Of a stretch of DNA of 59,896 bases, positions 1-59,896 are shown one piece after another. Numbering within the stretch: position 1 is the stretch's first letter; each line of letters opens with the position of its first letter. Below the pieces are notes generated by a model that was not told the DNA's origin, made no database searches, and saw nothing but the letters and a program-made list of their open reading frames with translations. A program made the position numbers and the translations under genes. The DNA comes from a bacterium. GTDB taxonomy: Bacteria > Electryoneota > RPQS01 > DYHQ01. The stretch is taken from NCBI GenBank assembly GCA_030622545.1, contig JAUXGA010000015.1, positions 1 to 59,896 on the forward strand, in the 5' to 3' direction.

Positions 1-33
1 AATCAACGCCCACTGTTCTTCAGTTAAATCCAT
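1..33 (-). CDS. IS5-family transposase, N-terminal 11 codons (partial)
   Basis: Eleven codons from an ATG at 33 read MDLTEEQWALI, the typical start of IS5/IS427-group DDE transposases (DUF4096-type N-terminus). A GGAGG ribosome-binding site lies 8 bases upstream on the minus strand. The reading frame runs off the window, so the catalytic DDE core is not visible. The C-terminal end of what may be another copy of the same element is at the right edge (59796-59896). Confidence 0.75.
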   Translation of the reverse strand, partial: MDLTEEQWALI

Positions 34-115
34 CTTGATAACCTCCAAAAAGAGAGAGGCCGTCAAGATACGACACCCTAAGTTAACAAGCAAATGTTTT
101 TGAGATATGCTCTAG
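1..115 (-). mobile_element. IS5-like insertion sequence, transposase-start end (cut by window edge)
   Basis: The left edge holds one end of an insertion sequence whose transposase starts at 33 and reads leftward out of the window. The outer 22 bases (94-115) match, inverted, 20 of 22 bases at 59784-59805 on the right edge, so these are the element's terminal inverted repeats. Both edge copies have the transposase on the minus strand. The element identity rests on the transposase ends (IS5-type start at 33, IS5-type C-terminus at 59796). The central part is not visible. Confidence 0.8.
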
Positions 116-178
116 TGGTGGAATAATATTTGTCGGACTAGTGCCATAATACATAAGGTTTGCGTGTTACGCCACCTA

Positions 179-250
179 TGTCATTCCCGCGAAAGCGGGA
201 ATCCAGTGTGTTCGAAGTGATTATAGATTCCCGCTTTCGCGGGAATGACA
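179..250. repeat. Perfect 25-bp inverted repeat (REP-like, CCCGC-GAAA-GCGGG core)
   Basis: Two perfect 25-base arms, 179-203 and 226-250, face each other across 22 bases. Each arm contains its own small palindrome (CCCGCGAAAGCGGG). The unit begins TCATTCCCGC on either strand, a pattern seen as an abundant intergenic repeat in many Gram-negative genomes. It lies between the IS end and the first gene and has no coding potential. Confidence 0.8.
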
Positions 251-279
251 CAATAGATGCAGGCACAACACAATTTCTG

Positions 280-312
280 CCATTGCTGGTCTGGAGACCA
301 ACAACGGCGAGA
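280..312 (+). repeat. Dispersed palindrome family F1, copy 1
   Basis: First of six copies in this window of a roughly 32-base imperfect palindrome: CCATTG, then a stem-loop, then CAACGGCGA. In this copy the central stem is TGGTC/GACCA around the loop TGGA. Other copies use GGGTC/GACCC, so the outer stem pair has changed from G-C to T-A on both sides. It lies in a gap. Confidence 0.75.
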
Positions 313-337
313 CAACCTTTTGTAGCTCGGCACTAGG

Positions 338-357
338 CAACACGCTCCCGCGTGTTG
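338..357. repeat. Intergenic hairpin, 8-bp perfect stem, TCCC loop
   Basis: CAACACGC and GCGTGTTG pair perfectly around a four-base TCCC loop (GGGA on the other strand). It follows F1 copy 1 by about 25 bases. A comparable hairpin with a different stem follows F1 copy 3 at 16999-17015, so the two element types appear to travel together. Confidence 0.65.
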
Positions 358-402
358 CACTGATTTCCGATGGGGCCCTGCACATGGAATTACCCCCCCC
401 CA

Positions 403-426
403 TCCCCCCTGCTAAAGCAAGGGGGA
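403..426 (+). repeat. Hairpin overlapping the rluD ribosome-binding site
   Basis: TCCCCC at 403-408 pairs with GGGGGA at 421-426, with GCT/AGC pairing inside. The G-run is also the only purine-rich ribosome-binding-site candidate for the gene starting at 445. The hairpin could therefore hide that site in the mRNA. This is inference from pairing only. The same C-run/G-run palindrome is a common dispersed repeat in bacteria and may have no role here. Confidence 0.45.
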
Positions 427-444
427 GAAATAGAAAATGATTAT

Positions 445-1443
445 ATGACTGAACATGAGCAAATAGATTCGGCGAGTCCACTGGTGCTGACGATTTCGAC
501 GGGGCAGCAGCCGCAGCGTCTTGATCAGTTTCTGACGCATGCACTCCCGCAGATTTCGAGGCACAAGGTGCATCAGCTCATCGAGGCGGGACTGGTGACG
601 GTGGACGACAACGTTCCGAAGAAGAGCCATAAGATTTCGCCCGGTGAAGTCGTCGCAATTCACTTCAAAGACCAACCTCCGCAGGATGTGTTACCTGAGG
701 CAATGGAGCTGGACATTGCTTACGAAGATGAGCACCTGCTTGTGGTCAACAAACCCGCCGGGATGGTGGTGCATCCGGCGCATGGTCATTTCGAGGGTAC
801 GCTGGTCAATGGTCTGCTTCATCATTTAGGACTCGACGATGTCGGTCCGACAATACGACCGGGCATCGTTCATAGGCTCGACAAAGGCACATCGGGTTTG
901 TTAGTGGTCGCCAAGAACGAACACGTCCACCGACTGCTGACCGAGCAATTCAGCGCACACACTATCAAACGCGAATACGCTGTGCTTGCGTGGGGACGTT
1001 TCGATGTGAACACGGGCACGATTGACCAGCCTATCGGGCGACATCCGGGAGACCGCAAGCGATTCAGTGTCGTGCGCGGCGGCAAATCCTCCGTTACTCA
1101 TTATACGGTTCACGAGACGTATGCGTCGTGCAGTTTCTTAACGTTGCGGCTTGAAACAGGCCGCACGCATCAGATTCGCGTTCATCTATTACACATCCGC
1201 CATCCCATCGTGGGAGACCCGGATTACGGCGGGCGCGAGAAACGGTTTGGAGGCCTTCCCGGCCAGCGCCGACTGCTCATGGAAAAGGTGCTTTCTATAC
1301 TAAACCGCCCTGCGCTTCATGCCCGAACACTTCAATTTTACCATCCTGTGCTCAAAAAGGACATGAAATTCGAGGCAAATTTAACGGAGGACTTCGCTAA
1401 CGTATTGGAAATATTGCGTTCAGATAGTCTAAAAGATGCTTGA
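445..1443 (+). CDS. rluD: RluD/RluA-family 23S rRNA pseudouridine synthase
   Basis: The protein converts specific uridines of 23S rRNA (helix 69 for true RluD) to pseudouridine. An S4 RNA-binding domain occupies about residues 25-80. The catalytic block HRLDKGTSG starts at residue 143, with the essential Asp at 146. At 332 residues it has the usual family length. The ATG at 445 is chosen because the frame upstream of it runs through the palindromic repeat at 403-426 and encodes a proline-rich stretch unlike the family. Its stop overlaps the -35 box of the secD promoter. RluA-family specificity cannot be read from sequence alone, so RluD is the likely but not certain member. Confidence 0.9.
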   Translation: MTEHEQIDSASPLVLTISTGQQPQRLDQFLTHALPQISRHKVHQLIEAGLVTVDDNVPKKSHKISPGEVVAIHFKDQPPQDVLPEAMELDIAYEDEHLLVVNKPAGMVVHPAHGHFEGTLVNGLLHHLGLDDVGPTIRPGIVHRLDKGTSGLLVVAKNEHVHRLLTEQFSAHTIKREYAVLAWGRFDVNTGTIDQPIGRHPGDRKRFSVVRGGKSSVTHYTVHETYASCSFLTLRLETGRTHQIRVHLLHIRHPIVGDPDYGGREKRFGGLPGQRRLLMEKVLSILNRPALHARTLQFYHPVLKKDMKFEANLTEDFANVLEILRSDSLKDA

Positions 1444-1468
1444 CAATTATAGAAATATCACGTATATT
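1440..1468 (+). promoter_or_regulatory. Near-consensus sigma-70 promoter for secDF
   Basis: TTGACA at 1440-1445 is followed after 17 bases by TATATT at 1463-1468, about 45 bases before the secD start. The -35 hexamer overlaps the TGA stop of the upstream pseudouridine synthase. This makes secDF an independently transcribed unit despite the short gap. Confidence 0.75.
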
Positions 1469-1512
1469 AGTGTTTCTGACTTTTTAGGAACCGCTAAACA
1501 GGTACAGGTAAT

Positions 1513-3561
1513 ATGACAAAATCCATTCCTTTCCGGTTATTCATAGTCATCATGTTAATCGTTCTCGGAGCGGTCTATCTCTATCCGACGCTGCGTTACG
1601 AACAGCTCTCGCGAAAAGAAACGCATGAGCTTGAGCAATTAGCAGAGTTGACGGGTTATTCGCTTTCGTCACTGGCAACGGATATTTACGTGGATGAGAT
1701 CGACCTGAAAGGCCAAGTGAAAGAATCCAACCTTGACGAGGCGACGAAAACCGCTGCGATGGAGCAGATTGACTATCTGCGCGGGTCATTTCGCGACCAG
1801 ATTAAGTACCACCGCAAAAAGGCGATCAAGCGCGGACTTGACCTTCAGGGCGGGATGCGCATGGTCATGGAAGTGGATCTGGTGGAACTTGTGAATAAAG
1901 CGGCGAAAGGTAAAAATGAACGCATCGAGCCGGTCTTGGAAGAACTCAAGCAGCAAGCTTTGACAACCGATATTAATGTTCTCGAAACGCTGGAGCTTCT
2001 CTGCCGCGAAAAAGGTATTTCGCTGGCGACGTATTGGGGCGAACCCGGTCAGAGCGACGAATCGGTTCGACGCGATCTTCAGGATGCCGCTGATGACGCG
2101 ATTAATCGTTCCCTGGAAATCCTGCGCAACCGCGTGGACCAGTTTGGTGTTTCCGAACCGACGATTTCGAAGCTCGGATCCCGGCGGATATCCATCGAGC
2201 TTCCGGGTGTGAAAGACCCGTCAAGGGCACGCGAATTGATTGGCCGCACAGCGCTGCTCGAATTCAAATTGGTCGCCAAACCGGAACGCACGCAAGAAGT
2301 GCTTCTGAAGATTGATAACGTGGTTAAAGCGGGCATGGGAATCGACACGACGACAGTTGTTGTCGACAGCGCGCTTGTGGAAGCTGAAAGCGACAGCGCG
2401 GCGGCAGATACCGTAGAAGAGGTGGTGAAGGCTGAGGATCTCTTCGGAGAAGCGGAGGAATTGGGTCTCGAAGGAGACGTTGTTGATTCCGCAGCGATAG
2501 AGAATCCTTTCTTAAGCCTGCTGGTGGGCGGTGCGCAGAATATTTTAGTACCGGCGAAAAATAAAGCGAAAGTCAATCGCATCATTCATTCACTCGATGT
2601 GCAGAAGAGTATGCCGAATGATCTGGAATTCCGCTGGGCGAACGCGGCGGAGGATCTCGAGGGGGCCCCCGAGCCCATGTGGACTCTTTATCTCGTGAAG
2701 AAGGACGCGGAACAAACCGGTGCGACACTGGCCGACGCGAGATCAACCATCGGTTCCGGCTATGAACCTGATCAGGCGGGCAAGCCGATTGTCGAGATGG
2801 ACATGACGCGCGCGGGAGCGCGGACGTTTGCCCGGGTCACCGGCGCGAATATCGGCGAGCGGCTCGCTGTTATTCTCGACAATAAAGTACACACTGCACC
2901 GTCGATTCGTTCGAGGATTGGCGGCGGCAGTGCGGTCATTACCGGCATGCGCGATATGGATGAAGCGCGGGATTTGGCGATTGTCCTTCGCGCGGGCGCG
3001 CTGCCTGCTCCGGTACAGGTGATTGAAGAACGCACAGTCGGGCCATCGCTGGGAAGCGACTCTGTGCGAAGAGGCACGACATCACTGCTGCTCTCATTTC
3101 TTATGGTAACGCTGTTCATGCTATGGTATTACCGCGGTTCAGGTGGACTGGCGGACTTTGTGCTGGTGCTCAATGTCTTCCTTCTCATGGGCGTGCTGGC
3201 GCTTTTCCAGTTTACACTAACAATGCCGGGTATTGCCGGAATTATCCTGACGATTGGTTTGGCCACGGACGCGAATGTGCTCATTTTTGAACGTATTCGA
3301 GAAGAACTGCGACTTGGAAAAACCGTGCGCGCCGCGATTGACACCGGTTTTTCGCGGGCGGTCGTGACCATTGTTGACGCAAACGTGACCACGGCGATCG
3401 CAGGCGCTGTTTTGCTTCTTTACGGCACCGGACCCATTAAAGGATTTGCACTGACGCTGACAGTCGGAATCTGCGTGAATATCTTTTCCGCGCTGGTCGT
3501 CACGCGTCTTGTCTACGACATTTTAACAGAACGTCTTCACATCAAACGCTTGAGCGTGTAA
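1513..3561 (+). CDS. secD: Protein translocase subunit SecD
   Basis: SecD works with SecF in the inner membrane, using the proton-motive force to help pull proteins through SecYEG into the periplasm. Residues 7-24 form the first membrane segment. The periplasmic P1 region begins at the conserved GLDLQGG motif (about residue 110). The C-terminal third carries five membrane helices with the family motif GLATDANVLIFERI. The 682-residue length is above the E. coli protein, with an acidic, low-complexity insert near residues 290-325 rich in D, E, A and V. It abuts secF with no gap, so the two are co-transcribed and probably translationally coupled. Confidence 0.97.
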   Translation: MTKSIPFRLFIVIMLIVLGAVYLYPTLRYEQLSRKETHELEQLAELTGYSLSSLATDIYVDEIDLKGQVKESNLDEATKTAAMEQIDYLRGSFRDQIKYHRKKAIKRGLDLQGGMRMVMEVDLVELVNKAAKGKNERIEPVLEELKQQALTTDINVLETLELLCREKGISLATYWGEPGQSDESVRRDLQDAADDAINRSLEILRNRVDQFGVSEPTISKLGSRRISIELPGVKDPSRARELIGRTALLEFKLVAKPERTQEVLLKIDNVVKAGMGIDTTTVVVDSALVEAESDSAAADTVEEVVKAEDLFGEAEELGLEGDVVDSAAIENPFLSLLVGGAQNILVPAKNKAKVNRIIHSLDVQKSMPNDLEFRWANAAEDLEGAPEPMWTLYLVKKDAEQTGATLADARSTIGSGYEPDQAGKPIVEMDMTRAGARTFARVTGANIGERLAVILDNKVHTAPSIRSRIGGGSAVITGMRDMDEARDLAIVLRAGALPAPVQVIEERTVGPSLGSDSVRRGTTSLLLSFLMVTLFMLWYYRGSGGLADFVLVLNVFLLMGVLALFQFTLTMPGIAGIILTIGLATDANVLIFERIREELRLGKTVRAAIDTGFSRAVVTIVDANVTTAIAGAVLLLYGTGPIKGFALTLTVGICVNIFSALVVTRLVYDILTERLHIKRLSV

Positions 3562-4482
3562 ATGCCACAATTTTTTCTGAAACCTAAATTTGATTTCATC
3601 AGCGCGCGCTGGACTTTTCTAACGATTTCTATCGTGATTATTCTGGCGGGCATTGTGACCCTTGCGATTCGCGGCCCGAACTACTCGATTGACTTTCGCG
3701 GCGGGTTGGATATCCATTTACGCTTTGAAAAGCCGATTACCGAAGGGGAAGTGCGCAGTGCGCTTTCGCCGTTGGATTTGGGAGTTGCCGAAGTCAAGCG
3801 CGTGCATGCGCTGGGCGAACCCGATGAAATTCTGATTCGTATCAAGCAATCCGAAGTTTCGTCTGATCTTATCACGAGAATTGAATCAACGCTCGCCGAG
3901 GCCTTCCTCGATAATCCTTTCGATGTTCGCAATGTGGACGCGGTCGGACCGAAAGTCGGGCGTGAACTCCGGCGACAGGCGATTATTTCGGCGCTCGTGG
4001 CGTTGGTACTGCTGATGATTTATATCTCCTGGCGATTTGAATTCAAGTTTGCCGTAGGCAGCGTTGTCGCGCTGCTGCACGACGTGCTGATTACGCTGGG
4101 GTTCTTTGCCTTTTTCAACTATGAAATATCTCTGCAGGTCGTGGCGGCGTTTCTGACGCTCATCGGATACTCTCTAAATGATACGATTGTCGTTTATGAC
4201 CGCATTCGAGAAAATATGAATAAACTGCGCACGAAATCGCTGGCTGAAATTGTGAACGACAGCATCAATCAGACGCTTGCACGAACGGTGATTACGTCGG
4301 TAACACTCTTCGTGGTGGTGCTCGTGCTCTTCCTTTTCGCGGGACAGGTTGTGCGCGGGTTTGCGTTTGCGATGCTGATCGGGGTGATTACCGGAACGTA
4401 CTCTTCGATTTTCGTGGCGGCGCCGGTGGTTTTGGAATGGGCACAGCGCACAGCGGTTAAGGGCAAGAAAAAACGCCGCTGA
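3562..4482 (+). CDS. secF: Protein translocase subunit SecF
   Basis: Partner of SecD in the Sec accessory complex. One N-terminal membrane segment (about 17-37) is followed by the periplasmic domain starting at the YSIDFRGG motif, then five C-terminal membrane helices including a LNDTIVVYDRIREN motif. At 306 residues it has normal length. The ATG follows the secD TAA directly, and no separate ribosome-binding site is obvious, which fits coupled translation. A terminator follows at 4518-4545. Confidence 0.97.
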   Translation: MPQFFLKPKFDFISARWTFLTISIVIILAGIVTLAIRGPNYSIDFRGGLDIHLRFEKPITEGEVRSALSPLDLGVAEVKRVHALGEPDEILIRIKQSEVSSDLITRIESTLAEAFLDNPFDVRNVDAVGPKVGRELRRQAIISALVALVLLMIYISWRFEFKFAVGSVVALLHDVLITLGFFAFFNYEISLQVVAAFLTLIGYSLNDTIVVYDRIRENMNKLRTKSLAEIVNDSINQTLARTVITSVTLFVVVLVLFLFAGQVVRGFAFAMLIGVITGTYSSIFVAAPVVLEWAQRTAVKGKKKRR

Positions 4483-4517
4483 TTTTTCGGGGAGACACTG
4501 GCACAGGAAATATTGCG

Positions 4518-4545
4518 AAACCCCGAAAGCGGCTCGGGGTTTTTG
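4518..4545 (+). terminator. Rho-independent terminator after secF
   Basis: AACCCCGA and TCGGGGTT pair around a short loop and are followed by a T-run. The terminator ends the secDF unit and sits directly before the restriction-modification cassette, 16 bases upstream of the methyltransferase start. Confidence 0.85.
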
Positions 4546-4561
4546 CATTTGGAAAGGACAT

Positions 4562-5521
4562 ATGATGAAGGAAACAGCCGAAATTAAGCCTTTAGCTACA
4601 GAAGTGGTCGATGAATTCCCTGTAGTCATTTCAGAAGGTGACTCTTGGTACCAAAGAAAACTACCTATTGATGGAAATCGTACATGCATATGCAAGGCAA
4701 ACCATATTAATTGTATGACCGCCAAAGAATGGCTTAAGAGTCAACTAGGAGTTTGGCAGTTTACATACGAAAAACGAGATGTTCGTGACAAAAAGGCGCA
4801 TCCTGCTACCTTTCCAATTTCGCTTGCAAGACAAGTTATCAAATTATTCTCGCACGAAGGAGAACTTGTTCTTGACCCATTCGTAGGGAGTGGTACAACA
4901 TTAATTGCAGCTCAAGATCTAAACAGAAATGCCGTGGGTTTCGATTTGCACAAGCCCTACATTGATCTTTCTTTTAAAAGATTAACGGGCAACACAAGCA
5001 TGTTTGGCAATTCCCAACAAATTGCTATCCACGACGACGCTTGTAATATACCAGCGTATCTCACTCATGATGTAGTATCTCTAATATGGACTTCCCCTCC
5101 ATATGCCAATCTCCTCAATCGCGAGCGCCGGAATAAATCTCGCCGATATCGTAAAAACGAACAGCTAGGTAAAGTAGAACAATACTCTCAAGACCCGCGA
5201 GACTTGGGCACAATGGCCTTGAATGAGTACACGAAGGCTATGGGAGATACATATGAACAACTCTTGCCACTCCTAAAACCTAAAGGACACTGCGTTATTA
5301 ATGTTCCCGATATGTGGTGGGAAAATGAGAGAATTACCATCCATGTAGCTCTCATAGACGAATTGAGAAAACGCGGCTATGAACTGCGAAATATAATTAT
5401 TTGGGACAGAACAAATATCGTCAATCGAATTGGCATATTTGGCTGGCCGAGCAACTATATTACAATGGGTGTCACATTCGAGTATCTTCTGGATTTCTGG
5501 CGGCCGCCCATTGATATTTAA
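4562..5521 (+). CDS. DNA methyltransferase of the MvaI/BcnI-type restriction-modification cassette
   Basis: This SAM-dependent DNA methyltransferase probably protects the host from the nuclease encoded 14 bases downstream. The SAM-binding motif DPFVGSGTT starts at residue 105 and the catalytic motif TSPPY at residue 177. TSPPY is typical of N4-cytosine methylases, but N6-adenine enzymes of the same fold exist. The SAM-binding block precedes the catalytic block, which excludes the usual beta-class order. Translation may start at 4562 or at the second ATG, 4565. A GGAAAGGA box precedes both. The gene is clearly AT-richer than secF and purA, suggesting transfer. Function as partner of the nuclease is inferred from adjacency. 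Confidence 0.85.
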   Translation: MMKETAEIKPLATEVVDEFPVVISEGDSWYQRKLPIDGNRTCICKANHINCMTAKEWLKSQLGVWQFTYEKRDVRDKKAHPATFPISLARQVIKLFSHEGELVLDPFVGSGTTLIAAQDLNRNAVGFDLHKPYIDLSFKRLTGNTSMFGNSQQIAIHDDACNIPAYLTHDVVSLIWTSPPYANLLNRERRNKSRRYRKNEQLGKVEQYSQDPRDLGTMALNEYTKAMGDTYEQLLPLLKPKGHCVINVPDMWWENERITIHVALIDELRKRGYELRNIIIWDRTNIVNRIGIFGWPSNYITMGVTFEYLLDFWRPPIDI

Positions 5522-5535
5522 CACAGGAGTTAGAA

Positions 5536-6318
5536 GTGCGAATCTTGACCAAAGAGGATTTGGTAAAAGCTCTTAGGGAAATCAGAAGCAAAGGATGGAT
5601 CCCCAATGCACGCCCCGGTAATGTTGGAGGTGTTGGCAATACTTTAGAAGATCTTCTTGGAATTGAAGAAAACAACCTCCCACTACCAAATGCTGGTGAA
5701 TGGGAGCTCAAATGCCAACGAATTAATACTACCTCATTGACAACACTATTTCATATGGAGCCATCTCCAAGAGCGATCAAATTTGTACCAAAAGTACTTC
5801 TTCCCTTGTATGGGTGGCAACACAAAGAAGCCAACACCAAATACAATGAAGATGAAATGAGTTTTAGACAAACAATAAATGCGGTCTCAAGAACAGATAG
5901 AGGATTTGGTCTCATTGTAAATAATACTGAATTGAAAGTAACAGTATCATTCGATTCAGGTCAAGTTGATCAACGACACCAACAATGGCTAAAATCAGTG
6001 GAATCACGCGTAGGCCTCGCAGAACTTGATCCACAACCTTATTGGGGATTCTCAGATCTCTTTCACAAAGCAGGTTCCAAACTAACAAACTGCTTTTTCG
6101 TTCAAGCTGAAGTGAAAAGAGAAGGAAAAAAGGAATATTTTCATTTCACTCAAATAGAACAACTTGAGAATTTGTCCTTAAAACAATTCTTAGGATCAAT
6201 TGAAAAGGGAATCATCTTAATCGACTTTGACGCCAGAACAGGACATAACCATGGGACTAAAATCAGAATGCGTAATGAATGTCTTCCAAAATTGTACGAA
6301 AGAGTCATTTCGATTTAG
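5536..6318 (+). CDS. MvaI/BcnI-family restriction endonuclease
   Basis: The 260-residue protein matches the MvaI/BcnI family, whose characterised members cut CCWGG (MvaI) or CCSGG (BcnI). The visible catalytic signature is GNTLEDLLG followed by WELK, with E57 and K59 as the E-x-K pair and D39 as a likely metal ligand. A HNHGT motif near residue 237 resembles a conserved C-terminal block of the family. Translation starts at GTG 5536 with a CAGGAG box eight bases upstream. The sequence shows no frameshift and looks intact. Which CCNGG variant is recognised cannot be read from sequence. It ends 21 bases before purA. Confidence 0.8.
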   Translation: MRILTKEDLVKALREIRSKGWIPNARPGNVGGVGNTLEDLLGIEENNLPLPNAGEWELKCQRINTTSLTTLFHMEPSPRAIKFVPKVLLPLYGWQHKEANTKYNEDEMSFRQTINAVSRTDRGFGLIVNNTELKVTVSFDSGQVDQRHQQWLKSVESRVGLAELDPQPYWGFSDLFHKAGSKLTNCFFVQAEVKREGKKEYFHFTQIEQLENLSLKQFLGSIEKGIILIDFDARTGHNHGTKIRMRNECLPKLYERVISI

Positions 6319-6339
6319 CAATTAGCATTATAGGCAACG

Positions 6340-7623
6340 ATGTCAGTGACGATTCTGGTTGGGGCACAATGGGGGGATGAAGGGAAAGGAAAGATTGTTC
6401 ATTTTCTTTCTCAGGAGGCGGATATCGTCGCGCGCTATCAGGGAGGTGCAAACGCGGGACATACCGTTGTCACCGGAGAGCGCACGATTGTATTGCACCT
6501 TCTGCCGGTCGGCGCGCTCTGGCCTCATGTCACAGCGATTATCGGAGCGGGCGTCGTGGTGGATCCGATTGATTTAATGAAAGAAATCGATCTGCTTCAA
6601 AAATCCGGCATTGATTTAACGGGTCGGCTTTTAATCAGCCATAAAGCGCATCTGATAATGCCGTATCACAAGTTGCTGGACCGCGTGGCTGAAGAAAAAA
6701 GCTCTGAAAAAATCGGAACGACCGGTCGAGGCATCGGCCCGGCATACGTGGATAAAGCGACGCGAACCGGAATTCGTATTGTGGATTTGCTCGACCGCGA
6801 CGTTCTGCGCGCGAAACTACGCCGCAACATCGAAGAAAAAAATCTGCTTCTCTCGCGCATCTACGAGACCGAAGAACTGAATGAAGACCAAATCATCGCG
6901 GAATATCTCAAATTCGACAAGCGTATTGACCCGTATGTCAAAGATGTTTCGGTTTTCTTAAGCGAAGCGATTTCCGAAGGAAAGAAAATTCTTTTGGAAG
7001 GCGCGCAGGGAACGCTCTTGGATATTGACGCGGGAACCTATCCGTATGTGACGTCGTCAAATCCAACGGCGGGAGGCGCTCTGACGGGACTCGGCATCGG
7101 GCCGCGCTGCATTGATCATGTCATGGGCGTTTTGAAAGCGTACACGACGCGCGTGGGTCACGGGCCGTTTCCCACGGAGGAATCGGGCGAATTCGGCAAG
7201 CGGCTGCGCGAAACGGGAGTCGAATACGGCGCGACGACGGGTCGCCCGAGACGCTGCGGCTGGTTTGATGCTGTGATTGCCCGCTACAGCGCGCGCGTCA
7301 ACAGTATTGATACGTGGGCCGTGACCAAACTTGATGTTCTGACCGGAATTGACCCGCTGAAAGTTTGCGTTGCCTACGAAGACGGCCAGCGAACGTATCG
7401 CAACTTCCCGGCGGTGCCGCATATTTTGGAAGCATGCCGACCGGTCTATGAAGAATTGCCCGGGTGGAAGGAAGATATTTCGCAGGTGCGTGTGTGGGAA
7501 GAACTGCCCGAGAACGCGCGGGAGTATCTGCATTTTATCGAAGAGATGACGAGCGTACCGGTTGGGATTGTTTCGGTGGGACCCGCTCAGGATATGACGA
7601 TTGTGCGGCGAGCGGTGGCGTGA
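6340..7623 (+). CDS. purA: Adenylosuccinate synthetase
   Basis: PurA makes adenylosuccinate from IMP, aspartate and GTP, the first committed step to AMP. The N-terminus shows WGDEGKGK (residues 11-18, catalytic Asp 13) and GGANAGHT (catalytic His 41), and the switch-loop and GTP-base motifs further on are typical. Length is 427 residues, as expected. No good ribosome-binding site precedes the ATG, and no promoter is evident in the 21-base gap. It may be read through from the restriction cassette, or its original promoter may have been displaced by that insertion. Base composition returns to the window average here. Confidence 0.97.
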   Translation: MSVTILVGAQWGDEGKGKIVHFLSQEADIVARYQGGANAGHTVVTGERTIVLHLLPVGALWPHVTAIIGAGVVVDPIDLMKEIDLLQKSGIDLTGRLLISHKAHLIMPYHKLLDRVAEEKSSEKIGTTGRGIGPAYVDKATRTGIRIVDLLDRDVLRAKLRRNIEEKNLLLSRIYETEELNEDQIIAEYLKFDKRIDPYVKDVSVFLSEAISEGKKILLEGAQGTLLDIDAGTYPYVTSSNPTAGGALTGLGIGPRCIDHVMGVLKAYTTRVGHGPFPTEESGEFGKRLRETGVEYGATTGRPRRCGWFDAVIARYSARVNSIDTWAVTKLDVLTGIDPLKVCVAYEDGQRTYRNFPAVPHILEACRPVYEELPGWKEDISQVRVWEELPENAREYLHFIEEMTSVPVGIVSVGPAQDMTIVRRAVA

Positions 7624-7626
7624 TAA

Positions 7627-7661
7627 TCGCGAGAGGCTTAAGGCACCTCGCACGCGGCGAC
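7627..7661 (+). repeat. Hairpin scaffold F2, copy 1 (3' of purA)
   Basis: CGCG and GAGG pair with CCTC and CGCG around the loop CTTAAGGCA, and the 3' tail is CGGCGA. A second copy at 29352-29385 has the same loop (one C/T change), the same outer CGCG stem and a changed inner stem. Both begin within a few bases of a stop codon. The copies could serve as terminators, although no T-run follows here. Confidence 0.6.
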
Positions 7662-7675
7662 TTGTGAGGTTAGAA

Positions 7676-7757
7676 AAATCCGAAACTCAAAATCCGAAAT
7701 CGTGATTCTTGTAGAGTTTTTCTTTTGGATTTTGGATTTCCAATTTTGGATTTTCCG
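7676..7757. repeat. Intergenic repeat of ATCCGAAA/ATTTTGGAT-type units
   Basis: The stretch is made of short related units, AAAATCCGAAA on the left and their near complements TTTTGGATTT on the right, so it can fold back on itself. It holds no open frame with protein-like content. Similar arrays are common between genes in many bacterial genomes. Confidence 0.4.
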
Positions 7758-7760
7758 TTG

Positions 7761-7792
7761 CCATTGCGGGCCCATGAGACCCACAACGGCGA
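7761..7792 (+). repeat. Dispersed palindrome family F1, copy 2
   Basis: Same outer arms as the other copies (CCATTGC and ACAACGGCGA). The centre is rearranged to GGGCCCATGAGACCC, so the TGGA loop is lost in this copy and the pairing is weaker. It lies between purA and tRNA-Lys. Confidence 0.7.
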
Positions 7793-7876
7793 TTGAGTGA
7801 CCCGCATGCGGGGGGAGGATTTAAATTCATTTCCTCGCTTGCATTTAGTGAGAAAATTTTGCAAATTAAACAGATA

Positions 7877-7949
7877 GAGGGTGTAGCTCAGTTGGTAGAG
7901 CACCGCCCTTTTAAGGCGGGTGTCCCGGGTTCGAGCCCCGGCGCCCTCA
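7877..7949 (+). tRNA. tRNA-Lys (anticodon UUU)
   Basis: A complete 73-base cloverleaf is visible. The acceptor stem is GAGGGTG with CGCCCTC, and the D-arm is GCTC/GAGC. The anticodon stem is CCGCC/GGCGG with loop CTTTTAA (anticodon TTT). The variable loop has five bases, and the T-arm is CCGGG/CCCGG around TTCGAGC. Discriminator base A at 7949; CCA is not encoded. A terminator follows eight bases later. A weak promoter candidate (TTGCAT, 17 bases, CAAATT) ends at 7867, but it is too close to the tRNA for confidence. Confidence 0.97.
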
Positions 7950-7957
7950 CTATCTCA

Positions 7958-7990
7958 AGACCCTCGGCATCGTCGAGGGTCTTTTGTTTT
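7958..7990 (+). terminator. Rho-independent terminator after tRNA-Lys
   Basis: AAGACCCTCG pairs with CGAGGGTCTT around a CATCGT-like loop, followed by TTTGTTTT. It is the transcription stop of the tRNA unit. Confidence 0.88.
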
Positions 7991-8004
7991 AGGGGAATTT
8001 AAGC

Positions 8005-8036
8005 ACAAACGGGCGCACACGTGGGAGCGCCCCTAC
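8005..8036 (+). repeat. Intergenic hairpin GGGCGC/GCGCCC with CAAACG and CTAC flanks
   Basis: GGGCGC at 8011-8016 pairs with GCGCCC at 8027-8032, and the loop contains GTGGGA. The flanks CACAAACG on the left and CCTAC on the right are nearly the same as around another hairpin at 59685-59715, whose stem is unrelated. The constant flanks around unlike stems are the notable point. Confidence 0.5.
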
Positions 8037-8265
8037 GAAATAGAAAAACATCCTATGCATGCTCCTGACATCAGACCTCTGGTTTCATTTAATGAGGGAA
8101 CCCAATATCATCCAGCACCGTTGGCAACTCTTCGCGCTCTTATCTCTCTTTTAAGTCCTTCATCGTAACCGACCTTGTTGCCTGTCAACAACCGATTGAT
8201 TCTGCCCCTCGAAAAACCGATAAAGAAATGTATTCGGCGAAGGCGATCCTTTTTCAAGCGGGCAA
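8037..8265. other. Gap without recognisable gene
   Basis: I see no protein-like frame, RNA gene or strong terminator between the hairpin at 8005 and the FlgM-like frame. Short open frames here have no recognisable content. Given the flagellar remnants that follow, this may be decayed flagellar coding sequence. Confidence 0.4.
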
Positions 8266-8529
8266 ATGAACCAGAAAAAAAATAAATCGGCGGGCGACAA
8301 AAGAACAGTGGAAGGTGCGCGAGAGCTTACCACTTCGAGGGTGATTTCCACTCGAGAGGCAAAACAAAAAGTTGCTCGTGGATTTTATTGCCGACCCGAT
8401 GTATTGGATGCGGTTGCGAAGCGGCTACTTCAAACGTTTCAATTATTCACGGATACTACCGCAATCGAGGAAGACAAATCACCACGCAACTCCTCCCCTT
8501 CCTCCTCTCCTGCAAAAAGATCTTCTTAA
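8266..8529 (+). pseudogene. FlgM-like (anti-sigma-28) remnant or small protein
   Basis: An 87-residue frame contains, at about residues 29-57, a stretch beginning STREAKQKVARGFY and continuing RPDVLDAVAKRLL. It resembles the C-terminal helices of FlgM-like anti-sigma-28 factors. The N-terminus is short and basic. The C-terminal 30 residues, after RLL, are low-complexity Ser/Pro/Lys and look like random translation. No good ribosome-binding site is evident. The call is helped by the motA-motB remnant 100 bases downstream. The similarity is short, and this could be a coincidental frame. Confidence 0.35.
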
Positions 8530-8627
8530 AACCGTCATAAGTTGTGCCGCCCTTGTGCCTCTCTTAAATTCAAGATTGGCGCCATTTTGCCGATAGAGAC
8601 GAGGTATGCAAACTTTTTGGCGAGCGA

Positions 8628-9098
8628 ATGGATTTTTCGACCCTATTGGGTTGGAACGGTGATGGGTTTGATTGTGGCGATGGCGAACACGGGGGAAGAC
8701 TCGAATATGCTCATTCGCCATATCGCGACCGCTTTTACGCGACGCTGTGGGGTATTTTTATGGCGAATCCGGTCTGGCTTCCGCTGGCGGACATCAAACC
8801 GGAAGCGAAGATGATGATGCTGTCCCTGACGAATATCCTCGCACGCTTTCCTAATCGATTGCGTATCGACGGCCATACCGATAATCTTCCCATCAAAAAC
8901 GCCAAGTTTGCATCGAACTGGCAACTTTCCACCGCACGCGCAGCGAATGTGGCGCACCTGCTTCACGAAAAAGGCGGCATCGACGGGAAACGTATCAGCG
9001 TCACTGGCCATGCTTCCTTCGACCCCGCCCTGCCGAACACCACTGCGAAGAACCGCACGATAAACCGTCGCGTGGAAATCGTCGTGTTGGATGAATAG
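8628..9098 (+). pseudogene. Collapsed motA-motB remnant (flagellar stator), frameshifted
   Basis: Three pieces are visible. At 8628-8651 the frame opens MDFSTLLG, like a MotA N-terminus. At about 8650-8736, in another frame, VGTVMGLIVAMANTGEDS and following resemble the MotA cytoplasmic loop and third helix. The original frame resumes at 8733 with YATLWGIFMANPVWLPLADI, MotA's fourth-helix region. At 8796 it passes straight into the OmpA-like peptidoglycan-binding domain of MotB, with GHTDNLPI and NRRVEIVV near the end. The MotA membrane core and end and the whole MotB membrane anchor are missing. The 156-residue frame stays open, but a working stator protein is very unlikely. A terminator at 9101-9127 still follows. 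Confidence 0.75.
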
Positions 9099-9100
9099 AG

Positions 9101-9127
9101 AAAACCCGGTTTAAGAAGCCGGGTTTT
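9101..9127. terminator. Rho-independent terminator (usable in both directions)
   Basis: AAAACCCGG pairs with CCGGGTTTT around TTTAAGAAG-like loop bases, with A-run and T-run at either side. It follows the motB remnant and lies 3' of the minus-strand gene ending at 9201. Confidence 0.8.
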
Positions 9128-9200
9128 CATCTCTGAGAGAGGCAGTAGATCAACTCTCAGGAGGCGTATGTCCTAAGGTCAGCGAGTGACCGTTGGGAAT

Positions 9201-12014
9201 CTACTTTGCAGTGCTCCAGGAAGTCTTCGTGGTACGATGGAACTTCATACCCTTCTTTAGTGCTTCCTTGCTAATCCTCTTCGGCATGGCGCCCTTTGTC
9301 AGAGGCGACCAGGCTTCACCTACCTTATGACTGGCTGTCTTGTAGTAATCCGCATAACGCATCGGGCCGATGTCTGTCGGAATCGTCATTGACGGAGGCT
9401 CAACGGTAGGATCACAGGCACCTGCAACAACGTACAGAGCTTTCTGTTCGGTTCCGAGAACATCCTGATACGGCGGCTGGACATTGCTGGCAATCAGCGA
9501 GAAGTCGCCCGGCCACGCCGGATCATCCATATCGGCTGCGCGATAGACATCGTGTCCGCAAGCGGATGGAGTCCAATTGAGCTCGACATTGCCCGTACCG
9601 TCTTCGATAACCGTCAAATCGCTCGGGTCGACAATACCGCACTCGACGGCACGCAGAATCAGATCACTGTGGGGAACTGGGGGATCCGGAGGAGGAGGGT
9701 TAAAGTACGACGTGTCAATGTTCCAGGAACCACTGCCGGGGATCTCGTCCGGATAGAAGATGTACGTACGATAGTCGGGATACGACGTCCCGCTCGGACC
9801 ATCTGAGTCAAATGCGACCCCTTCCAATTCCGGATATTCGGCACCTGTAAGGTTACGCATGGCGATGTAGAAGTCGCCTTCGGTGATTTCAATGCACGGG
9901 CAGAACTTCACATAGTACCAGCTGTTGAAGCTCGTGTCATCACAAGCGTTAACGCCGAGGTTCCAGCACATTCCCGTTTCATCCGGACCGTAGAGCAGCG
10001 TACCGGGCAGATTGTCGGCGCCATTGTCATCATAGACTTCAAAAACCATGTCCTGATGGTCACCATCCGGCCAGTTGTTTGGAGCCTTGAAGTGTGCGCC
10101 ACCGAGATAGTACGGATACGAAGGCGGTGTGAAACGAACAGCCCAGCATTGCCACCATGAGAAAGAGATGTTGCCGTACCAGTCCTCACCATCATCATAG
10201 GCGATTTCGGACGGCGTGCTCATGATGTCAACATGGTAATGCTCCGTCGGTGCCGTCGTCGGTAAAAGCGTCGTCTGTCCTGAACCACCCGGATCGGTCG
10301 CTGAGAAGTAGTAGCCGTAGCGGCAGCAGCTCGTCAAACTTGGAACCATAGCCTCATAAAGGTTGTTATACTCGCAACCTGTAACCGGCGTCATGGCAAC
10401 GCTGGCCCACGTATGCGTCTGGTCATCGGTATAATATAGCAAGACGGTCATCCCGTCATTGTTAGGATCCTGTACATGCGCCGTGACGTGAATAAAGTTG
10501 TCCGTGACATCACAGTGATGTTCATGTGTTATCACCGGCGGAAGCTGCGGCAAGCTGTCGATTCGGATATCGTCGATAAACCAGTTATCAGCATAGGCGC
10601 CGGTATACAGGAACGCAATTCCGACACTGTCGGTGACACAATCGATAATGAAATGAGGGCCTTCATCAATCCACTCATTTTCAGCCGTAGGCGGAATCTC
10701 GTCGATAAAATAGTAGTGTGAGCAGTCCGGAGACGTCCAGTAGAAACCATTGAAATCGTAATCGCCCGGCCACTGACATCTCTGCATCCAGGAGACCTGG
10801 GCTCCGGCATTGTCTGGATTCCTAAGTGGCGATGATGCTCTCCAGTCAACCACGAAACTGTCAGGATCCGTGTACTGGTGTCCCATCATATAGCCTTGAC
10901 TTGAATAACCGCCACCATAGATCAACCATTCCTCTTCGTCCAGTGTGGAATCACGCTGCACACCCCACGACCCGCAAACCGGATCCCAAGCTGTTCCTTC
11001 GTAGAAATTCTCGAGCCAGTGCCCATTGTAGCCGATACCCGACAAGTTAACCGTGTATACGGTTGCTGTTGCGTTTTCACCGGTGTGAGTGATGTCCAGT
11101 GTGCCCATACGGTTGCCTTCAGTCGTGGTTTGGAAAGTGACATCGAGGGTTGTCGATGCACCCGGACCAAGGACATAGGGCAGCGTGGGGCCATTGTCCC
11201 AGTAGAAATCAGGATTCGTCACAGTAATGGCTGTAATCGTGTCGTCTTCCCCCCCGATATTCGTGAGGAGAACGCCCTCTTGCTTAATGGATTCGGCGCC
11301 GGAACCCGCCCACGGGATGGACGCATGACCGAAGAAAAGATTATCCGGGGTGATCCGAAGAGTCGGCTCTGTCGATGCGCCATGTGCTGTTCCCTTGGCG
11401 CGGATCATAAGATAGCCGATTTCCGACGGATCCCGCCACGCATCCCACTGCTCCTTCCACGAACCCCAATGGAAGTAGTCAACACAACAAGCCGTCGGTG
11501 CGTTGTCGTCCCACGAATACGAGGGGGTACTATCTCCACTCGTTTTAATCTGAATAGCGATGAGAAATTCACCTTCGGTTTCGACACCATCGGGAGGATT
11601 GACCGCGTGAGTGAACCAGTAGAAGCCCGCAGCGCCCGGATTGACTTCCTGATATGCTGGGTCGTCAGGAGAGGAATATAACTCTGTACCAGGCCCGTTG
11701 GTGCAAATGCCGCCACTTCCACAGTTGGTGTAGGGCACCGTGCCATTGGCATCGTAAACCTTAATCACGTAGTCCAGATTTTGCGTATCGCCTGCAGCCC
11801 AATACCAACAGAAATGGACAGAGTCCACTAAGAAACTGTCGGTCGGCCCGACTAAGACACACGCGGCAATATCGTCAAACCAAGTATTAGCGGACGACTC
11901 GGGTGTTCCAGAGTCATTGAAGAGCTCCATATATTGTGCTTGAGCTAAATTCGGTAGCGCCGTCGCGAGGATCGCGATGCTCAGAACTGCTAAAAGTGCG
12001 CTTTTCGTAAACAT
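9201..12014 (-). CDS. Large exported protein with HYDIN/ASPM-type beta domain, no T9SS tail
   Basis: The 937-residue protein starts at ATG 12014, chosen because AAAGG lies six bases upstream and a clean signal peptide follows (MFTKSALLAVLSIAIL, cleavage after AQA). After a first beta-rich region, about residues 215-330 carry a TLRITPDNLFFG-type Ig-like domain of the ASPM/SPD-2/Hydin class. Later beta-rich modules contain many aromatic and Asp residues. Near the C-terminus (about 830-890) is a fibronectin III-like stretch. Unlike six other exported proteins here it ends in a basic tail (KRISKEALKKGMKF and on) with no NPFNPTT motif. Its function is unknown, and it may stay periplasmic or use another sorting route. 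Confidence 0.8.
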   Translation of the reverse strand: MFTKSALLAVLSIAILATALPNLAQAQYMELFNDSGTPESSANTWFDDIAACVLVGPTDSFLVDSVHFCWYWAAGDTQNLDYVIKVYDANGTVPYTNCGSGGICTNGPGTELYSSPDDPAYQEVNPGAAGFYWFTHAVNPPDGVETEGEFLIAIQIKTSGDSTPSYSWDDNAPTACCVDYFHWGSWKEQWDAWRDPSEIGYLMIRAKGTAHGASTEPTLRITPDNLFFGHASIPWAGSGAESIKQEGVLLTNIGGEDDTITAITVTNPDFYWDNGPTLPYVLGPGASTTLDVTFQTTTEGNRMGTLDITHTGENATATVYTVNLSGIGYNGHWLENFYEGTAWDPVCGSWGVQRDSTLDEEEWLIYGGGYSSQGYMMGHQYTDPDSFVVDWRASSPLRNPDNAGAQVSWMQRCQWPGDYDFNGFYWTSPDCSHYYFIDEIPPTAENEWIDEGPHFIIDCVTDSVGIAFLYTGAYADNWFIDDIRIDSLPQLPPVITHEHHCDVTDNFIHVTAHVQDPNNDGMTVLLYYTDDQTHTWASVAMTPVTGCEYNNLYEAMVPSLTSCCRYGYYFSATDPGGSGQTTLLPTTAPTEHYHVDIMSTPSEIAYDDGEDWYGNISFSWWQCWAVRFTPPSYPYYLGGAHFKAPNNWPDGDHQDMVFEVYDDNGADNLPGTLLYGPDETGMCWNLGVNACDDTSFNSWYYVKFCPCIEITEGDFYIAMRNLTGAEYPELEGVAFDSDGPSGTSYPDYRTYIFYPDEIPGSGSWNIDTSYFNPPPPDPPVPHSDLILRAVECGIVDPSDLTVIEDGTGNVELNWTPSACGHDVYRAADMDDPAWPGDFSLIASNVQPPYQDVLGTEQKALYVVAGACDPTVEPPSMTIPTDIGPMRYADYYKTASHKVGEAWSPLTKGAMPKRISKEALKKGMKFHRTTKTSWSTAK

Positions 12015-12537
12015 AGAGAACCTTTTAAGAAAATCTCTTGTTTCTCTCGACATTTGTAAATTGATGAATTATTCTCTATTTATTAGTTGTGATATGGCTA
12101 ATATTTCGTATTAACAGTGGTTATTGTTGTCTATCAATGCTATCCCTTTGGATGACCTGTCTTTATAACCATATTCTCAAAGACACAATAATAACAATAG
12201 CTTATGCTCTTCAAGATCGCTGAATATATCGACTTGTACAATAGTATAAATATAGCAGTCCTCTCGCAAAAAGCTAACTAAAAATAGGAATGATAGATAA
12301 TTTTTGAAATATTATTAAGAAAGTATAAGTTCCGTATGTTCTTAATAAATAAAACGATAGGATTACTCTATTTTAAAAAGCCGTCATTATAGTAGTCTGG
12401 CTTGCTTGCAACGCCTCTCCTTTCTTTTCGGGCAATCGCCGACTTCCGAGGGTAACGAAGAAATGTATAACCAGCTCTGAAAAGAATAATCGTGCCAATC
12501 AACCTGTTACAAGCGAACAAATGAGATTTTCTATCCC
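12015..12537. other. AT-rich intergenic region
   Basis: About 520 bases separate the minus-strand exported protein from the promoter of the riboswitch operon. I see no recognisable gene or RNA in it. It must carry the promoter for the leftward gene, but no clear hexamer pair stands out. Confidence 0.5.
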
Positions 12538-12566
12538 TTGACAATTCCTGATTAATATGTTATATT
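12538..12566 (+). promoter_or_regulatory. Sigma-70 promoter of the TPP-riboswitch operon
   Basis: TTGACA at 12538-12543 and TATATT at 12561-12566 are separated by exactly 17 bases, and the riboswitch aptamer begins about 10 bases later. This is the best promoter match in the window together with the one before secD. Confidence 0.85.
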
Positions 12567-12575
12567 AAAATAGTG

Positions 12576-12668
12576 CTACTGTAGGGGTGGCTGAGCGGTG
12601 CAAGACCCGTACAGCCTGAGATAAAACCCTTCGAACCTGATCTGGATTATACCAGCGTAGGAAGCAGT
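12576..12668 (+). promoter_or_regulatory. TPP (thi-box) riboswitch aptamer
   Basis: The conserved thi-box blocks are in order: AGGGGTG, GCCTGAGATAAA, ACCC, GAACCTGATCTGG and ATACCAGCGTAGGAA. These form the pyrimidine-sensing and pyrophosphate-sensing arms of the thiamine pyrophosphate aptamer. The aptamer lies between a strong promoter and a terminator hairpin, so binding of TPP should favour termination and shut off the TonB receptor and symporter genes. A variable stem (GTGCAAGACCCGTAC region) sits between the blocks, as in many natural examples. Confidence 0.95.
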
Positions 12669-12692
12669 GGCGGAAGAGGGTTTTTTTCTTGA

Positions 12693-12726
12693 CCGTCATT
12701 CGGTTTCTCCGATGGCGGTTTTTTCT
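12693..12726 (+). terminator. Riboswitch expression-platform terminator
   Basis: CCGTCATTCGG pairs, with G-T pairs, with TCCGATGGCGG around TTTC and is followed by TTTTTTCTTT. It ends 18 bases before the receptor ATG. Its position after the aptamer indicates control by transcription attenuation. An anti-terminator pairing was not worked out. Confidence 0.8.
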
Positions 12727-12743
12727 TTGTGGAGGATAACATC

Positions 12744-15341
12744 ATGTTTGTGCGAATTCTACTTGCGATTCTGCTGTGCTCTCTAACTGCGACCTTCGCG
12801 GCGGGAGCCGTGTTGCAGGGCAGAGTCACGGATTATTCCAGCGGCGAACCCATCGCTGGAGTCGTAATCACCATCAAAGAAACGGGCGTGAAAACCCGAA
12901 CGGACAGCGATGGGCAATTCCGCTTGGAAAACATACCCGCAGGTCGCTATGTTGTGAACGCGGCAACGCGCGGCTATTCGACAGCGGTGCGCGAAGTGGT
13001 TCTGTCTGAAAAAGATGTCATCACGTGGAATCCGGAGCTGACTCCCCGTAGCGAAAGCGCAACGGATCCCACAAAACAACCGCGTTATCTGCTACCGGAA
13101 GTAACGGTAGCCACGACCCGCGCAGGCCGGGAGACGCCGGTTTCTTTCTCAAATCTTGACAGAGAGGATGTCGAGACGCGGTATCACACGCAGGATGTTC
13201 CGCTGCTCTTATGCGAGTTGCCGGGAATCCATGCCTATTCCGATGCCGCGAGTAGCGTCGGTTATTCTTACTTGAAGCTTCGCGGCTTCTCACAAAATCG
13301 GGTAGCCGTGATGCTCAACAACGTCCCGCTCAATGACGCGGAATCCCACGAGGTTTTCTGGATTGACCTGCCCGATTTTCCGAGCGATGTTCAGGACATT
13401 CAGATTCAGCGCGGAGTGGGTAGTTCGCTCTATGGCGCAGCGGCGTTGGGTGGCTCGATTAACCTGATTACGAAAGTGCCCGGTTCCGGGGAAGTGCCGG
13501 GAATTAAAATCGTCGGGGGTTACGGCAGTTTCAACACACGCAAAGCGTCGCTGTCGATGACGTCCGGACGCATTGCAGGGCGATACGGTTTCTCGGGTCG
13601 TTTGACGCGTATTCATTCGGACGGTTATCGCTTCGGGAGCTGGACGGATTTATGGAGTTACCATTTTTCAGCGGCGAGATATACCAAGCATCACACGACA
13701 CATGTGAATTTCTACGGCGGCCAGGAACGAACACATTTGGCTTATAACGGAATTCCAAAGGCAGCGGTGGACGGTTTGATTACCGGCGATAAAGACCATG
13801 ACCGTCGCCTGAATCCGCAGACATACGAGAATGAGATTGACAATTTTTTCCAGCCGCACTATGAGCTGCATGACGAATGGAAACTGACGGACAAGCTCGA
13901 CCTTAACAATACGATTTATCTCTTTCGCGGCGATGGCTACTATGACCAGTGGCGTCCCGGCAAAAAACTTGAGGAATACTTTTTCGAGCCGGGGCAGGAG
14001 ACAGTGCAGGTGAATTTGGATACGCTTTTTGAGTCGTCGTACTATGTGGATGAAAACGATGATGGAATGCCTGACCCGGATACGCTCGCGGACGGTCATA
14101 TCGTCTATCATCTCGAGCGCTTTGATTTACTTCGCCGGCGGAATATCAGCGAAACGGATTGGGGCTGGATTCCGAGATTGTCACTCGATTATGGGAAAGG
14201 CGAAGCGGTTATTGGTGGAGCAATCCGGCTGCATGATGCGCGTCACGAAGGACTCGTACGCTGGGGCAATCCGCTTCCAGTGCGCGTGAATCCTGATTAT
14301 CATTATTACGACTATCGCGTGAAGAAGCAGAGTCTGTCCGGCTTCATTCATCTGTTTCACTCGCTGACACCAAAGCTGCGGGTGATGGTGGATTTGCAGG
14401 TGCAGTCGCAGCGTTATCAGATGGAAGACGACAAGCTATTCGGTGTGGAAACGGACAAAACGTTCGACGCTTTCACGCCGCGTTTCGGTTTGAATTATCT
14501 GCTACTCAGTCCCGACAAACGTCGCAACATTCCTGCGGCGAGTGTGTACGCGAATTTCTCGATGGCTCAGCGCGAACCGGCGTTCAAAGACATTTATGAT
14601 CCGCAGGATTACTGGTCATCGCCATTGACCGTTCCAGACCGTTTCGAGGCTCATACTGGCGGCTACAAATATATCGGAGAATCGCTGAAACCGGAAAAGC
14701 TTTCCGATATCGAAATCGGAACATCGTGGGAATGGTCACGTGCTGGTTTTGGAGTGAATGCGTATTACATGTCGCTCCGCGATGAAATCGTGCCTTACGC
14801 TGGGCAACTCGATGATAACGGCGTGCCCATTTCCGGCAACGCCGAAAAAACACTGCATCAGGGACTGGAATTCGTCATGGCGGCATCGCCAAGAGAGAAC
14901 ATAAAAATCAGCGGGAATTTAGTCATCACGGATCACCATTTTGTCAACTATAAAGAGTGGGATTGGAACGCGTGGGATTTTATCAGCCGCGACGGCAATC
15001 GGCTCGCCGGAGATCCAATCTACATTCGGAATATGCGTGTCGAATGGCGACCGAAAAAATTCCTGCTGGCGATTTCATTGCGCATGGTGGGCAAGCAATA
15101 TATTGACAACAGCCAGGAAGAAGATACCGTCGTGCCGTCCTATGAAGTTCTAAATTTCGATGTCGGCTATCGGTTCGAAAAGGTGTCCGGGATTCGAGGA
15201 CTCGAATTGCGATTGCGGGTAAACAATCTACTTAATAGCGAGTACGAAAGAAGCGGTTACAGCGACTGGGATGACGGCACGCCGCGATATTTTGTTGCGC
15301 CGCCGACAAATATTTTTACCACTCTGATTATCGATGTTTAA
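12744..15341 (+). CDS. TonB-dependent outer-membrane receptor, candidate thiamine/precursor importer
   Basis: The 865-residue receptor has a signal peptide (about 1-21, MFVRILLAILLCSLTATFAA), then a carboxypeptidase-regulatory-like domain (about 22-100). A plug domain with LPGIHAY and GVGSSLYGAAALGG (about 120-235) and a 22-strand-type barrel follow. The last residues are TNIFTTLIIDV rather than the usual terminal Phe. Start ATG 12744 has GGAGG eight bases upstream. The only substrate evidence is the TPP riboswitch in its leader. Thi-box-controlled TonB receptors are a known comparative-genomics prediction for thiamine uptake in Bacteroidetes. It overlaps the next gene by 8 bases, so the two are coupled. 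Confidence 0.92.
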   Translation: MFVRILLAILLCSLTATFAAGAVLQGRVTDYSSGEPIAGVVITIKETGVKTRTDSDGQFRLENIPAGRYVVNAATRGYSTAVREVVLSEKDVITWNPELTPRSESATDPTKQPRYLLPEVTVATTRAGRETPVSFSNLDREDVETRYHTQDVPLLLCELPGIHAYSDAASSVGYSYLKLRGFSQNRVAVMLNNVPLNDAESHEVFWIDLPDFPSDVQDIQIQRGVGSSLYGAAALGGSINLITKVPGSGEVPGIKIVGGYGSFNTRKASLSMTSGRIAGRYGFSGRLTRIHSDGYRFGSWTDLWSYHFSAARYTKHHTTHVNFYGGQERTHLAYNGIPKAAVDGLITGDKDHDRRLNPQTYENEIDNFFQPHYELHDEWKLTDKLDLNNTIYLFRGDGYYDQWRPGKKLEEYFFEPGQETVQVNLDTLFESSYYVDENDDGMPDPDTLADGHIVYHLERFDLLRRRNISETDWGWIPRLSLDYGKGEAVIGGAIRLHDARHEGLVRWGNPLPVRVNPDYHYYDYRVKKQSLSGFIHLFHSLTPKLRVMVDLQVQSQRYQMEDDKLFGVETDKTFDAFTPRFGLNYLLLSPDKRRNIPAASVYANFSMAQREPAFKDIYDPQDYWSSPLTVPDRFEAHTGGYKYIGESLKPEKLSDIEIGTSWEWSRAGFGVNAYYMSLRDEIVPYAGQLDDNGVPISGNAEKTLHQGLEFVMAASPRENIKISGNLVITDHHFVNYKEWDWNAWDFISRDGNRLAGDPIYIRNMRVEWRPKKFLLAISLRMVGKQYIDNSQEEDTVVPSYEVLNFDVGYRFEKVSGIRGLELRLRVNNLLNSEYERSGYSDWDDGTPRYFVAPPTNIFTTLIIDV

Positions 15342-16761
15342 CGGGCATTTTCATCCGGTTGATTTAGCGATTCCGGCGGCATATGCTGTCGCGACGCTGC
15401 TTATCGGCATCGTCCGGTCGCGCCGCAAACGAACCGACTCCGACGAATTTCTCCTGATGGGTCGCCGGTTGACGCTCCCGGCTTTCACAGCATCGCTCGT
15501 TACGACATGGTACGGCGGCATCTTAGGTGTCAGTGAATATTCGTGGCGCTACGGATTATCCAACTGGTTTGTTTTCGGCGCGCCGTATTATCTGTATGCG
15601 CTGATTCTCGCGCTTTTTCTTGCGCGGCGCGCTCGGCAAACGCGTTTGTACAGTATTCCCGACCAGCTTGAGCAGAGCTATGGCAAACGAGTCGCTCGAC
15701 TCGGAGCGCTTGTCGTTTTTTTTATGACGATGCCCGCCGCGTATCTGGTGATGCTCGGAACACTCGGGCGCTGGGTGACCGGCTGGAGTTATCCCGTTGC
15801 GCTCGGCGTTGGCGTTCTTTTTTCGACGCTTTATCTTTATTCAGGCGGGCTGCGTTCGGTCGTGCGCACGGACGCGCTTCAGTTTTCAGTCATGTACGGC
15901 GGCTTCGCGGTGATGGTCTTGACGCTGTACGCGCAATTCGGTGGCCTGCCGTATTTGAAAGCACACGTACCGCCTGAACTTTTTACACCCACCGGCGGGC
16001 AGACATTCGCGGCGGTTTTCGTCTGGTATTTTATCGCTTCGACGACGCTCATCGAACCGGCTTTCTATGAACGTATCTACGCTTCGTCCTCACGCAGAAC
16101 TGCGACGCTGGGCATCTTCATCGCGATCGGTTTCTGGGCGTTGTTCGACTTCATGACCACGACGACTGGACTCTATGCGCGAGCGTTGTTGCCGAATATT
16201 GCAGATCCAACTGTCGCTTTCCCGGAACTGGCTCGGCGCGTTCTGCCGGTGGGATTGTTAGGATTGTTTTTGGCGGGACTGTTAGCGACCGTGATGTCCA
16301 CCGTGGACAGCTACAGCTTTATCGCGGCGGGAGCATTCGGACGGGATTTGCTTTGGAAAGGCCGAGCCAATCGGCATCCCTCGGAAATCCCTCGCTTTGT
16401 CCGTATCGGACTCGTTGTTTCAAGCGGCAGCGCATTTCTTTTGGCGCTGACGACGGAATCAGTTGTTTCGCTCTGGCATGCGTTGGGTTCGGTCGGAGCG
16501 CCGGTGTTGCTGATTCCGATGCTCAGCAGTTTCAGCCAAAACTACCGCTTCCCGAGGCGTTGGGTGTTGGCAACGATGATTTCATCCGGCGCGCTGAGTT
16601 TGAGTTGGATTCTGCCTCCAAAAATCGGCCTGATGGACGGTTATCCTCTGAATATACAACCGATTTATATCGGCCTCGGCATATCCCTCGCCTCTTACCT
16701 CCTCGCCCTTCTGATAAGAAAAAGGCCAGGAGACGAACTCCAGACCTTTCGAAAAGTTTGA
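15334..16761 (+). CDS. Sodium:solute symporter (SSS family), candidate thiamine or precursor transporter
   Basis: A 475-residue inner-membrane protein with about 12-13 hydrophobic helices and the SSS-family layout. DEFLLMGRRL lies after the first helix, and a STVDSYSF block (about residue 327) matches the STVDS sodium-site region. It overlaps the receptor gene and shares its riboswitch, so the pair likely moves one compound across both membranes. SSS-family transporters under thi-box control have been proposed before (ThiV), while Bacteroidetes more often use PnuT beside the receptor. Thiamine versus hydroxymethylpyrimidine or thiazole cannot be decided from sequence. There is no terminator-like hairpin with T-run directly after it. 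Confidence 0.85.
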   Translation: MFNGHFHPVDLAIPAAYAVATLLIGIVRSRRKRTDSDEFLLMGRRLTLPAFTASLVTTWYGGILGVSEYSWRYGLSNWFVFGAPYYLYALILALFLARRARQTRLYSIPDQLEQSYGKRVARLGALVVFFMTMPAAYLVMLGTLGRWVTGWSYPVALGVGVLFSTLYLYSGGLRSVVRTDALQFSVMYGGFAVMVLTLYAQFGGLPYLKAHVPPELFTPTGGQTFAAVFVWYFIASTTLIEPAFYERIYASSSRRTATLGIFIAIGFWALFDFMTTTTGLYARALLPNIADPTVAFPELARRVLPVGLLGLFLAGLLATVMSTVDSYSFIAAGAFGRDLLWKGRANRHPSEIPRFVRIGLVVSSGSAFLLALTTESVVSLWHALGSVGAPVLLIPMLSSFSQNYRFPRRWVLATMISSGALSLSWILPPKIGLMDGYPLNIQPIYIGLGISLASYLLALLIRKRPGDELQTFRKV

Positions 16762-16938
16762 GCCGCCGGACTCAACTTATTAAAAATCAAAGCTATCGTG
16801 TTCACGCTTGGGAGTCGAGAACCGACTACTTGATATTATGAGCTCCGGCGGCCTACAATAGTAACTATCCCGACTTACAGCGGGTTCCCGCTGTTTTGCA
16901 ATCTATTCAATTTCTAATTCCCATCGAAATGCAATCCG

Positions 16939-16970
16939 CGCCGTTGTGGCTCTCCAGAGCCGCAATGGCA
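16939..16970 (-). repeat. Dispersed palindrome family F1, copy 3 (reverse orientation)
   Basis: Reads CGCCGTTGT, then stem GGCTC/GAGCC around TCCA, then GCAATGGC. Compared with copy 4 (GGGTC/GACCC) the middle stem pair has flipped from G-C to C-G on both sides. This compensated change points to selection for, or copying through, a folded state. Confidence 0.75.
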
Positions 16971-16998
16971 AGACAACCTTGCGAGAAGCAGCACTACC

Positions 16999-17015
16999 CG
17001 CGACCTCCAGTCGCG
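16999..17015. repeat. Intergenic hairpin CGCGAC/GTCGCG, CTCCA loop
   Basis: A perfect six-base stem around a loop that reads TGGAG on the other strand. It lies 28 bases after F1 copy 3, preceded by GCACTACC. A hairpin with a different stem follows F1 copy 1 in the same way (338-357). Confidence 0.6.
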
Positions 17016-17207
17016 GATTCCTTAGGAGTGTCCTCAACACATGGCATAGGATTAGGCCGCGGGAATAACCTCATAATAGGAACTTTTTACTCCGGAAATC
17101 GTATTAAGAAATGAAGGGGATAAAATAGGAAGATTTTAACATATAATTGTATTAATATCATATGCTTGTCAAATCCAATAGATCTTTTCTTCCTTAGAAG
17201 GTCAGAT

Positions 17208-17648
17208 ATGCTTCTTTCCATGCAAAGTGATTACGCGCTTCGGGTGCTTCTGGATATCGCTACATCTCAGGAGTTGGGCGGTATCATCACACGGGTCATC
17301 GCCGAACGTCAGCATGTGCCTCGCGTCTTTTTGACGAAGATTATTGCGCAGCTTGCCACTCGCGGTTTCCTGCGAACGCAGCGCGGCAAAGGCGGCGGAG
17401 TTTCCCTTGGGCGCAAAGCATCCGAAATCAATCTCCTCGAAGTCGTCGAGGTTTTTGAAGGACGACTGCGTTCCAATCCATGCACGATGACCGATGAGTT
17501 CTGCGACTTCTCTGAAAACTGCGCCATCCGTCAGCTCTGGTTTGATCTCGAAGGAAAGATGCGCGATCATTTGAGAGGAATGACTTTGGCGGATTTGATG
17601 GAGATGTCGTCCTCCCTGAAGATGACGCACGAAGAAGCAAACGCGTAA
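17208..17648 (+). CDS. Rrf2-family transcriptional regulator of the suf operon
   Basis: A 146-residue winged-helix regulator of the Rrf2/IscR/NsrR type. The DNA-binding part opens with SDYALRVLLDIA (about 7-18), and the wing carries RGKGGGVSLGR. Cys 92, 99 and 105 are spaced C-x6-C-x5-C, close to the C-x5-C-x5-C cluster ligands of IscR. It therefore probably binds an Fe-S cluster and reports Fe-S status. ATG 17208 is preferred over a downstream Met at 17220 because AAGG lies six bases upstream. It is the first gene of the suf cluster, 51 bases before sufC, and probably represses it when clusters are plentiful. No symbol is given because IscR and SufR-like roles cannot be told apart. Confidence 0.9.
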   Translation: MLLSMQSDYALRVLLDIATSQELGGIITRVIAERQHVPRVFLTKIIAQLATRGFLRTQRGKGGGVSLGRKASEINLLEVVEVFEGRLRSNPCTMTDEFCDFSENCAIRQLWFDLEGKMRDHLRGMTLADLMEMSSSLKMTHEEANA

Positions 17649-17699
17649 AAATAGAGATAAGGTCAGGCGCGTTTTCCTAAAGAATCAAAGGAGACTAAC

Positions 17700-18452
17700 T
17701 TGGATTCACTGGACATTACAGCTCTGCACGTTTCTGTAAAAGATAAAGAGATTCTGCACGGACTTACCCTCTCGGTGCCACGCGGGGAAGTTCACGCACT
17801 CATGGGCCCGAACGGTTCAGGGAAATCCACACTGGCGAATGCTCTTATGGGACATCCGGGTTTGACTGTGACACAAGGAGACATCCGCTGGAAGGGAGAA
17901 AGCCTTGTGGAACTCAGTCCGGATGAACGGGCGAAGCGCGGTTTGTTCCTGAGTTTCCAGTATCCGGCTGAAATCTATGGCGTGTCGGTCACGAATTTCC
18001 TGCGCATGGCTCAGGCGGCGAGACTTGGCAACGACACCGGCAGTTTGACGGATTTTCACAAGGACTTGAAGGAGCAGATGAAACTTCTGGAAATTGATCC
18101 TTCTTTTTCCAAACGTTATTTGAACGAAGGCTTTTCCGGTGGGGAAAAGAAACGGCACGAAATCCTGCAAATGGGAGTTCTCAAACCGGAGATGGCGATT
18201 CTTGACGAAACGGATTCCGGTCTGGATATTGATGCTTTGAAAATCGTCGCACGCGGAGTCAATAAATTGCGCGGCCCAGAGCGAGGCATGCTCCTCATCA
18301 CGCACTACCAGCGGCTGCTGAATTACATCGTTCCCGACCGAGTTCATGTTCTCATGAATGGACAGATTGTTATGAGCGGCGATAAAGATCTCGCCCTCGA
18401 ACTTGAAAAGAACGGCTACGACTGGGTGAAAGAAACCACTGCCTCTGGATAA
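17700..18452 (+). CDS. sufC: Fe-S cluster assembly ATPase SufC
   Basis: SufC is the ABC-type ATPase of the SufBCD scaffold that builds Fe-S clusters in the cytoplasm. Walker A is GPNGSGKST (residues 36-44), the ABC signature is [10 protein letters not shown] (about 145), and Walker B is [13 protein letters not shown] (about 170). Length 250 is normal. The start codon is TTG at 17700, with AAGGAG six bases upstream. It lies ahead of sufB with a ten-base gap. Confidence 0.97.
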
Positions 18453-18462
18453 ATGCAAACCA

Positions 18463-19875
18463 ATGAAAAAGCCAAATAATACTATCGACATCGATACTGA
18501 CAACTACGAGCGCTACGGTTTTCACACACCGGAGAAGTATCTCGTCAAGCTGCCGAAGGGACTTTCTCAGCAAGTCGTCGCAGAAATCTCCGAGCAGAAA
18601 CAAGAACCGGATTGGATGCGGAAGTTTCGCTTGAACGCACTGAAGCTCTTCGCTCGAATGCCGATGCCGACTTGGGGAGCGGATCTTTCGGGTGTGAAAT
18701 TCGATGACATTCACTACTACGTCCGCCCCACCGACCGACCGAAACAAAACTGGGATGATGTCCCGGAAGAAATCAAGGATACGTTCGACAAGTTAGGCAT
18801 TCCCGAAGCGGAAAAGAAATTTTTGGCGGGCGTCGGCGCTCAATATGAATCGGAAGTTGTCTATCATTCCCTGCAAAAACAATGGGAAGAACTCGGCGTT
18901 ATCTTTCTGGACACTGATAGCGCTTTGCGCGAGCATCCGGACATTTTTAAAAAGTATTTCGCTACGGTCGTTCCTCCCGGCGATAATAAGTTATCGGCTT
19001 TGAATAGTGCGGTCTGGTCGGGCGGCAGTTTCATCTACATTCCTCCGGGCGTGCATGTGACGATTCCTCTGCAGGCGTACTTCCGCATCAACGCTCAGAA
19101 CATCGGCCAGTTCGAACGCACGTTGATTATCGCTGATGAAGGCTCTAATGTTCAATACGTCGAAGGATGCACGGCACCGGTGTACAGCTCGGACAGTCTT
19201 CACGCTGCGGTCGTCGAAATCATCGTCCTGAAGGGAGCGAGGATGCGCTACACGACGATTCAGAATTGGTCGCGCAACGTCTATAATCTCGTGACTAAGA
19301 GAGCTTTCGCTGAAGAAGACGCTCTCGTCGAATGGGTGGACTGCAATCTCGGCTCGAAAATCACGATGAAGTATCCCTCCGTTTTTCTAAAAGGAAAAGG
19401 AGCGCGGGCGGATATTTTGAGTGTCGCGTACGCCGGTGAAGGTCAGCACATCGAAGCGGGTTCGAAAGTTTTTCATATGGCGCCGAAGACAACATCGGTC
19501 GTTGTTTCGAAATCCATCTCGCGCGCAGGCGGACGCACGAGCTACCGCGGTCTCCTAAGAGTTTCTCCGAAGGCGGCGGGTTCCAAAGCGAATGTTCGAT
19601 GCGATGCGCTGCTGCTCGACGAGAATTCCCAGACGGACACGTATCCCTATATGGATGTCCGGGAAGATGACATTTCGCTGGGGCATGAAGCGACGGTTTC
19701 CAAAATCGGGGATGAGCAACTCTTCTATCTGATGTCACGCGGCTTGTCGGAATCCGAAGCGACCGCGCTTATCGTGCGAGGATTTATCGAGCCGGTCGTC
19801 AAGGAATTGCCAATGGAATACGCCATCGAAATGAACCGTCTGATTGAGCTGCAAATGGAGGGTTCTGTTGGCTAA
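18463..19875 (+). CDS. sufB: Fe-S cluster assembly protein SufB
   Basis: SufB is the scaffold subunit on which the nascent cluster is built together with SufC and SufD. The 470-residue protein has the typical N-terminal helical region and right-handed beta-helix core, and ends with the [14 protein letters not shown] motif shared with SufD. Translation starts at ATG 18463. No strong ribosome-binding site is seen, so coupling to sufC is likely. Its 3' end contains the sufD ribosome-binding site (GGAGGG at 19857-19862), and its stop lies inside sufD. Confidence 0.97.
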
Positions 19876-21046
19876 AGAAACGATGACATCCGAGCGGGCA
19901 ACGCCGCAGATACTCTGGACTTCTCAGGACAACATAGCTTCGCTCGAAGCCGCCAATCGCACACGGGTTCCGAAAAGGAAAACGGAGGATTGGCGCTATA
20001 CGAATCCGGACGAGTTCCCGTGGGAAAAAGCTGAAGCAGCCGCTGTGCGAGATGCTCACGTAACTACGCCGATAAATACCGAGCTCGAAATCAATGTGAC
20101 GCTGCCCACGCTGGACGCCGAAATCCTTCGAGGGCTTTTAGCTATTTCTGACGAGAGACTCGACGCAAAGTTTTTACACTTGCACCGCGCGATGCGGGGC
20201 TCTGTCGCCGCGTATCGAATCACCGCGGACAACCGCGAGCCGGTGCAAATCGTTCAACACATCTCGGATTCCGCGGCATTGACAACAGTTCTCTTCATTG
20301 AAAGTGGAGCCGATGCCGTTGTCTGCAGCCGTTGGGAAAGTAAAGCCAGCGAGGCAAGCGCCGTTATCGGGCGAATCGAAATCGTTTTGGAGGACGGAGC
20401 TCGGCTGCATTTTCTCCATGAAGATAAACTCGCGTTCCACACTCATCTCTATAGGAGAGCTCACGCACAACTTGGCGAAGGCGCTGTCCTCAACTGGGGA
20501 CATCTGACAAGCGGCTCTGTTTGGAATGCTTCGATGATGGAACTCGATTTGCACAAGCCCGGAGCGGAATGCTCTCTCTATGGACTTTTCTGCGGCGACA
20601 GTACGCGACGGGCGGAAACGCGGACGCTGCAATATCACAAGCACTCTCACACGCAAAGCAATCTGCTTTTTAAATCGCTTCTCTCCGAGAAATCCCGCTC
20701 TGTTTTTCAGGGAATGATTCGCGTGGATAGAGTCGCTCAGCACACGGAAGCTTATCAAGCGTGCCGCAATCTGCTGCTCAGCGATGACGCTCGCGCTGAC
20801 GCCATTCCACGACTTGAAATCCTTGCAGATGATGTTCATTGTTCACACGGAGCGACGATGGGAACGGCTGACGATGATATGCTGTTCTATCTAATGACGC
20901 GAGGTTTGAATCGCTCTCAGGCTCTTGCAACTATTGCGGTGGGTTTCGCGGAAGAGATTATTCGTCGCGCACCAATGGAAGCTATCGCGGAGAGATGGCG
21001 CGCGATTGCTCTGCAAACCGCCAGTGGGAATTCCACTGCAAACTGA
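19868..21046 (+). CDS. sufD: Fe-S cluster assembly protein SufD
   Basis: SufD pairs with SufB and is needed for iron supply to the scaffold. The 392-residue sequence carries the beta-helix core with HGATMG (about 330) and the [16 protein letters not shown] block near the C-terminus, as in the SufBD family. The preferred start is TTG 19868, five to six bases after a GGAGGG box that lies in sufB. An in-frame ATG at 19883 has no such box. It overlaps sufB by 8 bases and shares the A of its TGA with the sufS ATG. Confidence 0.93.
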
Positions 21047-22305
21047 TGAAGAACGCTATGCCAAAGAACTCAACACAAACGAAAGCTGAAAAGCTGCGGG
21101 AAGATTTTCCGATTCTAAAGACGATGGTGCGCGGAACGCCGCTGGTTTACTTAGACAGCGCCGCCACATCGCAGCGACCATCGCAGGTTCTCGCCGCTTA
21201 CTGTCTTTTTTGCCAGTCGCACAACGCGAATGTCCATCGCGGTATCCATTCGCTGGGCGAGCAGGCGACGGATCGGTACGAAGCCGCGCGAGAGAGAGTG
21301 GCTTCGTTTATCGGAGCTCCCTCGAAACATACGGTGATTTTCACACGCGGCACGACCGAATCGATTAACCTCGTGTGTTATTCCTACGCAAATAAATTCC
21401 TAAAGCGCGGCGACATCATCGTATTGACGCCGATGGAACATCATGCTAACCTCGTCCCGTGGCAGCTCGTCGCCAACATCACTGGCGCCAAACTTCGCTA
21501 CTGGCCGATGAAACCGGACGGAACGTTGGACATGAGCGCGACAAACGATATTCTGAAACCGCCCGTGAAAATGGTCGCCTTGACACATATCTCAAACGTC
21601 TTAGGAACCATTAATCCCGTCACCGAAATTACTGCCGCCGCGCATGCTATCGGTGCGAAGGTGCTCATCGACGGCGCGCAGGCTGTGCCGCATATATCGG
21701 TCAACGTCTCTGAAATCGGCTGCGATTTCTACGCGTTTTCCGGGCACAAGATGTGCGGCCCGACGGGAATCGGCGTGCTTTGGGGACGCGAAGAACTGCT
21801 CGAAGAAATGGATCCTTTCATGACCGGCGGCGAGATGATTCAGGAAGTTTTTCTTGATCATTCGACTTGGAATGAAATTCCCTACAAGTTCGAACCCGGA
21901 ACACCGCCTATTGGCGAGGCCGTGAGTTTGGGCGCGGCGGTGAATTATCTAAGCGATGTCGGTATGGACTGGATTGAAAAGCACGACCACAAACTGGCCG
22001 CCTATGCGTTGGAACGGCTTTCATCGGAGGAAGGCATCGAAATCTACGGCCCTCTCAACGGCGAGCGTGGAGCGCTCATCTCGTTCAACGTCGAAGGCAT
22101 TCACCCGCACGACCTCGCCACCCTTCTCGACCGGGACGGCATAGCTGTGCGTGCCGGACATCATTGCGCACAACCACTGATGCGCCAGTTGGGAGTGCCC
22201 GCAACAGCGCGCGCGAGTTTTTATCTGTACAACCTGCACGAAGAAATCGACCAGCTTATGGAAGGTATTCACCGGGCGAAGGAGGTACTGGCATATGCCC
22301 GATGA
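21046..22305 (+). CDS. sufS: Cysteine desulfurase SufS
   Basis: A PLP enzyme that removes sulfur from cysteine as an enzyme-bound persulfide. The PLP-binding Lys is K235 in SGHKMCGPTG, and the persulfide-carrying Cys is C374 in RAGHHCAQ, as in group II desulfurases. Length is 419 residues. ATG 21046 overlaps the sufD stop (TGATG), which fits coupled translation. A second in-frame ATG at 21058 is possible. It overlaps sufU by 11 bases. SufU downstream is the expected sulfur acceptor, and no SufE is present. Confidence 0.96.
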   Translation: MKNAMPKNSTQTKAEKLREDFPILKTMVRGTPLVYLDSAATSQRPSQVLAAYCLFCQSHNANVHRGIHSLGEQATDRYEAARERVASFIGAPSKHTVIFTRGTTESINLVCYSYANKFLKRGDIIVLTPMEHHANLVPWQLVANITGAKLRYWPMKPDGTLDMSATNDILKPPVKMVALTHISNVLGTINPVTEITAAAHAIGAKVLIDGAQAVPHISVNVSEIGCDFYAFSGHKMCGPTGIGVLWGREELLEEMDPFMTGGEMIQEVFLDHSTWNEIPYKFEPGTPPIGEAVSLGAAVNYLSDVGMDWIEKHDHKLAAYALERLSSEEGIEIYGPLNGERGALISFNVEGIHPHDLATLLDRDGIAVRAGHHCAQPLMRQLGVPATARASFYLYNLHEEIDQLMEGIHRAKEVLAYAR

Positions 22306-22726
22306 CCTCTATGGTGAAATCCTGCTGGATCATAATCGCTATCCGCGCAATTTCGGTGCGCTCGAGAGTCCTACCGTGCATGTCGAAGGGAAGAATCCGC
22401 TCTGCGGCGATGAATTGGCGCTCGATTTAGTTTTCGATGGAGACTCGCTGAAGGAAATTCGTTTTAAAGGGCAGGGCTGCGCCATCGCGATGGCATCGAC
22501 ATCGATGATGACGGAAATGCTGAAAGGAAAGAGCGCGCAGGAAATCCGGGAATGGATAGAGCGTTTCAAGAATTTCATGCGGGACGGCGGCGCGCTTCCC
22601 GATGATGCAGACATGGGCGATTTGGAAGCATTGTCGGGGATTTCAAAACTTCCCGTCCGCGTCAAATGCGCTCTGCTCGCGTGGACAACAATGGAAGAAG
22701 GCCTTAAGCAGCTCGCAAAAAAATAG
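22295..22726 (+). CDS. sufU: Zinc-dependent sulfurtransferase SufU
   Basis: SufU accepts sulfur from SufS and hands it to SufBCD. The three ligand cysteines are C37 (NPLCGD), C62 (GQGCAIA) and C125 (RVKCALLAW), with Asp 39 in the SufU pattern that separates it from IscU. Length is 143 residues. It is the last gene of the operon and is followed by a terminator 34 bases on. Together with sufCBDS this is a complete minimal SUF system. Confidence 0.95.
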   Translation: MPDDLYGEILLDHNRYPRNFGALESPTVHVEGKNPLCGDELALDLVFDGDSLKEIRFKGQGCAIAMASTSMMTEMLKGKSAQEIREWIERFKNFMRDGGALPDDADMGDLEALSGISKLPVRVKCALLAWTTMEEGLKQLAKK

Positions 22727-22759
22727 ACCTCCTTTTTCAAGGAGATTATTTGAATTTTC

Positions 22760-22787
22760 AACCGGTGCGATGTACCGGTTTTTTTAT
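22760..22787 (+). terminator. Rho-independent terminator of the suf operon
   Basis: AACCGGT pairs with ACCGGTT around GCGATGT-like loop bases, followed by a run of seven T. It sits between the convergent sufU and the YugP-like gene, and its T-run reaches the latter's stop codon. Confidence 0.88.
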
Positions 22788-23474
22788 TTAATCCCGCGAA
22801 CCGCGCAGAACCAACAGCCGAACAAGCTGCAGCACCGCCATCGTCGCCGCGGCTACATAAGTCCACGCTGCTGCATCGAGGATTTTGCGCGCGCCGGTGG
22901 TTTCGTCCGGACTTAGATAGCCGCCGCTCGATAAAATTTTCATCGCTCTCGCGGATGCGTTGTATTCCACCGGCAATGTGACGAGAGAAAACAGCACGGC
23001 CGCGGCAAAGAACAGAATCCCCACATCCATCAGCCAATGAATGGATGTAAATATGAAGCCAATGAAAAATAACGGAAACGCAAGCCATGTGCCGAATTGA
23101 GCGACAGGAACAAGGGTGCTTCGTAGTTGAAGAGGCGCGTAACCGAATTTGTGCTGCAGTGCATGACCGGTTTCGTGCGCCGCGACTCCCAATGCCGCCA
23201 GCGACGTCGAACCATAGACAACCTCCGACAAACGCACTACGCGCGTTCGTGGGTCGTAGTGATCCGTCAACTCCCCTTTCGTCGCTTCCACTTTGACGCC
23301 TGAAAGTCCCTGCGAGTCCAGAATCCTCCGGGCCACCTGCGCTCCCGTGATGTTCGCGCGGCTCCGAATCTGACTGTACTTCCGGTAGGTGCCGCGAACC
23401 TTCGACTGTGCCCACAGGGCAAAACCCAAAGCGGGAAGCAGCAGTATAAAGGTCCAGTCAAACATGAAGGGCAC
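22788..23474 (-). CDS. YugP-type zinc metallopeptidase (membrane)
   Basis: The 228-residue membrane protein belongs to the YugP/Zn_peptidase_2 family of unknown substrate. The zinc motif HETGH occupies residues 100-104. Hydrophobic segments lie at about 6-22, 117-140, 145-165 and 205-222. The GTG start at 23474 has AGGAGA five bases upstream. An in-frame ATG at 23465 is the alternative. It converges on the suf operon. Nothing near it suggests a specific role. Confidence 0.9.
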   Translation of the reverse strand: MPFMFDWTFILLLPALGFALWAQSKVRGTYRKYSQIRSRANITGAQVARRILDSQGLSGVKVEATKGELTDHYDPRTRVVRLSEVVYGSTSLAALGVAAHETGHALQHKFGYAPLQLRSTLVPVAQFGTWLAFPLFFIGFIFTSIHWLMDVGILFFAAAVLFSLVTLPVEYNASARAMKILSSGGYLSPDETTGARKILDAAAWTYVAAATMAVLQLVRLLVLRGSRD

Positions 23475-23613
23475 ATTAATCTCCTGTCTCGAATCTTGTT
23501 TCGTCCGATATTCGATAGCCTCGAAGGAACTCGCTAACTTTTAACACTTTATGGCTCGAGTTGGAACCATAGAACTCAAGGAAAAGCAATATCCTTTTGT
23601 TGCACTTCCATTC

Positions 23614-23901
23614 TCAATTGCCAGCTGCTCTTTTAGTCTGTAATTCCTGTAGAGCCTTGTTGACGTCAACAAGATCTTCCTCAAGTATATGCGCTGGCAT
23701 CTGGAAACTTATTTCCTTGAGTTTTTTCGCAGTATTCCAATCCGACGTGTGTCCATATTGCATTAATATAACATAGGCAGTACGGGGGCCATCGGAATTA
23801 GGCCAGCTGACAGTTCCAAAGAAAATCCGATAGTGAATATCTCCATCAATTGTACATGAAACAAGTCGTGATTCCCATTCTTCATACATTGGAAGATTCA
23901 T
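23614..23901 (-). CDS. Small soluble protein of unknown function
   Basis: The 95-residue frame starts at ATG 23901, six bases after GGAGA. It has no signal peptide or membrane segment. The first half is beta-like with several aromatic residues (YRIFFGTVSW), and the second half is helical (KALQELQTKR at the end). Two Trp and a YVILMQYGHTSDW stretch give it a real-protein look. I do not recognise a family. It is AT-richer than its neighbours, and a transferred gene is possible. Confidence 0.6.
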   Translation of the reverse strand: MNLPMYEEWESRLVSCTIDGDIHYRIFFGTVSWPNSDGPRTAYVILMQYGHTSDWNTAKKLKEISFQMPAHILEEDLVDVNKALQELQTKRAAGN

Positions 23902-23987
23902 GATCACTCTCCATAATGTTTAATTATTCCTTTTAGAAACAAAAGAAAAGATTCTCGGTCAATCATTGTGGAAATATCGCCTATCTC

Positions 23988-24914
23988 CTATTCAAACTTC
24001 TCTCCGTCCGAAAAACGATACCCACGCAAAAATTCTTCCACGTACATTTTTTTGCGTCCCTCGAATTGCAATTCCAAAATCCTCAGCGGCACACTTCCTG
24101 TCCCAACAAAAAGCTCTCCATTACTTGAACGCAACTCTCCGGGTAAAAATTCTGACTCGTTGGCTGCAATTTCCGCCCGGAAAATCTTCATTCGCTTACC
24201 TTCAATTCGACTTACTGCTCCGGGCACCGGACTGAACGCGCGAATTCGATTGAGCAGCTCTTCGGCGTTCTGTTCCCAGTGCAGCACGAAATCTTCGGGC
24301 TTGAGTTTCGGCGCAGTTGTCGCTTGCGCATCATCCTGTTTCAGAGGTGCTTGCTGTGTTCCGTTTTCGACAGCGTCCAATGTTTCAACAAGTAAGCGCG
24401 CTCCCAGCTCTGCCAAGCTGTTGTGCAACGTTCCGAAATCATCTTCCGGCGAAATCAGAATTCGTTCCTGCCGCAAGACATTCCCCGCGTCAATGTGTTC
24501 CGTTAAACGAATAATCGTCACGCCTGTTTCGGTTTCTCCGCGCAGCAATGTCCACTGAATCGGAGCGGCTCCGCGAGCTTTCGGCAGGAGAGACGGATGA
24601 ACATTCAGTGCCCCTTGGAGCGGCAATGTGAAAAGCGCACGCGGCAAAATCCGAAACGCAACGACAACGAGCGCATCCGGTTTCATCGTCTTGATTGTCT
24701 GTAAAAAACCCGAATCCTTCAGGGATTCAGGCTGTAAAATATCCAATCCGAGCTGCACCGCTTTGTTTTTTACCGGCGGGCTCCCGAGTTTTTTGCCGCG
24801 TCCCCTCGGCTTATCGGGACTGCAAACCACCGCCGCAATCTCGTGACGGCTGCCATGAAGCGCCTGCAAAGTCGGCAATGCAAAATCGGGATTTCCGCAA
24901 AAAACGACACGCAT
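23988..24914 (-). CDS. fmt: Methionyl-tRNA formyltransferase
   Basis: Fmt formylates initiator Met-tRNA using 10-formyl-tetrahydrofolate. The catalytic triad is N104 and H106 (in ALNVHPSLLP) and D142 (in EHIDAG), and the folate site is the usual Rossmann half. ATG 24914 is chosen over a TTG one codon upstream because GAGG lies five bases before it. Length is 308 residues. It follows def with a seven-base gap, the standard pairing of formylation and deformylation. Confidence 0.97.
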   Translation of the reverse strand: MRVVFCGNPDFALPTLQALHGSRHEIAAVVCSPDKPRGRGKKLGSPPVKNKAVQLGLDILQPESLKDSGFLQTIKTMKPDALVVVAFRILPRALFTLPLQGALNVHPSLLPKARGAAPIQWTLLRGETETGVTIIRLTEHIDAGNVLRQERILISPEDDFGTLHNSLAELGARLLVETLDAVENGTQQAPLKQDDAQATTAPKLKPEDFVLHWEQNAEELLNRIRAFSPVPGAVSRIEGKRMKIFRAEIAANESEFLPGELRSSNGELFVGTGSVPLRILELQFEGRKKMYVEEFLRGYRFSDGEKFE

Positions 24915-24921
24915 CAAATCC

Positions 24922-25437
24922 TCACTCGCTTACATTGCTCTTCGCCAGTTTTTTCAGCGCACTATCCCACCGCGTCCGGCGAGCCGGAGTGAGTCGATCA
25001 ACAAAAAGGACTCCGTTGATATGATCGACCTCATGCTGAATCACACGAGCAAGCAGTCCGTCTGCTTCAATCGTGCATGGCTTTCCCTCGATATCCTGAT
25101 ACTCCACGCGAATCCATTCCGGCCTCGTCACCATATCTCGAATATCGGGGATGGACAGACAACCTTCCTCAAATTCGAAACTCCCTCGAGTTTCAGCAAT
25201 GCGAGGATTGGCCATCTGCATCCGAATTGGTTCACCGCTTTCCTGAGGCACTGCCATAATAAGAAATTGAATCGACCGATTCACTTGCGGCGCGGCGAGT
25301 CCCACACCGTCAGCCGCGTGCATGACCTGATACATTTCATTTGCAAACTGCCGCAGTTCTTCACCGAAAACCTCAACCGGCTTTCCCTGCAGACGAAGTG
25401 TTTCATGCCCGTAGGTAATAATATCTTTCTTGCCCAT
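24922..25437 (-). CDS. def: Peptide deformylase
   Basis: Def removes the N-formyl group from new proteins. All three motifs are present: GVGLAAPQ (44-51), EGCLSIP with Cys 93, and QHEVDH with His 135, Glu 136 and His 139, which bind the metal. Length is 171 residues. It lies between yajC and fmt on the minus strand with short gaps, so yajC-def-fmt are probably one transcript. Confidence 0.97.
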   Translation of the reverse strand: MGKKDIITYGHETLRLQGKPVEVFGEELRQFANEMYQVMHAADGVGLAAPQVNRSIQFLIMAVPQESGEPIRMQMANPRIAETRGSFEFEEGCLSIPDIRDMVTRPEWIRVEYQDIEGKPCTIEADGLLARVIQHEVDHINGVLFVDRLTPARRTRWDSALKKLAKSNVSE

Positions 25438-25453
25438 CGTCCTCTCGACAGAA

Positions 25454-25801
25454 TCAGTCGCTCGTGCGCCCGACTTTTTCTTTCTCGCTCTTCACCCGAC
25501 CGATGGAAGAACGATCCACTTCGACTTTAACGTTGTCGGCGATTCGAACCAGCAGCGTCTGCTGCTTCTCGCGAATCCCGGCGACAGAGCCATGCATACC
25601 TCCTGCGGTGACCACTTCATCTCCGGGTTTGATTTCGGAAATCATCCGGCTATGTTCCTTGCGCCTCTTTGACTGCGGGCGAATCAAGAGAAAATACATC
25701 ACCACAACAATAAGAATCAGCGGGAACAGACTCCCCATAAAATTGCCGCCGGGTTTTGTCGTTTGAGCCAAAACGGCTCCGAGTTCAGAAAGAAAAAACA
25801 T
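25454..25801 (-). CDS. yajC: Sec translocase accessory subunit YajC
   Basis: YajC is a small single-span inner-membrane protein that associates with SecDF. Here it has 115 residues with one membrane segment (about 22-40), then RPQSKRRKEH and the conserved block IKPGDEVVTAGGMHG. Downstream of tgt, as in many bacteria, but separated from secDF by more than 20 kb. A gap of 16 bases separates it from def. Confidence 0.95.
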   Translation of the reverse strand: MFFLSELGAVLAQTTKPGGNFMGSLFPLILIVVVMYFLLIRPQSKRRKEHSRMISEIKPGDEVVTAGGMHGSVAGIREKQQTLLVRIADNVKVEVDRSSIGRVKSEKEKVGRTSD

Positions 25802-25831
25802 AATGCTGATAACCTCCCGAAGAGTATTTTA

Positions 25832-27022
25832 TCACAGCGGCGCTGAAACATCGCTAAATGGTTCAGCCGCTGCAAGTGTTTCCTGAATTTTACTTTTCCA
25901 ATCGCCGAAAGTTCCATCCGATATCCGACGGCGAATTTCGGCAGTTAATTCCTGATAGAAATGAACATTGTGCAGCGACACCAGCCGCAAAGCCAACAAT
26001 TCATTCGCGACGAAAAGATGACGCAGATACGCGCGCGTGAATTCCCGGCAGCAATAACAGGAGCAATTCGAGTCGATAGGTTCGAACGCTTCTTTTTCAT
26101 GCGCCGCCTTCACGGAAATGCGTCCGTTCCAACTGAACGCTGAACCGTTTCGTCCGAGGCGCGTCGGCAGCACGCAATCGAAAAAATCAATCCCCATCGA
26201 GACGGCTTCCACAATCTCCTCCGGCTTCCCGACGCCCATCAGGTAGCGCGGTTTGTTCTCCGGCAGAAGCTCCGTGCATAACGCGACCATCTCTTTAAAC
26301 GCGACTCGCGGTTCCCCGACCGCCAGTCCCCCAATGGCGTAACCCGGAAAATTCATTTCGATGAGCTGCTCGGCTGATTCCCTGCGCAGTTTTTCAAAGA
26401 CGCTCCCCTGCACAATCCCCCACAACTCCTGAGGATGCCCATAGAGGAAAGGCTGCTGATGGTGAGCTTCCTGAGCTTCCGACGCCCACAGAAGCGTCTG
26501 CTGATTCCACTTCTCCGCCTGCGCATACGAAACCGGATAAGGCGTGCACAGGTCGAGCGGCATGATTAAATCGCTGCCGATGACGCGCTGAATTTCAATG
26601 ACCTTGGCTGGCGTCAGTTGATGATAGCTGCCGTCGATATGCGATTGAAACCGGACGCCGTCATCCTCGACGCGCTTCAGCCTCGCCAAAGAAAAAACCT
26701 GATAACCGCCCGAATCCGTTAGAATCGGCAGGTCCCAGTGCATGAACGGGTGAAGCCCGCCCGCGCGGCGAAGCACGTCCAAGCCCGGTCGCAGATAGAG
26801 ATGGTAGCTGTTCGCAAGAATCCCCTGCACGCCGGATGTCACCAGTTCGTCGGGCGAAAGCGTTTTCACGCTGCCCGCTGTGGCAACCGGAAAAAAGCAG
26901 GGAGTCTCTAAACTTCCATGCGACGTTTGCAGCTTCCCCCGGCGCGCTCGCGTTGCCGGAGCCTGCGCAACTACTTCAAATTTATGGACGTTGATTTCTA
27001 TAATAAATTTAAAAATAATCAA
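25832..27022 (-). CDS. tgt: Queuine/preQ1 tRNA-guanine transglycosylase
   Basis: Tgt exchanges G34 of certain tRNAs for the queuosine precursor preQ1. It shows TDSGGYQVFS with Asp 103, the nucleophile-region block FDCVLPTRLGRNG (about 272-284), and the zinc ligands C-x-C-x2-C (CSCYCC) followed by a His in LVSLHNVHF. The start is unclear: the frame opens at TTG 27022 but has no ribosome-binding site, and the family core begins near KFEVVAQ, so an ATT or ATC start about 8-10 codons further in is possible. Confidence 0.95.
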   Translation of the reverse strand: MIIFKFIIEINVHKFEVVAQAPATRARRGKLQTSHGSLETPCFFPVATAGSVKTLSPDELVTSGVQGILANSYHLYLRPGLDVLRRAGGLHPFMHWDLPILTDSGGYQVFSLARLKRVEDDGVRFQSHIDGSYHQLTPAKVIEIQRVIGSDLIMPLDLCTPYPVSYAQAEKWNQQTLLWASEAQEAHHQQPFLYGHPQELWGIVQGSVFEKLRRESAEQLIEMNFPGYAIGGLAVGEPRVAFKEMVALCTELLPENKPRYLMGVGKPEEIVEAVSMGIDFFDCVLPTRLGRNGSAFSWNGRISVKAAHEKEAFEPIDSNCSCYCCREFTRAYLRHLFVANELLALRLVSLHNVHFYQELTAEIRRRISDGTFGDWKSKIQETLAAAEPFSDVSAPL

Positions 27023-27035
27023 AAATCGTCAAAAA

Positions 27036-27062
27036 GTCAAACCCGACGCCTCCGCCGGGTTC
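27036..27062 (-). terminator. Possible terminator on the minus strand after prmC
   Basis: On the minus strand AACCCGGCGG pairs partly with CGTCGGGTTT and is followed by GACTTTTTGACGATTTTT, a T-rich tail. It lies about 190 bases after the prmC stop and just before tgt. Confidence 0.5.
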
Positions 27063-27087
27063 TTCCATCCTATTTAAACCAAATCCT

Positions 27088-27120
27088 CGCCGTTGTGGGT
27101 CTCCAGACCCGCAATGGCGA
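27088..27120 (-). repeat. Dispersed palindrome family F1, copy 4 (reverse orientation)
   Basis: The inner stem GGGTC/GACCC around TCCA is perfect, and the outer arms CGCCGTTG and CAATGGCG pair with one mismatch. It lies between tgt and prmC, together with a larger fold at 27151-27222. Confidence 0.8.
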
Positions 27121-27150
27121 GAGAATTTCCATGCGGTGTTGCTGCACTAC

Positions 27151-27222
27151 CCTACGGGCTGGCTCTGCCTGCCCGCAAATACATCACACGGTTTCGCAAC
27201 GACGGGCAGGAGCCCGCCGCTA
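27151..27222. repeat. Intergenic fold with related GGGC/GCCC arms and an AGGA loop hairpin
   Basis: CTACGGGCTGG...CTGCCCG on the left is a partial inverse of CGGGCAGGAGCCCGCCGCTAG on the right. The right arm alone forms CGGGC/GCCCG around AGGA (27203-27216). The preceding GCACTACC recurs near the hairpin at 16999. No coding function. Confidence 0.5.
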
Positions 27223-27251
27223 GGGATAATTTTCGCCGTAAGTGAATACCG

Positions 27252-28169
27252 TTAACCCTCGCGAGCAAAACCCTCCGCCACTATGACACGCTCCACACTC
27301 GCCAAATCCGGATACACCTGCACATTCCGGAAAATGTTTTGAAAAATCGCGCAGACATCAGCGGCTTGTCCTTCTCCGATTTCTACGACAAGTGAGCCGC
27401 CTTTCTCCAGCAATTCATCGGCAAGTTCAGCGAAACGGCGATAGAAACGCAAACCATCCGGTCCAGCAATCAGCGCGCTTCTCGGTTCAAAATTTTTTAT
27501 CTCCGGCGGCAGGGAATCAAATTCATCATCCGCGACATACGGCGGATTCGAAACCATCATCATGTATGGTGTCTGCAACACTGGCGGAATCTTTTTGGAA
27601 AAAATATCGTAGAAACGCGGATGAACGCGGTCGCCCACTCCAGCTCGCGCCGCGTTTTCGAGGGCGAGGTCGAGTCCCTTTTCGCTGATGTCGCACGCGT
27701 CGATGATTGCCTGTTCCACCTGCGACGCAATAGCAATCGCCAAGTTGCCGCTGCCGGTGCCGATGTCCAAAATGCGCAAGTTCTCTTTTTTTCTTTCCGC
27801 GATTAGTTTCTTCGCAGCATCAATCGCTTTCTCGGCGACGATTTCGGTTTCCGGGCGAGGAATCAGTACTCCCTTTGCGACGCGCATGCGAAGCCCAAAG
27901 AATTCCGTTTCGCCGACGATGTATTGCGGCGGTTCATGATTCAGGCGGCGCTTGATGAGTTCGCGCAAAGCGTTCTGTTCGTCGCGCGTCACCGGGCGGT
28001 CGTGTTTCAGATACAAATCAATGCGCGAACATCCGAGCACATGCCCTAAAAACAATTCCGCATTCGTCCGCGGATTTTGAAACTCCTTCGAGACAAAAAA
28101 CTCCCGCGTCGCATTCAGAAGCTCAATCACCGACCAGCGTCGTTCTATGGTTGAATCCCTCTCTACCAT
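27252..28169 (-). CDS. prmC: Release factor glutamine N5-methyltransferase PrmC
   Basis: PrmC methylates the glutamine of the GGQ motif in peptide release factors RF1 and RF2. The SAM motif is DIGTGSGNLAIA (135-146), and the substrate motif NPPY is residues 208-211. Length 305 is a little above average. The ATG at 28169 sits only two bases after AGGA. A GTG 13 codons in (SVIELL) is an alternative that would match the usual N-terminus better. It starts three bases after the stop of the TPR gene, so the two are co-transcribed, although prmC normally follows prfA, which is absent here. Confidence 0.93.
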   Translation of the reverse strand: MVERDSTIERRWSVIELLNATREFFVSKEFQNPRTNAELFLGHVLGCSRIDLYLKHDRPVTRDEQNALRELIKRRLNHEPPQYIVGETEFFGLRMRVAKGVLIPRPETEIVAEKAIDAAKKLIAERKKENLRILDIGTGSGNLAIAIASQVEQAIIDACDISEKGLDLALENAARAGVGDRVHPRFYDIFSKKIPPVLQTPYMMMVSNPPYVADDEFDSLPPEIKNFEPRSALIAGPDGLRFYRRFAELADELLEKGGSLVVEIGEGQAADVCAIFQNIFRNVQVYPDLASVERVIVAEGFAREG

Positions 28170-28172
28170 ATC

Positions 28173-29264
28173 CTAATCACCAACCAATTTTTTGAAATCA
28201 TCATCTGCCCACAAACTCTTGAAATATTCATCCGCCCTAGCCTTCTCCTTGTAAGCCGGATCGAACTCAATGGCCTTGCGCAAGTCCGCAAGCGCGTTAT
28301 CTTTGTCGCCTAACAAAGCATAAACACAAGCACGATTGAACCTTGCATTGAAAAAATTCGGATTGAGCTCGATGGCCTTCTCGTAGGCGGCAAGCTCCTC
28401 TTCTGGTGCGCGATTCAACTTGCCCAATACAAAGCCCTTGTTAGACCATGCTCGGGCATAATCCGGCTTGTACTCGATGGCTTTCTCGCGTGCAGCAAGA
28501 GAATCCTCATATCTTCCTAACTCAGATAAGACGTGACCCTTGCCTTCCCATGCCTCAGCATAATCCGGTCTGAGCTCGATTGCGCGTTCAAAAGATAATA
28601 GTGCCGAATCAAAGAGATTCTTATAGCTTTGAGCCCGAGCCTTTTGATAATGTTCTTCCGCCGAGAGTTCGCCACCTATGCTTTCAAGCTTACGCAGCTT
28701 TTTGGTAAGCTCATCAAGTTGTTGCTGCATCTCCGGAGATAGCTTTTCAGTCATAGAGATTTCAGGAATTTTGCTTCTCAATTCATCAACTTCTTGTTCA
28801 ATATCTTGCCGTGCTTCAGTTACTCGAAGAATCTCCGAATCTGCCTTCTCGAGTTTTTCCTCAAATTCATTTCTCCGAGTTCTAAATCTCTTTTCTTCTT
28901 CTTCAATCTGCTTCAATTTCTTCTCAAATGAATCAATTGCTCGTTTCGCGATATAACCTATGATTAATGCGAGCAGGGCAGCACCTCCCAGTACAAAATT
29001 CAGAATACCTAGAGATCGATTAAAACCTCGTTGAGCTTCGTCAAGTAGAATTTCTCGTTGGGTTTTGACAATCGCGAGACTGTCAAAACTCCACTGCAAC
29101 TTCTCTAATGACATATGGATTCCTTTCAATGCACTTTCCAAAGAATCCACACTTGCTTTCAAGTCTTTGTTCGTACTCTGTTGCGCTGCTGGAGTATTCT
29201 GACCATTAGCAACGATGCACGTCGCAACACAGCAGAAGATTAGTAAGAAGGCTAATCGTTTCAT
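28173..29264 (-). CDS. Membrane-anchored coiled-coil TPR protein
   Basis: The 363-residue protein starts at ATG 29264, seven bases after GGGGA. It has a signal-peptide-like N-terminus (MKRLAFLLIFCCVATCIVANG). A membrane helix at about 87-106 (LGILNFVLGGAALLALIIGY) is flanked by heptad-rich coiled coils up to about residue 195. Four or five TPR units follow (about 205-350), the clearest with AIELRPDYAEAW and KAIEYKPDYARAW. TPRs bind protein partners, and the sequence does not show which. It is upstream of prmC in one transcript. Function unknown. Confidence 0.8.
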   Translation of the reverse strand: MKRLAFLLIFCCVATCIVANGQNTPAAQQSTNKDLKASVDSLESALKGIHMSLEKLQWSFDSLAIVKTQREILLDEAQRGFNRSLGILNFVLGGAALLALIIGYIAKRAIDSFEKKLKQIEEEEKRFRTRRNEFEEKLEKADSEILRVTEARQDIEQEVDELRSKIPEISMTEKLSPEMQQQLDELTKKLRKLESIGGELSAEEHYQKARAQSYKNLFDSALLSFERAIELRPDYAEAWEGKGHVLSELGRYEDSLAAREKAIEYKPDYARAWSNKGFVLGKLNRAPEEELAAYEKAIELNPNFFNARFNRACVYALLGDKDNALADLRKAIEFDPAYKEKARADEYFKSLWADDDFKKLVGD

Positions 29265-29287
29265 AATTGTTCCCCAGATTAGTGCTT

Positions 29288-29319
29288 GCCATTGCAGGTC
29301 TGGAGACCCACAACGGCGA
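29288..29319 (+). repeat. Dispersed palindrome family F1, copy 5
   Basis: CCATTGC, inner stem AGGTC/GACCC with one mismatch at its base around TGGA, then CACAACGGCGA. It shares this gap with F2 copy 2, the only place besides the purA-tRNA gap where F1 and F2 occur together. Confidence 0.75.
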
Positions 29320-29351
29320 AGGAAACGGATGCTCGTGACGGCGTATTTTTT

Positions 29352-29385
29352 TCGCGAAGGGCTCAAGGCACCCTATTCGCGGCGA
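29352..29385 (-). repeat. Hairpin scaffold F2, copy 2 (3' of the methyltransferase)
   Basis: CGCGAA and GGG pair with CCC and TTCGCG around CTCAAGGCA, with tail CGGCGATG. Compared with copy 1 (7627-7661) the loop is kept and the inner pairs differ. It ends two bases before the stop of the minus-strand methyltransferase gene. Confidence 0.6.
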
Positions 29386-29387
29386 TG

Positions 29388-29987
29388 TTAGAGTTTCACC
29401 AGCGCGATTTGATAGATGGTGGTGCGTTGCCAATGGTGAAGTTTGCCGATTTGGGAGACGAAGTTTTTGAAATCATTCGGGCGCCAGTGATTGACGTGCT
29501 CCGGGTCGCCGCCGATTTTGAATGTCATCGAAACCCATGTCAGCCATTTGAACACGGGTTCATAGGGCACGGAAATCAGCAGCCATTGCTTCGCGCATCG
29601 TTCAAGCTCCCGCAACGCTTTGTCAGGCTCCGTTAGATGTTCCAGCACCTGCGAAGAAAAAGCCACATCAAAACTCTTCGACGGAAGCAGCATGTTCGTG
29701 ATGCTGTCCGCGAGCCATGTCGCTTCCGGGTTGCGATTTTGCGCAAATGCAATCGCATCTTCCGATAAATCGAGTCCCGTCCATTCGCCGTCATAGCCGC
29801 GCTTCTTCATCGCTCGATATACAACACCTTCTCCGCATCCGGCGTCGAGCACGCTCTGCACTCCGGTTTTTTTCAGCAGCGCGTACATCGCATCGAGATA
29901 CAGCTCGAGATGTTTCTGGTAGAGTCCGCCGGAATATTCCCACTTGCTCAAATTGGCCGATTGATAATTGACGCTGGGTGTTGTCAA
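29388..29987 (-). CDS. Class I SAM-dependent methyltransferase (small-molecule type)
   Basis: A 199-residue Methyltransf_11-type enzyme: DAGCGEG (48-54) is the SAM motif I, LDLSEDAI motif II, and FSSQVLEHL the post-II block. The TTG start at 29987 is supported by AGGAG five bases upstream. Its substrate is unknown. It is the last gene of a minus-strand run with a glycosyltransferase, acyltransferase and lpxB, so a lipid or sugar substrate of the envelope is a reasonable guess. Confidence 0.82.
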   Translation of the reverse strand: MTTPSVNYQSANLSKWEYSGGLYQKHLELYLDAMYALLKKTGVQSVLDAGCGEGVVYRAMKKRGYDGEWTGLDLSEDAIAFAQNRNPEATWLADSITNMLLPSKSFDVAFSSQVLEHLTEPDKALRELERCAKQWLLISVPYEPVFKWLTWVSMTFKIGGDPEHVNHWRPNDFKNFVSQIGKLHHWQRTTIYQIALVKL

Positions 29988-30010
29988 AATGTCTCCTATG
30001 CCAACAAAAT

Positions 30011-32476
30011 CTAAAAGCTTAGCAAGGTTTGCTTTTTCTTCGTAATATCCACTTTGATGTCTGCGTTCCAGAAATCATCGAAGGCGGATGACCAGTCACG
30101 GGTTTCGGCGCGCTTGCGAGCTTTCACGCTCATCTCCTGTCGAAACGCATCATCCAAAATGAGCTTGCGAAGTTTTTCCTGCCACGCGGAAACATCATGC
30201 CCCGGCAATGCAAAACCACTCTCGTCCGGAATGATAATTTCTTTCGGGCCGCCTTCTTCCGCGACAATCGCCGGCAGCCCGCACGCCTGCGCTTCCAGCA
30301 CGGCATTGCCATAGGTATCGGTCATCGAAGGAAAGACAAACACATCCGAGGACGCATACGCCTGCGCCAGCGAGCGTCCTTTCAAAAATCCCGTGAAAAC
30401 GATTCGCTCTTCTTTGTAAAGCTCGCGCAGTTCTTTCAGATATGGTCCGTCCCCGACGATAATCAGCGATGCTTTTTGTCGCACGTCTTCCTGAGAAAGG
30501 AAACTTTTTATAATCACATCAAGATTCTTCTCGCGTGAAACGCGTCCGACATAGAGGATTTTCACCTCGCCGTTCGCGTTCCATTTCTCCCAGAAATGTT
30601 CATCGCGCTGTTTCGGATTGAAGAATTCCAGATCCGTGCCGCGATTGAAAATGAAAAGTCGTTCCGGCGGGAATCCGTGTTCGATGAGCTGGTCGCGGTA
30701 ATAATTCGACGGCGACCAAATCGTGTCACACTGGCCGTAGAACCATTTCATATACTGCCATGTCGCATCTTCTAATCCTTCGTCCTGCGTAATTATGCGA
30801 ACGTGCTGAGGGAAATCGCTGTGATAAATTCCGCGCGTCGGCACGTGGAAATATTTCGCCGCAAGCAGAGCCACGAGCCCCACCGCTGCGGGCGTGCTGA
30901 TGATGTATTCGGTGAATTCTCCCTGCTCGAGCGCTTGCAGCATCTTCAACACCGGCGGCATGACGAGTTTTTGCAATTCATAATCGGGCATGGAAAATTC
31001 GCCGATAGGCTCGAAATTCAAGTATCCTTCGCCGCGCGGCTCTCGCGACGGCACGATGGATGACACAACCGACAAATCCGCGCCCTTCTCTTTGGCGACA
31101 GCAAGCATCTTGTGAATCGTCAGCGAGACGCCGTTGACATCCATCAGCGTATCACTGAACCACGCTCGTCGCGGTTTCTTCGCTGATACCACGGGCGGCA
31201 TTTTTAACGCGGGAGCAAATCGTTCCTCCAATTGCCGCAATAGAGGACGGTCGCGATTCTGCACGGCAAAAGAATAGAGATACGGCGCGGTGACGAGCTC
31301 CACCGGCAGCAACACCGACAGCATTTGCAGCCCCTCTAAAAAACGTCCCTTCGTCACTCCTTCGGCAGCGTGCGAAAGCAGGCGATAGCTGACCCGTCCG
31401 GCGACATGACTCGCCAGAGAGAACAACCTATCATCGAAGTTTTCGGAATCCGCTTCGACGTTCGACAGACGCCGCTCCGAACGCGGCAGTTCTCGCCAAG
31501 CGCGCACGATTTCTCTCACTAAGCGTCGTTCCATCGGCGTCGATTTGCGAGTGATACCGACGATTTGTTTAGCTCCTTCCCAAAAGATTTTACCTCGTTG
31601 CCTGACCGTTAAGCGCGGAGGCGCGGTTAGACTGAAAGCGCGACTCAGGATTTGTCCCAACAAATCCGGCGGTTTGCCCGGTTTGGCTCCGACGGTTTTC
31701 TGATAAAATTGAAAAGCGACGCGATACATCGAATGCGCCGCCGACAATGTATTGCCCGCCGCTCCCATCGGATGACCAGACTTGCCCGCGATATGCTTCA
31801 GGAATTCTTCCGCCGTGTTGCAGTCGGGACATTGCACGCAGGTCTGCCCGATGTACTGCCCGCAATAATCGCAGGAACCGGCGACGTATCCTTTTTGCCA
31901 AGGCTTATCGGACGCGGGCTTGATAGACCATTTATCGGCCAAAGCGTCCATGAAATCTTTCGTCAGATGTTTGAAGAGCACTTTCAAAAATGCGGCATTG
32001 CGCTCGGAGCGAGCTCCCGAACGTCCTTCGAAATGATCGAAGAGAAGCAGCAACCGTTCGACATGGTCCGGGCCCATGCTCGAACTCAACACATCCAGCG
32101 GCGCTGCCACTGCGTGCACGATGCCACTCTCAAGAAGATAATCACGCACCTCATAAATATTGGAGCGCAGCATCTTCACTTCCTTGAGCTGTTCTTCGGT
32201 GATTCCATAGAGCAAAATATCGATTTTGCAGCCGTCCTCGGGGAAAGCGACCGTGGTACCTGCGGAAATAAAAACACCGGGCAGGTGAGCGATTTCCGCG
32301 CAGCCCGCAATCGTATCGTTGTCGGTGATGGTTACAAAATTCATTCCCCGACGGCGCGCAATCGAATAAATGCTCTTCGGCTGCGTCAGACTTTCCGGCG
32401 CTTTGATTCGCCGCAGAATCCAATTCGACGGTTGGTCGGAATATTTTGAATGTACATGTAAATCGGCGCGTGTCAC
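30011..32476 (-). CDS. PHP phosphoesterase - zinc-finger-like - GT4 glycosyltransferase fusion
   Basis: This 821-residue protein joins unlike parts. Residues 1-190 resemble the PHP metal-dependent phosphoesterase fold, with DLHVHSKYSD (5-14) and TITDNDTIAG (49-58). Residues about 203-220 hold five cysteines (C-x2-C-x7-C-x2-C-x2-C), suggesting a zinc site. A helical linker follows. Residues about 440-800 are a GT-B family 4 glycosyltransferase with GRVSREKNLD, IVGDGP and EAQACGLPAIVAEEGGPKE (the E-x7-E motif). The GTG start at 32476 overlaps the end of the upstream gene's signals by spacing alone (one base after its TGA). Likely role: transfer of sugar to an envelope glycolipid, with a phosphoesterase of unknown target. 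Confidence 0.85.
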   Translation of the reverse strand: MTRADLHVHSKYSDQPSNWILRRIKAPESLTQPKSIYSIARRRGMNFVTITDNDTIAGCAEIAHLPGVFISAGTTVAFPEDGCKIDILLYGITEEQLKEVKMLRSNIYEVRDYLLESGIVHAVAAPLDVLSSSMGPDHVERLLLLFDHFEGRSGARSERNAAFLKVLFKHLTKDFMDALADKWSIKPASDKPWQKGYVAGSCDYCGQYIGQTCVQCPDCNTAEEFLKHIAGKSGHPMGAAGNTLSAAHSMYRVAFQFYQKTVGAKPGKPPDLLGQILSRAFSLTAPPRLTVRQRGKIFWEGAKQIVGITRKSTPMERRLVREIVRAWRELPRSERRLSNVEADSENFDDRLFSLASHVAGRVSYRLLSHAAEGVTKGRFLEGLQMLSVLLPVELVTAPYLYSFAVQNRDRPLLRQLEERFAPALKMPPVVSAKKPRRAWFSDTLMDVNGVSLTIHKMLAVAKEKGADLSVVSSIVPSREPRGEGYLNFEPIGEFSMPDYELQKLVMPPVLKMLQALEQGEFTEYIISTPAAVGLVALLAAKYFHVPTRGIYHSDFPQHVRIITQDEGLEDATWQYMKWFYGQCDTIWSPSNYYRDQLIEHGFPPERLFIFNRGTDLEFFNPKQRDEHFWEKWNANGEVKILYVGRVSREKNLDVIIKSFLSQEDVRQKASLIIVGDGPYLKELRELYKEERIVFTGFLKGRSLAQAYASSDVFVFPSMTDTYGNAVLEAQACGLPAIVAEEGGPKEIIIPDESGFALPGHDVSAWQEKLRKLILDDAFRQEMSVKARKRAETRDWSSAFDDFWNADIKVDITKKKQTLLSF

Positions 32477-32477
32477 T

Positions 32478-33143
32478 TCAGTTTTCCTTCACTTGCTCTT
32501 CTGCTTGTTCCACTAATTGATTCATTTTTTGTTCAAGCACTGCGCGGAATGCTTCGATAGCCTCGCTGTTTTTTTCGATGGGCGGCAGGGGTTCTCCCAG
32601 CAAAATCAGCACTTTTGAAAACGGTTTCGGCACCTGAAAAGAATCCCAACTGTTGATCTTCCACACTCGATTGCCCGCCCACGTAATCGGAACCACCCAT
32701 GCTCCGGATACCGCTGCAATCCACGGCGTTCCGATTTTCATCTCCCTTGCCGGACCGCGAGGACCATCGCAAATCATCGCCGCGATCGTGCCTTTGCGAA
32801 TCGCCGCCACCATCTGACGCGCCGCCGCACTGCCGCCGCGTGTGGACGAACCGCGCACGGTTTTGAAGCCCATATGCGCGACAAGCTGCGAGACCATCTC
32901 GCCGTCTTCATGCTGCGAGATCATCGCCACCAGCCCGGTTCCTCGATACCACCAAACGGGACACAACATACGCCCGTGCCAAAGCGCGTAGAGAATCGGT
33001 TCGCCTTTTCTTTCGAGTTCCCGCACGGATTCCGCATTTGCAATCGTGACGCGAGACAAACGACATACAAAGCGCGCCAACAGATGTCCGAAACATGTCA
33101 CCAGAAAAAAGAGGATACGTTTAGAGAGCGTCTTCTTTTTCAC
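32478..33143 (-). CDS. DUF374 lysophospholipid/lipid A acyltransferase-like protein
   Basis: A member of the DUF374 branch of the LPLAT superfamily, expected at the inner membrane. The catalytic-region block is ISQHEDGEMVSQLVAHMG, followed by RGSSTRGG and DGPRGP. The frame is open back to 33245, but those extra residues are Pro/Ser/Asn-rich and lie over lpxB in another frame. GTG 33143 is preferred because a basic stretch and membrane-like helix (KRILFFLVTCFGHLLARF) follow at once. It overlaps the lpxB stop by 23 bases. Adjacency to lpxB suggests acylation of lipid A or a related lipid. The start is uncertain. Confidence 0.82.
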   Translation of the reverse strand: MKKKTLSKRILFFLVTCFGHLLARFVCRLSRVTIANAESVRELERKGEPILYALWHGRMLCPVWWYRGTGLVAMISQHEDGEMVSQLVAHMGFKTVRGSSTRGGSAAARQMVAAIRKGTIAAMICDGPRGPAREMKIGTPWIAAVSGAWVVPITWAGNRVWKINSWDSFQVPKPFSKVLILLGEPLPPIEKNSEAIEAFRAVLEQKMNQLVEQAEEQVKEN

Positions 33144-34293
33144 GGGCGGCGATGAGTTCGGCGGCGATGTCGGCGACTCGTTTTCCGGCTCCGGGAGTTC
33201 CGAGTTTTTCGCGGACTCGTTTGAGTTTATTGCGGCAGGATTCAATGGCTTTCGGGGTTTTCAAAAAGGGAAGTATTTCGCCGGCCAGTTGCTCGGCGGT
33301 GACGTTTTGTTGGAGAAGTTCCGGCACGGCTTGCTCACCGGCGAGCAGATTCGCCATCGCCACAAACGGCACTTTCACCAGACGTTTGCCCAGCCAGTAA
33401 GTCAGCACGGATGTCTTGTATAGAACCACGAACGGATGACCGAAATACGCGGCTTCAATCGTACTCGAACCCGATTTTATCCACGCGGCATTCGCATGCG
33501 ACAGCAACGCATGCGTTTGCCCGCGGACGGATACAATCGAAGAACCAAGACTGAAGTTTTTAAAAAACTGTTCCGGCACTGTGGACGACTCGGCCAGAAT
33601 GAATCGCACTCCCGGCATGAACCGTTGTACAATCGCCGTCGCTTGAATCATCACCGGCAGATGCCGACGCACTTCCTGCTTGCGCGAACCCGGCAATATC
33701 GCCACGACTCTGTCATCGGCTTCAAAACCCAGAGAATTCAAAAACGCGCCGCGCGGGGGAACCGGTTTGATTTCATCCAGCAATGGATGACCGACAAAGG
33801 TACATGGCAAGCCGACGTCATCGTAGATTTTCGTTTCGAAGGGAAAGATAACCGCGATGTGGTCAGCGAGTCCGGCAAGTTCTCGTGCTCTGCCCGCTTT
33901 CCATGCCCATACCTGCGGGCTGATATAGTAAAGAACCTTGGGCGGACGAGAAAGTTTCAACTGTTTTAATTTTCTCATCAGTGAAAAATGAAAGCCCGGA
34001 TAATCAATCAGAATCAGAAGGTCAGGTTTCCGGCGAGTGATTTCACCTATAATCTTCGCGCGGAGCTGGTAAATGAACAGCAGGTGACGCACGACTTCGG
34101 CAAATCCCATGAAGGCTAACCGGCGAGAGTCCTCGAGCTGTTCCAAGCCCGCCGCCGCCATCTTGTCGCCCCCGATTCCAAAGAAATTCGCACCGGTAAA
34201 ACGCTCACGCAACGCATTCAATACGCCTGCACCGTGCGCGTCTCCGCTGGCTTCCCCGGCAGAGATAAAAATCGTCGGGCTCTTTGTCTGCAT
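33121..34293 (-). CDS. lpxB: Lipid-A-disaccharide synthase
   Basis: LpxB joins UDP-2,3-diacylglucosamine and lipid X into the lipid A disaccharide at the inner membrane. The N-terminal motif GEASGD is residues 13-18. YISPQVWAWK, ILPGSRKQEV and the SGSSTIEAA block are all typical. ATG 34293 is chosen with GGAAGA four bases upstream. The open frame continues further but overlaps the oxidoreductase. Length is 390 residues. It is proof of a lipid A-bearing outer membrane in this organism. lpxA, C and D are not in the window. Confidence 0.96.
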   Translation of the reverse strand: MQTKSPTIFISAGEASGDAHGAGVLNALRERFTGANFFGIGGDKMAAAGLEQLEDSRRLAFMGFAEVVRHLLFIYQLRAKIIGEITRRKPDLLILIDYPGFHFSLMRKLKQLKLSRPPKVLYYISPQVWAWKAGRARELAGLADHIAVIFPFETKIYDDVGLPCTFVGHPLLDEIKPVPPRGAFLNSLGFEADDRVVAILPGSRKQEVRRHLPVMIQATAIVQRFMPGVRFILAESSTVPEQFFKNFSLGSSIVSVRGQTHALLSHANAAWIKSGSSTIEAAYFGHPFVVLYKTSVLTYWLGKRLVKVPFVAMANLLAGEQAVPELLQQNVTAEQLAGEILPFLKTPKAIESCRNKLKRVREKLGTPGAGKRVADIAAELIAAREKEDAL

Positions 34294-34309
34294 CGACTCT
34301 TCCGCGCGA

Positions 34310-35308
34310 TTAATCTCTGCCCGTGGGCACTTCGACCGCACCCAATTTATCCAAAATCTCGGTAGCGAGTCGCAGCGCCGCCAAGCCATGTTCACCGGTG
34401 ACCGTCGGCGTTGCATCTCCCTGCATCGCACGAACAAATTCTGCCTGCTCCATCTCGATGGCATTGCCTTCGGGCGCTTCGGGAATTTCATAGAGAATAT
34501 GGCGCTTGACCGCCGCCTTTTCAATCTCGCCTAATGCAAACGTTCCCGGCACCGCTTCTTCACCGGCTTGTGCCAGGCGAAAGATTTCTGTTTTGCCGCT
34601 GGCGAAATCGAGTGAGATGTAGCTGTCCTCCGCAAACAGACGCATCTTCCTCATCGGATTGGCGCTAATACGACTCGCCGTGACATTCGCCACCGCTCCG
34701 GAAGCAAACATCAACCGCGCATTGGCGATGTCCACTCCTTCGGAAATCACCGCCACGCCGACAGCATCCACTTGTGTCGGATATTCGTTCATCAGGAATA
34801 AAATCAAATCAAGGTCGTGAATCATTAAATCCAGCACGACCGCAACATCGGTTCCCCGCGGACGGAACTGCGACAACCGATGTACCTCGACAAACTTCGG
34901 CTTCGGCGCTTTCTGACCCAAAGCGCGCACCGCGCGGTTGAATCTTTCGACATGGCCGACCTGAAGCACGAGTCCTTTTTGCTTTGCGAGCGCAACGATT
35001 TCCTCCGCTTCGGCAACGGTGCGCGTCATCGGTTTTTCCAAGAAAAGATGTTTGCCGCGCTCCAAAGCTTTCTTGGCGATGTCATAGTGCGAACTCGTGG
35101 CTGATGATACCACGACGCCATCCACATCGTTCAACAATGCGTCCAATGAATCGAAAGCGCGCCGTTCGTATTTCTTCGCAACTTCAGCCGCTCGCTCCTT
35201 ATCGGTATCGAAAAGTCCCACCCACGCGTTTCCCTGAGCCGTCAGAAGTTTCGCATGAATAGACCCAAGATAACCGGCTCCGACCAGTCCTACTCGCAGT
35301 GATTTCAT
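34310..35308 (-). CDS. Gfo/Idh/MocA-family oxidoreductase, candidate GnnA-like
   Basis: A 332-residue NAD(P)-dependent dehydrogenase with GAGYLG (10-15) in the Rossmann fold, EKP (91-93), the family's substrate-side lysine motif, and a DLMIHDLDLILFL stretch with the usual His. It sits 16 bases upstream of lpxB. In bacteria that put 3-amino-3-deoxy-glucosamine into lipid A, the UDP-GlcNAc 3-dehydrogenase GnnA belongs to this family and maps beside lpxA or lpxB. Its partner aminotransferase GnnB is not in this window, so the role stays a hypothesis. The gene probably begins the envelope operon running leftward. Confidence 0.85.
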   Translation of the reverse strand: MKSLRVGLVGAGYLGSIHAKLLTAQGNAWVGLFDTDKERAAEVAKKYERRAFDSLDALLNDVDGVVVSSATSSHYDIAKKALERGKHLFLEKPMTRTVAEAEEIVALAKQKGLVLQVGHVERFNRAVRALGQKAPKPKFVEVHRLSQFRPRGTDVAVVLDLMIHDLDLILFLMNEYPTQVDAVGVAVISEGVDIANARLMFASGAVANVTASRISANPMRKMRLFAEDSYISLDFASGKTEIFRLAQAGEEAVPGTFALGEIEKAAVKRHILYEIPEAPEGNAIEMEQAEFVRAMQGDATPTVTGEHGLAALRLATEILDKLGAVEVPTGRD

Positions 35309-35394
35309 GAAGGTTTCCTCTTTGTCTTATTGCATTTAAGATAGACATTTATGCAGCGAAAGTCAAGTTTTTTTCATGCGGAGAATTTTTGCTC

Positions 35395-35423
35395 TTGACA
35401 AACGAAATATCCTGTCGTATTTT
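35395..35423 (+). promoter_or_regulatory. Sigma-70 promoter for the Clp-N protein gene
   Basis: TTGACA at 35395-35400 and TATTTT at 35418-35423 are spaced by 17 bases. The gene starts 74 bases downstream behind AAGGAGG. The intervening leader contains CGGGACACCCCCG, a small inverted repeat. Confidence 0.7.
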
Positions 35424-35496
35424 ATGTAATGTCTCAAAGCGGGACACCCCCGCGTTTCATAGTTATGCAGATGTGATTCAAAACAAGGAGGTACGT

Positions 35497-36210
35497 ATGA
35501 ATTCGCCAAGTTCTTCCCCTGGAATGCATTTCTCTATACGTGTTCAACAGGTAATGCAACACTCTCGTGAAGAAGCCATCCGGTTTGGTCATGATTATAT
35601 CGGAACAGAACATCTTTTACTCGGTATCATTCGGTTAGGTGATGGTTTTGCTGTAGAGATTCTAAAGCGCTTGGGGTGCGATCTTGATGAAATACGGAAA
35701 ACAATTGAAGAGATGTTCGAGACACCCAGCAAGACGACAACCACGGACTTCATACCCTTTACCACGCGCGCTGAGAAAGTTTTTAGAACTTCTCACTACG
35801 AAAGCAGATCTTATTCCTCATCTATTATCGGAACAGAACATCTGCTCTTGGCAATCCTACTAGAAAAAGATTCAATGGCCGCTAATGTATTGAACTCCTT
35901 CAACATATTTCATGAAGACGTCAGCTCCCATCTTTTCAATCCGCAACGTCCATCGGAACCCATCGTATCCCAAGATGAACTTCAGAAACTGCTTATCAAA
36001 TTCCCCTTGTCGAAACGCTCATGGAATATCCTAAAAGAATCTCACACCGAGAGTCTTCTTCACTCCAGCATCATCATTCGATCAGAACACCTCCTTTCAG
36101 CAATCTTAAAAGAAAAAGATTCGACTGCCGAAAAAATCCTGAGCCATCTGGGTATCACAGAAAACAAAATTAAAGAGGCGCTCGAAACTATTCGGCGAGA
36201 ATCCTGCTGA
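35497..36210 (+). CDS. Stand-alone triple Clp-N repeat protein (ClpC N-domain without AAA+)
   Basis: The 237-residue protein consists of three Clp-N-type repeats. They lie at about 12-73 (GHDYIGTEHLLLGII), 88-150 (SSIIGTEHLLLAIL) and 170-232 (SIIIRSEHLLSAIL). A normal ClpA/ClpC N-domain has two such repeats, followed by AAA+ modules. Here there are three and no Walker motif, membrane segment or signal peptide. ATG 35497 lies six bases after AAGGAGG, and the gene has its own promoter. Family knowledge says Clp-N domains bind adaptors, substrates or phospho-arginine. A role as adaptor, decoy or anti-adaptor for a chromosomal ClpC is inference. Confidence 0.85.
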   Translation: MNSPSSSPGMHFSIRVQQVMQHSREEAIRFGHDYIGTEHLLLGIIRLGDGFAVEILKRLGCDLDEIRKTIEEMFETPSKTTTTDFIPFTTRAEKVFRTSHYESRSYSSSIIGTEHLLLAILLEKDSMAANVLNSFNIFHEDVSSHLFNPQRPSEPIVSQDELQKLLIKFPLSKRSWNILKESHTESLLHSSIIIRSEHLLSAILKEKDSTAEKILSHLGITENKIKEALETIRRESC

Positions 36211-36336
36211 CCCACCTGAGAACCACATTTCCCGATGAAATTCAGGACAAAAGTTCCTTGTTTTCCGCAAACAGACAGGTTGGGTGAATTTCTGAATCAT
36301 CCCTTAATTCGGGGACTTCCCAGCTAAAAAAATGAG

Positions 36337-36365
36337 TTGACTTTTTGAGAAAAATTTCGCATATT
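36337..36365 (+). promoter_or_regulatory. Sigma-70 promoter for citrate synthase
   Basis: TTGACT at 36337-36342, 17 bases, CATATT at 36360-36365; the gene begins 92 bases later after CAAAGGAG. The rest of the 247-base gap shows no gene. Confidence 0.6.
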
Positions 36366-36457
36366 GGACTTCCCAACCTCGTATCCTAAAGCCTCTAACC
36401 TCAGTAAGATACAACGTGAAATTTTTCTCACACTAACCCTCAACAAAGGAGCTGACT

Positions 36458-37738
36458 ATGTCGAAACTACATGACAAACTCGCTGCGCTTATCCCTCCGA
36501 TGCGCGATGAAATCCGGGGCATTATCAAGGAACATGGCGACAAGGTTATGTCTCAGGTGACCATCCGCCAAGCATACGGCGGTATGCGCGGAGTCAAAGG
36601 TCTGGTCTGTGATACGTCCGAAGTTCCGCCCGACAAGGGACTGGTTATTCGCGGCATTCCCCTGAAGGAATTGACGGACAAACTGCCGGAAGAAATCTTC
36701 TGGCTGCTATGCACAGGTGATATGCCGAACAAAGACGAACTTGCTGATTTCCAGAAAGACCTGATGAGTCGCGGCGAAGTTCCCGACTACGTCTGGAAGG
36801 TTCTGGAAGCAATGCCCAAAGATTCCCATCCCATGGCGATGCTCGACACCGCTATCCTCGCGATGGAATATGAATCCGTCTTCCGCAAACGCTATGATAA
36901 AGGCATGCAGAAAACCGAATACTGGGAGCCGACTCTTGAAGACTCGATGAATCTTTTGGCGAAAATTGCTACTCTCGCTGCTGGTGTTTATCGGATGCGC
37001 TTCGACAAAGGCGCTCGCATTGCTCCCAAGGCTGGTCTTGACTGGGCGGCTAACTACGCGCACATGCTCGGGCTTCCGGATCCGACCGGTGAATTTGCGA
37101 ACCTGATGCGCCTCTATATGGTGCTGCACAGCGACCATGAAGGCGGCAACGTTTCGGCGCACACCTGTCACTGCGTCGGTTCAGCGCTTTCGGATCCGTA
37201 CTACGCTGTTTCAGCCGGTTTGAACGGTCTGGCAGGTCCCTTGCACGGGCTCGCCAATCAGGAATGTCTTGCCTGGATTTTGATGGTCAATGAGAAATTC
37301 AAGGGCTCGCCTACGGAAGATCAACTCCGCAAATTCACGCAGGATACGCTGGACAGCGGCAAGGTTGTTCCGGGTTACGGTCATGCCGTACTGCGCATCA
37401 CCGACCCGCGCTTCGACGCCTTCTCCGCCTTTGGACAGCGCGTTGCCCCCGATGATCCAACGATTGCGACGGTCGCGAAAGTCTTCAAAATCGTCCCTGA
37501 AGTTTTGAAGAAGATTCAGAAAATCAAAGATCCATGGCCGAACGTGGATGCGGCTTCCGGATGCCTGCTCTATCACTTCGGAATGTCGGAATTCAGCTAC
37601 TACACGGTTCTCTTCAGTGTTTCCCGTGTCATGGGAATGGCTTCGCAGCTTATCGTATCCCGCGCCTGGGGCGAACCGATTGAGCGTCCGAAGTCTCACA
37701 CGACGAAGTGGGTCAAAAACTTCGTGAAGACCGCATAA
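36458..37738 (+). CDS. gltA: Citrate synthase, mitochondrial-like type
   Basis: The enzyme condenses acetyl-CoA and oxaloacetate to citrate, entry to the TCA cycle. Catalytic residues are visible in HSDHEGGNVSAHT (from residue 224), VPGYGHAV (His 309) and NVDAASG (Asp 364). The wording of the HSDHEGGNVSAHT and NGLAGPLHGLANQE blocks matches the eukaryotic mitochondrial type rather than the E. coli GltA type, a form also known from scattered bacteria. Length is 426 residues. RBS AAAGGAG precedes ATG 36458, and a strong terminator follows. No TCA neighbours are present. Confidence 0.95.
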   Translation: MSKLHDKLAALIPPMRDEIRGIIKEHGDKVMSQVTIRQAYGGMRGVKGLVCDTSEVPPDKGLVIRGIPLKELTDKLPEEIFWLLCTGDMPNKDELADFQKDLMSRGEVPDYVWKVLEAMPKDSHPMAMLDTAILAMEYESVFRKRYDKGMQKTEYWEPTLEDSMNLLAKIATLAAGVYRMRFDKGARIAPKAGLDWAANYAHMLGLPDPTGEFANLMRLYMVLHSDHEGGNVSAHTCHCVGSALSDPYYAVSAGLNGLAGPLHGLANQECLAWILMVNEKFKGSPTEDQLRKFTQDTLDSGKVVPGYGHAVLRITDPRFDAFSAFGQRVAPDDPTIATVAKVFKIVPEVLKKIQKIKDPWPNVDAASGCLLYHFGMSEFSYYTVLFSVSRVMGMASQLIVSRAWGEPIERPKSHTTKWVKNFVKTA

Positions 37739-37763
37739 GACTCGTTACTTTACGCCTGATAAC

Positions 37764-37804
37764 AAACAGCCGGTTCGGATTTTCCGAACCGGCTGTTTTT
37801 TTTT
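37764..37804 (+). terminator. Strong rho-independent terminator after citrate synthase
   Basis: AACAGCCGGTTCGGA pairs perfectly with TCCGAACCGGCTGTT around a TTTT-like loop and is followed by nine or more T. Confidence 0.95.
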
Positions 37805-37810
37805 ATTCGC

Positions 37811-37836
37811 AAGCGCACTGCCGTGCGGCACTACCA
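37811..37836 (+). repeat. 26-bp element F3, copy 1
   Basis: Identical over all 26 bases to 51026-51051 and, inverted, to 50953-50978. It contains the palindrome TGCCG/CGGCA within GCACTGCCGTGCGGCAC. It lies between the convergent citrate synthase and rmuC genes. Confidence 0.8.
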
Positions 37837-37847
37837 GATTGTATTCT

Positions 37848-38993
37848 CTATTCCTCTCCCGATAAAAGATTCTTATCCTCATCAGCGCTCTTCTCCGCTC
37901 CCGGCAATCTCAATGTGTCCAGTGTCACACCGAAATGTTCCAGATGTTTACCGGCGTCTTCCATGTTGTCGCGGGCGTAGCCAATCTGCTTGTATGCTTT
38001 TTGAAACGCATCCCGGAATTTGTCCAAGTCTCGCCGCAAACCGTCGAGAAGTCCTGCGATTTTCTGCGCTTCCTCGGAAATTTTCATGCCGCGGAAACCA
38101 ATCACCGTCACCTGCAATAACGCCCAGAACGTCGTGGGCGACGCCGGAAACACACGCCGTTCGCGCGCGTGCTGGAGGATGTCCGGCTGACGGAGCAGTT
38201 CATAATGAATGCTGTCGGCGGGAATGAACATCACCGCGAAATTCAACGTCAACGGCGGGCGAATATATTTGTTTGCGATGTCGTCAATATGTTTGCGCAC
38301 ATCCTTCCCAAAAGTGCGCAGAGCTTTATCGCGCTCTTCAGCGGGCAACTCCGCGTCGTTGGCTTTGCGCCAATTTTCCAGCGGGAATTTGCTGTCAACC
38401 GGCAAATGTCCTTGAGAGCTTAAAATCACCACGTCCACCACCTTCTCATTGCCGATGGAATACTGGAGCGCGTATTGTTCAGGCGCGAGACATTCGCTGA
38501 GCATGCGTTCGAGTTGCAGTTCGCCGAATTCGCCGCGCAGTTTCGGAGACTGCAGAATATCGCTGAGCTTGTTTAAATCGCGCGAGAATTCGAATATCTT
38601 TTCATTCGTCGCATGCAGTTCGGAAAGCGCGTCGGTGACTTGCTTAAATGTCTTACCCGTTCGATCAAGCGTCTGGGTGAGCGTCTGTTCCATCTTCCCC
38701 TGAATCTGCGTCAGTTTCTGCTCATTGGCAACCTGCAGTTTCTCGAATTTCTCTTCGAGAGCGCTCGACGTTTTTTGGAGCGCATCCCGCTGTTCTGTTC
38801 GGCCGGTAGTTAGCTCATTCGTCATCTGAGTCCGCAGTTCCGACAGCGTTCTTTGCAGCTCTTCTCGCGATTGCTGAATGGCCGCCCGCAAATCGCTTTC
38901 CGCTGTTCTTCGTCCTCCGATACGGCTCGCGAAAAATCCGCCTGCCAGCACGGATACAACCGCAACCACTGCAACGAGAAGTATGGTTTCCAT
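37848..38993 (-). CDS. rmuC: DNA recombination protein RmuC family
   Basis: RmuC proteins are membrane-anchored, coiled-coil proteins with a restriction-endonuclease-like core that limit DNA inversions at short repeats. Residues 1-25 are a membrane anchor (METILLVAVVAVVSVLAGG), about 30-130 a coiled coil, and the core has LRGEFGELQLERML and VDSKFPLENW (the PD/D-x-K-like region). ATG 38993 is chosen because of AAGAGA seven bases upstream and the anchor that follows. Length is 381 residues. It stands alone between citrate synthase and the first giant exported protein. Confidence 0.93.
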   Translation of the reverse strand: METILLVAVVAVVSVLAGGFFASRIGGRRTAESDLRAAIQQSREELQRTLSELRTQMTNELTTGRTEQRDALQKTSSALEEKFEKLQVANEQKLTQIQGKMEQTLTQTLDRTGKTFKQVTDALSELHATNEKIFEFSRDLNKLSDILQSPKLRGEFGELQLERMLSECLAPEQYALQYSIGNEKVVDVVILSSQGHLPVDSKFPLENWRKANDAELPAEERDKALRTFGKDVRKHIDDIANKYIRPPLTLNFAVMFIPADSIHYELLRQPDILQHARERRVFPASPTTFWALLQVTVIGFRGMKISEEAQKIAGLLDGLRRDLDKFRDAFQKAYKQIGYARDNMEDAGKHLEHFGVTLDTLRLPGAEKSADEDKNLLSGEE

Positions 38994-39085
38994 TGGAAAA
39001 TATCTCTTTTGATGATAGTGATAATACGAGAAGAGCCCCACGTCAACTTCCGACGCAGGGCTCTCATATGAATGCTCGGGTAATT

Positions 39086-42000
39086 TTATTTGATGAGCAT
39101 CATCTTCTTCAGCGCTGACCAGTTCCCGGCCTGAACGCGGTAGAAGTAAAGCCCTGACGGCAGATGCCCGGCATCAAACTGAATCCTATGATACCCCGGC
39201 GACATCGGTTCATTCACCAGCGTCGCTACCTTTTGACCAATAACGTTGAAGATATCAAGCTGCACGAGTTCACGCGACGGCAGGTCGAAGTTAATCGTCG
39301 TTGTCGGGTTGAAGGGATTCGGGAAATTCTGCTGAACAGCGAATTCCGTCGGAATGCCGACTTTCCTGAGTTCTGTTGACAGCCAGAGTTCCACGAAGAG
39401 CAGGTACGGCTCTGTGCTGGCTCCGTGAGTAATCTCAAGAAGCGCGTCAATATAAATTTCAGGATTATTGGGTTCATCAGGATTGTACGTCAGAACAATC
39501 GCCAACGATCTGTTTGAGGGTACGCTGCCGCTTGCCGGATCAATCGTCAGCCATGGCGCTTCCGTTACGAGTTCAATGCTGAATTCCAAATCGCAACGAC
39601 CAGCGGTGTTGGAAATGTAGAAAGAATCTTGGCAGGTCTCGTGATTGTTGCAGGCTGATTCCAGCCGTTCCGGTGAAATCTGGAACCTTGGAATCCGCAA
39701 GATAAAGTTACGCGAGACGGTATCATTACAGGCGACATCCACAGTGCGATCCAGCGAGCAATAGAGTTCCTTCGACGCACGAAGCACCTCGGAACCACAC
39801 GGTGCGACAATCCGGTAGAAAGCATCCGCATCTGAAACCGTCGTCCGACCGGTGGAAACTACTTCAACCGTTGTGTACGGAACGATTCGGTTTGTCGGAT
39901 ATTCTCGTGTATAGCCTTCCACGATTCCGGGAGTCCAGCAGTTGTAGCAGATGCATCCACCATTACGCGGGCAGAAGTCGCCGCTGTTGTTGCAGCAGTA
40001 TTCTGTCGCATCGGTGCCGTCCAGATTCTCAACACCGACGGTAGCACTCTCAAAGTGGTCCACGGTATGATACTGGAATCGAATACCGCCGTAGCGGAAC
40101 AGGATAATTTCAAAGGTAGCCGTACCGCCGAGCGCCAGATACGGTACATCTTTCCACTCGATAACAAGACCGCCATGCATGGTCTTGTACCAGAAGGTAC
40201 CTCCGCTGGACGGATCCAAATCATCCCATAGCGCATACAAAGCGCCATTTGGTTCTTCCGGAGTCGGAAGCGGGCAATCGTTCGAGTAATCGCCGCTCGT
40301 GCTTTCAAAGGTGATGAATCCGTTGGAAGCGAAGCGGAACTCGGTGAACTGTTCTCCGAAGAAATCAAACGTGAATCCAATCGGGAACGGTCCGAGGTTG
40401 CTGTCATCGCCGACATCGGTAATCTGAACAGCTTCCGGATCATCCGACAGCTCAATCCAGTTATAAACGCACAGCGCTTCACAAAGAACATTCACATCAT
40501 ACGGAGGCCCTTCGTTGCCGATTTCATCCAGAGCCGTAAACGAATAGACATACGGAAGCGAAGAATCTGGGACAACTTCACTATAGAAAGGCATATCCTC
40601 AGGAATGCCACTTGTGCGAAGCGTATCATCCCGATACACATTATACGTCTCAACGTCACTGCACGGAGTGCCATCTGCATTCAGCGTCGGTGCTTCCCAC
40701 TCGAAGGAAACTTCACATCCGGTCAGATCATCAAATGAAAGGCTTACATAGGGAATCATGCCCGGCGGCATGTTCGGAGCAACCGTAACCGGATTGGTCG
40801 AATCGGAAAGCACCGTATCGGTCGCTCCGTAATAAGCTGCTCTCACCCAGTAGGTGTGTTCGACATCTTCCGGAAGGACATGATCAAAGAAAGCCGATGA
40901 TTCCGGAGGGCTGACGTGATAAGGCTCAACCGTAACAGAATCACGGTAGACCCAGAAACGGTCAGCTTCGTCCAAGTGACCCATCGTCGTCTTCTCGCCT
41001 GACGACATCCATGAAGATTGAGCCGCTGTCCGGCGATAAGTCGTCGTAAATCTTTCGACCGGAACTATCGAACGCGCCGCACTGCGAATCGTTGGATCAC
41101 AGTCTTCTTGTGAAACGCTCGGTACTGCCAACCACAAAACTTCACCTGTCGCCGGATCCTTCGCGCTTTCGGAAGCGATACCGCCCTCATGAGAACCGGG
41201 ACCGACAATCGCTGTGGGCTGATCGCATCGATCAATGTACACACGAATCATCGGCGTGTACATGAACCAAACCGATTCAAGCGTCGACCAATCACCCGAT
41301 TCACCGGACATGCTAAAGAAGTAGGTATCGTTGAGGAAACTGTCATCATTGGAGTCTCCACCCAGTCCGAGATAATCCATACTACTCGACTGGTAGGCTC
41401 CCACAAAGAAATCGCCTGATGCGATATCCAGCGGCGTATCAAGAGCATAATCTACAAAAGCGTCCATGCCGCCCGTCTGAGTATAGCCGATTTCCAGCAA
41501 TTCCGCGCCCGGTGCGCCAGCGGTATCCGTTTCCCAGACATAAAGTTTATTGTGGCCGCTGGGTGCCGCTTGGGTTGTCCAGTAAATACGTAGACCATCA
41601 ATGGTGACTGGTTGATCGAATGTATATCTTACCGCATAGTAGCCGTGGCTGCCATAACCTAAACCGCCGGCTTCATTGGACCCATCGTCATAGTAATACT
41701 CACGCGTTTGTGATTCATGCGGGCCAATCCAGTCAATCATCACACGATCATCATAATTACCGTCGGAAACAAGACAGGTCGCCGGCAGTGTACCCACTGT
41801 AACTTCAATAATCACCGACGGTATACTTTCCACCGGTGTCGATGGTCCGTTGTCCTTGGCAGTAACGTAATAACGGTAAATTCCCTCGGGTTCATCAAAA
41901 CAATCGAAATACCATGATAAATCTCCCCCCTCCACACAAGAATCCAATACAAATGTTGTTTCTCCGGGATCACTTCGATAAATACAGTATTCATGCACTG

Positions 42001-44272
42001 TCGAATCAGAAAGCGCATTCCATGTTAAGAAGACACACCCTGACGAATAGTCCCAATTTCCGTCGAGCTCCGTTACCTGATCAGGTGTCCTCCGAGTCAG
42101 CGTGAAGTCCTCTCCCGTAACCTCGGTATACGGTAGCAGGTTTACAGAAGAAACGCCGCTCGCATAGCCGTCCAATGATGCCGTTACCGTGCGCGTTCCA
42201 CCCAGCACTCCCTCCAGCGTATAATCACCGGTCACGGATGGATGTGTCATATCCCCCAGCTCCGTTGTCACCATTACATCTGCGACATTGCCGCCATACG
42301 TCGGATCCAAAACGATGGTTCCGCTGATAGAACCCGTTCCGGGGCAGGCCACGCTAAGCCGATAGGCATCTCCCGCTGCCGGACATGCGACTCCGGCACC
42401 ATTGCAGCAAAGTTCCATATAGTTCGTACCGGTGATATCCTCAATGCCCACCGTAGCGGACGTCATCGCGCCGGAGAAGCCGGTATTATAGACAAAATCA
42501 ATCGTGCCGTTCGCTCGAATGATAACCTGGAAGGTACCGGTACCAGCGGCATCATAGAACCCAACGCCATCCCACTGAACAATAAATTCTTCCCCATCAC
42601 TGTATTTGTAAATGGTACCGCCCTGAGCGATTGAGAAATCATCAAAGAACAGATAAATCGCATTATTCGGCCCTCCCGCATCCGGCAAGCAACCATTCAG
42701 GTAGTAACCGCCGGTCGAGGTGAAACTAAGCCATCCGTTTTCGGAAATATTTATCGCCGTATAGTTGCCGCCATAGAAGTTGAAAGTAAAACCAAGTTCC
42801 GCTCCGGCATCGACGCCATCTTCGGTAGTGATATCTAAAGTATCACCTATCCCGGAAATATCATTCCAGCTATAATCGACAGCCGCCCAATCATAGAGAC
42901 CTTCTGTTCCCAAGAAGCCGGAAACATACGCCGACACGCCTTTTCCATCAGTGTTGTACGGAATCACTTCCCACTGATACGCGCCCATCGTTACCATGCT
43001 TTCATCCAGATAGGATAACGCACCACCGATGGCCGGCGATATAAAACCGACAACCCGTACCGTATCCCAGCAGGAATAGCGCCAAACAACCACACTGTCT
43101 AAATCCGCCAATGAATTGCCGGCGGCATCCACAGAAGGATTCGTCCACTCCAGGAATGCTCCCAGGGGGCTGTCATAGGCGGTGAGCTGCAAACTCGTGA
43201 CCGGACCAGGCCCCTGAACAGGGACGCCCTTCCAGCACGTATTCGTAAAGGTCACCGGCAACGTTGTACCATCAAGTCCGCCGAAGACATAGAGATCCGT
43301 TCCGTCCGTAGCCGCAGCAGGCCATACGCGTGAAACCGGTAAGGCTCCTTCATTTGTCCAGTTACCCGTAGCCGGATCAAACTTAACCACATCTCCGTAA
43401 GGTGTCCCTCCGGAAGGAGCGCTTTCGCCGCCAATCAGATAAATGTAAGCGCCGACAGCAACGGCCGTTGCATAGACACGAGGCTGCGGCATATCCGCAA
43501 GCTGAGTCCAAGAGCCGCCCGGAGTGTATTCGAGTACGCGGCTTGGGAAATTCGCTCCGCCGAAAGAGTAAACCTTACCATTACTCCCTGCAGCGCTTGC
43601 CATCCAGCCATCTGCACTCGGAAGGTCTGCAATATCGGACCATATCTCCGAGGCAATGTCCAGTTTCTGAGCAGAGGTCATCGTGGCAAACCCATCCGAG
43701 CCGCCGAACACATAAATATATGAGCCAACAACAGCGACGCCATGAGCGTAGCGCGCATTGCATTCATTAGCAAAACTGTCCCAGTCATCGGTGTTCATTC
43801 TGTAGGCATCTGTAGCTCCTGTCACCACACCCGCTTCAGTGATGCCGCCGACAATGAAAAGATTCGAACCAATCTGGACCTGACCACTACCGGTCATGCG
43901 ACGTGGAGATGAGAAGGCGGGATATCCCGTCAACCAGCTATTCAGTGCTGGATCATACGCCTCCACTGCATCAGCGTTGAATGGATGCGTCGTATCCTGC
44001 GCTCCACCGGCTACATAGAATTGTCCATTGTAATAGCCTGCGATAGCTCCATATCGAGCTGTCGGCATCGGTGCCATCACATCCCAGCTCAGGGCGTCAA
44101 GTCCTGAAAAAGGCGGCGGTTTCTGACCCGAAGACATCACAGGTGTAACACCTATCGCTGCATCGCCAATTTGCGTTTTCGCCGCGTACCCTGGGGTAGC
44201 GAAAACGGTGCCGATACAAAATGCGACTGCGAAAAGAAGGATCATTGAAATCCCAATTACTCTTTTCCCCAT
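39086..44272 (-). CDS. Giant kelch-repeat exported protein with T9SS sorting tail
   Basis: This 1728-residue protein starts at ATG 44272 with AAGGAGA seven bases upstream and a signal peptide ending near GYAA. Residues about 50-350 hold about six kelch motifs (FYVAGGAQ, LFIVGGI, IYVFGGSDG, IYLIGGES, LYVFGGLDG), a predicted beta-propeller. Fibronectin III-like domains follow. A nidogen-like FTFNFYG / ISENGWLSF module occurs twice (about 465-640 and about 1290-1440), each ending near a CCNG cysteine pair. A carboxypeptidase-regulatory-like domain is at about 640-715. The last 85 residues carry QNFPNPFNPTTTINF and end LKKMMLIK, the T9SS type A sorting domain. It is likely surface-attached or secreted, with an adhesive rather than enzymatic role. 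Confidence 0.9.
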   Translation of the reverse strand: MGKRVIGISMILLFAVAFCIGTVFATPGYAAKTQIGDAAIGVTPVMSSGQKPPPFSGLDALSWDVMAPMPTARYGAIAGYYNGQFYVAGGAQDTTHPFNADAVEAYDPALNSWLTGYPAFSSPRRMTGSGQVQIGSNLFIVGGITEAGVVTGATDAYRMNTDDWDSFANECNARYAHGVAVVGSYIYVFGGSDGFATMTSAQKLDIASEIWSDIADLPSADGWMASAAGSNGKVYSFGGANFPSRVLEYTPGGSWTQLADMPQPRVYATAVAVGAYIYLIGGESAPSGGTPYGDVVKFDPATGNWTNEGALPVSRVWPAAATDGTDLYVFGGLDGTTLPVTFTNTCWKGVPVQGPGPVTSLQLTAYDSPLGAFLEWTNPSVDAAGNSLADLDSVVVWRYSCWDTVRVVGFISPAIGGALSYLDESMVTMGAYQWEVIPYNTDGKGVSAYVSGFLGTEGLYDWAAVDYSWNDISGIGDTLDITTEDGVDAGAELGFTFNFYGGNYTAINISENGWLSFTSTGGYYLNGCLPDAGGPNNAIYLFFDDFSIAQGGTIYKYSDGEEFIVQWDGVGFYDAAGTGTFQVIIRANGTIDFVYNTGFSGAMTSATVGIEDITGTNYMELCCNGAGVACPAAGDAYRLSVACPGTGSISGTIVLDPTYGGNVADVMVTTELGDMTHPSVTGDYTLEGVLGGTRTVTASLDGYASGVSSVNLLPYTEVTGEDFTLTRRTPDQVTELDGNWDYSSGCVFLTWNALSDSTVHEYCIYRSDPGETTFVLDSCVEGGDLSWYFDCFDEPEGIYRYYVTAKDNGPSTPVESIPSVIIEVTVGTLPATCLVSDGNYDDRVMIDWIGPHESQTREYYYDDGSNEAGGLGYGSHGYYAVRYTFDQPVTIDGLRIYWTTQAAPSGHNKLYVWETDTAGAPGAELLEIGYTQTGGMDAFVDYALDTPLDIASGDFFVGAYQSSSMDYLGLGGDSNDDSFLNDTYFFSMSGESGDWSTLESVWFMYTPMIRVYIDRCDQPTAIVGPGSHEGGIASESAKDPATGEVLWLAVPSVSQEDCDPTIRSAARSIVPVERFTTTYRRTAAQSSWMSSGEKTTMGHLDEADRFWVYRDSVTVEPYHVSPPESSAFFDHVLPEDVEHTYWVRAAYYGATDTVLSDSTNPVTVAPNMPPGMIPYVSLSFDDLTGCEVSFEWEAPTLNADGTPCSDVETYNVYRDDTLRTSGIPEDMPFYSEVVPDSSLPYVYSFTALDEIGNEGPPYDVNVLCEALCVYNWIELSDDPEAVQITDVGDDSNLGPFPIGFTFDFFGEQFTEFRFASNGFITFESTSGDYSNDCPLPTPEEPNGALYALWDDLDPSSGGTFWYKTMHGGLVIEWKDVPYLALGGTATFEIILFRYGGIRFQYHTVDHFESATVGVENLDGTDATEYCCNNSGDFCPRNGGCICYNCWTPGIVEGYTREYPTNRIVPYTTVEVVSTGRTTVSDADAFYRIVAPCGSEVLRASKELYCSLDRTVDVACNDTVSRNFILRIPRFQISPERLESACNNHETCQDSFYISNTAGRCDLEFSIELVTEAPWLTIDPASGSVPSNRSLAIVLTYNPDEPNNPEIYIDALLEITHGASTEPYLLFVELWLSTELRKVGIPTEFAVQQNFPNPFNPTTTINFDLPSRELVQLDIFNVIGQKVATLVNEPMSPGYHRIQFDAGHLPSGLYFYRVQAGNWSALKKMMLIK

Positions 44273-44702
44273 CGTTTGATCTCCTTCAAAGAAAGCGGTT
44301 ATGAGAAAGTTATTCTTTAGACGTCTATCTATTTTCCGGATCTGCAAACGTGACAATGCAGACCTCACCGTTAAATGTTAATTCAATCGTTATAATATAA
44401 GGAATTTTTCAAGGATGGCAAGTGTTTTCTCAGGAAATCCCTGAAACAAGTCCTGATAGCCTTTCTTCTTATGGATAGAATTCCACTCTCTAATATATTG
44501 TAATTTATATAGTATGCTGTTTTTTGTGATTTAGCAAGTGAAATCCGCCCATCTGACGGAAATTATATCAATATCAACGCCTCTCAGCCTCTTTGGCCAG
44601 ATAGTCTTGAAGCGGAACAATTTGCTTCTTTTCGACAAGGAAAACAGCAGAGAAGAAAAATGCGACCTCACTGCCGCATCGAGGGGAAGAGATGTGGAAT
44701 TA
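44273..44702. other. Gap between two T9SS-cargo genes
   Basis: The part next to 44272 is AT-rich and should hold the promoter of the kelch protein gene. The remainder, up to the stop of the next gene, contains no recognisable gene, RNA or clear terminator. Confidence 0.45.
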
Positions 44703-47700
44703 TTACTGAATGAACAACATTTTACGCGCTTTCGAGAAGCCGCGCTCGCCGCGCATCTGATAGAAATAGATGCCACTGGCAACACGACCTCCTGATTCAT
44801 TCCGACCGTCCCAAATGACGCGATAAAGCGCAGGATTGTGCGCCTGGCCATCCACTAATGTACGAACTCTTCGACCTAAAATATCATAGATAATCAGATA
44901 AACACGCGAATGCGTCGGGACAATGTACTCGATTAAGGTCGATCCGTTGAATGGATTGGGGCGGTTTTGGAGGAGTTGATAATCCGATGGAGAGGCCATC
45001 GGAGTACCTGAAATTGTATATTCATAAAATTCACGATCTTGGTTAATCCCTACCGATTCCAAACGATAGTAATAGGTTTTCCCACCTTCAACACCGTCAT
45101 CGAGCCATGTGTACTGAAACGTATCTGGATGATTTCCAATTCCGTAGACCGTCAAATCTTCACGCTCTCCCGGAAGGAAGATAAAACCGGTATCAGGAGT
45201 TTCGCTTCTCCAGATGTTGAACCCCCAATTATCCTGTTCGGAAGCAACCCGCCAAACAAGAAGCAGGGCATCAAAAACAGAATCCGCGCGCGCTTGAAAG
45301 GTCAACACTTTTACGTCAATAGAACTGTCTTCCTGTCCTAATGGCCAGTGGGATGCCGTCACCGGATCTCCAGCGCAGTTAATCGATGATGCTTCGGTAA
45401 TATTGGCTTGGAAGGAATGCTCCTGATCCGCTTGCGTATCAAAACTCCCCGTGAAAAAGTAGGTTCTTCCTTCTACAGGTACGATGGCCGATAAACCGGA
45501 AAAATCAATCTGCGGCGGCGTCCAACTCTGCAAACTCATCAGCAAAAGATCTCGGGTCGGATCAAACAGAGAATCCAGACTCTCCCACAATTGAATCGAT
45601 CCCGACACAAAATCTTCATCTGTCGCTGTACCGGTAACATCAAATAACACTCCCTGTAAAAGAGCCGCTCCGCCTTCGGCAACGAGAGTCAGCCGGAAGA
45701 AAGGAATGTTTTCCTCGCCCGGTGTTACCAGAACGCCGCCCGAAACGACTTCGCCCTGAGCCGCAATCGTCGCCCCGGTGAGAAAGGTTAAATGACTAAT
45801 CACTCTCGTACTGGCAGGATTCGCCAGCGTGTCTTGATATTCAATAGAGAGCTCATAGATGCTGTTCGGAAGCAGCGTCTGACCTGCATTCATAGAATCA
45901 AAATCCTCACTTCCCCACAAATCCAGAGGATGCAGGTAAACATCATTCCATATTATAGGATCGTATATCGGATATAATATATGAGGTGAATTGTGGTCCG
46001 GTGTCACCCCTCCTGTCTGCGTAAAAATCATCCGATGAACATCATTGAGCATCTTCTCTCGCAGCATATAAGAAATCAGCAAATCCTCACTGCTGAAAAC
46101 AGTCCCGCTAGAGGGTTGCCGAATAATTGGCAGCATCGTAATATTATCATAGATGACGGAATCTGCGATATTGCTCGCCGCGGAATCGTGCCCCGCCGCA
46201 TCGCTGTAACTGAATATAACTCTATAAGAATTCAAATAAAGAAGACGGTTATAGCTTATGTTCCCATCTGTGTAGGAAATATCTGTTACGAAATTCGAGT
46301 TCAGAAGATCCTCTCCATTTAGATCAATTGTATACGTTCCTAACAAATTCAATGTGCCAAAGACAAGCGTTCGCCCCTTCCATGTTCCATGAATGTCTTC
46401 ATGAATATCGACCTTCACGGAGTTTTCAAGCGGTAATTCCGGTATTGTGAAACTAATCGTGAACTCGGCGTTCTCCGCGGTGTTGCTTACCGGCAGATGA
46501 AGAATGGGAGGCGCCGTGGCGAGGTCATGGCCGAAAATAAAGCCCGGATGGATAACTTCTACATACGGATTTCCCAGCGTGTCCTGATACCGAAGACTCA
46601 CATCGTAAACCGTCGCCGTATAATCTGTTCGTATCAGGGAATCTTCCTCACCATGCGGATTATCGTCAATATAAGGATTGTTTGTCCCGATATTCAGTCC
46701 GTTGAGCCAGAAAAACGTCTCGCCGCTATCCTGTCCTCCTTCCCAAAGCCTCAGTTGATGCAGTGAATCTGTCTCTCCTGCCGTACGCCAGAATTTCAAT
46801 GTGACGATAGAAGCAGGTTCCGTAAGAACGTATCGAACCGGCAAACTGTCGCCTTGACTGGATGACCCGGAAGCCGGATCAACAAAATCCAGTGCTTCCG
46901 TCATGAGGTCTGCGTACAGACCTAACACCGAATCCGAACTTGGCGCATTGCCGATGAAATCCTGGTAACGAAATTCCAGATTGTAGAGAGCATTCTGCAC
47001 CAGCGCGTCCCCCCCCATGACGGTATCAACGCCTATCGATTCGGAAAGCCGAGTACAGAGGAGTGAGATGGATTTGTCCTGCCCGGCCAGTGTATCACTT
47101 AGATAAATGATATGCGGTGAAGATATGTCTGGTTCTCCCCCTACCCAGTGGAACGTCAGTGTCGATGAATCCCGCAGAGCCGGCTCGGGCTGAGTATAGC
47201 TTACCTGAGTTTGATACCCGATATGCGCACCGGAATCGGGTTCTAAAAGAGCCGGGGATTCGGTCACCGTGTCGAATTCAATTCGAAGAAATGTCTCATG
47301 GTTGGCGTCAACGGGATTCTGGCACGCTTCCAGAGTCCCCGCAACCGCATGACTGGTTTTCGGCAGACCGTAAACCTCCTGCTCAGTACCGGCCAATCTC
47401 CCGATAATTCCGAATTGGAGCTGCATCGAGAGCGCACTCGTGTCTATATTAATCGGAAGCGTAAAAGCGAACCAGAAACGGGGAGGAGTATAATGGGAAT
47501 CATCGTACTGGATTCCCTCCGGCGCAATGTAAATTAAATGCTCATCCACTGGAATGCCGCCCGGCCGAATCGTATCATAGAAACTCACTTGCACCGAGTC
47601 ATCACGAAATCCTTGAACGTGCACACCGACAAATTCCGTATCCGCACCCATTTCGACGCTGCCGATGACATGAACCAACCTCCCGTTCACGACGATCGTG

Positions 47701-47810
47701 TCTAAAATCGCACGCGCCCCGGAAAGGCCAATACCCTGTAAATCCGGCCCCTGTGCCCATAATGGCATCACGGCCGCAAATAACACCGCTATGAAAAGAA
47801 TTTTTCGCAT
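44703..47810 (-). CDS. Large exported beta-rich protein with T9SS sorting tail
   Basis: The 1035-residue protein starts at ATG 47810, followed by a signal peptide (MRKILFIAVLFAAVMPLWAQ). At least four repeats of about 120 residues carry a core such as YNLEFRYQD, YELSIEYQDTLANPAS and VSLRYQDTLGNPY, each preceded by a HxIY segment. These look like Ig/cadherin-type beta domains of one repeating kind. A fibronectin III-like stretch precedes the C-terminal RPNPFNGSTLIEY motif and the end KARKMLFIQ. It is predicted to be a T9SS-exported surface protein. No enzyme motif is seen. The internal repeat is the main feature. Confidence 0.85.
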   Translation of the reverse strand: MRKILFIAVLFAAVMPLWAQGPDLQGIGLSGARAILDTIVVNGRLVHVIGSVEMGADTEFVGVHVQGFRDDSVQVSFYDTIRPGGIPVDEHLIYIAPEGIQYDDSHYTPPRFWFAFTLPINIDTSALSMQLQFGIIGRLAGTEQEVYGLPKTSHAVAGTLEACQNPVDANHETFLRIEFDTVTESPALLEPDSGAHIGYQTQVSYTQPEPALRDSSTLTFHWVGGEPDISSPHIIYLSDTLAGQDKSISLLCTRLSESIGVDTVMGGDALVQNALYNLEFRYQDFIGNAPSSDSVLGLYADLMTEALDFVDPASGSSSQGDSLPVRYVLTEPASIVTLKFWRTAGETDSLHQLRLWEGGQDSGETFFWLNGLNIGTNNPYIDDNPHGEEDSLIRTDYTATVYDVSLRYQDTLGNPYVEVIHPGFIFGHDLATAPPILHLPVSNTAENAEFTISFTIPELPLENSVKVDIHEDIHGTWKGRTLVFGTLNLLGTYTIDLNGEDLLNSNFVTDISYTDGNISYNRLLYLNSYRVIFSYSDAAGHDSAASNIADSVIYDNITMLPIIRQPSSGTVFSSEDLLISYMLREKMLNDVHRMIFTQTGGVTPDHNSPHILYPIYDPIIWNDVYLHPLDLWGSEDFDSMNAGQTLLPNSIYELSIEYQDTLANPASTRVISHLTFLTGATIAAQGEVVSGGVLVTPGEENIPFFRLTLVAEGGAALLQGVLFDVTGTATDEDFVSGSIQLWESLDSLFDPTRDLLLMSLQSWTPPQIDFSGLSAIVPVEGRTYFFTGSFDTQADQEHSFQANITEASSINCAGDPVTASHWPLGQEDSSIDVKVLTFQARADSVFDALLLVWRVASEQDNWGFNIWRSETPDTGFIFLPGEREDLTVYGIGNHPDTFQYTWLDDGVEGGKTYYYRLESVGINQDREFYEYTISGTPMASPSDYQLLQNRPNPFNGSTLIEYIVPTHSRVYLIIYDILGRRVRTLVDGQAHNPALYRVIWDGRNESGGRVASGIYFYQMRGERGFSKARKMLFIQ

Positions 47811-48064
47811 GATTTTCGGTCGGTTATTCGAAATTCGCTCGAATAGTAAAATACTTCCTAAATTCAAAAAAGTCAAGGTAAAAAACTATACTCAAGCCTT
47901 CATTTCGAACCGGGAATTGGGTTCCTACTATTAAAGAGTCTCAAAGCGCTTGTTGTTCCCATAATATAGAGCAAGTCGCGTGCCCGCGTGAGCATCAGAC
48001 CATTGCATCCGAGGCATTCTATGGGAATTCATGGGAATATCAGATTTAGCGCTTATCGAAACAG
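47811..48064. other. Gap between T9SS-cargo genes
   Basis: About 250 bases without a gene. The left half is AT-rich and must contain the promoter for the gene ending at 44703. I see no hairpin terminator after the subtilase. Confidence 0.4.
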
Positions 48065-50881
48065 CTATTTCAGAATCATCAGACGCCCGCTATGCGAACG
48101 CGTCGCAGTTTTTACGCGATAAAAAAGAGGTCCGGACGCATGCGATTGCGGAGGCCACAAAACATGCCGACCACTTGCCGAGCCTTCAAGTAAGACAGAT
48201 GACCCAAGCTGCTGCCCAAGGAGATTATAAAAACGAACTTCGGCGCTTTCATCCGAAGGAAGCATCAATTGCAGCGGCATCCCCATTGCTACTGGATTCG
48301 GAAAAAGCGTCAGCGGTGTTTTCGCTTGCTCGCGCGATTCTACGGGCGGAGTCTGGAATGTGACAGGCTGATACCGTGCGCGGGCTTCGTCCGCATAACG
48401 CCGGAGGGATTCCAAATCCTCTCCCACTAACAAAGCCATTGCCACGCGAACGGTATCCCCCACTTCGAGCGTCAGTGGGCCTACACCGACAATCTCGCTG
48501 ACGTCGGCAACCAAATCACTTTGTGCCGGGACAATTCCTCCGCGCAAAATTGCCCATTTGCGCGCATCATTCCATGGTAAAGCGTCGATATCAATTCGAT
48601 TATTCAGAAGCCGAAATGCTGAGAAGGGATGTGTCACCGAAGCGACTCCTCCCCATGAAAAACCCGGCAACGTGCTCCAAACATACGCCAAATCGCCTTC
48701 AGAATCGTAGTCGCCGGAATTATCGGAAAAATTCGGTATATCCCAGTCCATGAAAAGCCCGACATACAAATCCTCTAAATCGTTCAAGCTTTCATTGGAT
48801 AGTGAGAATTCCAGAATGAAAAGACTATCCGCTGGAGAATTCCGAAACGCCAGCACTCTCGTATCAACATTCACGAAGAGCGGCGTGTTCGAGCCGGCAT
48901 CATGAAAACTCGCATGAGCTTCCAAATCAGCTCGCGGACTGGGCCCAACCCAAACGATGCTGTCTTCAAGCGCGACAAAATCAAAACGATTTCCGTCCGC
49001 ATTCCCGAAACAGTTATCCGAAACATCGCCGTGCGCCGCCACGAGAAGCGAGCCGTGCCATAGAAGATTCGACGGTCTGCCAAGCTCCCGGAATCCGACG
49101 CCAACGGTTTGCTGTTGAACATAGTCGTAGAATCCGAAGCATCCGTGCTCACTGACTCCCAATTCCAGCGCGCCGTTTCCGAGCGTACTCGCCATCGAAT
49201 CCATTTGCAACCGATACACTGTGCGCGCTAAGAGGCGCCCCGCACCGTCAAGCCATTCGAGCGCCACCGGAATCACAAGACCGTTCTGCGCGTCGGGCAG
49301 GATTTCGATTTCAAAAAGCGGCGTTTTATTTTCATAAGGTCCGCCCGGCGGCAAGTCTCCATAGCCGGACGAGCTTTGCAAAACGTGCGCGTGAGAAGTG
49401 GCTACCTCCATAAGACCAATCACCCCCTGCGCGGACGAAAGCTCATTCCAAACGGAGACGGTTAACGTCGCGTGTTCACCGGGTTCGACATGTCCGTTGG
49501 GAAGAGCCACTTGCTCCTCCCAGTCAATACTCTCGAGGCGAATTCCGGGAATCTCGTCAGCTAAGGCGCGATACACATTCAATCGTCCCAGTCCCAATAA
49601 TCCCCACCAGTCGGGATTTCGAGCGTCAATCGGATCCGCGGAAGCCATGAGCCGCGATGCAATTTGATTGCCTGTGAAATCAGGATACTTGCTCCATACC
49701 AGAGCTATCGCACCTGCCACGAGCGGACAAGCCATCGACGTTCCACTTGCATGACCGTAGCTGTTTTGAGGCAGCGTCGAAAAAATATCCATACCGGGAG
49801 CGGAAATATCCACCCATGCTCCATAGCTTGTAAAGAAAGCGGGATAGTCGCCGATATCCGTCGCGGCGACACTAATGACTCCTTCCAGAGCCGCCGGATA
49901 GTTCCATCTGTTCAAGGGTTCATTTCCCGCCGCCGCCACAACGACACATCCCTGCGCTCGGGCGTATTGGATAATGTCATTCTCATAGTTGGAAAATTCA
50001 GTACCGCTCCATGAACAGTTGACGACGTTCGCCCCTGTGCAAGCCGCGTACCAGATAGCTTCGTAGCCATAAGTCACTTCTATACCGGCCCCACAACGCA
50101 CATTCATCACGCGGCAGTCTCCAGCGATGCCGCTGATACCGAGTCCGTTGTTGCGCGCCGCCGCGGCGATTCCTGCGACATGCGTTCCGTGCGCATCTCC
50201 ATTTTCGGGCGACGGGTCTCCATCCAAATCCACCCAGTCATACCCGTAAATATCATCAATAATACTGTTGCCGTCATCATCAACACCAGCGATTCCATGC
50301 AGTTCCTGCAAATTCACCCAGCGCTGAGGATTTAAGTCATCATGGGTGAAATCCACTCCCAAGTCAGCGATGGCGATAACGATGTTCGTATCTCCCGATG
50401 CGAAATCCCAGCCCGCTTCCGCTTGAATGCGTTCCAGTCCCCATTGCAGCGGATAGAATGGATCATTCGGCGGCCCGTCCAGATGTTCTCCGTGGTTTTT
50501 CTTTATACGTTCAGGCAACCGACATGTATGGCGAATCCGTCTCGGTTCCGCCCATTCGACATCCGAGCTCTGTTGAAATAGCTGCAATGCTTCCTGCGCG
50601 CTTTGTTCATCCGTGAAACGAAAGCGCAGAATCTTTCCGAGTTCCCGCGAATTACAATCCCACACTTGCACAGGCAACGCGCTTCCTGCTTCGAGACACG
50701 TCTCCTGCAGCTCGGACGAAAGCAAACTTGCCGCGTCAAGACGCGACGGCAACACATGGAATTTCACAAGCACCTCACGCCGCGCTTGCGAAACGATTTG
50801 AGATTCTGTCAGCGGCGCTGCAAGAATTCCCTGCGCGTATATCAAAAGCACAATGAGAATAGAAAAATATGTCGATTTCAT
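48065..50881 (-). CDS. Subtilisin-family (S8) serine peptidase with T9SS-like tail
   Basis: The 938-residue protein has a signal peptide (to about residue 21) and a propeptide-like region to about 130. The S8 catalytic domain follows: Asp 173 (IADLGVD, with L where most have T or S), His 231 (GDAHGTHVAG), Asn 320 (AAAGNE) and Ser 382 (SGTSMACP). After about residue 450 come CARDB-like and further beta domains. The last 80 residues, LTLFPNPVAMGMPLQLML and on to SGRLMILK, match a T9SS tail with a weakened NPFNP turn. It is likely a secreted protease. Whether the D-L-G variant alters activity is not known. Confidence 0.9.
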   Translation of the reverse strand: MKSTYFSILIVLLIYAQGILAAPLTESQIVSQARREVLVKFHVLPSRLDAASLLSSELQETCLEAGSALPVQVWDCNSRELGKILRFRFTDEQSAQEALQLFQQSSDVEWAEPRRIRHTCRLPERIKKNHGEHLDGPPNDPFYPLQWGLERIQAEAGWDFASGDTNIVIAIADLGVDFTHDDLNPQRWVNLQELHGIAGVDDDGNSIIDDIYGYDWVDLDGDPSPENGDAHGTHVAGIAAAARNNGLGISGIAGDCRVMNVRCGAGIEVTYGYEAIWYAACTGANVVNCSWSGTEFSNYENDIIQYARAQGCVVVAAAGNEPLNRWNYPAALEGVISVAATDIGDYPAFFTSYGAWVDISAPGMDIFSTLPQNSYGHASGTSMACPLVAGAIALVWSKYPDFTGNQIASRLMASADPIDARNPDWWGLLGLGRLNVYRALADEIPGIRLESIDWEEQVALPNGHVEPGEHATLTVSVWNELSSAQGVIGLMEVATSHAHVLQSSSGYGDLPPGGPYENKTPLFEIEILPDAQNGLVIPVALEWLDGAGRLLARTVYRLQMDSMASTLGNGALELGVSEHGCFGFYDYVQQQTVGVGFRELGRPSNLLWHGSLLVAAHGDVSDNCFGNADGNRFDFVALEDSIVWVGPSPRADLEAHASFHDAGSNTPLFVNVDTRVLAFRNSPADSLFILEFSLSNESLNDLEDLYVGLFMDWDIPNFSDNSGDYDSEGDLAYVWSTLPGFSWGGVASVTHPFSAFRLLNNRIDIDALPWNDARKWAILRGGIVPAQSDLVADVSEIVGVGPLTLEVGDTVRVAMALLVGEDLESLRRYADEARARYQPVTFQTPPVESREQAKTPLTLFPNPVAMGMPLQLMLPSDESAEVRFYNLLGQQLGSSVLLEGSASGRHVLWPPQSHASGPLFYRVKTATRSHSGRLMILK

Positions 50882-50952
50882 TATGTTACCTTTTCGCCGC
50901 GAGCGAATGTGTTACCTATACTGTCTCAATATAAGTTATTGAAAATATGGTC

Positions 50953-51051
50953 TGGTAGTGCCGCACGGCAGTGCGCTTGCACCCATCGCGCGTAACCTTT
51001 CTCATCGCCGAGCCGTGTTCAACAGAAGCGCACTGCCGTGCGGCACTACCA
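50953..51051. repeat. Perfect 26-bp inverted repeat made of two F3 elements
   Basis: Arms 50953-50978 and 51026-51051 are exact inverse copies, with 47 bases between. A third identical copy is at 37811-37836. The inverted pair looks like a small non-autonomous element or a bi-REP, between the subtilase and dagK. Confidence 0.8.
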
Positions 51052-51117
51052 AAATTGTTCGTCGTGGTGCGGATATTCCGGCCGGGTTAGATTCTGTTAG
51101 CAAAATCATGATTCCTC

Positions 51118-52008
51118 CTATGGAACAATCAGCTTCATGGCGAGTGGTTCGACACGTATCGAAATTTCAGCCGGGCCGTCAACCGGATCACCGTCCACAT
51201 GAAACGGTCCCGGAGCGCTGCGCTTGATGGACAACTTTGGCGCGCGGAAAATACTCACCTCGGGCGTTCGAGGAAGGTTGCCGCGCAGGATACGAGGCAC
51301 CAGACTTATGGCTCGCAAGACGGATACCGGCTCAATCACCACCACATCGAGCAAACCATCCGTCGCGGAAGCGTCCGGCGCAATGATAGTTCCGCCTCCA
51401 TATTGACTCAAATTCGCCGCGGTTACCAGCAGCAGTTGACGCGCTTCCTTGGAATAACCGTCATGCGAAAGAGAAATTTCTTCAGGCTGAAACTTGCGAA
51501 GCTCAGCGACTGCCAACCGAAAATAAGATACGATCCCGCGCGCTTTTGAATCCTCGAACGCAAACGCGACGCGAGCATCAAACCCCACGCCGCAGGTCAC
51601 AAGAAAAAGTCGGCCTTCGCACCAGCCGACATCAATTTTTTGTGTCCTGCCTGCTCCAATCACTTTCAGTGATTTCCCCAGACTCAGCGGAATCTTGAAA
51701 TGACGAGCCAGTCCATTACCGGAACCCGTAGGCACGACCGCGAGCCGCGCATTTGTTCCATAGATGCCCGTCGCCACCGCGTTAATCGTTCCGTCACCGC
51801 CGACAGCGACCACCGGGTCGTATCCTTGCTTCGCGGCTTCTTGCGCGGTCTGCAACGTCTCCACCACCGTATGCGTCACCTGAATCGCTTCCAACTGCGG
51901 ATTGCGACGCATGTGCAGCGCAATCATCTGCCGGAACCAGACTTTATTTATCGCCGGTCCTGCATTCGGATTGACGATGAAGAAGGGATTGAGACCGTTT
52001 GGGTTCAT
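51118..52008 (-). CDS. Diacylglycerol/lipid kinase family protein (YegS/DagK-like)
   Basis: A 296-residue soluble lipid kinase of the DAGK catalytic-domain family, with the nucleotide motif GGDGT (70-74), PTGSGNGLAR (about 92-101) and the FHVDGDP motif near the C-terminus. Members phosphorylate diacylglycerol, sphingosine-like lipids or related lipids. The substrate cannot be told. ATG 52008 has no clear ribosome-binding site and starts four bases after the stop of the putative peptidase gene. A near-identical copy of its first 43 codons lies about 3.07 kb upstream at 54862-55077. Confidence 0.9.
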   Translation of the reverse strand: MNPNGLNPFFIVNPNAGPAINKVWFRQMIALHMRRNPQLEAIQVTHTVVETLQTAQEAAKQGYDPVVAVGGDGTINAVATGIYGTNARLAVVPTGSGNGLARHFKIPLSLGKSLKVIGAGRTQKIDVGWCEGRLFLVTCGVGFDARVAFAFEDSKARGIVSYFRLAVAELRKFQPEEISLSHDGYSKEARQLLLVTAANLSQYGGGTIIAPDASATDGLLDVVVIEPVSVLRAISLVPRILRGNLPRTPEVSIFRAPKLSIKRSAPGPFHVDGDPVDGPAEISIRVEPLAMKLIVP

Positions 52009-52012
52009 AGTT

Positions 52013-54826
52013 CTATTTCAAGAGAAGTAATCGACGACTGACCTGATTGTCACCTGCTCTCAAGCGGCAGAAATAGAGACCGGATGGTACTTCAAACCCT
52101 GCGTCGCTCCTGCTGTCCCAAATGACTTCATGCAATCCTGCCGTAAAATGCTCACTGGTCAGGGTGCGAATCTTTTGACCCAGCAGATTGTAAATCACCA
52201 ACTCTGCCGTCGCTGGCCGCGAAAGAGAAAACTGAATATGTGTGTTGGGATTGAAAGGATTGGGATAGTTGCCATATAAAGCAATCTCAATTGGCAACGC
52301 AGCCGTCGCTACAGGTTCCCTCGCCCCCGAAGTCGAATTGCAGATAAAAACAACTTCGCGCGTGGCTCCGGCGGGAAGTTGTTCCTGCCCCTGATACCAA
52401 ACATACAGGAGCGCAAAATCATCCATGACTTTCACATCCAAGCAATTATGCGAAACAATTTCCACATCGTCCGCCCGGAAAGGAAACAGCACCGTCGGAT
52501 GACGATTGCCCCATTTGCCGTTATAGCCCGGAGAGTCCTGCCGGTTCATCGTGATGCGCACCGTTACCGTATCCCGGCCTGCGCCCTGAACCACCTGAAC
52601 CTCTTCATTATACATCGAACCGGGAATCACTCCGGCCGTCACATTCAGGCGCGCATATAGAGCCGGATTGCCGTAAAGCGCACTGCCATTTAAATCAGGG
52701 GGATCCGTTCCGGGTGTCTGATTCTGAATATCGAAGTAGAGGTTTTGATTAGCGAGGAAAAAAGATTCCGGCCAAGTGTAGAGTCCTTGTCGGGCAAAAA
52801 ACGCTTTCGTGCCGCCATGCTGATGGCTGTCGGAACCTTCCGGAATCACATAACCGGTCATCATGCAAGCGCCGCCCGTGTGAATCCATGCCGGGGCCAT
52901 CGAGTTCATACTTTGAATCTTGCCGACATAACAGTTGCCGAGCGCCAGATAGATTTTCGGATTAACCGAGTTGGCGTTGATGTTTGGGCCGCTGCGAGGG
53001 TCTCCATATAATTGCCCATTTGCAGAGCGGAAGAATCCTTCGTTTCCTGATGTAGGATAATGAAGCTGCCACTCATTATGATTGCCATGTCCGCTGGTCA
53101 TGAAGATATCCACGGGAGCATTATCGAACATCTCAATCCCGTCATTGATCATATTTATCAACCACTCTGTGCGATCCGTTGGCCCGTCAGTGTACGCAAC
53201 GGTTCCCGGCGAATCGAGACGCTTCACGCTATAACGATTGTAGGTTCCCTCACTGGAGGCGATTCCTTGAGGAAAGTAACCAGCATCACAACAATTCGTC
53301 CCTCCCAAGACCGTCTTCACCGTAAAACCGGAGCAGGTGGAGAGCCGCATGGCGTCTTCGGCATTGTATCCGGTGACAATCCCCCAAACAGCATCGCAGT
53401 AAGGGTCCGCATCCAACGCTCGAGTGAAGGGCCAGAGGTTGTTCTGCACGAAACCGGCTGAAGCCGTCAACGCTTCACAAACGAAAGCGATATGGGTAGG
53501 TCGAAAAGCTCCCACCGCGGCTTGCACTTCGCTTAGTGATGAGTTCCAGACAAAAAGCTGACCCTGATAACGCGCGATTAGTGTATCGGCTACCGCCGCC
53601 CAATCCGGCTGGTCGTAGGTGGATTGCTTGACAACCACCGCATAGGTAATCGCCCTCGCCTCTTGGTAGAAGATAGTGAAATCGCCATCCGAAACATCGG
53701 TCGCGGTGTTACCGCAAAAATCAAAAACAACGACTCGAATGCGACACTCTCCCGACGGCGTGTCCGGCACGCGCCAGTTGTAGCTCTGTGGATTGCCTGC
53801 CTGATAAATAACCGGAGTCCAGCTTATTCCGCCGTCGGTCGAGTAATAAATGCTGTCCCCCACAACACCCACGCTGTCGTCCGATTCCCAGGTTATCACA
53901 TGCCATGCGCCCATACTCAGCGATTCGCCGCCGTTGAGTGATGTAAGCGTTACCGTAGGCGGCTCGGAATCGTCCGCGATGGTGAACGTGCTATCTGATT
54001 CATCACAGGCGCAATTCTCCCAGTCGTCACAGGCAACGACGCGCATCAGGCACTCGCTGGAAGGGGTATTGGGAATGACCCAAGCGTGGCTTTGCGGATT
54101 TCCACTGTGACAGGCAACGAGTTCCCATGTAGCTCCAGCGTCTGTCGAATAAAAAACGTTGTCGGATTTGATGGTATCGTCATCTTGAGCTGTCCACAGG
54201 ATTTCCAGCGCTTCGCCTGCGGTGTAGCTTTCTCCGCCGTTGGGAACAAGAACGTCCACCGTTGGCTCCGTCGTGTCCGGAACGGTCAGTGTCAGTGATA
54301 CACTATCAAAGTAAACATCGCAGGAGTGGTCAGCGTGTCCGTTAAAATTATGGCCGCCGAAATAAAGGGTTACATTCTGCTCCGCCCAAGTGCGAATGTC
54401 TATTTGATGATACTCCCAAGAGTAGGTATGCCCGCTTCCCCCTCCGCTGCCGGAGTTAAACAGATTAATATGAACTCCCGGCGAGCCTGCATCTTCAATC
54501 CAGACCGAACCACCGTCGTGCCAGTCCGCACCGCTGATTTCCATATAGAAGTTCAGCGATTCGGCCAAAGCCGGTACGAGCAAAGATTGCGAAACGAATT
54601 CCCATTGGTCATTGGGAGAGTATTGACCCGAAGCCTGGCCTGAGTCAATGTGAACATGCGCGCACCAGCTCCCTTGGAATTGAACGACCTCCGCTTGATG
54701 AGGGCCGGTAACTGTCCAACCGCTGAAATCTCCCGTCTCGAAGTCGCCATTGACCACCTGCGCCCAACACATCGGCAATAAACCAATGAGCACAATCAGA
54801 ACACCTATGGGTATCGCTCTCTTCAT
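52013..54826 (-). CDS. T9SS-exported putative clan CD cysteine peptidase (gingipain/caspase fold)
   Basis: The 937-residue protein has a signal peptide, then a carbohydrate-binding-like module (about 23-185, GDFETGDFSGW). Two PNGGE-type repeats follow (about 195-285 and 290-385, with STDAGATWE and STDGGISWT). Residues about 395-740 resemble the C25/caspase fold: a hydrophobic strand before His 580 in FMTSGHGNHNEW and another before Cys 632 in YLALGNCYVG, the clan CD layout. The end carries NYPNPFNPNTHIQF and RRLLLLK, a T9SS tail. RBS AGGAAAG precedes ATG 54826. Activity is inferred from motif layout only. Gingipains are the known T9SS-exported relatives. Confidence 0.75.
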   Translation of the reverse strand: MKRAIPIGVLIVLIGLLPMCWAQVVNGDFETGDFSGWTVTGPHQAEVVQFQGSWCAHVHIDSGQASGQYSPNDQWEFVSQSLLVPALAESLNFYMEISGADWHDGGSVWIEDAGSPGVHINLFNSGSGGGSGHTYSWEYHQIDIRTWAEQNVTLYFGGHNFNGHADHSCDVYFDSVSLTLTVPDTTEPTVDVLVPNGGESYTAGEALEILWTAQDDDTIKSDNVFYSTDAGATWELVACHSGNPQSHAWVIPNTPSSECLMRVVACDDWENCACDESDSTFTIADDSEPPTVTLTSLNGGESLSMGAWHVITWESDDSVGVVGDSIYYSTDGGISWTPVIYQAGNPQSYNWRVPDTPSGECRIRVVVFDFCGNTATDVSDGDFTIFYQEARAITYAVVVKQSTYDQPDWAAVADTLIARYQGQLFVWNSSLSEVQAAVGAFRPTHIAFVCEALTASAGFVQNNLWPFTRALDADPYCDAVWGIVTGYNAEDAMRLSTCSGFTVKTVLGGTNCCDAGYFPQGIASSEGTYNRYSVKRLDSPGTVAYTDGPTDRTEWLINMINDGIEMFDNAPVDIFMTSGHGNHNEWQLHYPTSGNEGFFRSANGQLYGDPRSGPNINANSVNPKIYLALGNCYVGKIQSMNSMAPAWIHTGGACMMTGYVIPEGSDSHQHGGTKAFFARQGLYTWPESFFLANQNLYFDIQNQTPGTDPPDLNGSALYGNPALYARLNVTAGVIPGSMYNEEVQVVQGAGRDTVTVRITMNRQDSPGYNGKWGNRHPTVLFPFRADDVEIVSHNCLDVKVMDDFALLYVWYQGQEQLPAGATREVVFICNSTSGAREPVATAALPIEIALYGNYPNPFNPNTHIQFSLSRPATAELVIYNLLGQKIRTLTSEHFTAGLHEVIWDSRSDAGFEVPSGLYFCRLRAGDNQVSRRLLLLK

Positions 54827-54861
54827 CTTTTCTTTCCTATCAAAGTAATTTCACTATCCCT

Positions 54862-55077
54862 CTATTGAAGGTCGCACCCTTCATTGGCGTGGCGCCGCTC
54901 AACCGCCTCGCATGCGACACGCGTCGTTTTATTGGCCGTGCGTGTGATTTGAATCGCTTCCAATTGTGGATTGCGGCGCATGTGCAGCGCAATCATCTGC
55001 CGGAACCAGACTTTGTTAATCGCCGGCCCCGCATTCGGATTGACGATGAAAAAAGGATTAAGACCGTTTGTGTTCAT
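54862..55077 (-). pseudogene. Truncated duplicate of the dagK-like gene (5' end only)
   Basis: The first 43 codons match the complete gene at 51118-52008 with one amino-acid change (third residue P to T). The next ~20 residues drift (ITRTANKTTRVACEAVERRHANEG) and a stop follows. No kinase motif remains. DNA at 54949-55079 and 51880-52010 is a direct repeat of about 130 bases. The fragment has its own upstream region, which the complete gene lacks. Confidence 0.88.
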
Positions 55078-55142
55078 AATCACTCAAGAATTTTACAGTC
55101 ATCATCAGAAGTTGTGTTACAATAAAGGCAAATTATACTCAT

Positions 55143-56147
55143 TTAACTTCTGATTTCCTCCACCTTGACCTCTCGAACAACTGCTTCTTCCCAATTGTCA
55201 CATCTAAAACCAACTTGGCCTTCAATGCGTGGAAAATTGAATAACTCACGATATGGCTCTGTATTTAGATTCTCATCAAAAACAGTCTGGTCATTTACAG
55301 ATACAGTAACTTTATCTCCAACAATAGTCGTCACAATTGAAATCCATTCATTTGCTGGATCTTTTAAATCAGCTTTGAACTGTCGTATCTTAAATGGTGT
55401 ATATATATGTTGAGGATCGATCATATGCTGATTCAGAATGTGTGGTGTCAAAACACCTTCTTGATTCAAATTGAACATAACACAAAACGCAGGTAGAATT
55501 TTATCGTGATCTCTTGTTCCCTTTACTATCCACCCAACGCATAGTCTATTAATTTTGGCCTTAAAAGAAAACTTATAATCTCCTAGCAACGCGAGATGTT
55601 CTGTCATTATTGGAAAGCGGGCATTGGTGAAATTAAGTCCCTCATGCGTAAGTTTAAAACTGCATTGAGGAGGTAATGACCAAAACCTCAAAAATTTATC
55701 CAAATCCATGAAATCTTCTATGAAATCGATAGATGGAGGCTCACCTAATTGAAGCTCTTCTTTTTTCTCTAAAAGGACGTTATCCAAAAACCATTGAATG
55801 AGCTTGTTTCTAAAATCTCTTATACTGTTATATTTCTGTAATGTAAATCCTTGCAAGTCAACCGGTACTTTGATGCAATCGGCTATAAATATCGCAAATT
55901 CTTCAGGCGGCTTCTCTTTGATGCAGTACCCCAACTCAAGTATTACATTTGGTGAATTTGAAGATATGTCCGCCACAAAATAATCAGCCGTATCAATTGC
56001 ATGAGTAATCTTTCCCCACAGATTATCTGTTCTGCTATGGTCTTCAATAATAACCGCAGCGATAGCAGCACTTTCACATACAGATTGAATTAATTCATGT
56101 TGTTTAGAGAAAAACTCGCCACATGGAATTGCAAAGAATACTTTCAT
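55143..56147 (-). CDS. TIR/deoxyribosyltransferase-like domain fused to a concanavalin-like domain
   Basis: A 334-residue soluble protein. Residues 1-115 look like the small Rossmann-type fold shared by TIR-like and nucleoside 2-deoxyribosyltransferase-like domains. VFFAIPCGEFF starts it, and ADISSNSPNVILELGY (59-74) carries the Glu (71) found at the base-cleaving site in that superfamily. Residues about 150-332 resemble a LamG/DUF1080-type beta sandwich, ending GQVGFRCDNWEEAVVREVKV. ATG 56147 has AAAGG six bases upstream. The gene is clearly AT-richer than those around it and has no operon partner. An NAD- or nucleotide-cleaving defence effector is one possibility; it is not shown. Confidence 0.65.
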   Translation of the reverse strand: MKVFFAIPCGEFFSKQHELIQSVCESAAIAAVIIEDHSRTDNLWGKITHAIDTADYFVADISSNSPNVILELGYCIKEKPPEEFAIFIADCIKVPVDLQGFTLQKYNSIRDFRNKLIQWFLDNVLLEKKEELQLGEPPSIDFIEDFMDLDKFLRFWSLPPQCSFKLTHEGLNFTNARFPIMTEHLALLGDYKFSFKAKINRLCVGWIVKGTRDHDKILPAFCVMFNLNQEGVLTPHILNQHMIDPQHIYTPFKIRQFKADLKDPANEWISIVTTIVGDKVTVSVNDQTVFDENLNTEPYRELFNFPRIEGQVGFRCDNWEEAVVREVKVEEIRS

Positions 56148-56251
56148 TTTAAACCTTTGGTTTAGATATATAGAGATTCGTCAATTTTAATAAAACAATA
56201 GCAGTAAATAATTTAATGAAATGGCCATCAAAACAATACTAAAAACGACCT

Positions 56252-56289
56252 TCTCGCCATTGCGGGTCTGGAGACCCACAACGGCGAGA
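56252..56289 (+). repeat. Dispersed palindrome family F1, copy 6 (most complete)
   Basis: The two halves TCTCGCCATTGCGGGTC and GACCCACAACGGCGAGA pair around TGGA with two mismatched positions only. It lies between the AT-rich TIR-like gene and the next T9SS cargo gene, 18 bases from the latter's stop, so it might also act as a terminator. Confidence 0.85.
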
Positions 56290-56306
56290 AGTGACGAGAT
56301 ATGGTT

Positions 56307-57272
56307 TTATTTCACCAACATGAGCTTTGCACTCCGCGCATTCTGTCCCTGTACGAGATGCGCGAAGTAGATGCCGGATGACCATAAACTGCCATCAACC
56401 GTAATGCGATATGTTCCCGGTGTCATCGAACCTTCGGCGAGTGTCGCGACGGTGCGGCCAAGGATATCAGTGACTGTCAATTTCATCGGCTGCGAATTGA
56501 TAATCGAAAAACGTAAGGTTGCGGTTGGATTGAAGGGATTGGGATAGGGCGTATCGAGATGAAACGCTGTCGGTATCGGGCCGGGTTCCAAAATTTGAAC
56601 ACCGGAACCTTCCACCTCCACAATCGCCCGGAAGAAAGCATTATACCCTGCAGGGTACATATCATCCATCTTCCACCACTGCCCTTCCCATTTGAAACTG
56701 GTGTACGGAGTCGATGGATTGCCATCATCAGTAATGAACGCGACGGTATCTCCAGGCTCGTAATCGATTCCCGTCAGGCCAATATGAAACCACTGCTCCG
56801 CATCGAACGTGTGATTGTGGTGCGACAAGTCAACGTAGTACCAATCGGGATGGAACGCCGTAATGTCATCCCAGTCGAAAGTATCGCTGCTCAGCACTTC
56901 CGCCGGGAAACTGTCCGGCCCCATGTTCCACACCAGTGTCGCGAAATTCGGCGCCGTTAAAAAACTATCCGGATCCATATAGAACATAATCCAGACACCT
57001 AAGAGCCCGCAACTATCCGGCGCTTGAAACCGAACATTAAAAAGTGAATCACCATCCGGGTCGGGGAACGAGAAGAAGTACCAGGGAATATTGTTGTCCC
57101 AGTAGAGGCTATCAGTGTCATCGAGGTGACTCAGCGGTTGTTCCAGTTTCGCAGTCGATTCGGGCAAGCGGCGTGGTTCATGTCGTTTAGCTCCCATTGC
57201 TGACCCACAAATCAACAATCCAGCCAAAAGAATAATGAGGGCTCTCGTGTTTCGCTCAACGATGGTTTTCAT
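56307..57272 (-). CDS. Small exported protein with T9SS sorting tail
   Basis: A 320-residue protein starting at ATG 57272 (AGGGAAAGG upstream), with a signal peptide ending near AMGA. The middle is one beta-rich domain with many Asp and Trp (FSFPDPDGDSLFNVRF), perhaps a jelly-roll. About the last 80 residues hold TPYPNPFNPTATLRF and end SAKLMLVK, a T9SS tail. There is no enzyme motif. It is divergent to the next plus-strand gene, and the two share the roughly 240-base region between them. Confidence 0.85.
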   Translation of the reverse strand: MKTIVERNTRALIILLAGLLICGSAMGAKRHEPRRLPESTAKLEQPLSHLDDTDSLYWDNNIPWYFFSFPDPDGDSLFNVRFQAPDSCGLLGVWIMFYMDPDSFLTAPNFATLVWNMGPDSFPAEVLSSDTFDWDDITAFHPDWYYVDLSHHNHTFDAEQWFHIGLTGIDYEPGDTVAFITDDGNPSTPYTSFKWEGQWWKMDDMYPAGYNAFFRAIVEVEGSGVQILEPGPIPTAFHLDTPYPNPFNPTATLRFSIINSQPMKLTVTDILGRTVATLAEGSMTPGTYRITVDGSLWSSGIYFAHLVQGQNARSAKLMLVK

Positions 57273-57308
57273 GGCCTTTCCCTTCTTTGGTATTCGAGGG
57301 CAATACAT

Positions 57309-57516
57309 GCCCTTTTCTTTATCAAATCTTTTTGCTAAATTTAGGAAATTTCTGAAACAAAGTCAAGAAAAACACCGCAGAACCGGCAACTGTTCAACTT
57401 TCATTCCACCTGACATTCACTTAGAATTCGGGTGTTTTAAACCTTTACGGACTTGCGGGGTCAAAGAATTGAGCATTTACGGGACGAGCCACCCAAGCCT
57501 TTTAGGAGGAGTAAAA
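57309..57516 (+). promoter_or_regulatory. Leader with possible structured element upstream of the T9SS-cargo gene
   Basis: GGGTG at 57430-57434 can pair with CACCC at 57490-57494, enclosing an ACC/GGT hairpin and the repeated word TTTACGG. The gene's ribosome-binding site (AGGAGGAG) starts some 10 bases later. This is compatible with a structured 5' leader, but I match it to no known riboswitch class. Confidence 0.3.
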
Positions 57517-59583
57517 ATGAAACGATGGATTTTAGGAGCATTAACTGTAGCCTTTTTAGTCAGTTCCGCATTCGCCATTGAGGTGATTGTTGAGCCTCCG
57601 CGAGCGCATCTGATGCCCGGCGAAACTCAAGCCTTCACCGCCACCGCTATTAATGATGAAGGCGAAATCATTCCGGTCGAGGTGTGGGAATGGACGGCGC
57701 ATCCTCCGTGGATTGGCGCCATCACCGATGACGGCCTCTTTACCGCCGGCAACGTCCCCGGAAGAGGAATGGTAAGAGCCGTATTCTACATGGAAGAGCA
57801 GCGGCACGTTGGCCGGGCGGCGGTTTTCGTTACTCCGGAACGCTACCATGTCGTCGTTCGTCCCCGAAATGCCTTCCTCGAACCCGGCGATGCTGCCCAG
57901 TATGAGGCTTGGGTTATGACGAATTATGGCGACTCCATCGGCGGTCTTGTATACGATTGGAACGTGGAACCGGACTGGCTCGGCGCGGTGACTGATGACG
58001 GGCTTTTCGTGGCCGGGGAACAAACCGGACGAGGCGCAGTTATCGCATCGACTCATTATGAAGGCCATGACCTGCGCGGCGCAGGTTTCGTCGCCATTTC
58101 GGAAATGGGCTGGGGAGGCATCGCTGGACTTGTAACGAACGAAGCAGGGGAACCGATCCCGTTTGCCCATGTCGAACTCTTTATTCCTCCCCATCGCGAA
58201 CCGATTCGCATGACCCGAACCGGTGATGACGGCACCTATTCCTTCAACAATGTTTTGCCGGGAGCGTATTGGGTTCGAGCTTGCGCTCGAGGCTTCCTGT
58301 CGGAATTTTATGACAATTCTCCCGATCCGGAAGGAGCCACGCCTGTAAATGTTATGGGCGGAAGCATCACCGAAGACATTAATTTCGCTCTCGCACTTGG
58401 CGGCGTTATCAGTGGGACCGTGACACCGGAAGAAAACGATATTCCGATGCGCCGGGCGCACGTTACCGCGTATGGTATCTGGCCGCATCCGTTCCATAAG
58501 AGCACGCCGGTAGGTCCGGAAGGAAATTACGCGATTATCGGTCTGCCGCCCGGCACTTATATCGTCCGCGCAAACGCTCCGGGCTTCCATCCTGAATACT
58601 GGGAAGAGACGCCTGTTCCCGAAGAAGCTGATGCTATTTTGATTGCCGCTGGAACAATCGTGGAAGACATTGACTTCACGCTTGACCCGCTCTGGCCGGT
58701 TTTTGATGGTCAACTCAACGGCGTTGTCACAGATGATTCAACCGGACTGCCGCTGCCTGAAGCTTTGATAACTCTCTTCCGCATGGGTCCGCAGCCAATA
58801 ATTGTCCGGCAGCTTACGAATGATGACGGCGAGTTTGCGTTTGAGCATCTACCCTACGGCGAGTACATCGTCCGAAGCGGCGCGCGCGGCTACCTCCATG
58901 AATATTACGACAACGTTCCGCACTGGTGGCAAGCGACTGTGCTACCTGTCAACCCGGAATCGTCACCTGTGATTGCAATCGCATTGACGCCGCGCGAAAA
59001 CGGCGGGCTTTGCGCTTTCACCGGCATTATCAGCGATGCCGAGGGTAATCCTTTGGAAGGCGTCTTGGTTCGAGCGGAAGGTGCAACGCAGGCGACCGTG
59101 GAAACCGGGCCGGACGGGCGGTACTATCTGGAAGTGGCCGCTGGCGAATATGTGCTCTCTGCCGACCAGACATCTATGGGCACGCGCTACTACCCGAATG
59201 CCGATGAACCGGGTCAAGCGACACCATTGACAGTTGATCCGAATCAACCTGAAGTCGAAGCGGACTTCACGCTCTATGAAACCCTTAACGCTGAGGAAGA
59301 AACGCTGAGCGCCACAACTCAGAAATTCAAAGTGAGCTCGGTTTACCCGAATCCGTTCAACGCGACGACGCGCATCAGTTTTGATGTGCCTCAGGCAGGC
59401 GATGTGAAGCTCGCGGTCTATGATGTCTTAGGACGCGAAGTGGCAACGTTGGTTAACGGTATGCAATCGGCTGGAACTCAAAGCGTTACTTTCAACGCCT
59501 CCAACCTCTCGACCGGCGTCTATTTCGTGCGCCTTTCCGGCGCGTTGGGCATGGCGACGCACAAGATTGTTCTGATTAAATAA
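57517..59583 (+). CDS. Exported multidomain protein (two Ig-like, four carboxypeptidase-regulatory-like domains) with T9SS tail
   Basis: The 688-residue protein starts at ATG 57517 with GGAGGAG eight bases upstream and signal peptide MKRWILGALTVAFLVSSAFA. Two Ig-like/BIG domains (about 20-110 and 110-205) each contain a DDGLF-AG motif. Four carboxypeptidase-regulatory-like (CNA-B-type) repeats follow from about 205 to 590, the first three with a D-G-x-[YF]-x-[FI] turn. The end has YPNPFNATTRISFDVP and THKIVLIK, a T9SS tail. It is likely a stalk-like surface protein. No catalytic residues are visible. A terminator follows at 59628. Confidence 0.88.
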   Translation: MKRWILGALTVAFLVSSAFAIEVIVEPPRAHLMPGETQAFTATAINDEGEIIPVEVWEWTAHPPWIGAITDDGLFTAGNVPGRGMVRAVFYMEEQRHVGRAAVFVTPERYHVVVRPRNAFLEPGDAAQYEAWVMTNYGDSIGGLVYDWNVEPDWLGAVTDDGLFVAGEQTGRGAVIASTHYEGHDLRGAGFVAISEMGWGGIAGLVTNEAGEPIPFAHVELFIPPHREPIRMTRTGDDGTYSFNNVLPGAYWVRACARGFLSEFYDNSPDPEGATPVNVMGGSITEDINFALALGGVISGTVTPEENDIPMRRAHVTAYGIWPHPFHKSTPVGPEGNYAIIGLPPGTYIVRANAPGFHPEYWEETPVPEEADAILIAAGTIVEDIDFTLDPLWPVFDGQLNGVVTDDSTGLPLPEALITLFRMGPQPIIVRQLTNDDGEFAFEHLPYGEYIVRSGARGYLHEYYDNVPHWWQATVLPVNPESSPVIAIALTPRENGGLCAFTGIISDAEGNPLEGVLVRAEGATQATVETGPDGRYYLEVAAGEYVLSADQTSMGTRYYPNADEPGQATPLTVDPNQPEVEADFTLYETLNAEEETLSATTQKFKVSSVYPNPFNATTRISFDVPQAGDVKLAVYDVLGREVATLVNGMQSAGTQSVTFNASNLSTGVYFVRLSGALGMATHKIVLIK

Positions 59584-59627
59584 TCCTGACTCCTGATAAC
59601 CTCCTGCGCCGACCCTTCGGCTCAGAC

Positions 59628-59662
59628 AAAACCCCGGCGAGTTCATTTCGTCGGGGTTTTTG
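59628..59662 (+). terminator. Rho-independent terminator
   Basis: AAAACCCCGGCGA pairs, with G-T pairs, with CGTCGGGGTTTT and ends in a T-run. It follows the T9SS-cargo gene by about 45 bases. Confidence 0.85.
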
Positions 59663-59684
59663 CTCTGAAAAAACCGCGGTGGCA

Positions 59685-59783
59685 ACAAACGGACAAGGCA
59701 GGCCTTGTCCCTACACTCGCCGCGGCATGCGTCCTCGCGTGCCCGGCTCGGAAGGAGTTTTCCAATACGCAGGAGCGTATTGG
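59685..59783. repeat. Three adjacent hairpins up to the IS boundary
   Basis: GGACAAGGC/GCCTTGTCC with flanks CAACAAACG and CCTAC (59685-59715) is first. Second is GGCATGCG/CGCGTGCC around TCCT (59724-59743). Third is CCAATACGC/GCGTATTGG around AGGA (59762-59783). The last one touches the outer end of the IS inverted repeat, so the IS may have entered at this hairpin. Confidence 0.6.
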
Positions 59784-59896
59784 CTAGAGCGTATCTTAAA
59801 AACATCGTAGGAGAATGATCATACATCCGAGGTGCAGGAAGCCGATGTAGTTTTCGACGAAGTGGTCGTAGCGCGTGGCAATGCGGCGGAACTGCC
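59784..59896 (-). mobile_element. IS5-like insertion sequence, transposase-end side (cut by window edge)
   Basis: The inverted repeat 59784-59805 matches 94-115 inverted at 20 of 22 positions. The rest encodes the transposase C-terminus on the minus strand. Orientation is the same as at the left edge. Two separate copies, or one copy on which the contig was broken, are both possible. Confidence 0.8.
59796..59896 (-). CDS. IS5-family transposase, C-terminal end (partial)
   Basis: Reading on the minus strand from the window edge, the frame gives QFRRIATRYDHFVENYIGF and ends LGCMIILLRCF before a TAA at 59796-59798. RRIATRYD...F-GF-HL is the conserved C-terminal end of IS5/IS427-group transposases, which contains the last part of the DDE domain. 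The stop lies inside the terminal inverted repeat. Confidence 0.88.
   Translation of the reverse strand, partial: QFRRIATRYDHFVENYIGFLHLGCMIILLRCF

Follow-up and report, generated by a model that had tools for sequence, protein, structure and literature searches.

A TPP riboswitch, a TonB-dependent receptor and a sodium:solute symporter form a probable thiamine scavenging operon in a bacterium of the phylum Electryoneota

The analyzed window, a stretch of 59,896 nucleotides from contig JAUXGA010000015.1, contains on its forward strand a single transcription unit at positions 12538-16761, which comprises a promoter, a TPP riboswitch aptamer, a terminator, a TonB-dependent receptor gene and an overlapping symporter gene (Table 1). 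The sequence-only reading had described such a compact unit, and both its exact range and every one of its parts were recovered here. The promoter is the best of 9 matches in the scanned region, for which shuffled sequences give 4.2 expected matches, and several relatives from the same order have similar TTGACN...TATNTT boxes at the same place, as read by eye. The aptamer exceeds the RF00059 gathering score of 54.3 bits (E-value 1.2e-11 for the window), has a short P3 arm without P3a, and represents the sole TPP riboswitch match in the genome that carries the window (2.66 Mb, 96% complete; G000 below); TPP binding and gene control by this element are predicted from the family match. The terminator hairpin is absent from the list produced by a simple terminator scan, which may be explained by an unpaired base in its stem. 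The frame of the receptor gene is listed from a GTG at 12729; this start was rejected, being in overlap with the region just past the terminator and with no Shine-Dalgarno sequence seen there, and the ATG located behind the GGAGG motif is the likely start. The symporter ATG is embedded in the 3' end of the receptor gene (ATGTTTAA), and the two genes overlap by 8 nt. On the 3' side of the symporter gene lies an intergenic stretch, followed by an Rrf2-type regulator and the suf genes.

Table 1. Features of the riboswitch-receptor-symporter unit, in coordinates of the window
Feature	Position	Strand	Basis or remark
Sigma-70-type promoter, TTGACA-17-TATATT	12538..12566	+	11/12 consensus positions
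TPP riboswitch aptamer, RF00059	12573..12680	+	Covariance model match, 69.6 bits
P1 3' strand, GUGGCGG	12667..12673	+	Alternative pairing with terminator 5' arm, predicted antiterminator
Intrinsic terminator, hairpin 12691-12720 and T tail	12691..12726	+	Fold of about -16 kcal/mol
Ribosome-binding site, GGAGG	12731..12735	+	Read from the sequence
TonB-dependent receptor, 865 aa	12744..15341	+	Pfam domains; ATG start preferred
Sodium:solute symporter (SSS, SLC5-like), 475 aa	15334..16761	+	SSF profile, fold

In the RNAfold prediction for the leader, the aptamer is closed and the terminator hairpin forms separately. The terminator/antiterminator set consisted of the window and eight relatives from its order (G011 was left out), and in all nine a hairpin with a T run occupies the same place. 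All nine members allow an alternative duplex of -11 to -18 kcal/mol between the 3' strand of P1 and the 5' terminator arm. Of 300 shuffled arms, a fraction of 0.02-0.14 equaled or surpassed the native pairing in eight species, and one of 0.27 did so in the remaining species. Two of the nine own arms form a weaker duplex than the arms from other species do on average, which counts against the proposed mechanism. Since the hairpins are present in all nine members and the pairing is only moderately above that of shuffles, transcription termination is likely to serve as the off-switch, and the antiterminator counts as a fair prediction only. According to the predicted mechanism, the single riboswitch would sense TPP in the cell: when TPP is bound, P1 would be closed, the terminator hairpin would form and transcription would stop; in the absence of TPP, the 3' half of P1 would instead base-pair with the 5' terminator arm and RNA polymerase would read into both genes. 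This direction of control is the one we infer from the leader.

The receptor has the plug (PF07715, 3e-15) and barrel (PF00593, 9e-27) domains of TonB-dependent receptors and an additional CarboxypepD_reg domain. The symporter belongs to the SSF family (PF00474, TC 2.A.21; 8e-28, 97.9 versus 22.8 bits) and is not a PnuC-type protein (PF04973); against the NCBIfam equivalogs it remains below the cut-offs for both PanF (74 versus 328 bits) and PutP (57 versus 516 bits). Its AlphaFold model (pLDDT 87.9) was compared with solved structures, and within the best 1000 Foldseek matches the best is human CHT1 (SLC5A7; Z 41.6, rmsd 3.5, 460 aligned residues, 21% identity), followed by SiaT, SGLT1 and NIS, with SiaT, SGLT and CHT1 at Z 25-42. 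CHT1 carries a quaternary ammonium ion. Its choline cage is formed by W62, Y91, W141 and W254 (PMC11589582), which in the HMMER alignment correspond to W59, Y85, a gap and E241 of the symporter, respectively. All 27 homologs have an acidic residue, E or D, at the position of W254, whereas W59 is conserved in 25 of the 26 homologs covering that position (F in G014) and Y85 in 26 out of 26. The aromatic cage of CHT is incomplete in the symporter, with W59 and Y85 kept and an acidic counterpart of W254. Thiamine is a permanent cation, and an aromatic pocket with one acid, as the alignment suggests it, would suit a bulky cation of this kind. The phylogenetic tree of the 27 symporters groups them by family, with G014 on a long branch; the window's protein was included as aligned in A2, gap characters retained, and the topology fits descent within the phylum.

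The distribution of these components was analyzed in 39 genomes of the phylum, with the symporter identified by a profile built from alignment A2 at an E-value of at most 1e-90. The riboswitch is present in 29 genomes, the symporter in 26, thiamine diphosphokinase (TPK) in 20, ThiC in 7 and ThiE above its cut-off in 6; neither ThiN nor the PnuC/PnuT family (PF04973) was found in any of the 39. The switch of G011 points off its contig and was for this reason left out of the downstream count, which leaves 28 assessable genomes. In 27 of them, the window's genome among these, the first gene after the switch encodes a homologous TonB receptor; the one exception is the thiC-positive G029, where the switch precedes a thi biosynthesis operon. 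The receptor is followed by the symporter on the same strand in 12 out of 27 genomes (G000, G001, G002, G003, G005, G007, G008, G010, G015, G024, G030, and G033; in G007 at a distance of approximately 2.2 kb). In addition, receptor and symporter genes adjoin on contigs without a switch in G011 and G012, and two genomes, G020 and G036, show a 4-nt overlap between the symporter gene and that for TPK (TIGR01378 above cut-off). A contig scan with the symporter alone yielded one relative (49% match) from Candidatus Zixiibacteriota (L069, JAHEDG010000067.1), which has the switch, receptor, TPK and symporter in a row, TPK being on the opposite strand. Two groups of genomes count against the thiamine scavenging reading: in 11 of the 27 genomes with switch and receptor the symporter is encoded elsewhere, and in 4 (G009, G016, G019, and G021) it was not found at the 1e-90 threshold. 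The contig of G009 ends soon past the receptor gene.

The symporter was found in none of the 7 thiC-positive genomes versus 26 of the 32 thiC-negative ones (Fisher p 1.1e-4, uncorrected for kinship); 6 of the 7 thiC-positive genomes belong to one family, and thus the number of independent events is small. Among the 9 genomes of family f3, G029 alone carries thiC, and with it the capacity to make its own pyrimidine, and it alone lacks the symporter. Three further observations speak against a thiamine scavenging role: TPK was not found in the 11 genomes of families f3 and f4, the neighbors of the symporter gene in these families are not recognizable thiamine genes, and G004 (97% complete) has TPK and neither the switch nor the symporter.

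The genome of the window was examined for thiamine genes, among them thiC and thiG, which the sequence-only reading had regarded as informative about the missing compound. ThiC, ThiE and ThiN gave no match, and ThiE and ThiN were found in none of the 13 genomes of the order. ThiD and ThiG gave partial, weak matches of 35.5 and 26.8 bits, compared with six full-length matches for each protein in the thiC-positive relatives (193-326 and 349-364 bits, respectively); the partial scores exceed the Pfam cut-off and are likely cross-matches. The best ThiL match has 74 bits versus a cut-off of 184. TPK is encoded away from the operon (PF04263, 2e-24; TIGR01378, 127.7 versus 76.4 bits). Because no enzyme that joins the two halves of the molecule was found in this genome, intact thiamine together with the diphosphokinase would provide the sole way to TPP, and the absence of thiC and thiE combined with the presence of TPK favors thiamine over a precursor as the substrate.

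We propose that the operon very probably represents the scavenging system of a thiamine auxotroph, consisting of the riboswitch, the receptor and the SSS symporter, with TPK encoded elsewhere. The TonB-dependent receptor would transfer thiamine across the outer membrane with energy from TonB, and the translationally coupled symporter would carry it across the inner membrane, presumably by means of the sodium gradient, in the place held by PnuT in Bacteroidetes; the diphosphokinase would then convert thiamine directly to TPP. The sequence-only reading had suggested a two-membrane route of this kind for thiamine or a precursor, with the SSS carrier as a replacement for PnuT. This proposal gains support from the recurrent linkage of the pair to a thi-box in relatives (12 out of 27 genomes and L069) and from the lack of any PnuC/PnuT match in the 39 genomes, which also led us to reject a PnuT acting in trans; transport itself is deduced from these comparisons, and the range of candidate substrates is narrowed to intact thiamine.

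Other substrates can be considered for the pair. It might import a thiamine precursor (HMP or HET) or a breakdown product, as does ThiV of SAR11, the best studied TPP-controlled SSS protein, which mediates HMP uptake in an organism described as incapable of using thiamine (PMC11452348). The use of HMP would require ThiD, ThiE and a source of thiazole, and the genome with its partial ThiD and ThiG matches has TPK, which acts on thiamine itself; since ThiE and ThiN are missing, precursor import was rejected as the main reading, and we consider it improbable. The import of thiamine phosphates (TMP or TPP) would be in agreement with the gene content of families f3 and f4, which have the switch and the receptor without ThiE and TPK, apart from the thiC- and thiE-positive G029, and in which ThiL is above its cut-off in 9 out of 11 genomes, as expected for TMP import there. 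The window's own order, however, keeps TPK and not ThiL. Moreover, the solutes known for SSS carriers are for the most part small organic compounds, and on these grounds thiamine phosphates appear very unlikely substrates of the pair in the window.

The symporter could also be a carrier for choline, proline or pantothenate whose position beside a thiamine receptor is accidental, a view prompted by CHT1 and SiaT being the nearest solved folds and by the weak scores for the panF and putP families, all below cut-off. A chance neighborhood is hardly compatible with the recurrence of the linkage and its replacement by a linkage to TPK in G020 and G036. A choline carrier was rejected in spite of the best fold match: the counterparts of W62 and Y91 are in place, but W141 aligns to a gap and none of the 27 homologs retains W254. 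We regard such an accidental association as extremely unlikely.

The interpretation of the operon as a thiamine scavenging system can be extended, more tentatively, to further members of the phylum. It is possible, if rather doubtful, that the symporters constitute a separate, as yet unnamed SSS branch specific for intact thiamine and marked by E/D241 at the place of W254 in CHT1, and that this branch together with the TonB receptor would be the standard vitamin B1 route of most non-synthesizing members of a phylum in which PnuT is missing. The role of the SSS family in vitamin B1 metabolism is disputed between thiamine and HMP, and the small two-gene system makes it directly testable.

Among the known systems, CHT1 is the closest solved fold of those compared and shares W62 and Y91 with the symporter; it differs at W254, replaced by E or D, and at W141, for which the alignment offers no aromatic counterpart. 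The described OMthi (BT2390)-PnuT-Tnr3 system of Bacteroidetes (PMC5613172) resembles the operon in combining a TPP-controlled TonB-dependent thiamine receptor with an inner-membrane carrier, whereas its carrier, PnuT, belongs to the family unmatched in the 39 genomes of the phylum. TPP-controlled PF00474 symporters have long been known under the names ThiV, SSSP and SSSQ (PMC4260697; PMC11452348; PMC2211319; PMC10881298; PMC6593275); ThiV is among the listed vitamin B1 transporters (PMC6593275), and its signature residues are given as Y78, D139 and F254 in SiaT numbering (PMC11452348). The SSS fold and TPP control are common to these proteins and the window's symporter, which shares its transcription unit with the switch, a likeness drawn from published accounts of ThiV. 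SAR11 ThiV differs in its substrate, HMP, and, in the accounts consulted, in the lack of a linked TonB receptor.

The closest precedent is the Caldithrix abyssi locus Cabys_3975-3977, reported in 2017, for which a TPP switch, a TonB receptor, a symporter and a thiamine pyrophosphokinase are described and thiamine transport is predicted by the authors (PMC5317091); it is also the only earlier description of the same set in the literature searched, as far as the accessible parts of these sources go. The two loci share the switch, receptor and symporter, matched here by the published description rather than by sequence. They differ in that C. abyssi represents another phylum, and that in the window's genome the kinase gene is located elsewhere and the symporter gene overlaps the receptor gene. 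The arrangement is therefore not new, and the case presented here is a confirmation and an extension of it: the comparison adds the case for intact thiamine as the substrate and a wider set of examples, by which one published locus becomes a recurring arrangement with 15 loci, 12 linked to switch and receptor, 2 to the kinase and 1 to all three.

Ten genomes of families f3 and f4 of the same phylum (G013, G014, G018, G019, G023, G026, G032, G035, G037, and G038) were considered as one set, outside which stands G029, the thiC-positive member of f3. Neither ThiC, thiamine diphosphokinase, nor ThiN was found in any of these ten genomes, and no ThiE match exceeded the cut-off of its profile in the same set; ThiL scored over its cut-off in eight of the ten, the exceptions being G018 and G037. 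The ten bacteria may take up thiamine monophosphate or else possess an unknown thiamine kinase.

Within f3, thiC was observed only in G029 (locus L056, G029:C143); the single TPP riboswitch of this genome controls a gene run that includes ThiE and ThiL and no receptor. At locus L053 of another relative, G021, a TPP riboswitch is followed by a receptor gene and then by a gene overlapping the end of the latter, the product of which resembles, by eye, a ROK-type sugar kinase and is possibly a thiamine-related kinase.

In the window, the 950-aa secreted-looking protein, whose gene is divergent from the thiamine operon, gave a weak, below-cut-off match to a Cep192-type domain. The genes downstream of the thiamine operon are assigned to an iron-sulphur cluster operon, in which the SufB-, SufD-, and SufS-like frames were named by eye.

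Features of the window outside the thiamine operon
Feature	Position	Strand
Secreted-looking protein, 950 aa	9201-12053	-
Rrf2-type regulator (PF02082), then SufC-like ATPase (PF00005); also SufB-, SufD-, and SufS-like frames	17166-22305	
Large secreted-type proteins in a row	39086-54826	-
Kelch protein, 1760 aa, with Por secretion tail (PF18962)	within 39086-54826	-
Subtilase	within 39086-54826	-
Proteins with FlgD-type Ig domains	within 39086-54826	-

Follow-up and report, generated by a model that had tools for sequence, protein, structure and literature searches.

A diverged partial duplication of dagK around a putative secreted peptidase gene

The first 43 codons of the lipid kinase gene dagK are present twice at one locus, once at the head of an intact gene and once as a truncated stub, and the two copies differ almost exclusively at synonymous positions. 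Very probably the two dagK starts stem from different recent origins; most simply, they would derive from the dagK genes of two species, with the stub truncated only a short time ago. For the locus as a whole we favor, with about as much doubt as confidence, a xenologous partial duplication, in which a peptidase-dagK fragment of a related species would have recombined on one side only and reduced the resident dagK to the stub. This is most likely an ordinary transfer scar with an ordinary cause: the locus gives no sign of a self-moving element, and taken alone is no evidence of a new mobile system.

Layout of the dagK locus

The window, meaning the whole stretch of DNA that was analyzed, is the entire contig C5 (59,896 bases) from a genome of 2.66 Mb in 20 contigs. 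All genes of the locus lie on the minus strand, and in the order of transcription a TIR-like gene is followed by the 71-codon stub, the peptidase gene, intact dagK, and an S8 subtilase gene. The features, in that order, are:

55143..56147, minus strand: TIR-like gene, AT-rich, immediately ahead of the stub; PF10137 matched weakly, below cut-off, and PADLOC TIR/PDC-S35 weakly
54949..55077, minus strand: repeat copy 2, the truncated 5' end of dagK, codons 1-43; 12 synonymous and 1 non-synonymous codon differences
54862..54948, minus strand: in-frame stub tail, from the repeat end to the stop; 25/54 nt identity to dagK
52013..54826, minus strand: peptidase gene, 937 aa, secreted, T9SS-sorted, putatively C25-like; Por_Secre_tail at residues 854-934, SGHG and GNC
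51880..52008, minus strand: repeat copy 1, codons 1-43 of intact dagK; 91.5% identity to 54949-55077
51118..52008, minus strand: intact dagK, a YegS/BmrU-type lipid kinase, 296 aa; PF00781 (DAGK_cat), PF19279 (YegS_C), and TIGR00147 over cut-off
48065..50881, minus strand: S8 subtilase downstream of dagK, conserved flank; 61% identity and same order in the related genome G001

The dagK-start repeat aligns over 143 nt at 88% identity (51867-52009 and 54936-55078), with a core of 129 nt at 91.5% (51881-52009 and 54950-55078; E 2e-46). The initial annotation had placed a direct repeat of about 130 bases at the start of dagK, and this is borne out; its two copies, 3,069 bp apart with the peptidase gene between them, are the only ones in the 2.66-Mb genome, and within the window it is the sole direct repeat of at least 90 nt. 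In both copies the repeat begins 1 base before the ATG, and identity collapses past codon 43-47. As also annotated, intact dagK begins four bases after the putative peptidase gene, whose reading frame stops at 52013, the dagK ATG lying at 52008.

The stub reads in frame for 71 codons (54862-55077), and lacks the GGDGT motif and all dagK sequence beyond it. Because its tail resembles dagK only weakly (shuffle p 0.006-0.0075 for the nucleotide identity; a profile score of 0.7 bits, in about the top 2% of shuffles), we take codon 43-47 as the junction, and what follows as peptidase leader or scrambled DNA. The tail has no other copy elsewhere in the genome, and its identification as a repeated sequence or as a conserved peptidase leader was rejected. 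A search upstream of the TIR-like gene for an older third piece of dagK found none.

Other short elements recur in the window. AAGCGCACTGCCGTGCGGCACTACCA, a 26-nt element, recurs through the genome, with sites in the window at 37813-37831, 50958-50976, and 51028-51046; between dagK and the S8 gene, two inverted copies of it make a perfect 26-bp inverted repeat. A terminator-like hairpin of 33-39 nt is near-identical at 275-312, 27086-27122, 29285-29319, and 56251-56289.

Divergence of the two starts and comparison with relatives

The repeat copies differ at 13 of 43 codons, 12 of them synonymously and one non-synonymously (dN 0.010, dS 0.58; NG86 over 43 codons), and their longest shared identical run is 38 nt. 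In a drifting dead stub, about four fifths of changes are expected to be non-synonymous under neutrality; the probability of 12 synonymous changes among 13 under such decay is ~1e-7, or 1.5e-5 with a generous synonymous fraction. Differences so nearly confined to synonymous sites indicate that the copies diverged as working genes, and not as the halves of one recent duplication. A recent duplication within this genome followed by decay is rejected accordingly, since the differences are not neutral. The balance of synonymous and non-synonymous change in a gene stub can separate a transfer scar from a local duplication, even with one distant relative in an uncultured phylum.

The same genome supplies an internal control. 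Among 823 kb sampled for similar partial duplications there was one comparable duplication of a 5' part, on contig C9, in which 382 nt at 95.8% identity lie 3.8 kb apart; its dN of 0.046 and dS of 0.036 (dN/dS ~1.3) are those of neutral decay. With its sole similar case in the sample decaying neutrally, 5'-part duplication as a habit of this genome was rejected. The C9 pair comprises a truncated upstream copy (658-1122) and an intact downstream copy (4383-5927) of a gene for a T9SS-sorted protein, with three genes between. Contig C18 contributed, in the same sample, one short shared 3'-end piece, which is probably the common sorting domain.

The nearest relative, G001, is the sole same-family genome compared and belongs to another genus. 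Its single dagK is 60% identical to the intact dagK, and it has neither peptidase nor stub, which argues that the module is an addition in this lineage. Collinearity with G001 covers intact dagK and the 14 kb that follow it, with the S8 protease, two T9SS-type proteins, and rmuC arranged alike, and places the intact gene in a conserved context. Upstream of dagK the two genomes have nothing in common, and a search of this genome for the 177-aa gene that G001 has there found none; since G001 belongs to another genus and its upstream flank is not homologous, it does not offer a clean empty site. The annotated insertion of a 3-kb module at the 5' end of dagK is upheld in that the module is extra here, but not to the extent of a matching empty site.

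The initial annotation had also proposed comparing dagK loci in relatives and seeking the peptidase gene at other dagK starts. The dagK neighborhoods of 22 relatives contained no stub and no second dagK or fragment, and dagK adjoined 0 of the 14 other peptidase loci within the flanking DNA examined, which together argue that dagK starts are not a recurrent target among the genomes compared. The dagK start as a recurrent insertion site and the peptidase as a co-traveler of dagK were each rejected on these counts. Neither parental arrangement, TIR-dagK or peptidase-dagK, was found in any genome compared.

Gene content and evidence on mobility

The C-terminus of the peptidase is a type IX secretion domain, Por_Secre_tail. 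In the core, SGHG and GNC are invariant in 11 peptidase homologs, a pattern of residues that suggests a C25/clan CD cysteine protease; the core matched no Pfam peptidase family, and its structure model is poor (pLDDT 46) and does not confirm the core fold. Relatives at 49-63% identity occur in Tariuqbacter, Cloacimonadota, Eisenbacteria, Bacteroidales, and Neomarinimicrobiota, with Candidatus Tariuqbacter arcticus placed in Candidatus Electryoneota by NCBI. The peptidase is absent from G001 and the rest of the order, apart from the common C-terminal domain, and the distribution of the family is patchy. Against plasmids and phages the core gave no match; the common C-terminal sorting domain alone matched, in two plasmids, and a plasmid- or phage-borne core was rejected on that ground.

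From the stub ATG through the TIR-like gene GC is 29-36%, with 36% in the TIR-like gene against 51% for the contig, and by its composition this AT-rich DNA looks foreign. A search of 40 relatives for the TIR-like gene gave nothing but weak TIR matches; the N-terminal half of the gene is TIR-like, and its C-terminal part, judged by eye, resembles a LamG-type sandwich. The initial annotation took the truncated copy to have its original upstream region still in place. GC drops right at the stub ATG, where the AT-rich DNA and the TIR-like gene begin, and no relative has that gene, so the sequence ahead of the stub is not demonstrably original. On a small scale, the locus illustrates cleanly how genes for secreted proteases and defense-like genes can gather beside a housekeeping gene.

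There was no transposase among the module's open reading frames, and no replication, integrase, or plasmid gene within it; the genome has five Phage_integrase matches (tyrosine recombinases), none of them on contig C5. An IS or composite transposon was rejected, given the lack of a transposase and a repeat that is 129 nt and diverged, as against a short target duplication. ComEC is encoded in the genome, and Ku was not found in it. In E. coli K-12, prophage e14 duplicates a 165-bp end of icd; the duplicate differs by 12 nucleotides and two conservative amino-acid replacements, and the gene stays functional (PMC11148124). The dagK locus resembles it in the duplication of a gene end around inserted DNA, in the gene kept intact, and in a strikingly similar pattern of change; e14, however, is a prophage with an integrase and lies near the 3' end of its gene, whereas the dagK locus spans 3 kb, has no integrase, lies at the 5' end, and was seen once. 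An integrative element of the e14/icd type was rejected, and the locus is not classed with such elements, because there is no integrase on the contig and the site is not reused (22 relatives, 14 peptidase loci).

Formation of the locus

Homology on one side with illegitimate joining on the other is a documented route of recombination, and so is circularization followed by a single crossover (PMC3240628). For the dagK locus we infer one-sided joining, together with a direction of transfer and a donor, as follows. Related species would have had two versions of the dagK neighborhood, one with the TIR-like gene ahead of dagK and the other with the peptidase gene 4 bases ahead of it, and a peptidase-dagK fragment of one species would have entered the other. 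On one side, homologous recombination would have taken place in dagK or its conserved downstream flank; on the other, the fragment would have been joined illegitimately within the resident dagK, near codon 43-47. Behind the TIR-like gene there would remain a stub, the first 43 codons of the resident dagK, and after it the peptidase gene and a complete dagK. Such recombination predicts homology to the donor on one side only; in the comparison with G001, a relative, dagK and its downstream flank are homologous and the upstream DNA is unrelated. As in homology-facilitated illegitimate recombination (PMC3240628), foreign DNA would lie beside a homologous anchor, with no need of a recombinase and with possible short microhomology at the odd junction; the dagK locus differs in that the parental arrangement and any deleted stretch are not visible. 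Stub codons 45-46, ACACGC, match dagK of G001; the comparator being the G001 gene and not the resident sequence, this is only suggestive as microhomology at the illegitimate junction. The criterion for homology-facilitated illegitimate recombination is 3-10 bp of microhomology at that junction.

The initial annotation had a circle recombining into dagK, an origin that we regard as unlikely: a circle with the peptidase gene and a related dagK start (for example, a ligated 3-kb fragment) would integrate by one crossover in the 129-nt homology, and its reversal would excise the module. The architecture and the repeat ends are exactly as such a circle would leave them, with homologous direct repeats flanking the insert, and single-crossover integration of ligated linear DNA is documented in E. 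coli (PMC3240628). Campbell-type integration by single crossover likewise leaves a direct repeat of a homologous gene piece around inserted DNA, but the dagK locus is without vector functions, and its homology is short and diverged. The circle would need its crossover within 129 nt at 91.5%, and its module lacks replication, integrase, and plasmid genes and has a peptidase core that matches no plasmid or phage. Both a circle with a single crossover and one-sided linear recombination yield the stub-peptidase-dagK structure; we prefer the one-sided route because it has kilobases of downstream homology available, whereas the circle has 129 nt in which no identical run exceeds 38 nt. The annotated circle retains its fit to the architecture, but linear recombination fits equally, and the copies come from two functional dagK lineages. 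Its corollary, that excision could restore a single dagK, is sound in principle, as the predicted product is open: crossing over within the identical 38 nt would take out 3,069 bp, and the remaining dagK would be in frame, altered at codon 3. Very hard to credit is a non-autonomous 3-kb cassette with its own functional dagK start, moved as a circle by recombinases or RecA in trans and swapping the genes ahead of dagK with the kinase unharmed.

Synonymous-only divergence would fit two functional paralogs as well as two species, and an old duplication within the genome, in which two full dagK genes diverged under selection and the upstream one was later truncated by arrival of the peptidase gene or by deletion, is an improbable alternative; none of the dagK neighborhoods of the 22 relatives has a second dagK or fragment, and the sequence past codon 47 is not clearly dagK. 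More doubtful still is a stub maintained by selection, as a short 71-aa gene or leader that serves expression of the peptidase-dagK unit. Its 71-codon frame is open and its protein sequence is conserved over 43 codons, but recent truncation explains the same data, the stub is without the nucleotide-binding motif, and it has no counterpart in any of the 22 relatives. Assemblers err at repeats, and with 20 contigs this assembly is incomplete; yet the joining of strain variants of the dagK region into an artefact is scarcely to be expected when the junction between codon 43-47 and the peptidase leader lies at no repeat, the repeat copies are 8.5% apart, and the contamination estimate is low (0.27%).

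Repeats elsewhere were also noted. Contigs C9 and C10 of G000 (bases 37 to ~306) both open partway into a T9SS C-terminal domain, at an identical offset, and this repeated domain may break the assembly. An intergenic repeat of ~70 nt, bounded by CCGGCCGGGTTACGC and GAACCCGGCTCGGC, occurs in L132 at 5974-6049 and 13821-13896 and in L139 at 1547-1615 and 11440-11507, and accounts for the 12-mers that are most frequent in the sampled genome.
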